Shown one piece after another: positions 1 through 34,490 of a stretch of DNA of 34,490 nt (its first letter is position 1; each line of letters opens with the position of its first letter). The stretch is from an uncultured bacterium (lineage in GTDB: Bacteria > Planctomycetota > UBA1135 > GCA-002686595). The translations under genes and the position numbers were made by a program. The notes under the pieces are model-generated. The model was not told the origin of the DNA. It worked only from the letters and a program-made list of their open reading frames with translations, and did not search any database. The DNA lies in the NCBI GenBank assembly GCA_913058555.1, contig CAJXRJ010000002.1:1-34490 (forward strand), written 5' to 3'.

Positions 1-46
1 AGATCATGCCTAGTCTCGTGGGCTCGGAGATGTGTATAAGAGACAG
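1..46 (+). other. Illumina Nextera adapter residue: P7 tail (AGAT) + 8-nt i7 index CATGCCTA + GTCTCGTGGGCTCGGAGATGTGTATAAGAGACAG
   Basis: Bases 13-46 are an exact match to the 34-nt Nextera Read 2 transposase adapter. Bases 5-12 equal the primer-strand form of i7 index N706 (TAGGCATG). The ORF at 6..230 starts with the well-known adapter translation MPSLVGSEMCIRDR. Confidence 0.98.
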
Positions 47-238
47 GCCCCAAAGCCATGGGCCAAAGGTGAAGCGTTCGCGCTGGACGCTCACGTGGTG
101 TGAAGCCTCACGGATGCCTGGGCTCTCATCAAGATTCAGGGACGTTGAACGGGCGCTTCCTGCTGCGAGCATTTTGCGTGCCCACCCTCGCCAGGCAGAA
201 GCATCGATCCTGATTCCGGATCTTCGCTAGCTCCGCGT

Positions 239-442
239 TCATTCCCTTGGGCGCTTGAAGAAGAGCACGAACTTGTCGGTGTACGACCCACCCAGGAGTC
301 CCTTGCGAAGGATCGGCTCGACCTTGACAAGTTCCCAACCCTGTTCACCATTCTCGTCCAGGACTTCTCCGATGTTCTCGGGAAGACCTGCCGACCAGAC
401 TTTGGCGACATGGACGGAGTACACCTTGAATTCCCACTTCAT
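239..442 (-). CDS. Small DUF4177-like protein
   Basis: 67 aa, MKWEFKVYSVHVAK...LDENGEQGWELVKVEPI...FFKRP: the MKWEYKV...LN..G..GWELV pattern of DUF4177. Confidence 0.65.
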   Translation of the reverse strand: MKWEFKVYSVHVAKVWSAGLPENIGEVLDENGEQGWELVKVEPILRKGLLGGSYTDKFVLFFKRPRE

Positions 443-718
443 CCCGGGATTCTAGCCTTCGCCCAGGTGAACGGCGCGAGCATTCGGCACCGGCGGCGAG
501 GCTCAAGAGTTAGAGCCATTCGAGGGTCTGCCCTGAAGTGCCCCATTCCCGTCCATTCCCCAAGCTCAATGAGGGCTGCGCGTTCCTTGCACTTCGCCGT
601 GTCGCGCTCTGCGTCACTCCTTCGAAGCGAGCGCTTCCGTCGCCGCGCATGGGTGCACCTGGCGCGATCTCCCTCGAAGTCAACGCCCCACCTGGAGCAT
701 CGCGGCTATTCTGCTTCC

Positions 719-2260
719 ATGCGCTTCTTCCTTCACACCCTTACCCTCGCGACGCTCGCAACCATCGCGTCGGCGCAGTTCAGCTCGCTGAGCCCGATCT
801 ACTCGGGCACCGATACGACCCTCGCGGACATGGCCGACATCGACGGCGATGGCACGCTCGACGTGGTCGTTGTCGAGTCGGCACCTGCTCCCGGTCAACT
901 TCTGGTCAGCTGGTCGAAGGTGACGACCGGAGCGCCCCTGGGGCCGAGTGTGCCGATCGCGACCCTCGCTGGAGCGATCTCACCGTTCTCAGGTGAAACT
1001 CAACTCGTCGATGCCGGGGACCTGAATGGGGACGGACTGGTCGATCTCGTCGCCGCAACGACTATCGGTCTCGTTCGACTCACTGGAATGCCCGGCAATC
1101 AATTCGCTGCACCGGTGACGATCGACCCCACGCCTTGCAATGACGTCCACATGATCGACCTCGACGGCGATGGCGACCAGGATGTCGTTCGCCTTGCCAA
1201 TGCCGGGACGAGCGGGGCCCCCTTCATTCTGCTCATCAACAATGGCGCAGGTGCGCTCACGCCGTTCGCTCTCCCGGGTTCATGCTGCACCTACTTCGAA
1301 GTCGACTTCACCGACGCTGATCAAGATGGCGACGTCGACCTGACGCTCGTGACGGGGAATCCCGTGCAGCTGAAGTACTTCGAGAACCTCGGAGGCCTCA
1401 ACTACGCTGCGCCTGTGGGCATCCTGCCCGCTAACCGGACGCCCTGGACAGCTTTCGCCGACGTGGACCTCGATGGAGACGACGACCTTCTGTACGCGCA
1501 CTTCGCCAACCATCCAGGCGGCTGGGTGGAGAACACAGGTGGTTCCTTTTCGACCGATCACATCCTTCTCAGCCCCACGCTCACCCTCTCCGCGCCGCGC
1601 GCGGGAGACATGGATGGCGACGGAGACACGGACATCGTGTTCGTTCAAGATGCTCTCGGGACGGCCTGGTTCCCGAACGACGGCAACCAAGGATTCCCGA
1701 CATTGCTCCCAGTGGACGGCCCGCACCAGTATGCGGGCGTGACGGCGTTGGTCGACGTCGACGGCGATCTGGCCCTGGACATTCTGTTCGCGGCAGACAG
1801 CCCACGGGGAGTCTCGGTCTACACCAACATTGGCGATCTCGGTAACAACACCTGCGTTGCCAACGCCAACTCCACCGGGCGTCCGGCCTCCCTCCGGGTC
1901 TCCGGTTCCAGGTCCGCAGGATCGAACAAGCTAGCGCTCAACCTCAGCGACGCCCTCCCAGGCCAGTTTGCAGCCTTCCTCGTTGGGCGCGTGGGGCAGA
2001 TTTCCACCCTCCCGGGCTCGGCCGGGCTGCTCTGCTTGGGCGCGCCCTTCGGGATCTTCCGAGGCCCTGGTCAGATCCGCCAGATCGATGCAGCAGGTTC
2101 CCTTCGCATGCGGGTCGACCTGGCATCGATTCCCGCAGGGTCCGGCATTCAGGCGGTGCAGACGGGAGAGACGTGGCTATTCCAATCGATCTTCCGCGAC
2201 CCCACTCCGCTCGGTGCGTCGAACTTGTCGCCCGCGGTGGAAGTCACGTTCGTACCCTGA
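719..2260 (+). CDS. Secreted FG-GAP/VCBS repeat protein with conserved C-terminal module
   Basis: Start chosen at MRFFLHTLTLATLATIASAQ (signal peptide) inside ORF 410..2260. Repeated D(L/V)DGDGD calcium-binding FG-GAP motifs. C-terminal module from C at ~1853 (CVANANSTG...LLCLGAPFGIF...GETWLFQSIFRD...). Confidence 0.9.
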   Translation: MRFFLHTLTLATLATIASAQFSSLSPIYSGTDTTLADMADIDGDGTLDVVVVESAPAPGQLLVSWSKVTTGAPLGPSVPIATLAGAISPFSGETQLVDAGDLNGDGLVDLVAATTIGLVRLTGMPGNQFAAPVTIDPTPCNDVHMIDLDGDGDQDVVRLANAGTSGAPFILLINNGAGALTPFALPGSCCTYFEVDFTDADQDGDVDLTLVTGNPVQLKYFENLGGLNYAAPVGILPANRTPWTAFADVDLDGDDDLLYAHFANHPGGWVENTGGSFSTDHILLSPTLTLSAPRAGDMDGDGDTDIVFVQDALGTAWFPNDGNQGFPTLLPVDGPHQYAGVTALVDVDGDLALDILFAADSPRGVSVYTNIGDLGNNTCVANANSTGRPASLRVSGSRSAGSNKLALNLSDALPGQFAAFLVGRVGQISTLPGSAGLLCLGAPFGIFRGPGQIRQIDAAGSLRMRVDLASIPAGSGIQAVQTGETWLFQSIFRDPTPLGASNLSPAVEVTFVP

Positions 2261-2670
2261 GGCTGAAGCCGCGGAATCGAGACTCCCTGCCGCAGTCGGC
2301 CTGGTAGGCCGCGAACGGCAGCGCACGATCCTCAGGTGCGAGGGCATCCAGCCCGAGCCAGCGCGGTAGTCCTCGCGGAGCGTATCGGTCTGAGCGAGGG
2401 CGTGCTCGCCATGGAGAATTGAGAATAAAAGAAGAGGCTTAGGGCACGGCTTTGCGAACGTTTCGCTGCGGGGTCGACGCCGCTTGGCGCCCTCTTTGGA
2501 CACGATCTGATTGCCTCCGTGTCGCTTCAATCGAAATCGGTTCAGCCTCTTTTTGGGTCGCCGTTTGGGCGAATCGCCGCCCTGGCGAGGCCATGGAATC
2601 GGGCCTACTCTGCACGGCAAGGCCGGCGTGACTTCCCCGTGGGCCCAGAACTCAACCCGTAGGAATTGAC

Positions 2671-5412
2671 ATGCTCGCAGCACTAATTCTCGCCCCTTGG
2701 CTCGCCCAGCTCGGCGACCCCATAGAAATCACAGACTTCCCTGGGGAGTGCTCTGCCTTCGCCACGGGGGACTTCGACGGTGATGGTATCGACGACGTCC
2801 TTCTTGCTGTGAAGGACCTGGAGCGCCTTGTCCTTGCGCAGGGGGATTCCAGTGGCACGCTGCGGAGGTCACGGGTCGTAGCCCCCTCGCTGGCCAGCTT
2901 CACCGCGCTCATCCTCACGGACCTCGACGGCGATGGCGACGGCGACGTAGCGGCGATGGACGAGTCGAGCGGCCGAGTCTACGCCTACGTAAACCTCGGG
3001 GGCTCCGCCCTCGCTCCGCCAACTCTGGTGGCGGACTTTGGTTCGCCGCTGGCACCCTCCGTCAGCCCCTTCGAGCTCGCCTCCGGAGACGCTAACGGCG
3101 ACGGCGCGACCGATATTCTCGTCGCCGTGAGCGACAACACAGCAAGCACCGAACTCGGTGTCTGGCTCATTGAGTCGGTGCCGGGCGCGACCCAGGGAGC
3201 GACGGCCTTCGCACCACGGGTCCGCTACTGGGCGGAGGCCGGACGAGCCCTTGCGCCCTCGGTGGAGGATGTGGACGGTGACGGCGCGCCAGATCTCGTC
3301 CTTGTTCGACCACAGACTTCCCGAGTGGTCTGGGCCCGAAACGTCGGCACGTTGCCATTCGCAAGCACAGCGGCCCTGACCGATATCATCCCTGGCCTTG
3401 TCTCGGCGCAGATCGGGGACGTCGATGCAGATGGAACTCCGGACGTTCTCGCCACAAGCAATGGGCTCGCGGCCAAGCTCCAGATTGCCCGCGGCCTCGG
3501 CGGCGGCGCGTTTGCCCCATCGACGGACTTCCAGCCCGGCGCCAACGCGACGCGGAGGCGAATCCGGATCCAGCTCGCGGACCTAGATGGGGATGGCATC
3601 CTCGACATTCTTGAGGAGTTCATGGACTCCACGAACCGGTTCTCCGTCAGCTGGTTTCGCAATCTCGGTTCAGGGGCGACCCTTGCGAATCACGTTTTCC
3701 TGCGTCGTGCCTTTGGAGAACGCCTGGGGGCATCCATCGCAGACCTGGACGGCGACGGGCAATTGGACGTGGTCTCCGGCGTGGGGAGCGGCACCGTGAC
3801 TGAAGACGTGCCGGTAAAATGGCACGTCAATGAGGTGTTGCCCCCGTTGGGCATCTTTCGGACAACGAAGCCGGTCACCCTCAAAGTGAACGCGATGGAC
3901 TGGGCGACCGCTGCGGATCTGAATGGGGATGGCCTCCAGGATCTGATTCTCGGACGCTTTGATGACGAGGCCTTCTTCGCGGATGGACGAGGCAGGGGAG
4001 AGTTCGCCCGGTTGGACGAGTCTTCCACTATCAGAAGCGCGGGCTACACCCCTCTACTACCGCTCGACTTTGACGGGGACGGCGACCTCGATCTCTTGTC
4101 GACAACGGTCACCAACGTGGCGACGGGCTCAGTCCTCTTTGACTTCAAGAACGCAGCGCGCTGGATGATCAACGACGGGGACGCCGGCTTCACGGCGGGC
4201 CCAGCTTTTGGAACACCGCTCTCCGAGCCCATTTCATTCACAGGACTGCTCGACGACGACGGCGATGGGACTCACGAAGTGATTGAGCTTGTGGGCAATG
4301 AACTTCGGATCCACGCCCGGGATGCCCAAGGTGACTTTGTGCCGGGAACCGGGCGGCTCTTGGGGGCCGGCAACCAAGTATTCACTGGTGGGGTGGCGAT
4401 CGGTGACATGGATGGGGACGGCCTCGAGGACCTCGTGTATCGCCGATCGTTTTCATTCAACGGGCCCAATACTCTGCGCTTTCTGAGGAACCTGCCCGGC
4501 GTGGGGTTCGCGTCGGAGGTGCAGTTTGGAAACGTCGTGGCCCCGGGGTCGCTCCAGGTGGTGGACCTCGATCAGGACGGCGATCTCGACCTGGTGGCCA
4601 TGCGCTCTGACGGCGAAGCGCGGATGCTGCGCAACGAGGGCAGTGCCTCCGCCTTCACCGAGGTCTTGCTTGTCCCATCGATGCTGGGAGCATCGGAGAC
4701 GCGGTTCGTGGTGGCGATGGATGCCAATGGAGACGGCCAGCAAGATCTAGTCCGTGCCGGTGTTGAGATCGTGTCCGCCGGCAACTTCATCGTCTCCATA
4801 GGCGTCGCGGCCGGCCAAGGCGGCGGGGCATTTGGCAACTTCGCTGATCTTCCCGTACGGGAGTCCAATCTCCGTGGGCGCATGTACCCCGCCGACGTGG
4901 ACGGGGACGGGGATCAGGACTTGGTGGTGGGCTGGTCCGACGGGGTTCAGAGCTTTTACCCGGGCGAGGCGACTCGCTGGCTCGGCGTGAGTGAGTGTGG
5001 GCCCGCCGTGCCGAACATCACGGGGGAGCCAGGGCAGATTCAGGCCGTTGGGTCTGACCTTGCGGCGGACGACCGCCTGTCAGTTCAGGCCTTCTCTCTA
5101 GTTCGCAACACGCTCGGGATCTTCATCACAAGCCAAACGGCACAGGTGACGCAGCTTTCCAATTCCCTTGGCCGGCTGTGCCTTGGGGGCAACATCGGAA
5201 GGTTCACGCGGCCCGGGGATACGATCACCACCGGCCCGGGCGGATTCATGGAGCTTGAGGTCGGCTTGGGGGACATCCCCACCGCCCAAGGGCCGGTTTC
5301 GGCTATCGCAGGCCAGACCTGGCGATTCCAGGCGTGGACCCGTGACCTAGACCCCGCGACGATGCTCCCGACCTCCAACTTCACGGACGCAGTCGCCGTG
5401 ACGCTCCGGTAG
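2671..5412 (+). CDS. Secreted FG-GAP/VCBS repeat protein, 913 aa, with conserved C-terminal module
   Basis: Hydrophobic N-terminus MLAALILAPWLAQ. Many D.DGDG(I/D)DD repeats. C-terminus CGPAVPNITGEPGQ...RLCLGGNIGRF...GQTWRFQAWTRD...SNFTDAVAVTLR. Confidence 0.93.
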   Translation: MLAALILAPWLAQLGDPIEITDFPGECSAFATGDFDGDGIDDVLLAVKDLERLVLAQGDSSGTLRRSRVVAPSLASFTALILTDLDGDGDGDVAAMDESSGRVYAYVNLGGSALAPPTLVADFGSPLAPSVSPFELASGDANGDGATDILVAVSDNTASTELGVWLIESVPGATQGATAFAPRVRYWAEAGRALAPSVEDVDGDGAPDLVLVRPQTSRVVWARNVGTLPFASTAALTDIIPGLVSAQIGDVDADGTPDVLATSNGLAAKLQIARGLGGGAFAPSTDFQPGANATRRRIRIQLADLDGDGILDILEEFMDSTNRFSVSWFRNLGSGATLANHVFLRRAFGERLGASIADLDGDGQLDVVSGVGSGTVTEDVPVKWHVNEVLPPLGIFRTTKPVTLKVNAMDWATAADLNGDGLQDLILGRFDDEAFFADGRGRGEFARLDESSTIRSAGYTPLLPLDFDGDGDLDLLSTTVTNVATGSVLFDFKNAARWMINDGDAGFTAGPAFGTPLSEPISFTGLLDDDGDGTHEVIELVGNELRIHARDAQGDFVPGTGRLLGAGNQVFTGGVAIGDMDGDGLEDLVYRRSFSFNGPNTLRFLRNLPGVGFASEVQFGNVVAPGSLQVVDLDQDGDLDLVAMRSDGEARMLRNEGSASAFTEVLLVPSMLGASETRFVVAMDANGDGQQDLVRAGVEIVSAGNFIVSIGVAAGQGGGAFGNFADLPVRESNLRGRMYPADVDGDGDQDLVVGWSDGVQSFYPGEATRWLGVSECGPAVPNITGEPGQIQAVGSDLAADDRLSVQAFSLVRNTLGIFITSQTAQVTQLSNSLGRLCLGGNIGRFTRPGDTITTGPGGFMELEVGLGDIPTAQGPVSAIAGQTWRFQAWTRDLDPATMLPTSNFTDAVAVTLR

Positions 5413-5431
5413 GTCTCACCCGCAGGCCCGG

Positions 5432-5452
5432 GCCGGAGATCATTCCTCCGGC
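5432..5452. terminator. Candidate hairpin terminator between convergent features
   Basis: GCCGGAG-atcattc-CTCCGGC, 7-bp perfect stem with 7-nt loop, ~20 nt after the stop of the 2671..5412 CDS. Confidence 0.45.
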
Positions 5453-5752
5453 TCGGCCTCCCCGTGGGCGTCATCGTTCGCCGTCTCGGCGATACCGGTA
5501 CCGGCGTCCGCGGCGACGCGCGCTTGGATGTCGTCCCAGTCGATGTCCCGGGGCCGCAGATCCGGGACGTCCAGGTCTTTGACCATGTCCGAGATCATCG
5601 TGGCCCGCGTGTCGTGGCCCGGGTGAATTGAGAGGAACGGCATGCGGAGGGGGCAGCTCGCTCCCCTGAGACTCGCTGCCGAGGCGGGTGAAGAACCGCC
5701 GGAGTGCGTCGAGGTCGAAGCCCGCCTCGCTCGCACTTTGGATCTCTTATCC
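5440..5752 (-). pseudogene. Truncated, frameshifted C-terminal remnant of an M48-family metallopeptidase
   Basis: Minus frame of ORF 5440..6030 gives MPFLSIHPGHDTRATMISDMVKDL. Upstream in another frame the sequence reads EIQSASEAGFDLDALRRFFTRLGSESQGSELP. The two together match the typical M48 tail (EAGYDPxALxxFFxxL...PFLSTHPxxxxRxxxI). There is a frameshift at ~5645 and a stop just upstream. Confidence 0.6.
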
Positions 5753-6058
5753 CCTGTGCTTGAGTTAGCTAGGCCCAGGTCCTTCGGCGGGGGGGCTTGA
5801 TCACAGGCCGTGGGAGAGGCGGAGCTGGACGGCGCGTGGCGGACGATGCGTTCGCGGAGCGTGGACGCGGTCCCAGGGGAAGCCGGTGCGGCCCACGGAA
5901 TGGAGCTCAGGATCACCGCGACCAAGAATTCACGGGGCAACGGCCATGCCTGCCGAGTTGTACACTTCGTTGTCACGCGTTGATGCCCTTGTCGATCGGT
6001 CCGCTGGCCGGACGGGCACAGCGATGCCATCTACACTTTGCGCGCCCCCAAACCCACC

Positions 6059-6619
6059 ATGCAACTCTGGGACTTCGAAGACCTGTTCGCAGCGATCAAG
6101 GCACGTGATCTGTCGGTCGCACGGCGTCTCTTGGAGTCCATGGGTGGCCCCGACCACGCCATCGCTCACTGCGGCGATTCATTCGTGCACGTGGCGGCGC
6201 AGGACGGCGACCTGGAGCTAGTCGAGTTCTTGCTCAGGTTCGAATGCCCACGGTGCCTGGGGACGTTCGACGAGCTGTCGAAGACTCCGCTGATCTGGGC
6301 CGCCGAGAACGGTCACGCCGATGTCGTGCCACTCTTGCTGGCCGCGGGGGCGGATCCGAATGCGCACGACGAGCCGCGCATCGGCAACACGGCCATCCGG
6401 GAAGCCGTGCGTGGCGGCCATGGGCCGATCGTCGCACTGTTACTCGAAGCCGGAGCAGACCCGACCATCCCCGGCTGGATGCAGCTGTCCGCGGTCGACC
6501 AGGCCTGGGACAAGATCGACGGCGGCCTCGGGACGCCGCAGGCCAAGGCCATCCAGGGGATGCTCGCCGCGTATCCATGCCGGCTACGGGACCAAGGCGG
6601 CGGAGACTCGCGCCACTGA
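6059..6619 (+). CDS. Ankyrin repeat protein
   Basis: Within ORF 6038..6619. Ankyrin signatures: FVHVAAQDGDLELVEFLLRF, TPLIWAAENGHADVVPLLLAAGADPNAHD, TAIREAVRGGHGPIVALLLEAGADPTIP. Confidence 0.88.
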   Translation: MQLWDFEDLFAAIKARDLSVARRLLESMGGPDHAIAHCGDSFVHVAAQDGDLELVEFLLRFECPRCLGTFDELSKTPLIWAAENGHADVVPLLLAAGADPNAHDEPRIGNTAIREAVRGGHGPIVALLLEAGADPTIPGWMQLSAVDQAWDKIDGGLGTPQAKAIQGMLAAYPCRLRDQGGGDSRH

Positions 6620-6832
6620 TAGAGGCCACGCATCAGCTCTCCATCGACCTGGAGCAGGCGCGAGCGGATGGCGACATCGAGTCGGCGCGAGTCGAGCTCG
6701 GCGCTGGCATGGCTACTTGTGGGTGAACCAGGTCCGCCAGCCGGGGTGCGTGCTGCAACTCCCCTGCACGGCCCGCAGCAGGCCCGCCACTTCGCCTGAC
6801 CGAAGGGTCCAATCACGACGTCACCCCGCTCG

Positions 6833-6858
6833 AGTCGGCATCCCAAGGGGTGTCGGCT
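6833..6858. terminator. Candidate hairpin in convergent intergenic region
   Basis: AGTCGGCATCCC-AA-GGGGTGTCGGCT: 12 bp as RNA with three G-U wobbles, minimal loop. Lies between convergent 6619(+) and 6911(-). Confidence 0.35.
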
Positions 6859-6910
6859 GCCCTTCGTTCCCCACACATCCCACCCTTCGGGCTCCACGGC
6901 CAAGGCAGAC

Positions 6911-8398
6911 TCAGCGGAACGTCACCTCGGCGGCGTCCGTGAAGTTGGAGCCTGCGACATCGCGGTGCCACACCTGGAACGTCCACGTTTCCCCCGCGGA
7001 CACGGACGTAGCGCCGCTCCCCGCTGGGATCGCGGACAGATCGATGCCGAGCTCGTAGTCACCGCTGGCGCTAGCCGCCCCCACGGTGATGCGCCCTATC
7101 GAGCCACCCAGGCAGAGGGTTCCCGCGGATCCGCCAGCCATCGGCACATGGCCCTGGGTCATGGACATGATCGGCAGTACCACCGCGCCCGGCGGCAGCG
7201 ACGTGGCGCGAAGAGCCAAAAACGCTTCCGCCACCTCGGCGGATCCAAGCGCGGCGACCTGGCCGGGGGCCCCCGTCGAATTGGGCACCGCCGGGGAGCA
7301 GTAGGCAACTGAAACCACCGGGTCCACGTCAATCCAATACGTGGTGCCATTTGCCTCGGCGACAAACTGCATACCGTCCCGGGACATGCCGCGCACGACG
7401 ATCGAGGGGCCGAGATCCGGCCCGCCACGCGCGAGCAGGAAGTCGCGGAACCGCACCGTTGCCGCTCCCTGAATCGCGATAATGGACGTGGACTCCATGG
7501 AGAAAGGTCGCGTATCGCCGCGGTACCCCACCACGATGTTCCCGTCATCACTCGCGAACTTCCCGGAGTGATAGACCATGGCAGTTGGCGCACCGATCGT
7601 AGGAAGAGCCTGAACCCCCGTCGCCTGACTCCAGCAGAACGCACGCTGCCCACCGCTTCGCGTACCGACGACCCACTCGCCGTTCGGGCTGACCCCAAAT
7701 GCCTGACTCATGAGTCCCCCGGCGACAGGATCGATCAGCGTCGGAGTTCCAGTTTCATCCCAGACGGCCGCGCGAATCTCCAGGTTGGCGTTCACAAATC
7801 CCACGATGACGGTGCCGTCTTCGTTGATGGCCTGGGGAAACGGATAGGTCGTTCCAGCGGGGGCGACGATGGTATCGATCGTCCCGGTCGTTCGATCCCA
7901 GAGGTAGGTCTCGCCCAACGAGATCTGCGAATCCGTCCCGCCGAGCACCACGTTGCCGTCACCTGAGAGGTAGAGCGGCCGGCGATGGCCGGGACCTGCG
8001 ATCGGAGTCCAGCCTGCCTGGAGATCCCAGACGAAGCCACCGGTCGAGGCATCCCCTGCGAGCACTATGCTTCCATCGGAAGAGAGATCACGCCCAACCG
8101 AGTTGGGACCGCCAAGATCTGTCCAGCCAGCCCCGGGGCGCCATCCAGTAGGACCACCCGTCCGGAGGCTTAGGGCAGCCCAACCGACAACGACGATGAG
8201 AATCCCGAGGGCAGCGACCTTCCCATGAGCAGGATCAGGATCATGAGAGGGACCGTGGTTGCCTTGCCAGCTCCAGCTGGGCGGGCCATGGGAGAGAGTG
8301 AGTGGAATGCGATGGCGGTCCTCGCGGGGATGGGCCCAGGTGCCAACGGGGATCGGGCCAGGCTCGATCTGTGGCGAAGTAGCGCCGACCCGGGACAC
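6911..8398 (-). CDS. Extracellular HAF-repeat family protein with conserved C-terminal module (start uncertain)
   Basis: 495 aa ORF. Repeats of the type DLSSDGSIVLAGDASTGGFVWD, LSGDGNVVLGGT...YLWDRTTGT, VSPNGEWVVGTRSGGQRAFCW. Hydrophobic segment VAALGILIVVVGWAAL is internal, so the true start is probably downstream of 8398. C-terminus CSPAVPNSTGAPGQ...TLCLGGSIGRI...GETWTFQVWHRDVAGSNFTDAAEVTFR. Confidence 0.82.
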   Translation of the reverse strand: MSRVGATSPQIEPGPIPVGTWAHPREDRHRIPLTLSHGPPSWSWQGNHGPSHDPDPAHGKVAALGILIVVVGWAALSLRTGGPTGWRPGAGWTDLGGPNSVGRDLSSDGSIVLAGDASTGGFVWDLQAGWTPIAGPGHRRPLYLSGDGNVVLGGTDSQISLGETYLWDRTTGTIDTIVAPAGTTYPFPQAINEDGTVIVGFVNANLEIRAAVWDETGTPTLIDPVAGGLMSQAFGVSPNGEWVVGTRSGGQRAFCWSQATGVQALPTIGAPTAMVYHSGKFASDDGNIVVGYRGDTRPFSMESTSIIAIQGAATVRFRDFLLARGGPDLGPSIVVRGMSRDGMQFVAEANGTTYWIDVDPVVSVAYCSPAVPNSTGAPGQVAALGSAEVAEAFLALRATSLPPGAVVLPIMSMTQGHVPMAGGSAGTLCLGGSIGRITVGAASASGDYELGIDLSAIPAGSGATSVSAGETWTFQVWHRDVAGSNFTDAAEVTFR

Positions 8399-8947
8399 CT
8401 ATCGGAATCGCGGATGGAGCACCGGCAAGTCGCAGGGCGCCGAAGAGATGATGGGCCGGCGTCGGAACGACCCTCGCAGTAGCGGCACGACCTTCGGCAT
8501 CGGCGGCAGCGCTGATGCGGCAGTCTCCCGACGAATCGCGAATACGATCAATGCTCGAACAGAACCCGCCGAGCTGCGCGGCCGCCGCCCCCTCCGAAGC
8601 GGTGGCCACGCGCATCGCGGCGATGCAGCGCGCCGTGACCTGAGGCCCTCGCTTTCACAGGCGGTGTCGATGCTCCCCTCCCCTCTTTTGCAACGCGATC
8701 GACCGCATGCGCGAGTTCGGATGGCCGACGTCGGTGAACGTGCGCCGTCGACCTTGGTGAGGATGGGGAACCCGCACCCCCGCTTGACCCTCGCGCAACA
8801 ACGCCGCGAAGAGTCGATTCGCCGTGGCGGTCCTATCGGGGAACTAGTAACGTCGAGCTGCACTCTGCCCGGCACTACGACTCGACGCACTTCCCCAAGA
8901 ATCCGATGAAACACGGCGCCTACGAACCACCTAAGGGGGGAGTCTCC

Positions 8948-9565
8948 ATGCGAGGGAACCCTGGGAAGCTGCACCGAATCTCCACGTTGGACCAGAATCG
9001 TGGCGCCAACAGGTACTACAAGCTCGGTCAGCGCGACTACCGCTTCGAGGGGTACAAGACATCGATCTTGCAGTTCCTCTTGAGCTCCCAATGGCGCCAC
9101 TCGAAGCTGATCGTCTCCGATGGTAAAGGCTTCACCGGTGACGACGAGTACGGCACCCTCGCCAAGATCAACCCAACCATCGTGGTCCGTGGCAGCGAGG
9201 TTGGGTCAACTGGGGTGGAGGTGATTCTCGACACCGTTCGGGGAGCCGCATTGAGTTTTGCAGGAGGCGCTGGTACAGGCGCCATCATGGGGGGCTTTGC
9301 CCAGGCCCTCGACGTGAAGGAGGCCTTGAGCCGCATCGACAACGTCGCTGGTATCAGTCAACACCTGACCGAGGCTGGCAATTCCATGAAGGCGCCAAAT
9401 CAGGCCCAGTACCAGCTGGATCACAGAGTTGGCAAGCGCATCATCATCCAGGTCGGCATGTACATGCCGACGGGGAAGGGGAAGTTCGCAGCCAAGGTGG
9501 TCGATACCAAGTTGACGGAGATCAACTTTGGCCAGCTTGCCGCCGTCGTAGCGGGGTTGCCTTAG
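8948..9565 (+). CDS. Hypothetical protein
   Basis: ORF 8906..9565 (219 aa), alternative start MRGNPGKLHRIS at 8948. Balanced composition (RYYKLGQRDYRFEGYKTSILQFLL...) looks coding. No family recognised. Confidence 0.6.
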   Translation: MRGNPGKLHRISTLDQNRGANRYYKLGQRDYRFEGYKTSILQFLLSSQWRHSKLIVSDGKGFTGDDEYGTLAKINPTIVVRGSEVGSTGVEVILDTVRGAALSFAGGAGTGAIMGGFAQALDVKEALSRIDNVAGISQHLTEAGNSMKAPNQAQYQLDHRVGKRIIIQVGMYMPTGKGKFAAKVVDTKLTEINFGQLAAVVAGLP

Positions 9566-9599
9566 TTCGGCATCGATGCGTGGTTCGAGTGGCCCTGGC

Positions 9600-10140
9600 G
9601 AAAACCACCGTACTGTCCCATCGGTGCGCGCACGCCCTGGAGGCACCCTGAGGTTTGAGATTCTGCCCGGTGGCTGACCGACGATCTTCGGCTTCGCGCC
9701 GTGCCATTGACTGCCATCGCGTGAATGAGCCACGGGCGCCATCGGACCATGGAGTACCTGATCGAGAAGGACCGCGCCTTCTTAAGCCATTCGGAAGCGA
9801 TGCAGCGTGGCGTTCTGCCACGGTGACCGCGGCGCCGACACCAACTTCGCGATGCCCATCGCCTTCAGCTTCTGACGGAACGCTCACCCGTAGGCGCCGT
9901 CCCGATCGCGCTGCAGGAACCGTGCTAGTCCATCCGTCGCCCGGAAACGCCTCGACCACGTGCTGCGCGGCCCACTCCGCGGTTGGGGGCCTCGTGACGT
10001 TGACGTGCAGGATGCGGAGTCGCTCGTGCGACCTCACAAAGAGGCAGAAGGGGCACTGGAAGGCGACCGTAGGAGCGACGAAGGAGTCGCAGGCCACCGT
10101 CTCGGCCATGGGATTGTGCAGGAGCGTCTTCGACGACTGA
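9600..10140 (-). pseudogene. Decayed integrase-core (rve) transposase
   Basis: Minus frame 1: LLHNPMAETVACDSFVAPTVAFQCPFCLFVRSHERLRILHVNVTRPPTAEWAAQHVVEAFPGD. After a frameshift near 9935: GLARFLQRDRDGAYG*AFRQKLKAMGIAKLVSAPRSPWQNATLHRFRMA*. This is the classic ACDFF...LHxNVTxxPTAxWxAQQ...RDRDxxYG...MGI...APRSPWQN rve pattern, with at least one frameshift and two in-frame stops. Confidence 0.85.
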
Positions 10141-10167
10141 TCTGCCTCGGTCCGCCGCGTGCGCACC

Positions 10168-10326
10168 ATGGACTTTTCGACTGTCGAGGCCGCAACCTGG
10201 GCCGACCTCCTCAAGCGCACATTCGCCGTCGAGACCTGGCACTTCCAATGCTGGCACCGCGGCGCCTTGAAGCGTGCGGGCTATGTGCACGACATCCCGG
10301 ACACCGTCGGGATCCTGCTTCGTTGA
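10168..10326 (+). pseudogene. Possible C-terminal fragment of an IS91-like transposase
   Basis: MDFSTVEAATWADLLKRTFAVETWHFQCWHRGALKRAGYVHDIPDTVGILLR* resembles the ...WADLLKRxFxVDxLxCPRCxGxxxxxAxxxDPxxxxxIL terminus of IS91-type transposases, with the Cys motif degraded. Confidence 0.4.
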
Positions 10327-10587
10327 CGTGCGGCTCGGTCATGCCTCATCCACACCGGAGGAGCGTGCTTTCGGGCGAGCGTTCGTTTGGTTGCAGGCGC
10401 TTTGCGAGGAAGATCTCTCCGGTTTTCTGACAACCGAATGGGCTGCTGCGTCATTCACGACGGAGCGATTGGGATTCGGCCTTCTCGCGGCCCGTGACAT
10501 GGGGTTGACTCCAACGTTCACGTCAACGCTCAATACATCCATTCGGCAAAACCAAATTGATTCTAGGGGCTTCGTGCCCTGACAACG

Positions 10588-12144
10588 ATGCTGCTATCTA
10601 CTCTCGCGCTCGCATTCGCCTCGCAAGCAACCGACTGCAACAACGCAGGTTACACCAACGTTTCGCTGCCGGGGATTCAACCCAGCAGTCAGGTTCTAGA
10701 GCCTTGCCCCGGCGGAAGCTTCACGGTAACCGTCAAGCTAGCTACCGGCGGTGCACTCGAGCTCGTTGGCGCTGACGTCCAAGGCGCGTTCACCGTGACC
10801 ATCCAACTTCCGACGTCCTGTGTGAAGTCCTACATCGAGCACTCTGGGGACATCCACGAGTGCACTGCCAGCGGAACACTGGAGGGCTGGGACTGCAATC
10901 CGCGGGGCGCACAGGTGCAAGTCAAGTACTGGAAGGCGGATCCCGCTTGCCCTAACCCTGTGACGCAGATCGGGGACTTCCTCGGCAGCTTGGCCAACTT
11001 CAACCCTGACTTGGCGAGCATTCCCCTTCACTTTCCCTGCAACCCCCCCGAGGACGCGACGGACGAACTAGATGACTCGGCGAAGATAAGGAACACCGCG
11101 CGCCTTACGAAGTGCAAGGGCAAGAAGGATGCCGGCGTCTTCGAAGTGACTGGGGGAACATCGACGTCCTTTGTTGGCGATGGGCCGTCCCTGTTCGCCC
11201 GCATCCAGGGATCACCAGAGGATGTCGACTTTCGCCAACTGGAGGACCAAGGAGCTCCCCTTGCGGGCTCCATCACCGTCACTGGAGCCCATCCATTGCT
11301 TCAAGCAATCCATGGCTCTGGTGCGGCTGGACCGAATGTGGGAAGTCTCCTGCGTTCGATCGCGAACCGAGATTCCGGAGTAGGGTCGATTCAAGGAGTG
11401 CAGGCAACGATTCAGCTCACGGAGATTCGCTACAACATCGCGGATGGAATCCCCGCGGAGTCCACGAGGAGCTGGTCGGCGTCCGTGGAGGGGAATCGAG
11501 GCGGCGAGAGTCAGGTGGTTGCATCCGAGGTCGTGGCCGGCGTCGATGGAGATATCGTCTTCACGGAACAGGTCGTGACACGCGCTGGAGACGAATACGT
11601 CCTCGACCTCCAAGCTCAAACTGGCGCCGTTCATCTTCGCGCAAACGGTGGAGCAGCCCATGCGTCGGTGAGTTCTCTCAGGCACCTGATCGACCTCCGT
11701 TCCTGGCTGACAGACCCGTACTCCTTGCCACGCGGCCCAGCGATGGAAGCCACGACGACCTACATCGACAGTGACCATACCGAAGTGAGCCTGGCACCAC
11801 GACACTCTGCCGATGAGTCGATGCCCGGGTACGCACTATTCCTGGCGCTCATGGATCAGCGATTCACCTATGTCATCGACCATTCCGGTGAGGTGCCGCA
11901 GGTCGTCTCATTGACCGCCTGGCGCGGTGGAAGGGTCGTCGAGACGCGCGAGTTCTCCCGCTACTACCAGTTGGAAGGCGGACCCTGGCGTCCCGGTTCC
12001 GTGACGATCGAGGAGTTCGGCTCTGACGGAGCACCTGTCCGGATCCATAGTCTCATGATCCGCGGAGGAAAGGCTGGGGCCGAGGAGATGGAGATCCCGT
12101 TGCCGAAGCCCTCGAGCGGAGAGTGGTCCATCTTGCTGCGCTGA
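10588..12144 (+). CDS. Secreted hypothetical protein, 518 aa
   Basis: Intact ORF with short signal-like N-terminus MLLSTLALAFASQATDC. Several Cys in the first ~180 aa. Lacks the conserved C-terminal module. Confidence 0.75.
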   Translation: MLLSTLALAFASQATDCNNAGYTNVSLPGIQPSSQVLEPCPGGSFTVTVKLATGGALELVGADVQGAFTVTIQLPTSCVKSYIEHSGDIHECTASGTLEGWDCNPRGAQVQVKYWKADPACPNPVTQIGDFLGSLANFNPDLASIPLHFPCNPPEDATDELDDSAKIRNTARLTKCKGKKDAGVFEVTGGTSTSFVGDGPSLFARIQGSPEDVDFRQLEDQGAPLAGSITVTGAHPLLQAIHGSGAAGPNVGSLLRSIANRDSGVGSIQGVQATIQLTEIRYNIADGIPAESTRSWSASVEGNRGGESQVVASEVVAGVDGDIVFTEQVVTRAGDEYVLDLQAQTGAVHLRANGGAAHASVSSLRHLIDLRSWLTDPYSLPRGPAMEATTTYIDSDHTEVSLAPRHSADESMPGYALFLALMDQRFTYVIDHSGEVPQVVSLTAWRGGRVVETREFSRYYQLEGGPWRPGSVTIEEFGSDGAPVRIHSLMIRGGKAGAEEMEIPLPKPSSGEWSILLR

Positions 12145-12259
12145 GCCCACGCCATTCGCCCAGAGGCTGGTGAAGAACCAAGGGAGCTCTGGCTACGTCC
12201 CCAAGTAGCCCTCCATTTCGCTCAGGCGGAGGGGCCCCACATCTGATCCCGCCACGTTC

Positions 12260-12289
12260 CAGCCGACGCCCCATATGGGGTGTCGGCTG
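12260..12289. terminator. 30-bp near-perfect palindrome; candidate bidirectional terminator
   Basis: CAGCCGACGCCCCAT|ATGGGGTGTCGGCTG: 15-nt arms with one mismatch (G-U as RNA), between the convergent stops at 12144(+) and 12355(-). Confidence 0.6.
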
Positions 12290-12354
12290 GCAGCGACCCA
12301 CGAGCCTGCCAAGCCCCCTGGCCCCCGCGCGTTTCGACCGGCGCGGGGCGTCGG

Positions 12355-14535
12355 TCAATCTCGCTTGCTGTAGACAATGGTGAGGTCGGGCAGAGCGCGG
12401 GAGCGCCATTCGGCGCCAATGGCTTCGCCCGTATCCACCAGAAAGGACACCGTGTCCTGAGGGGTCTGCCCGTACCAGTCAAAGTTCACGAACTCCGACT
12501 TGGAAACGGGACGGAACGTCCTCGCCATTTTGGACGGTTCCAAGGACCAGTCGAAGCGGCACAGGCCGCCTTCGTAGATCCCGATCTGGACAGCTGCGTC
12601 CTTCTTCTTATGGCTTAGCTGAATCGCGACCTCGTAGGAGTCCCACCTCTCGTGGTAGACGCTGAGAACGTCGAAGCGTTCCAGGGGGCCGTGAACCTCG
12701 AGGTGAGACGGCCAATCGTCCGAGGCGATCCGCTTGGACCATTCGGCATAGGCGTCGCTATACACCATCGACTGGAGGTACTCGTAATCTCTGTCCATGA
12801 TCGCATGGAGCGCCTTGGTCGCTAACTCGACAGCCGCCTTCGGGGAGATGGCCCCCTCGCCGTCTTGCTCGAGCATGAAGTCGTAGGGCTGCAAGCCCAG
12901 AAACACCACCTTCAGCTGCCGGGCTCGCTTCTCGTGTTGGAGCTCGAGGATGACCTCCACGAAGTCCTTCTTGGATGCTGTGGAAGCGATCGCCACGGTG
13001 CTTTCAAGGCTGCCATGCTCCCGAATCTGCTTCGGCCAAACGCGCCGTATCAGATGGTCTGGCGATCCGAACCGAGAGGCCGGCACCGACTCGGAGCGAA
13101 TCCAATCACTATTGCCGCGCTCGACGGCCGTCACGAATTCCAGGGCCATGCGGACGTGCTCTTGGTGAGCGGGTTGCACCCGGCGACCCTCGGGCGCGAT
13201 GCCGCGAAAAAGTGGTTCGCGCCGCATCGGCGGTCGTGGCTCGGCAGCCAACCTGTCGATGCGCAAGGCTGTGCCCGCGCGCTCCACCACCAGGCGCCTG
13301 GGGTTGCGATCTGAGAGGTACGTCCCCAGCCATCGGTTCAGGTCGCTGTCATCAAGCGTGACGACGGGAGGGGGCACGGGGTACCGGGCCTTCCCCCCCC
13401 ATAGCAGCGACTCCAGGTGCCGAGCCAGATGACGGGATGGGACCTCCTCGACGTTCGAAAGAAGGATCACTGCCGAGTGGCTGTCCGGGAAACGCTGGTA
13501 CTCCCCTTGGAAGCCTCGAACGTGGCCACTGTGACCCACTCGACGTTCGGACTGCTGGGTGGTCCCAATGGCCCAGCCGAGTCCATGGTGGTTCCTAGGG
13601 GAGCGCTTCCTCACAGTCATCTCCATGAGCTCGACGGTCCCTGGGGCAAGAATGTCGCCCGCCCGGAGCGCCTCCGTGAAGCGCCAAAGATCGCTCACCG
13701 TCGTCACCATTCCGCGCACTCCCTGGTTGTGATAACCGTAGCCCCCATAAGGCTGTTCGGTCGCGCGCCGAATCATGCGTTCTCCATCGTAGCCGGCGGC
13801 CAGCCTAACGGGATCGAGGTCCGTGTCGCCGATGAAGCCCGTGTCCTCCATTCCCGCGGGGCCGAACAAGTGCTCCTCGCAGAACGCCGAGAAACCCATG
13901 CCTGAGGTCAACTCGACCACGCCGGCAAGCAGTGCGAAGCCACCATTCGATGGCTCGTAGCCAAGGCCAGCGATGCGGTGGCGCTCCGCACCAAGATAGG
14001 CAGAGACAGCGGCTTCAAGGTCGTCTCCTCTCCCCGCTGCCGCGTCTTTCGGCATGCCCGAGTAGTGGGTGAGCACATCCAAGATCGTGATCCGGCTCCT
14101 GTCCTTCAGGGGGATCGTTCCGTGATGCGGCACGCCTGGGAGGTGCTGCGCCAGCGTGTCCTCAAGGCTGATTCGCGACTCCTCCACCAGCTTCATGATC
14201 GCGCACGCGGTGAAGGGCATCATGGCCTCCCCGATCTCGAACATGGTGTCCGCGTCGTTCCCGCGCTTCGCCCCTCGATCGGACAGCCCATACCCTTGGG
14301 CTAAGACGATTTCCCCCTCCTTTGCCACCAGCACCGAACCCGACCAGCCGTGGGCTTCACAGCGCTGTAGGTACTCATCGAGGGAGCCTCGCAGCGACGC
14401 TCGCGTGGACTCGCTGCGCTGCGAGGCCCCACGGGCATGGGAAAGGGACGGGCCGGAGCGAGCACCGTAGGCGATGGCCATGCCCAGTCCCAAGCAGGCG
14501 AAGGCCCGTGTCAGCGCGGTGGGAGGGCTCCTCAT
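12355..14535 (-). CDS. Beta-lactamase/serine-hydrolase-fold protein with catalytic motifs replaced, plus C-terminal extension
   Basis: Start at MRSPPTALTRAFACLGLGMAIA within ORF 12355..14649. Family landmarks: VLVAKEGEIVLAQGYGLSDR, MFEIGEAMMPFTACAIMKLVEESRISLEDTLAQHLPGVP, HYSGMP, YEPSNGGFALLAGVVELTSG, GYGYHNQGVRGMVTTVSDLWRFTEAL, VGHSGHVRGFQG. Confidence 0.85.
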   Translation of the reverse strand: MRSPPTALTRAFACLGLGMAIAYGARSGPSLSHARGASQRSESTRASLRGSLDEYLQRCEAHGWSGSVLVAKEGEIVLAQGYGLSDRGAKRGNDADTMFEIGEAMMPFTACAIMKLVEESRISLEDTLAQHLPGVPHHGTIPLKDRSRITILDVLTHYSGMPKDAAAGRGDDLEAAVSAYLGAERHRIAGLGYEPSNGGFALLAGVVELTSGMGFSAFCEEHLFGPAGMEDTGFIGDTDLDPVRLAAGYDGERMIRRATEQPYGGYGYHNQGVRGMVTTVSDLWRFTEALRAGDILAPGTVELMEMTVRKRSPRNHHGLGWAIGTTQQSERRVGHSGHVRGFQGEYQRFPDSHSAVILLSNVEEVPSRHLARHLESLLWGGKARYPVPPPVVTLDDSDLNRWLGTYLSDRNPRRLVVERAGTALRIDRLAAEPRPPMRREPLFRGIAPEGRRVQPAHQEHVRMALEFVTAVERGNSDWIRSESVPASRFGSPDHLIRRVWPKQIREHGSLESTVAIASTASKKDFVEVILELQHEKRARQLKVVFLGLQPYDFMLEQDGEGAISPKAAVELATKALHAIMDRDYEYLQSMVYSDAYAEWSKRIASDDWPSHLEVHGPLERFDVLSVYHERWDSYEVAIQLSHKKKDAAVQIGIYEGGLCRFDWSLEPSKMARTFRPVSKSEFVNFDWYGQTPQDTVSFLVDTGEAIGAEWRSRALPDLTIVYSKRD

Positions 14536-14856
14536 TTCTCGGATCGGTGGGGTTCGCGCTGAATGGCAAGGGGGACTTGGGGCCCGAATCGCCTTGGGGT
14601 CCATGGCAGCGACTCGCCCCCAGCCCAGCTCAACGCCCCTGCGGTCCACGAATCACCATGGACTCACCGCCGCGTGCACGTATTCCCCTTGAACGACAAA
14701 AAAGGCTGCCCTTCCGAGAGCGACTCAGCACCCTGGCGGCCCACCCGCTGGCCGCGGCACCTGTCGGGAGTGTCGCGGTGGGTAGGCTGCCAGAGTGGAT
14801 CCCACGCCGCCCCCGCACAGGTCGCAGCGAGAGGAACTGCTGCACCAGGCATTTCG

Positions 14857-14892
14857 CGACCCCGTGCGTTCGACCCCGTGCGTTCGACCCCG
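14857..14892 (+). repeat. 14-bp tandem repeat (about 2.6 copies)
   Basis: CGACCCCGTGCGTT CGACCCCGTGCGTT CGACCCCG, upstream of the sigma factor gene. Confidence 0.9.
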
Positions 14893-15061
14893 AGAGGGCC
14901 GATCCTTGTGGCTCCACCGCCTGCGAGTCATGCACCGGAGCCAAGTGAATCGATCGCGGAAATGGGTCAGCGCAGGGCTGTTCGTGGGTCCTCCAAGTCG
15001 TCGTCCGAAAAAGAAGAATGTGTTGTAAGGCGCTCGGGCTTCCCGCGACTAACCCCTCGGC

Positions 15062-15589
15062 ATGACGACCCGCTCCCCAGATCCCGACAAGCGTGAGTTC
15101 GTGGAGCTTCTTCGCGTTCACCAGCGTATCGCCCAGAAGGTCAGCTCGATCTACGCGGTCGGCATCGCGGATCGAGACGACCTTTTCCAAGAGATCGTGA
15201 TGCAGCTTTGGCGGGCCTGGCCTTCCTTTCGTGGTGAGGCGAGCTTCGCTACCTGGGCCTTTCGGGTGGCGCTCAACACCGCACTCTTTCGGAAGCGCAG
15301 GGCTGCACGGGGAAGGGCTCCGCTGGGTCAAGAGATGCTTGGGACGGTGCCGGCGCCGAGCGTTCAAGATCCGCTCGAGGCGCGGGAAGCTGCGGAGCTC
15401 TTGCACGAGTGCATCCGTTCCCTGCCTGAGTTCGACCGAGCGATTGTTCTCATGCACCTCGAAGCGAGGCCCCACTCCGAGATAGCGGAATTCACGGGCC
15501 TCACGACTGGCAACGTTGACGTCCGACTCCATCGGAGCAAAAAGACCCTACGCGAGTGCCTGCGGAGACGTGGCTACGTTGAGGAGTGA
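15062..15589 (+). CDS. RNA polymerase sigma factor, ECF/sigma-70 family
   Basis: 175 aa with region 2 (DRDDLFQEIVMQLWRAWPSFRGEASFATWAFRVALNTALFRKR) and region 4 (LPEFDRAIVLMHLEARPHSEIAEFTGLTTGNVDVRLHRSKKTLRECL). Confidence 0.95.
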   Translation: MTTRSPDPDKREFVELLRVHQRIAQKVSSIYAVGIADRDDLFQEIVMQLWRAWPSFRGEASFATWAFRVALNTALFRKRRAARGRAPLGQEMLGTVPAPSVQDPLEAREAAELLHECIRSLPEFDRAIVLMHLEARPHSEIAEFTGLTTGNVDVRLHRSKKTLRECLRRRGYVEE

Positions 15590-15594
15590 GCGTG

Positions 15595-16302
15595 ATGAAA
15601 GAAGACCTGATTGAAGAGATTTGGCAACGAGCACCCGAGGTGCCCCCGATGAGCGAACAGCAACTTCTCATGGAGCTCGAGCCACGCGCGAAGCGCGGCT
15701 CGCGCGCCCTCCTGACCCAGGCCTGGTGCTATCTGATCCTGCAAGCGGGCACGTTGCTCCTGGCCAGCCTGAACATCGCGACCTATCGCGCGGATCCGGT
15801 CATGTTGAGCGTGGAGATCGGCCTGGTGGTGCTCGCTCTCGTCTTCGGGGCGTACGGTGTGCACATCCACGGTGAGATTCGTCGCCTCGATCGCAGGGAC
15901 GAAAACCTGGAGGCGAGCCTGCGCAGTCGACTCACCTTTTACCGCTCGAACGCCAAGGCCTGGATGTGGTTGGCGGCGCTCTCGCTGTGCGCCTTCTCCT
16001 TCGCGCTGAACTCCTTCATCGAGAACGTTGACGGTCACTACCCAATCAACAAGCCGCTTGTCTTCATCCTGATCCAGGTCGCCATGGTCTTGATCGCCGT
16101 GTTGGCCTTGAGCATGACGCACGGACCGCAGCTGCACGAGGTGCGGGCGGTACTGGAGGACCTTCAGGCACAACGGTTGGATCGGACCCTGGCAGTCGAT
16201 CGCGAGCGCGAACGCATCAGCCGATGGAGTGTCTTGCTGGTCGTCGCGCTCTCGATCTTCGCGGCCCTTGGCGCTTGGCTGGCGTGGCGAGGAATGAGCT
16301 GA
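15595..16302 (+). CDS. Four-TM membrane protein, candidate anti-sigma/regulatory partner
   Basis: Directly follows, or with an alternative GTG start at 15586 overlaps, the sigma factor stop. Hydrophobic segments AWCYLILQAGTLLLASL, VEIGLVVLALVFGAYGV, AWMWLAALSLCAFSFAL, LVFILIQVAMVLIAVLAL and a C-terminal VLLVVALSIFAALGAWLAW. Confidence 0.8.
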   Translation: MKEDLIEEIWQRAPEVPPMSEQQLLMELEPRAKRGSRALLTQAWCYLILQAGTLLLASLNIATYRADPVMLSVEIGLVVLALVFGAYGVHIHGEIRRLDRRDENLEASLRSRLTFYRSNAKAWMWLAALSLCAFSFALNSFIENVDGHYPINKPLVFILIQVAMVLIAVLALSMTHGPQLHEVRAVLEDLQAQRLDRTLAVDRERERISRWSVLLVVALSIFAALGAWLAWRGMS

Positions 16303-16359
16303 TGGCCATTCAGTGGGGCGACCCCTAGATGCCCCCATCACGTGGTCCAGTCGCCCGCG

Positions 16360-16412
16360 AAGTACGGAGCCATACGAAGTACGGAGCCAGGATCACTTTT
16401 TCGTTTTTGGAT
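16360..16412 (+). repeat. Single arm of the REPIN/MITE-like element
   Basis: GAAGTACGGAGCCATACGAAGTACGGAGCCAGGATCACTTTTTCGTTTTTGGATC shares the GTACGGAGCCAGGATC-(T)TTTCG core with the other copies. The opposite arm is absent. Confidence 0.7.
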
Positions 16413-16659
16413 CGTCTGAGGCCGGGCTGCCAGAGCGCAAAGCAGACGCCGGCACATGGGGACTTCTGACAGCGGTGCCGCGTGTTGCCCTATCTCTGGC
16501 ACGTCTCGCGTGCTTCCCAGCTCGCCATTGCTGCCTCACTCTTGAGAAGTCCAGTCAACGCATTGCGGGGCAGGCTAAAGCAGCAAAGTGCTTGCCCGCT
16601 CTATCTTGTCGTTCGTAGCCGCCGAACTGCGGGAACCAGGCGCGCGCTCGTCAGGTCCC

Positions 16660-16800
16660 GTGAAGCGTGCCAAGAGCGAAACGATGATCTGGACGCCGCT
16701 AGTCGGACTCGTGCCAGCGGCGTGAGTGTCGCGGTGCCAGGCCTGGAGGAACCAGGTCTCAGCGGGCGCGACGGAAGAAAGCGCCGGCCCTCGCAGCTCC
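16660..16800 (-). pseudogene. Orphan fragment of the conserved C-terminal module
   Basis: Minus frame of ORF 16575..16952 contains APAETWFLQAWHRDTHAAGTSPTSGVQI, the end of the shared module, detached from any N-terminal domain and lacking the usual immediate stop codon. Confidence 0.65.
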
Positions 16801-16849
16801 TCGACCACCGGACAGCCGGGGTCCCTGTCCAGGCTCTCCCTGGATGGGT

Positions 16850-17899
16850 CACGACCGCGCCGCCGGATTGGCCGATTGCACCGCTGAGTCAGAACTTCGC
16901 TCGGTTCGGGCAGTCCTGTGCGGTGGAAGGAGACCTCATCGCGGTAGGGCATGGCCGCTTCGGCACGACGCCCGCGGGGGTCTTCCTCTATCGATTCAAC
17001 GGCGCCACCTGGGAGATCGAAGGCACCGTGAGCGAGCCTCCCAGAACGGCGAGCTTCAAGTTTGCCTCGCAGGTCTACCTCGCGCAGGGAAGGCTGATCT
17101 GTCCCGATGACAACGCCTCCGACGGGGCGACAAGCGGGCAGGGAGCCGTCTACATCTTCGAGAAGGTCGGAGGCGTCTGGTCAAGAACCCAGGTGCTCGA
17201 CCGGGACGGCGGCGAGTTCTTTGGCAGTCGCGTGGCCGCCGACGGAGATCACATCGCCGCTAAGTTCGGGGACTTCGTCGACGTGTTCTCATTCGACGCG
17301 GGAAGCGGTACGTACGCACGCGAGGAAAGGCTCCCGTTCGAAACTGGCGTCATAGATTGTGCTCGAGGTACAAGGAGGCGTTTGACTCGCAGGCACTTAC
17401 GCCCGCGCCTGACACAAGCAGGGCCACGGAGGGCACCATTTCGCCCTAAGTGCAAGGGGCGACCAAGCATCTACCCGGCACGGGCACAATTAAGAACGCC
17501 AACCCCGAAGTCAACTCTTCGGGGAGGACCGGAGCGCTCCTGGCGAACGGTTCGGCGAGCCTCACGGATGCCAACCTGACGCTCCAGGCCTCGCGGCGCC
17601 CCCAGGGCGCCACGTGCCTCTTCCTGTGCAGCCTCGGCGAGGGATCGATCGCCGCGCCCGGCGACGCTTACGGAACCCTCTGCCTGGGCGCACCCATCCG
17701 CCGCTTCACCGCATCGAGCCAGGTCGGCGCCGCGGGTCCGAACGGCGCTCGCGCGCTCGATCTTCCACTGGACGCCTTCCCGGAAGGACTCGGCACCCGC
17801 CCGGTGATGGCCGGCGAATCCTGGTACTTCCAGGCCTGGTACCGCGACGGCGCCGCGTCGACCTTCACCGACTCCACCAACGTCTCCTTCCTGCCCTAA
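16850..17899 (+). pseudogene. Disrupted FG-GAP (integrin-like) protein: N-terminal part to ~17365, then C-terminal module ~17490-17899 in another frame
   Basis: ORF 16482..17579 carries DWPIAPLSQNFARFGQSCAVEGDLIAVGHGRFGTTPAGVFLYRFNGATWEIEGTV...GAVYIFEKVGGVWSRTQVL...FFGSRVAADGDHIAAKFGDFVDVFSFD. It then degenerates. ORF 17450..17899 carries NPEVNSSGRTG...TLCLGAPIRRF...GESWYFQAWYRDGAASTFTDSTNVSFLP. Confidence 0.7.
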
Positions 17900-18020
17900 C
17901 CGGCGCCGTCGACCTACAAGAGCGAGGGCCGACGCCGGGGCGCCAAATGAATCAGTTACGAACGTCAGTTGAAACGTGCGAAGGAATGTCCGTCAATGCG
18001 ACTTGACAGATCCATCGACA

Positions 18021-19220
18021 TCACTGGAATTGAATCTCGTAGCCGTCGGTGAAGTTCGACCCGAGTCCAACGGAATCACGGTGCCAGGCCTGGAAGTTCC
18101 AACTCTGGCCCGCCATGGCGGCCACGGAGCCGTTGCCTTGGGGAATCGTGTTGAGGTTGATCATTAGCGAGAAGTCCCCTGAGGCGCCGGTGCTCAAGAT
18201 CTGGCCCGCCCCGTTGTAGCGGCCAATGACACCACCCAAGCAGAGGTTGCCGTTGCTCGAGCCGTTGGTGCCGGGCACAAAGGCTTGGGTCATGGACACC
18301 ACAAAGATGCCGAACTGATTGGACGGGAGACCGAAGGCGGTCAGCGTCACGTTGTTGGCTGAGGCCTGGAGGGACCCTGAGGCCGACATCACTCCGGTGG
18401 AGCCCGTGGAGTTCGGCGCGGCCTTGCAGTAATTCGCCCCGGGCTCAAGCACGCCGAATTCGATGTTGTCGAGCCCGTACGCTGCACCCTCGAAGTGCAA
18501 CCACATCGCGTCCCAGAGTGCCGGGTTCGTCGCGTCCATCGCAGAAGGCGACAGCGCTAGGGCTACCGCCTGTAACGCTGCGACCGGCGTAAACGTCGTC
18601 TGTCCGGTAGTGAGGTTCATCACCTCGACGGAGCCTAGCCCCGTGCCGCCGTTCGCGCCGAGGTCCATCACAACGCGCACGCGAACCCAATTGCCACTCG
18701 AGATCCCATTTCCAGCGAGTGGCGCCTGCGTCGCGGTCCCATTTGCTGCTATCAGCCGTAGCTGGGCATTCGACTGGCCGCCCAGGTCAAAGCGAACGCC
18801 CCGCTCTCCCGCCTCGGAGCCTCGGATTTGGTTGTTCCCGTTGGTGTCGTGAGCAGCCCCGAAGCTACCGCCCCACCAACCGACTTGCATGTCGGCCTGG
18901 AAGTATGCGTTGGCCTCGAGACCGGAGAACGACGCGTAACTCCACGCTGCGTCGTTAATCCGCGACGCATCTGTGCCGAAGCCGGGCCCCGACTCCTGGA
19001 AGCGCAGCGACTTCGTGCCGTCGTGTGACATTGTCGCCGTCACGCCCATCGAGGCCGCCGCGTTGAAAGTCTCTTCACTCCATCCGTCTTGACCATCGAG
19101 CGGGGCAAACGGGTGGGTGTCGGAGCCGATCAAACCCTCGAAGTCGTACACGGACTGCGAGAGCCCAATGGAGGGAATCGTGAGGAGTAGGAAAGTCGTT
19201 CGGAACATGCGAATCCTCAT
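18021..19220 (-). CDS. Secreted protein with conserved C-terminal module
   Basis: Start at MRIRMFRTTFLLLTIPSIGLSQ within ORF 18021..19394. N-terminal beta-rich region (YDFEGLIG...FQADMQVGWWGGSFG...WVRVRVVMDLG). C-terminus CKAAPNSTGSTG...NLCLGGVIGRY...GQSWNFQAWHRDSVGLGSNFTDGYEIQFQ. Confidence 0.88.
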   Translation of the reverse strand: MRIRMFRTTFLLLTIPSIGLSQSVYDFEGLIGSDTHPFAPLDGQDGWSEETFNAAASMGVTATMSHDGTKSLRFQESGPGFGTDASRINDAAWSYASFSGLEANAYFQADMQVGWWGGSFGAAHDTNGNNQIRGSEAGERGVRFDLGGQSNAQLRLIAANGTATQAPLAGNGISSGNWVRVRVVMDLGANGGTGLGSVEVMNLTTGQTTFTPVAALQAVALALSPSAMDATNPALWDAMWLHFEGAAYGLDNIEFGVLEPGANYCKAAPNSTGSTGVMSASGSLQASANNVTLTAFGLPSNQFGIFVVSMTQAFVPGTNGSSNGNLCLGGVIGRYNGAGQILSTGASGDFSLMINLNTIPQGNGSVAAMAGQSWNFQAWHRDSVGLGSNFTDGYEIQFQ

Positions 19221-19698
19221 ACTTGAGAAGGGAAATTTCAGGCGGTCGCGCACGGGCCTCACCGCCTCGTTGGAGGAAAGCCGGCCCGTCTCGCGTGCCA
19301 TCCATGTCCCCCATTGGACGGCAGTCAGAGACGGTTGGCGTCGCACCGTAGCACGGCCGCCACAGATGCGAGCGAATACGGCTCTAGAGTGCACCGAACG
19401 CCCGTACGGGCTTCGCCTGGCCCAACAGCAACAACGCAGGGCCGATCATGGGGACGTGCTAGGTCGCACCCTGGGCCGTGAGCATCCCGTTTGCCCCCCA
19501 CGGCATCCTCACGGCCCCGAAGATCGACACGATGCCGAGGACGCGACCTCCGAGCACTCTGCATTGTTCGTCGCGGCCAGTACTTCGTAAGTGGGATATG
19601 GCCATGATGAATCCCCTGGTTACGTTTTGCCACGGGATGTGCCACGTCGCCCAGCCCGCATCCCCACTGCGATCGCAAGTCTCTTGTCGAAGCACCGG

Positions 19699-19842
19699 AA
19701 GTACCGCGGAGGAAGTACCGCGCCAGGATCGTTCTTTCGCATTCGGCCAGTGTGGCATGGTCGGTCGGCGGTCGATTCGATCGCGACTCCACTGCCAGGT
19801 TCAAAAGCGAAAGAACGATCCTGGCTCGGTACTCCGGTACTC
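19699..19842 (+). repeat. REPIN/MITE-like inverted-repeat element, copy 2
   Basis: Left arm GGAAGTACCGCGCCAGGATCGTTCTTTCGCATTCGGCC, right arm TCAAAAGCGAAAGAACGATCCTGGCTCGGTACTCCGGTACTCC (imperfect inverted repeats). Internal spacer shared with copies 3 and 4. Confidence 0.85.
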
Positions 19843-19898
19843 CCCGAAAGCGCTGCTGCACGGGGCGAGCTCCTCAATGGGAACCTATCGCCGTTGGC

Positions 19899-21116
19899 TC
19901 ACATGGACGTCGACCCAACACTCTTTGGGTAGACAAGATGCGGCTCGACGCGGCCGCGCCACTCGGGCACGGCCGTGGCCGATTGGATGGTCGACAGCAG
20001 CGGTGTCGCGGGATCTGCGAGTAGCCCGGCGATGTCGCGGCGGCCCAGCAGCAGCGCAATGTGACGATCGCCCGTTGGGTTGGCGGCCGTGGGGTAGCGG
20101 GTCCACTCGAAGCAGTCTTGGGAGTGCCGAATGGTCCACGCGAGCAGCCACAGTCCCGCTGCTACGGGGCGGAAGCGCTCGGGATCGATGAGCTTCAACC
20201 GGACTCCGTGGCAACGCTCTCCAGCGTATGGCGCGATGGACGGGGTGAAGGTGACTCGCTCGCTCTCGACACCCGGTAGTGGCCTCGCAGTCAGAGCCGT
20301 GTGCATGGCCGATGGGTCGATCCACGGTGCGCCGATTTGCTCGAAGGGGCGCGATGTGCCCCGCCCGACGCTCAGGTTCGTCGCCTCGAACAAGCACAGG
20401 CCGGGATAGAGCAGGGCACTCTGGTAGCTGGCCATGGCAGGCGAAGTCGGCACGAACGGTACCCCGGTCGCCGGCCAGTGATCCGTGCGGTTCCAGCCTG
20501 CGGCCGCCACAACGTGAAGCTCGACGTTCAATCGCTGCTCATGGTTCCACAATCGGGCCAGTTCCCCAATGGAGAGCGAATGTCGAATCGGCATCGCCCA
20601 GCGGCCCAGGAAGCTGGCGCAATGGTCGACATCCAGCATCGGCCCCTCAGCTGCTGCCAAGTCGCCTCCGATGGGATTAGGGCGATCCAGCACCCACACT
20701 GGCAAGCCAGCCTGACCGCATGCCTCGAGCATCTGCGACATGCTCCAGATGAACGTATAGAACCGAGCGCCGATATCGGGCAGGTCGACGAGCACCCCGT
20801 CCAGATCCTCGAACATGGCCAGCTCAGGATGCATCCGCTCGCCATAGAGACTGACGACCTCCAACCCGGTGGCTGGATCGAACCCATCCGGCACGCAGGC
20901 TCCATCGGCCGCCGTGCCCGCCATGCCGTGTTCGGGGGAGAAGAGGCGCACCAGCTGCACCCCGGCGCCCAGTAGCGCCTGTCGACCGAGACCGTGCGGG
21001 GCAGAGGCCGTGGTGGCGGCGTCATTAGTAAGCAGTCCAAAGCGCATACCAGCCGGCAAACGGGCATGCCCGCGGACGAGTTGATCGACGCCGTAACCGA
21101 AGGGCGGAGGACTCAT
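19899..21116 (-). CDS. namZ: DUF1343 family protein (exo-beta-N-acetylmuramidase NamZ-like)
   Basis: GYGVDQLV...FGLLTNDAATTASAPHGLG...VQLVRLFSPEHGMAGTAADGACVPDGFDPATGLEVVSLYGERMHP...DLDGVLVDLPDIGARFYTFIWSMSQMLEACGQAGLPVWVLDRPNPIGG: diagnostic DUF1343 motifs. Confidence 0.93.
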   Translation of the reverse strand: MSPPPFGYGVDQLVRGHARLPAGMRFGLLTNDAATTASAPHGLGRQALLGAGVQLVRLFSPEHGMAGTAADGACVPDGFDPATGLEVVSLYGERMHPELAMFEDLDGVLVDLPDIGARFYTFIWSMSQMLEACGQAGLPVWVLDRPNPIGGDLAAAEGPMLDVDHCASFLGRWAMPIRHSLSIGELARLWNHEQRLNVELHVVAAAGWNRTDHWPATGVPFVPTSPAMASYQSALLYPGLCLFEATNLSVGRGTSRPFEQIGAPWIDPSAMHTALTARPLPGVESERVTFTPSIAPYAGERCHGVRLKLIDPERFRPVAAGLWLLAWTIRHSQDCFEWTRYPTAANPTGDRHIALLLGRRDIAGLLADPATPLLSTIQSATAVPEWRGRVEPHLVYPKSVGSTSM

Positions 21117-21250
21117 GGATTCGAATGGAAGACAGGCAAGGAATGTGCGATCGCGCAGGGTGGACGAGGGGACGGTCGCCATGGTTCACATGAAACGGTG
21201 ACGAGCCAGCGGCGAGGGGCCGCTGCGATGAGGAGCGCCCCGGATGCGCG

Positions 21251-21658
21251 TCAGGATCGTGCCTCGATCAAGGCGCGGGTCGATTCGAAGGCCAGGATTG
21301 AGTGAGCACCGTCGCCCCACCAGGCCCAGACTTCGTCCTTGAGCACCTCGGGGTTTCCCGGTTCGCGGCGAAGAATGAGCGCGTTCCCGTCGACTGCCGC
21401 GAGAACCACAGCCCCCTCAGGGAAGCCGCCGATTTCCAGGTGGGCGAAGGTGACACGAACAATGTCATCCCACGTCCGAGCCAGCCGTCTACGATTCGTG
21501 TCGTCACGGAATGTGCAGAGCTCCCAGGGGAGGCCGAAAGCCATCACCTCGCCGCCATTGGCGCGAGCCATACCGTGCCGATAGGGTTCGGGGAGGCGAA
21601 TACGGAGCGCCACTTCGGCACATTCGATGGCGGACAGATCGATGGGCCAAGGGAACAT
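21251..21658 (-). CDS. SMI1/KNR4 (SUKH)-like protein
   Basis: 135 aa: AEVALRIRLPEPYRHGMARANGGEVMAFGLPWELCTFRDDTNRRRLARTWDDIVRVTFAHLEIGGFPEGAVVLAAVDGNALILRR...EVWAWWGDGAHSILAFEST. Typical LP..Y......NGG...W.L and G..........G..W.W pattern. Confidence 0.75.
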   Translation of the reverse strand: MFPWPIDLSAIECAEVALRIRLPEPYRHGMARANGGEVMAFGLPWELCTFRDDTNRRRLARTWDDIVRVTFAHLEIGGFPEGAVVLAAVDGNALILRREPGNPEVLKDEVWAWWGDGAHSILAFESTRALIEARS

Positions 21659-21661
21659 TGC

Positions 21662-21804
21662 GTAGTACCGGTAGTACCGAGCCAGGATCGTTTTTTCGCT
21701 TTCGGCCAGCGTGACATGATCGGGTCGGCGGTCTATTGGATCGCGACTCGACCGCCAGGGTCAAAAGCGAAAGAATGATCCTGGCTCGGTACTCCGGGTA
21801 CTCT
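21662..21804 (+). repeat. REPIN/MITE-like inverted-repeat element, copy 3
   Basis: GTAGTACCGGTAGTACCGAGCCAGGATCGTTTTTTCGCTTTCGGCCAGCG ... GATCGCGACTCGACCGCCAGGGTCAAAAGCGAAAGAATGATCCTGGCTCGGTACTCCGGGTACTC. Confidence 0.88.
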
Positions 21805-21846
21805 CCGTCTGGGGGGCGCGGGTACTTGGCGCGGTCCCTCGCCTGC

Positions 21847-22380
21847 TCACTCGCCTACAGGAGGAGCCAGTGGCAACGGGGCGTCCGGCACGGCGCTCCA
21901 GGCGAAGGCTGCGATCTTCCAGCCCAGTTCGGTCCGCAGGAGCGTCACCACGTCGACGCCACCGTGGGAGAACTCGCCGTCGATCCAGAAGTCGTACGGC
22001 GCCCAGACGAGGGCGATGTCGCCCTCGACGAGCACCGTTGGCTCCCACATGCGCTCGAAGTAGCTCTGCTTCCCTTCGGCGCTGGCCGTCCGCCCGAGAT
22101 GCTCCTCGAAGGTCCTTACGCTTGTGGTAATCGGGCCGCTGCGGCGGGTCACCGAGCTCATCGCCCCGCGATCAAGAAGCAATTCCCCCCACATGCGAGC
22201 GCCCTCCTCGCCCTGGGCTGCAATCGCGTCAAAGGAGCGCTGTACAACTGCGACGACGGCGTCGCGGTCACCGTCCTGGTCGCGAGAAAGCGAACCCAGG
22301 GGCTGCAAGGTGGGCGAAGCGCAGCCGGCCAGGCTGGCAACAAGGGCAACACCGAGGGTCGACAGGAAGGTTCTCTGCAT
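21847..22380 (-). CDS. NTF2-like / DUF4440-like lipoprotein
   Basis: MQRTFLSTLGVALVASLAGCASP (lipobox LAGC), then AVVAVVQRSFDAIAAQ...VRTFEEHLG...MWEPTVLVEGDIALVWAPYDFWIDGEFSHGGVDVVTLLRTELGWKIAAFAWS. Confidence 0.82.
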   Translation of the reverse strand: MQRTFLSTLGVALVASLAGCASPTLQPLGSLSRDQDGDRDAVVAVVQRSFDAIAAQGEEGARMWGELLLDRGAMSSVTRRSGPITTSVRTFEEHLGRTASAEGKQSYFERMWEPTVLVEGDIALVWAPYDFWIDGEFSHGGVDVVTLLRTELGWKIAAFAWSAVPDAPLPLAPPVGE

Positions 22381-22995
22381 GGACCGAATGGTCGCCACCT
22401 TGGATGGAGCAGTCCAGAGGGTTCTCCGGGAGTTCGGGAGAAGCCCCTGCGAACATCGAAAGCCGCGGCCTTCAGGTCGCCGACGTACAAGAGAGCGAGG
22501 GTCGCCTCGACGTCGCGTCTATGGAGGCCTGGAGTGCGGCTGCCCAGGCGGCTCCGGCCGGGTCGATCGGCGCGCGTCGTAGCGAGGCCGCAATCATTAC
22601 ACCGAGCGTCGAGGGAGTCGCACGATGCCGTCGCCGCGGACCGTAACCCCCCTCGCTGGCCTCCCAACTCACAAGGGCATGGGGCGTCAGCGTACTCGTA
22701 CCTTGGTATCACAACTCGGTGACATTCGAATGGCCGGAAGAGCTAGTCTCGTTTGTGAGGCTGCTGACGTAACCGACCTTCTTGTGGTGGGGGTAGCTGG
22801 CCCGGAGCCGCAGTAAGGGGCCAGCTTGGCAGTAGTGTGCAGTACCGTGAAGCGGATGGTTCACGGCGAGAGACGTGACCCTTGCTCTTGCAGAACCCTG
22901 AGCTCAGTACCGACGTATTCCGGCACAAGCGTCGCTCGATCCCGAGACACGAAGGCCCCAGGCGTAACTGTCATACCCCTTAGCGAGACGTTCCC

Positions 22996-24102
22996 ATGAA
23001 GACCCCACTAGGCCTAACGTCCGTTCTGGTCATTGCCGCACCGGCACTTGGCTCTGTCGCGGCCCAACCCACCTTGATCGACACCGTCACGTTGACATCC
23101 ACGGCGGACAACACGATCTACTCCATTGGGGGCAACGCACGTAGCAATGGCGCCGGACCTACGATGGCGGCTGGAATTGCAGCAGATGGCGGCATCACTC
23201 GCGCTCTCGTGCGATTTGATGCCACGGGCGCGATTCCTACCCATGCGACTATCAATAGCGTTTCCTTGGTCTTGCACATCGACGGAACCGCTGCATCGAG
23301 CTCGCCCTCTTCCTTCATCTCCGTACGCCGCCTTCTGAATAGCTGGGGCGAAGGGTTGTCCACTCCGATCGTGGGGCCGGGCAACGGTGGAGTGGCCACC
23401 AAAGGTGACGCGACCTGGTTCCACCGATTCTTCCCCAGTCAGAGCTGGAGCGTGCACGGAGGTGACTTCGCCTGGCCATGGAGCTCCCACTTAGACGTCG
23501 GCTCGGCGGGGAGCGCCATATTCACTGGTGCAGGACTGGTCGCCGACGTCCAAGCGTGGGTGAATCTGGACACGCCGGAATTCGGGTGGCTCCTTCTGGG
23601 GGATGAGCAAGGCGCCGCCTCTGCGCGCTTCCTTAGCACCCGCGAGAGTGTGCACCCCCCCCAGCTCGTGGTCGACTACACCTACCCAACACTCCCGCTC
23701 GGAACCAACTACTGTGACACAGGACTCAACAGCTCTGGGTTCCGGGCGACTCTTACGGGGCGGGGATCCCCAAGGGTCATCGACAACAACTTGACGATCA
23801 CGGCCCATTTGCTGCCGCTCCTCCAGTTTGGTCTCATCTTGACCTCGCAAACGCAGGCGACGCCCGGCTCCATTAATCTCTGCCTTGGCGGCCAAATCGG
23901 ACGCTTTGCAGCTCCTTCACAGATTCTGGATAGCGGAGTCGGTGGCACCTTCTCCCTCTCACTCGACCTCAATGCCTTCCCCCAGGGAAGTGGGCTCGTG
24001 GCGGTTACGGCCGGCCAAACATGGAACTTCCAAGCGTGGTTCCGGGACACCGCTGCCCCCGGTTCCAATTTCACTGACGGCCTCGAGATCCAGTTTCGCT
24101 AG
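22996..24102 (+). CDS. Secreted DNRLRE-domain protein with conserved C-terminal module
   Basis: MKTPLGLTSVLVIAAPALGSVAAQ signal. TLTSTADNTIYSIGGNARSNGAGPTMAAG and RALVRFDATGAIPTHATINSVSLVLHI (DNRLRE). C-terminus CDTGLNSSGFRA...NLCLGGQIGRF...GQTWNFQAWFRDTAAPGSNFTDGLEIQFR. Confidence 0.92.
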   Translation: MKTPLGLTSVLVIAAPALGSVAAQPTLIDTVTLTSTADNTIYSIGGNARSNGAGPTMAAGIAADGGITRALVRFDATGAIPTHATINSVSLVLHIDGTAASSSPSSFISVRRLLNSWGEGLSTPIVGPGNGGVATKGDATWFHRFFPSQSWSVHGGDFAWPWSSHLDVGSAGSAIFTGAGLVADVQAWVNLDTPEFGWLLLGDEQGAASARFLSTRESVHPPQLVVDYTYPTLPLGTNYCDTGLNSSGFRATLTGRGSPRVIDNNLTITAHLLPLLQFGLILTSQTQATPGSINLCLGGQIGRFAAPSQILDSGVGGTFSLSLDLNAFPQGSGLVAVTAGQTWNFQAWFRDTAAPGSNFTDGLEIQFR

Positions 24103-24242
24103 CTGGGGAGATACGGCGGGCTGCCGGTGATCACGCAGTTGCCCATGGCGGTCCGCTCGAGATTCGGGCTGTTCGTCGACGGGAGGTGCTGGGCGATTGG
24201 AGTGACTGAGCGCGCGGCTGGCGCCCGTGATACCTTGGGAAT

Positions 24243-25883
24243 ATGAAAGTCGCGGCACTTCTGTTGTGCTCCGGCGCGTCGGCCTGGGGCGTGCCAGCAG
24301 GTGATCTCTTCGTGGATCTTTTGGCCGACTGCGCGGTGAGCGACGGGTCCATGTCGGCTCCCTTCTGCTCCGTGGGCGAGGCGCTGCTCTTCGCGGCGGA
24401 CGGGGATGTGATTCGGGTCGCTCCGGGCGCGTATGGGGAGCGAATCACGGTGGATCGCAACGTCACGCTGAAGGGGGAGCAGGGCGCCGAGGTGACGGTC
24501 ATCGATGGGAACCGGGGCGGGACGGTGCTGACGCTTGCGCCTGGCACAGATGTCTCCATCGATGGACTCACGATTACCGGTGGTCTGGGGGTTGGCGCGG
24601 GAGGCATCCTGAGTCAAGGCAGGCTCGTGCTTCGCAATTCGACGATCCGGGGGAATGAGTCGTCGTCTCCGGCCTCCAACTCTTCCGGCGGGGCGCTCTT
24701 GCACGAGTCGATGGATCCTTTGACGATCGATGGTTGCCGTTTCGTCGACAACATCGTCGATGCTGGCCCCACCGGTGCTCCCGTGCAGAAGAACGGTTCC
24801 GGGCAAGCAACCATCCGTCGTACATCGTTCGAGCGCAATCGTGGCTGGGAGTGCGGAGCCGTCAAAGTCGACGGTGGGTTCCTCGAGATGACCGAGTGCA
24901 CTTTAGCCGGCAACACCTCTGCACGTCTTTTGGGCACCATCGTTGTGGCCGGAGACGGTTTGCTCCTCGCAAACTCGACGATCGATGGGAACGAGGGTTC
25001 GGGCGTGCACTTCCAAAGCTACGCGTCCGGTTCGTTGGTGGTGCAAAGCTGCACTATCACGGACAACGATCGAACCGCGACGTTCTATGCCGGCGCGCTC
25101 GATTCCGCCGCCGGTGTTCCGGTGACGGTGTCGAACTCCATCCTGGTGGGAGGCGGCGTGGGCGACGTCTTCGGCGCCTTCATCTCCGGCGGTTACAACG
25201 TCGTGGGGACGCGCGGGGTAAACAACCCAGTTTTCGCTCCGGCCGCTGGCGATCTCCTCGGATGGATCCAGCCGCCTCTGCCAGAGCTGCAGCTCATGCC
25301 GTTCGCGGACAACGGGGGGCCCACGCTCACTCGCATGCCCGCCTGCGACAGCATCTTGGTCGACACCGGGCCGTCCTCTCCCCTCGATCCGACGGACCAG
25401 CGCGGGGTGACGCGCGCTGCTGGGCGGGTCGATCGGGGGGCGGTGGAGAGCGACTGTGCGCGATCCCCCGTTTGTGTGAGCGTGCCCAATTCGACCGGTG
25501 CAGGAGGAGGCCTCGCCTTCTTCGGCGGCACATCGGTGACCGCGGACCGCTTCGGGCTGAATCTGGCGGACGTCCCTCCGCAGCAGTTCGCGATGCTCTT
25601 GGTGAGCCGGGCGTCAGGGTTCCAGCCAGGTGCAGGGGGTAGCGTCGGGAATCTCTGCCTCGGCGGTTCCATCGGTCGCTACTCCTCGCCGGGCGAGCTG
25701 ATCCAGATTGACGGATCAGGCAACGCGCGGGTTCTCGTGCCCCTTTCAAGGATTCCCCAGGGAGCCGGCGCCGTGGCGGTGCTTCCCGGGGAGACCTGGT
25801 TCTTCCAGGCGTGGCACCGGGATCGTGTGGGGACAGCGAACGTGTCGAACTTCACGTCGACCGTCGCCATGAGCTTCCGGTAG
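24243..25883 (+). CDS. Right-handed beta-helix / choice-of-anchor-Q type secreted protein with conserved C-terminal module
   Basis: GEALLFAADGDVIRVAPGAYGERITVDRNVTLKGEQGAEVTVIDGN, LVLRNSTIRGNE, FADNGGPTLTRMPACDSILVDTG...DQRGVTRAAGRVDRGAVES. C-terminus CVSVPNSTGAGGG...NLCLGGSIGRY...GETWFFQAWHRDRVGTANVSNFTSTVAMSFR. Confidence 0.92.
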   Translation: MKVAALLLCSGASAWGVPAGDLFVDLLADCAVSDGSMSAPFCSVGEALLFAADGDVIRVAPGAYGERITVDRNVTLKGEQGAEVTVIDGNRGGTVLTLAPGTDVSIDGLTITGGLGVGAGGILSQGRLVLRNSTIRGNESSSPASNSSGGALLHESMDPLTIDGCRFVDNIVDAGPTGAPVQKNGSGQATIRRTSFERNRGWECGAVKVDGGFLEMTECTLAGNTSARLLGTIVVAGDGLLLANSTIDGNEGSGVHFQSYASGSLVVQSCTITDNDRTATFYAGALDSAAGVPVTVSNSILVGGGVGDVFGAFISGGYNVVGTRGVNNPVFAPAAGDLLGWIQPPLPELQLMPFADNGGPTLTRMPACDSILVDTGPSSPLDPTDQRGVTRAAGRVDRGAVESDCARSPVCVSVPNSTGAGGGLAFFGGTSVTADRFGLNLADVPPQQFAMLLVSRASGFQPGAGGSVGNLCLGGSIGRYSSPGELIQIDGSGNARVLVPLSRIPQGAGAVAVLPGETWFFQAWHRDRVGTANVSNFTSTVAMSFR

Positions 25884-26105
25884 ACGGCTTGGCGCGATCG
25901 CGTTCCGAGTCGGCTCGACGCGCCGACGGATTGCGGCAAGCTCCATGGCGCTGGTGCCGGACTCTATCTCGTCACCCGCGGCGCCCGATCTCCCTGGGCT
26001 GAGCGCTTTGCGGCGGGAAGGTCGGAAGGGACGCCACATGGATCCGGTGAGACAGTTGCCCTCCCGGGCCCGAGTCATGGATCCAGCTATAAAACGCCCA
26101 TCGGA

Positions 26106-26137
26106 GCCGACCGAGCTGCTTGCGCTTCTCGGTCGGC
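26106..26137 (-). terminator. Candidate terminator hairpin
   Basis: GCCGACCGAG-(12 nt)-CTCGGTCGGC, 10-bp perfect stem in a convergent intergenic region. On the minus strand it is followed by CGATGGGCGTTTTATAG. Confidence 0.55.
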
Positions 26138-26178
26138 CTCCTGCGTTGGCTGAACCCAATTCGCTGGGCCGCCCAATC

Positions 26179-28485
26179 TCAATCGAACAGAACTGCTGTG
26201 GCGCGCGTGAAGTTGGACCCGGCTCCGACGGAGTCCCGATGCCAGGCTTGGAAGTACCAGGTCTGTCCCGGCATCACGGCCTGCGTTGGAGTCGTCGGCA
26301 ACATCGCCGTGTTGATGCCCAGGGAGAAGCCGCCGGTGGACCCTGAGCTTTGGACTTGACCAGCCCCGCTGAATCGGCCGAGAACTCCGCCGAGGCAGAG
26401 GCGGCCGTTGCTTCCAGGCGGAATGAGAGAACTCGTCCCTGTCGCGCAGATGAAGAACCCGAACTGGTTAAGCGGCAGCTGATCGGCCTGCATGACCACG
26501 GCACCCGCGCTGGCCAAGTGGCTCCCCCTCACGCGAATGCGTCCCAGTTGGCCCGTGGAGTTGGGCACCGCTGGGTTGCAATAGGCGCGGCCGATGCAAT
26601 CCGTTGGATCAAGTCGATAGTGGGCCCCGTAGATGTTGTAAGAGGCCTGATCGCAAGCCCAAGCCGCGAAGGTCGAGCCGCTCGGGCCGCCCGAGCTGTA
26701 GAGACTCGCAATGGCAGCAGAACCATGGTTGCCGATCGCACCTCCGCATCCCAGCGGTACGCGAGATTCGGACTCGCACAGGTTGTTTCCAGCGAGGGCG
26801 AAGGTCGATGCGAGGATCTCAGTGTCGCCTGGCCCGACACTGTCCATCCAAACCATGCCGAATCGTTCTCCGTCATGGTCGACCATCGCCACGTTTCGCA
26901 CCGCGTTGAGGTTCACTCCACCTTGGTCGGTCAGATTCTGGGAGAAGATGGGGGTAGCGCCTTCGCAGACGGTGGCCACGAGGTCGGAACCGGGAGCGAC
27001 CTGCGCCTGTTGGAAGACGACCAGGTAACGGTCTCCAGCACTCTGAAGGTCCGCGGTGACGGACGGCCGAAGCAACTCCCCGGGAAGGTCTGCGATCGTA
27101 TGGTCCGGGTGAAGGACGTTGCCGCTCCAGGACACCGTGGCCCCACGGATATGACGGCCGCTCCCTTCGCCAGCCGCGTAGACCACATTGAACCTGCCCG
27201 AGGGCCCCGCCGTGCTGGCGACCGCGGGGTAGACCGCCCTCAGCGGGCCCTGGTAGAGCCGCAGATCGTCGAAGAGGCAGGTGCCGGAACTATCGACACG
27301 CGTGCAGACGACCCTCTGATTGCCGTTGGTGTCGCGTTCGATCCAGGTCACCAGCCAATAGCTGGACTGCGCGAGGACGACCTCTCCGCCGACGTCCGGG
27401 GTTTCGTTGGAAACGAACTCGATGCTGGAGAGGCCACGGGCCGGACCTTGATCGCCCGTCGCGGCTTCAACGGTTCGGTAGCCGATGTTGAAGAAGCCGC
27501 CGGTGAGGAGCTGCTCCGCAACAATCAGGAAAGAGTCGCTGAAGTTGTTGTTCGCGACGCGCGGCGAAAACCAGCTCTGCGTCGTGATCTCCCAATAGTC
27601 TTCTTCGACTGTGGCCAGAGAGCTCCGATCCAGCATCCTCCAGTAGATGTCGCGATCTGTGCTCGCCGCCGACTCTTGGTACACGACGATGATGCGGTCC
27701 GTTGTCAGGTCGTAGGAGATGTCAGGCCGGTAGAGGTCGGCGGTGAAGTCGTCGACGATGAACGAGGTGACGAGGGGGTCGATCGTGACCGGCCACTGTG
27801 CGCCCTTGAGGAAAGCCTCGGACACTTCGATCTGAAGGCTCCCGTCGGCCCAGCGCGTGACGGCTGGCTCTTCTTTTCCGGCCGCGTCGAGTACCGTCGC
27901 CGCCCCGTAGTGCACGCCACCCGCCTCGTTCCGGAAGAGGAAGCCGCCGTCCAGGGGCTCGGGCTTCAGCTCCGTCTCCACGGGGATTGTCACCGTGAGC
28001 GCTCCGGGGCCGAGCGGAGAATCGATGGTGAAGAGCTGCTCGATCGACTCTGTTCCAAGTCGATACCACTCCGTCATCGGGCCACGCTCGTAGCGCACTT
28101 CCGTAGCGGATCCGAACGGCGCTGCATCCCCGTTCAGCGCCATCTCCTCGCCGCCGATAGCGAGACTCGGCGACCGCATCGAGAATCCGAAAAGGCGCGG
28201 CTTGTCAGACCCGAGCAAGGGGTAGAAGGTGGTTGCCCCGGGGGCAAAGCTCGACTTGTAGGTCTTACCCCGCGCCCAGAAGGCATCGTTCGCTTCTTGG
28301 GTGTAGACCCTCGTCCAGCGATCGGCGCTGAGCTCCTTGATCTGGTCCAGTGTTTCTTGCGATAGGCTCGCGGGAGGCGCGTCGTCCTCTAGCACGGCGC
28401 GTTCGGGAAATTGAGCGGTCTGGCCGGGGGCTGACAGCACGAAACAGGGGCCCAGTAAAGCCGCTATCGCAAGGCGAGAAGTCAT
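26179..28485 (-). CDS. Large secreted protein with conserved C-terminal module
   Basis: Start at MTSRLAIAALLGPCFVLSAPGQ within ORF 26179..28680. Long beta-rich region with DRIIVVYQES..., RYLVVFQQAQ..., RFGMVWMDS repeats. C-terminus CNPAVPNSTGQLGR...RLCLGGVLGRF...GQTWYFQAWHRDSVGAGSNFTRATAVLFD. Confidence 0.9.
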   Translation of the reverse strand: MTSRLAIAALLGPCFVLSAPGQTAQFPERAVLEDDAPPASLSQETLDQIKELSADRWTRVYTQEANDAFWARGKTYKSSFAPGATTFYPLLGSDKPRLFGFSMRSPSLAIGGEEMALNGDAAPFGSATEVRYERGPMTEWYRLGTESIEQLFTIDSPLGPGALTVTIPVETELKPEPLDGGFLFRNEAGGVHYGAATVLDAAGKEEPAVTRWADGSLQIEVSEAFLKGAQWPVTIDPLVTSFIVDDFTADLYRPDISYDLTTDRIIVVYQESAASTDRDIYWRMLDRSSLATVEEDYWEITTQSWFSPRVANNNFSDSFLIVAEQLLTGGFFNIGYRTVEAATGDQGPARGLSSIEFVSNETPDVGGEVVLAQSSYWLVTWIERDTNGNQRVVCTRVDSSGTCLFDDLRLYQGPLRAVYPAVASTAGPSGRFNVVYAAGEGSGRHIRGATVSWSGNVLHPDHTIADLPGELLRPSVTADLQSAGDRYLVVFQQAQVAPGSDLVATVCEGATPIFSQNLTDQGGVNLNAVRNVAMVDHDGERFGMVWMDSVGPGDTEILASTFALAGNNLCESESRVPLGCGGAIGNHGSAAIASLYSSGGPSGSTFAAWACDQASYNIYGAHYRLDPTDCIGRAYCNPAVPNSTGQLGRIRVRGSHLASAGAVVMQADQLPLNQFGFFICATGTSSLIPPGSNGRLCLGGVLGRFSGAGQVQSSGSTGGFSLGINTAMLPTTPTQAVMPGQTWYFQAWHRDSVGAGSNFTRATAVLFD

Positions 28486-28531
28486 CGGATATCGCAGGTG
28501 AGGGTCTTGGGAACGAGCGCTCGGACCAATG

Positions 28532-28555
28532 GGGCGCGGTCTCGAGACCGCGCCC
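28532..28555. promoter_or_regulatory. 24-bp perfect palindrome upstream of the 833-aa-ORF gene
   Basis: GGGCGCGGTCTCGAGACCGCGCCC, 47-70 bp upstream of the chosen start at 28485. Function unproven. Confidence 0.5.
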
Positions 28556-28687
28556 TCCGCGCCTAAGACCCCGACTGAGGAGCGTTCCCGAATGGCCCAC
28601 TGAAATCCGGCTCTTTTTCGCCAGGACGCCCCATGTCTCGCCTTCGCGATCCGTCCGCCGACCTGCGGCCGTCCCGCCAAGGCCTTA

Positions 28688-28821
28688 AAAGTACGGAGCC
28701 AGGATCATTCTTTCGCTTTTGATCCTGGCAGTCGAGTCGCGATCACATGGGCAGCCCACTCGATCGTGCCTCGCTGGCTGAAAGCGAAAAATTGATCCTG
28801 GCTCCGTACTTCCGTACTTTG
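28688..28821 (-). repeat. REPIN/MITE-like inverted-repeat element, copy 4 (opposite orientation to copies 2 and 3)
   Basis: AGTACGGAGCCAGGATCATTCTTTCGCTTTTGATCCTGGCAGTCGAGTCGCGATC ... CGCTGGCTGAAAGCGAAAAATTGATCCTGGCTCCGTACTTCCGTACTT. The reverse complement aligns with copy 3 through the spacer. Confidence 0.88.
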
Positions 28822-28964
28822 GCTCAGAATCGAAGCAGAGGGCCGCAAGCGGGGCATTCGGTAGGCTCAAGCTTCACGCTTGAGAGTCCTGTCTTGGCTC
28901 TTTGCAGTCACGCGGGTCACTGGACTCGATGCGACGTTCCCTCCCCCGACTTGCAGGCGAGTTC

Positions 28965-30407
28965 CTAGAGAAACATCACGCTGACGGCGTCGGTGAAGTT
29001 GCTCGTGGCTCCCGGATTGTTGTCGCGATGCCAAGCCTGGAAGTTCCAGGTCTCGCCCACCTGAATGGCTGTGACGCCCGTCGGTGCGGGGACGGAGTTG
29101 AGGTCAATGTCGAGCGAAAACGTGCCTGTCGCCCCGGAATCGAGTACCTGACCTGGCCCGATGAAGCGCGCGATCGCTCCGCCGAGGCAGAGCACTCCCT
29201 GGCTTCCACCGGGCTGAGGGACGTTCCCTTGGTTGCGGCTAGCCACGTAGAAGCCAAAGGCGCTGGGGGGGAGGAACTCCGCTTGCAGCGTGATGTCGTT
29301 CGCCGAAACGAGCGCGCTTCCTCGGATATTGAGGAGCGCCCCTCGGCCTGTACTGTTTGCCACTGGGGAGCAGTAGCGCTCTCCCACTTGGCTGGTGTGG
29401 TACAGCCAGCCCTGGTTGGATGATTGACAGCCGTTGCGCCCTACGATGACAGATCCATCGGCGCTCGCATCGACAGCAAACGGAAGGCAGCCCTGCTGTG
29501 GAAATGTGTCCAGCAGGATGAGTCCGGTAGCAGCGGTCCAACGATAGGTCTCCCCGATCCCTGCCGGCGTTAGGTTGTTGACAAAGACAACGGAGCCATC
29601 TTCGTTGAGACCGTTCGCTGCAGCGGCGATGCTCCCTCCCGGCAGCGCAAGGAACTGCATGCCGGACGCCGCCGTCCAGCGAAACGGCGTTCCATCGAAG
29701 GTCCCGACGATGACCGATCCGTCGCCACTCACTGCCGCTGCGCCCGTGAGGCTCGAGCTAGGTGTCCCTCCGATGGCGACCATTCCAGTGGAGGCCGTCC
29801 AGCGGAATGGTCGCTTCTCGCCATTGGCATCCTTCGCCGTGCCAACGATGATCTCACCGTCATCGCTGACCCCGAACGCCTCGGACGAGTTCCCACCCAG
29901 CGTCCCCAGGCTCTGCTGCCCGGTGGCCTGGGTCCATCGGAACGCTCGAAACCCCGAGCCACCGACCACCACGGAGCCATCCGCGCTCACGCCGTTAGCG
30001 ATCGTCGGTGTAGCGGTCGATGAAGCGATGTCCACCATTCCCGTGGCCGCGGTCCACCGGAACGCATGGCTAACGGCCGAATGTTCGCCCGACTCTCCGA
30101 CGACCACGAGACCGTTTGCGCTGATATCGACGGCGCGGGAGTAGTTCCCAGGACCGCTGAACAGCACGCCCAACGGCTGCGCTCCAGACGCAGCGGTCCA
30201 ACGGAACGCGTGTTGCAGCGGTGTCACCCACCCAGTCGCGGTCCCAGCGACGACGGCGCCGTCAGCGCTGATCGCCGAGGGGTTCTCTCCCTGGGAATTG
30301 ATTGGACCAAAGAACTCGAGCCTACCCTGCGCCTGCGCTTGGGGAGTGAGGATCGATACGAGGGCGCCAACGGTCAGCGCTGCGAACATTTGTTGCGAGT
30401 CAAACAT
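28965..30407 (-). CDS. Extracellular HAF-repeat family protein with conserved C-terminal module
   Basis: MFDSQQMFAALTVGALVSILTPQAQAQ signal. Repeats ISADGAVVAGTATG...AFRWTAASG, ISANGLVVVGESG...AFRWTAATG, VSADGSVVVGGSGFRAFRWTQATGQQSLGTLGG. C-terminus CSPVANSTGRGAL...VLCLGGAIARF...GETWNFQAWHRDNNPGATSNFTDAVSVMFL. Confidence 0.93.
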   Translation of the reverse strand: MFDSQQMFAALTVGALVSILTPQAQAQGRLEFFGPINSQGENPSAISADGAVVAGTATGWVTPLQHAFRWTAASGAQPLGVLFSGPGNYSRAVDISANGLVVVGESGEHSAVSHAFRWTAATGMVDIASSTATPTIANGVSADGSVVVGGSGFRAFRWTQATGQQSLGTLGGNSSEAFGVSDDGEIIVGTAKDANGEKRPFRWTASTGMVAIGGTPSSSLTGAAAVSGDGSVIVGTFDGTPFRWTAASGMQFLALPGGSIAAAANGLNEDGSVVFVNNLTPAGIGETYRWTAATGLILLDTFPQQGCLPFAVDASADGSVIVGRNGCQSSNQGWLYHTSQVGERYCSPVANSTGRGALLNIRGSALVSANDITLQAEFLPPSAFGFYVASRNQGNVPQPGGSQGVLCLGGAIARFIGPGQVLDSGATGTFSLDIDLNSVPAPTGVTAIQVGETWNFQAWHRDNNPGATSNFTDAVSVMFL

Positions 30408-30764
30408 GACTCGATACTACGTGAACTCATCGGATCTCGCCGGCGGCAGGGCTCGACCCGGTGCTTCCCACATCGGCTGTTGCTTCGCGGCGCATCTGAT
30501 CACCCCGGGACCTCGCGATGCGCAACCACGAAGGATGTGACCAGGGCACAGTGCGCCGCTGCGTCATGGGGACCGCGTCCACAGGTAGGCGCGACCCGCG
30601 TGTCATGTGCCGCACGACCTGTAACAGGCCACGGCGTGAGCGCCGGTTGAATAATGGCGATGTAGATTCGTAACGACTTTGAATGTGCGCCCGCGCCCTT
30701 CCTTGCATGGGGCAAACTGGCTTCTCTTCCCATCGAGGCTCCCTACGCGACCGCCCTCCATCCC

Positions 30765-31574
30765 ATGAACAAGCTCCCACTGACTCTGCTCGCCCCTGTC
30801 ACGCTCCTGGTCACGGCATCCCTGCCTGCGGTGCAGTGGGCACCGGACTTGGTGTTGCCGCTCACGAGCCACGCCGAGCGGGAGCCCGGCCTGATGATCG
30901 AGGTGGATTCTGAAGGACGGGTCCACTCGGACGGGGACGTGAGGCTTCGGCCCGGGGAAGACCAGAAGCGCCTCGCGCGCTGGCTCGCAAAGAAGGCTGG
31001 TCCCATGCGAACGGCTCCGAACGCAGCGCTCGGGATCAAGCTGCCCGATGAACGGGTCCTGTTGCGCGCGGATGCGAGCGCGCCGTTCCACGTCGTCCAA
31101 ACCATCATGCAGAACTGCGCCATGCCGGAGGCCGGGCTGTGGCGCATCGAACTGGCGACACGCCTCACGAACGGCCGGGGACTTGGCTTTATTCCCGTCC
31201 ACCTTGCAACCGACTTGGGCCTGCCAGCTGAGGTGGGCGAGTCCGCCGAAGAGCCGACGGAGACGGCCTTGATCCGAATCGATGTGCTCGAAGTGGGCGA
31301 GCGGCGCAGCTTCGTCGACCCAGACGAGCCCTGGCCAGGCTCCGGCCCCAGCCAGTATGTCGGTCGCACCCTGCAGTACAGAATCGGCCCCGCCATGGAT
31401 CGCGACATCAGCTCGATCGCCAAGCGCCTTGGGGCGATCCGCAAGGGCCTGGAAACGCAAGAGCTCACCGTCGACGCCCGAGCTGGCGTGACCTACGGCG
31501 AAGTGGTCCAGGTTCTCGACCGCGCCCTGGACTCCGGGTTCAAAGAGTTCCACTTCTCCGGGTACTTCGACTAG
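30765..31574 (+). CDS. Exported ExbD/TolR-like protein
   Basis: MNKLPLTLLAPVTLLVTASLPA N-terminus. Two ExbD-periplasmic-like segments: VLLRADASAPFHVVQTIMQNCAMPEAGLWRIELAT and LTVDARAGVTYGEVVQVLDRALDSGFKEFHFSG. Confidence 0.6.
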   Translation: MNKLPLTLLAPVTLLVTASLPAVQWAPDLVLPLTSHAEREPGLMIEVDSEGRVHSDGDVRLRPGEDQKRLARWLAKKAGPMRTAPNAALGIKLPDERVLLRADASAPFHVVQTIMQNCAMPEAGLWRIELATRLTNGRGLGFIPVHLATDLGLPAEVGESAEEPTETALIRIDVLEVGERRSFVDPDEPWPGSGPSQYVGRTLQYRIGPAMDRDISSIAKRLGAIRKGLETQELTVDARAGVTYGEVVQVLDRALDSGFKEFHFSGYFD

Positions 31575-31590
31575 CCGGAGCTTGGACCGC

Positions 31591-32481
31591 ATGGGAGACG
31601 TATGCGGCCTCGAGGTGTCGCGGGTTCCTTTCGGTCGATCCCGCGACGTGATCAGGTACGGCGGTGGGTGTGCGGCGGTCCAGGCTCACCAGAGCCGCTG
31701 GATCCTCGCTAGCTACGATGCTCAGCTTCAGCCCTTAGGAGATTTGGGGGCCAATCTGCACCAGCTCGGGAGCAGCCTAGGGATGAGTTATGACCCGAGG
31801 CGGCTCACGGCGCTCTCTGGCGGTCGAATGGCAGTGAGCGCCACGACCTTCGTTCGGATCATCGATGCCGCAGGGGTGGGCGTCACCGTCCTGAACAATG
31901 GCATCTTTGAGACCGCATGTATCGAGGGCTCCGATGGACATCTCCTTATCCCCGCCTCGGGCCACTCAGTCATTCACGCCCTTGGAACGGGCGGGGAAGT
32001 GCAGCTGCAGTCCTTCCTCTGGGAGTGGACTACGACATTCAGTCGCTCTAGCCGGGACCTTGGTGGCCCCCCTATCGTCGAGCGCCTTTGCGTGACGTCA
32101 CCCAACACGGTTAGCCCAGGGGCGAGGGTCCAATTGCTCGGTAGCGCGGACCTTGGGTTGGAGCAGCTCGCCGTCGGGATGACAGGCGCGCCCGGCCGAT
32201 CGTTTGGCTTGCTGGCCTACGGTCGGGGACCTTACGCAGCGCCGTTTGGTGACGGCATTCTGTGCCTGTACCCCTTCGCTCCCGGGATCACCAGAACGCC
32301 ACTCTTCATGACGAGGCCCGAAGGAACTGTCACCATCCGCATGGACTTCCAATCCCCTGGCTTTGGCGCCGCCTTCCTCCCAGGAACAACGTGGCACTTC
32401 CAAGGGATCCACCGGGACAGCGCTGGAACAGGCTTCAACACCAGCGACAGTGTCGCCCTGACATTCGGGGTGAGCCCTTGA
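31591..32481 (+). CDS. Protein ending in a diverged conserved C-terminal module; N-terminus probably truncated
   Basis: ORF 31582..32481 (TTG start; ATG at 31591), no signal peptide. C-terminus CVTSPNTVSPGARVQLLGSADL...RSFGLLAYG...ILCLYPFAPG...GTTWHFQGIHRDSAGTGFNTSDSVALTFG. Confidence 0.65.
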   Translation: MGDVCGLEVSRVPFGRSRDVIRYGGGCAAVQAHQSRWILASYDAQLQPLGDLGANLHQLGSSLGMSYDPRRLTALSGGRMAVSATTFVRIIDAAGVGVTVLNNGIFETACIEGSDGHLLIPASGHSVIHALGTGGEVQLQSFLWEWTTTFSRSSRDLGGPPIVERLCVTSPNTVSPGARVQLLGSADLGLEQLAVGMTGAPGRSFGLLAYGRGPYAAPFGDGILCLYPFAPGITRTPLFMTRPEGTVTIRMDFQSPGFGAAFLPGTTWHFQGIHRDSAGTGFNTSDSVALTFGVSP

Positions 32482-32570
32482 TGATCGCCGATGGAGCAAG
32501 ATCCGTGTACGCGCCGCCGTCTTCGAAAGAACTCCGTGCGAAGAGCAGCGGGGCTCCCGTGGCGCCGGCC

Positions 32571-34490
32571 TCACATGCTGGCGACGTCGCCGTCCGCTGG
32601 AAAGTTGACCCGCAGGCGCTTGAAGGAGCGAGCGTACGCATCTCTTCCGAACACGATCACGTCAAGCGGCGCGCGGGAGGGCACGAGGGCACTCTCGCCC
32701 GCGGCCAGCCAGCCGCTGAAGACGAGCGCGCCGGCCTGCCGGATCTCGACCCGTCCACCGAGGAAGTTCTCTCGGCACGTGAGCCTGGGTCCTGTTAGAG
32801 AAGCCGCCTCGATCTTGATCGGCTCCAGGCGATTGATGACGTTCGGTGCGATCGCAACGTCCGCTAACGCATGGAAGACGACGACCCCCCGTGGGGTCAG
32901 GGCCCGTGCCACGAGCGTGGATTCTCCCGCGATCGCGTCCAGCAACCAGAAGCGACCGTCAGGTAAGACGTTGCTTGCCACGGAACCTTCCTTCGGAATC
33001 GTGCTGGCGCGCCGGTCAAGGTGCACCGCGAAGACGCGGGCGTCAGAAACGACCTGGCCCACGAGAACCCCCTGCCCAGGGAAGAGGATCTCCGCGCGCA
33101 AGGGCCCTTCACCGTCGACCGTCAGCCGCCCTGTCGTCACGTCAGAGCCGCTCCATGCGCGGTAGCCGTAGTCGCCGATCGGCAGCCCAAGCCGGATGGT
33201 CCCGCTCGGGTCCAAGAATCCGGCGCTCGCATGATAGTTGCGCGCGCTGTCGCGATGGGTCAGGACGATCGCCCAGCCGCCACTGGCGGTGCTTCCATCG
33301 AGATGCTTGCCCCGAAGCATCACGTCGTGCGTCTCCCCCAGGAACTCCGAGAGATCCACCTTCAGCGTAATCACCGGGTTGGCGCTCGCCGGATCGAAGT
33401 CCAACGCTTCACTGAAGCCCTCCCCAGCGATCCGAAGGCCCTCGGGTGGAGGATTCGGATAGTCCATCTCGCCGTTGACCGACATGCCCGGGCTCATCTG
33501 TCCCAGCCAAGACCGGCCCATCCGGTCGAATAGCCCATCCCCCCAGCGCACGTGGATCCTGTCGGGGAAGAAGCCGCGGAGCTGCTGCCACGTAATGGAC
33601 GCGCCGTCCGTATCCACGAGCCTCCACCGGAGAGATCGCCCTGACATGGAGCGCCGCCGGGGGTCCACCATGGCCCGCGCGGGAGTACTTGCGGCACAGT
33701 CGACAACTCGCTCTGTCACGGTCGATGTCATGGGCACGAGGTCCGTAAAGTCCCAGTACGCTCCATCCTTCGAGTTCAACCGAAGCCAAAGCGGCAATCC
33801 AGCCCGAAGGCCTTCGAACCAGTACTTACCCTCCTCCCCAAGGACACCCCGATTCCGTCCCGGTAGCCCCCCGGCCAAGTGCCCGTAGCCCGCAGAGAGG
33901 ATCACGGCTCCCGGCTCTAGCCCCTGGAGACCGAGGGACCTGACGTCGACCGTCAGGCGGCTGGGGGAAGCGACCACCAGCACCGTCTTGCGCGCACCCA
34001 AGTCGAGGGGGCGACGCGCCCAATCATCGAGTCCTGGCAGATGGATGATCGCCGTACGCAATCCCGTCGGCGGCTGGTCTTCAAAGGTCGCGACGCCTTC
34101 ACCATTCGTGGTCTGGACGTACGAGAAAGCTGGAGCCCGGTGCCTCAAAGCGTCATGCCCGGCCTGAACCAACTCGATCTTCGCGCCTTGAATCGCAGAG
34201 CCGTCGCTGCCGCGTAGCTCTACGGCCCTGGTGAAACCTGTCTCCAGCTGAACGTCGAGCCGAACGAGCCCCTGCCGGCTCTCGCGCTCGTCGAGAAAGA
34301 TCTCCTTCGAAACAAACCCCGCGGCTTCGACCGCTAAGGAGCGCGGGCTCTCGCCCCTTTCGCTTCCCGGAGGAACGGACAGCCCATACGAACCGTCTTT
34401 CCGAAGCGGCGCCTCCACCGGATCTTTCCCGCGGAGGAACATCATGCGAGCTTCACCCGTTGCGATCGGCTCGCCGTCCACATCAGTGAC
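32571..34490 (-). CDS. Carboxypeptidase-regulatory-like domain protein, 5'-truncated at the window edge
   Basis: Reading frame stays open to the end of the window (VTDVDGEPIATGEARMMFLRG...). Repeated Ig-like/CarboxypepD_reg-type segments (LRGSDGSAIQGAKIELVQAG...TNGEGVATFEDQPPTG). Confidence 0.7.
   Translation of the reverse strand, partial: VTDVDGEPIATGEARMMFLRGKDPVEAPLRKDGSYGLSVPPGSERGESPRSLAVEAAGFVSKEIFLDERESRQGLVRLDVQLETGFTRAVELRGSDGSAIQGAKIELVQAGHDALRHRAPAFSYVQTTNGEGVATFEDQPPTGLRTAIIHLPGLDDWARRPLDLGARKTVLVVASPSRLTVDVRSLGLQGLEPGAVILSAGYGHLAGGLPGRNRGVLGEEGKYWFEGLRAGLPLWLRLNSKDGAYWDFTDLVPMTSTVTERVVDCAASTPARAMVDPRRRSMSGRSLRWRLVDTDGASITWQQLRGFFPDRIHVRWGDGLFDRMGRSWLGQMSPGMSVNGEMDYPNPPPEGLRIAGEGFSEALDFDPASANPVITLKVDLSEFLGETHDVMLRGKHLDGSTASGGWAIVLTHRDSARNYHASAGFLDPSGTIRLGLPIGDYGYRAWSGSDVTTGRLTVDGEGPLRAEILFPGQGVLVGQVVSDARVFAVHLDRRASTIPKEGSVASNVLPDGRFWLLDAIAGESTLVARALTPRGVVVFHALADVAIAPNVINRLEPIKIEAASLTGPRLTCRENFLGGRVEIRQAGALVFSGWLAAGESALVPSRAPLDVIVFGRDAYARSFKRLRVNFPADGDVASM

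Follow-up and report, generated by a model that had tools for sequence, protein, structure and literature searches.

On the minus strand of the window, the whole 34,490-nucleotide stretch of planctomycete DNA that was analysed, we found a gene for a protein of the beta-lactamase/DD-peptidase fold in which the catalytic serine, lysine and tyrosine have all been replaced. Judged from these residues, canonical catalysis has very probably been lost from the window protein. The pattern of codon changes indicates that the gene has been under purifying selection, and a sister paralogue with intact motifs lies, most likely, in the same genome.

Pseudoenzymes have been well studied in kinases and proteases. 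They are a recognised kind of protein (PMC10211241, PMC6549527), and a limited literature search for a pseudoenzyme of the beta-lactamase/DD-peptidase fold (PF00144) found no direct precedent. What matters here is the clean sister pair in one genome, alongside which other members of the genus and family show losses of their own. Such a pair makes it testable whether the loss of catalysis turns cell-wall-type hydrolases into regulators or binders.

Reading frame and fold

The source genome, a Planctomycetota draft assembled into 1010 contigs, has 19 PF00144 matches and shares its genus grouping with strain Poly30 (G006; contig CP036434.1), which is Saltatorellus ferox. The open reading frame of the window protein stops at 12355 on the minus strand and could start at GTG 14649 or ATG 14535, and the frame is open. 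ATG 14535 is taken as the start, because a hydrophobic signal-like segment begins there, and the protein is thus probably secreted. Note that two numberings are used, one of 764 aa from the GTG for the motif residues and one of 726 aa from the ATG for the barrel strands. The features of the gene are as follows.

12355..14535, minus strand: entire gene of the pseudoenzyme (726 aa and the stop codon; open frame; PF00144 E 8.6e-45)
14434..14535, minus strand: probable Sec signal peptide, MRSPPTALTRAFACLGLGMAIAYGARSGPSLSHA (judged by eye; the model has a helix over residues 8-24)
13384..14340, minus strand: beta-lactamase/DD-peptidase fold (PF00144), catalytic residues lost (profile match, model, structural matches)
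14218..14229, minus strand: EAMM replacing SxxK, residues 141-144, 764 numbering (alignment with relatives)
13945..13953, minus strand: PSN replacing YxN, which is YWN in the sister family, residues 233-235, 764 numbering (alignment)
13711..13728, minus strand: NQGVRG replacing the YRGMGG of the sister family (alignment)
13525..13533, minus strand: HSG, the kept HxG motif, residues 373-375, 764 numbering (alignment)
13183..13365, minus strand: predicted C-terminal beta-barrel, first half, and linker (model, three strands at 404-429, ATG numbering)
12853..13182, minus strand: NTF2-like domain 1, inserted in the barrel (repeat alignment, separate model, structural matches)
12532..12852, minus strand: NTF2-like domain 2, tandem copy (repeat alignment; by itself it has low model confidence)
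12358..12519, minus strand: predicted C-terminal beta-barrel, second half (model, five strands at 672-724, ATG numbering)

PF00144 is the single Pfam family found in the window protein (residues 104-408, E 8.6e-45), and the score of 153.8 bits, well beyond the cut-off of 27, places the protein in the PF00144 / MEROPS S12 fold family. The NCBIfam equivalog for class C beta-lactamases, with a cut-off of 415, is not reached at 31.1 bits. The sequence-only reading had proposed a beta-lactamase fold and called for a structure prediction; the AlphaFold2 model bears the proposal out, with pLDDT >90 over most of the hydrolase fold. Its Foldseek matches are DD-peptidase R61, Pab87, an FmtA-like protein and class C enzymes, with TM to target of at most 0.84 (4gdn) and E of 1.1e-16 or better for all of the best 50 matches. 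The best PDB match is Pab87, which is octameric. Pab87 and D-aminopeptidase also bear C-terminal barrel domains. With the PF00144 serine hydrolases (family VIII esterases, R61 DD-peptidase, AmpH, Pab87, D-aminopeptidase) the window protein has in common the fold, the HxG motif and the motif positions; however, it is without the catalytic Ser, Lys and Tyr, and a pair of NTF2-like domains is inserted in its C-terminal part.

Changed active-site motifs

The replacements of Ser by Glu, Lys by Met and Tyr by Pro, as well as the retained HSG and the open frame, had been claimed from the letters of the sequence, and all are confirmed by the frame, the PF00144 match and the alignment. Active S12 hydrolases, class C beta-lactamases and family VIII esterases carry SxxK and the Tyr of YxN, where the window protein has EAMM and PSN, respectively; the third motif of active S12 hydrolases (HxG, KTG or WxG) is present as HSG. 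The consensus of the planctomycete family reads FEIAS-x-TK-xFTA, EYWNGGYALL, YRGMGG and HGGDVRGFH, and at the same motifs the window protein reads FEIGEAMMPFTA, EPSNGGFALL, NQGVRG and HSGHVRGFQ. In an alignment with 43 motif-intact relatives, the departures are S141E, K144M, Y233P and G312R; the conservation of the S, K and Y columns is partly due to the selection of motif-intact rows, but that of the G312 column is not. The YRGMGG motif, which holds G312, is common to nearly all close planctomycete relatives. Among the 41 positions kept by at least 90% of the 43 relatives, the window protein departs at 8, compared with 1 to 4 in each of the 14 intact relatives displayed. As far as the alignment tells, the motif walls of the pocket are changed and the scaffold is retained. 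The Ser and Lys of SxxK and the Tyr have roles in the acyl-enzyme route (PMC6995599), and since all three are absent, this route of the family should be impossible for the window protein.

The C-terminal extension

An extension of about 270 aa after the fold had been noted before. The extension exists, but the hydrolase fold ends near residue 422 and about 340 aa follow it, of which the 270 aa are the last part. Based on the model, the extension is read as a beta-barrel split by two inserted NTF2-like domains, an arrangement common to the intact paralogue. The two NTF2-like units form a tandem repeat, as BLASTP (6e-8 between them) and their alignment show. Modelled alone, domain 1 has three helices and a curved sheet at pLDDT 89.9. 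The structure search paired it with NTF2-like proteins, ketosteroid isomerases and a DUF3887 protein, at E of about 1e-3 to 5e-2 and TM 0.5-0.6. These matches are weak singly and consistent together, which gives modest support to the NTF2-like identity; a PDB sequence search with domain 1 gave no real match. Domain 2 is poorly modelled in the full-length job. The relatives inspected have one NTF2-like copy, and two copies were seen only in the window protein and its sister. Matches to DUF3471 and Pab87_oct are weak and occur in relatives only; for example, the sister matches the Pab87 octamerisation domain weakly, at E 0.027, below its cut-off. A search with the extension alone gave matches only inside long open frames, and those checked belong to the same PF00144 proteins.

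An intact sister paralogue

Closest to the window protein is a full-length paralogue on contig C34 (G000:C34:1695-3800, minus strand), with 47% identity over residues 37-754. The two are alike in layout, with the signal, the PF00144 fold, the C-terminal strands and the two NTF2-like domains, whereas SATK, YWN and HGG are retained in the paralogue and changed in the window protein. The two copies are sisters with support of 100/96 in a maximum-likelihood tree, and again at 98 in a further tree built after blanking the motif columns; the branch lengths are 0.58 for the window copy and 0.23 for the C34 copy. The tetranucleotide correlation between C34 and the window is 0.975, compared with 0.981 between the two halves of the window, and the contig and the window are therefore most likely parts of one genome.

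Close orthologues with intact SxxK had been named beforehand as a sign of a single decayed allele. The nearest relative is indeed intact; however, it appears to be a same-genome paralogue at 47% identity and not another allele. Co-localisation with the active sister was not found, as the genes lie on different contigs and their sole shared neighbours are members of a C-terminal domain family common throughout the genome. Gene-neighbourhood comparisons, made against contig C34 as well as the loci of Poly30 and G005, likewise gave no shared neighbours but this common C-terminal domain. At the end of contig C34 away from the paralogue gene (L162 about 1-40), the DNA translates to SLIHISEPTRLGMI, recognisable as sequencing adapter read-through, an assembly artefact.

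Orthologues and parallel losses

No EAMM orthologue was found in 61 relatives, 81 family genomes, 154 order/class genomes or the aligned GTDB loci. A GTDB scan with the single window protein gave no match; with an alignment as the query it gave 80 loci, and EAMM was absent among those aligned. Consequently, the role called conserved in the earlier reading loses that label: no orthologous group with the same changed residues emerged from genus, family, order or the GTDB scan, and the EAMM state is, by these searches, known from one genome.

Other members are altered in different ways, namely those of G005 (SLTQ, RWD), Poly30 (TLAQ, PWT) and G020 (ALSQ, VSN). With motif columns left out, the G005 and Poly30 proteins group at 99. 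The G005 protein is placed differently in two trees, because its branch is long and its Poly30 partner is absent from the first tree. The blanked-motif tree needs at least 4 state changes by parsimony, 2 of which are forced by well-supported branches. The losses in other members of the genus and family appear from these trees to be separate events, and the loss of these residues is thus recurrent here.

The Poly30 and G005 loci (L064 3822-5285 and L065 3606-5036, both minus strand) form a degenerate PF00144 pair of 46.5% identity from two species in the genus of the source genome; K is changed to Q in both, and the remaining motif residues differ between them. Three further proteins, L034 (G024), L039 (G017) and L044 (G016), make up a supported group across three genera with S(T/M/V)PI for SxxK and HSH for YxN. 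By alignment and grouping they are an orthologous set with altered active sites, and for the idea of a conserved pseudoenzyme they offer a stronger test case than the window protein does. In the source genome, L012 (C202; aligned stretch FRAEALVEP) and L016 (C39; aligned stretch YRSAALTHS) are doubtful PF00144 proteins without the motif Ser and Lys, for which the alignment is less sure.

Selection and alternative explanations

The changes unique to the window copy occur at rates of about 0.27:0.20:0.48-0.49 at codon positions 1:2:3, with two outgroups used in turn. In neutral simulations from the sister sequence, a mean of 6 to 16 stops accumulated, and zero stops were obtained in 0-3 of 2000 runs. 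Based on the third-position excess and the stop-free frame compared with neutral simulation, selection, of the purifying kind, is seen to have acted on the window copy. Conservation is 57% in the catalytic domain and 33-48% in the rest; the pairwise dN is 0.48 and dS 1.36, which is near saturation and makes the ratio rough. The catalytic residues are lost and the gene is still selected, as expected of a pseudoenzyme, and that earlier designation holds: Ser, Lys and Tyr are all gone, the fold is modelled with high confidence and the gene is under purifying selection.

It might be argued that the duplicate is being lost, its catalysis removed by relaxed selection and the stops not yet gathered. 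The longer branch (0.58 vs 0.23), a second-position change roughly double that in the sister and the EAMM state in one genome only are consistent with this. The amino-acid change on the window branch, also about twice that of the sister, fits relaxed constraint as well. However, the third-position excess on the copy's own lineage is clear, and 726 codons have stayed stop-free after deep divergence, so that we consider this explanation unlikely.

The window protein could also still be an enzyme that catalyses another reaction through a rebuilt active site, with Glu141, Ser234 of PSN or Arg312 in the catalytic role. Several walls of the pocket have changed together, beyond the nucleophile alone, and activity is known to return in some pseudoenzymes through residues that have migrated (PMC10211241). 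Against this, with no EAMM orthologue found in the genomes searched, no new conserved constellation is visible. Moreover, we know of no acyl-enzyme chemistry on the beta-lactamase fold without the SxxK serine, and a rebuilt enzyme seems quite improbable. That the motif stretch was misassembled or misread, or that the contig is chimaeric, is conceivable in a fragmented draft of 1010 contigs but extremely unlikely, since the substitutions are indel-free at four separate motif sites across about 700 bases, the base composition is even and the tetranucleotides match. Nor is a sequencing error or a single decayed allele, the two refutations named beforehand, what the open frame and the own-lineage preference for third codon positions point to.

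Proposed origin and function

For the window protein, a selected pseudoenzyme by the above evidence, the following origin may be proposed. The ancestor would have been a gene for a PF00144 serine hydrolase whose C-terminal barrel was split and carried two NTF2-like domains, and it would have been duplicated in the planctomycete lineage. The C34 copy would have retained the Ser-Lys-Tyr machinery; the window copy would have lost it, with the fold, signal peptide and accessory domains kept under selection. With the family's serine acyl-enzyme out of reach, the window protein would act outside the cytoplasm by binding. Given that the protein retains its signal and fold together with every accessory domain, a binding role is the best guess, and the binding or scaffold function suggested earlier would agree with it. 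The protein might assemble with the active sister, or compete against it, via their shared C-terminal domains; or it might hold the family ligand, a cell-wall peptide or ester, uncleaved. Taken as a whole, the statement that a duplicated enzyme became a selected, non-catalytic secreted protein, acting as a ligand binder or as the active sister's partner or competitor, has in our judgement an even chance of being right.

Regulation of an active enzyme by a dead paralogue is well established (PMC5201418, PMC10211241). A parallel is the trypanosome AdoMetDC prozyme (PMC5201418), which is itself inactive and has an active paralogue in the same genome, but its fold differs, and a complex of the window protein with its sister is a proposal only. 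It would be a bold extrapolation, and a very doubtful one, that planctomycetes of the source family repeatedly turn secreted PF00144 hydrolases into non-catalytic subunits assembling with active sisters, as a prozyme-like regulation of cell-wall or ester hydrolases.

Other observations in the window

A homologue of the NamZ exo-beta-N-acetylmuramidase with both Pfam domains is located at 19899-21182 on the minus strand, 5 kb from the pseudoenzyme gene. NamZ-type linkage to cell-wall recycling is known in a Bacillus gene cluster. A link to cell-wall recycling via this gene was set aside, as unrelated mixed-strand genes lie between.

In addition, about ten otherwise unlike proteins of the window share a C-terminal domain of about 135 aa, with the pattern CxPxxPNSTG...LCLGGxIGRF...GETWxFQAWHRD..SNFTDA. 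Their reading frames are as follows.

149-2257, 2632-5409, 17450-17896, 22984-24099, 24231-25880 and 31492-32478 (distant), plus strand
6914-8398, 18024-19445, 26182-28704 and 28968-30416, minus strand

No Pfam match was found in this domain. It occurs at least 102 times in the source genome (501 candidates scored), at least 77 times in each genome of the genus and often in the family, and it was found in none of the 16 searched genomes of other families in the order. Based on this distribution, it looks like a lineage-specific sorting or anchoring domain.
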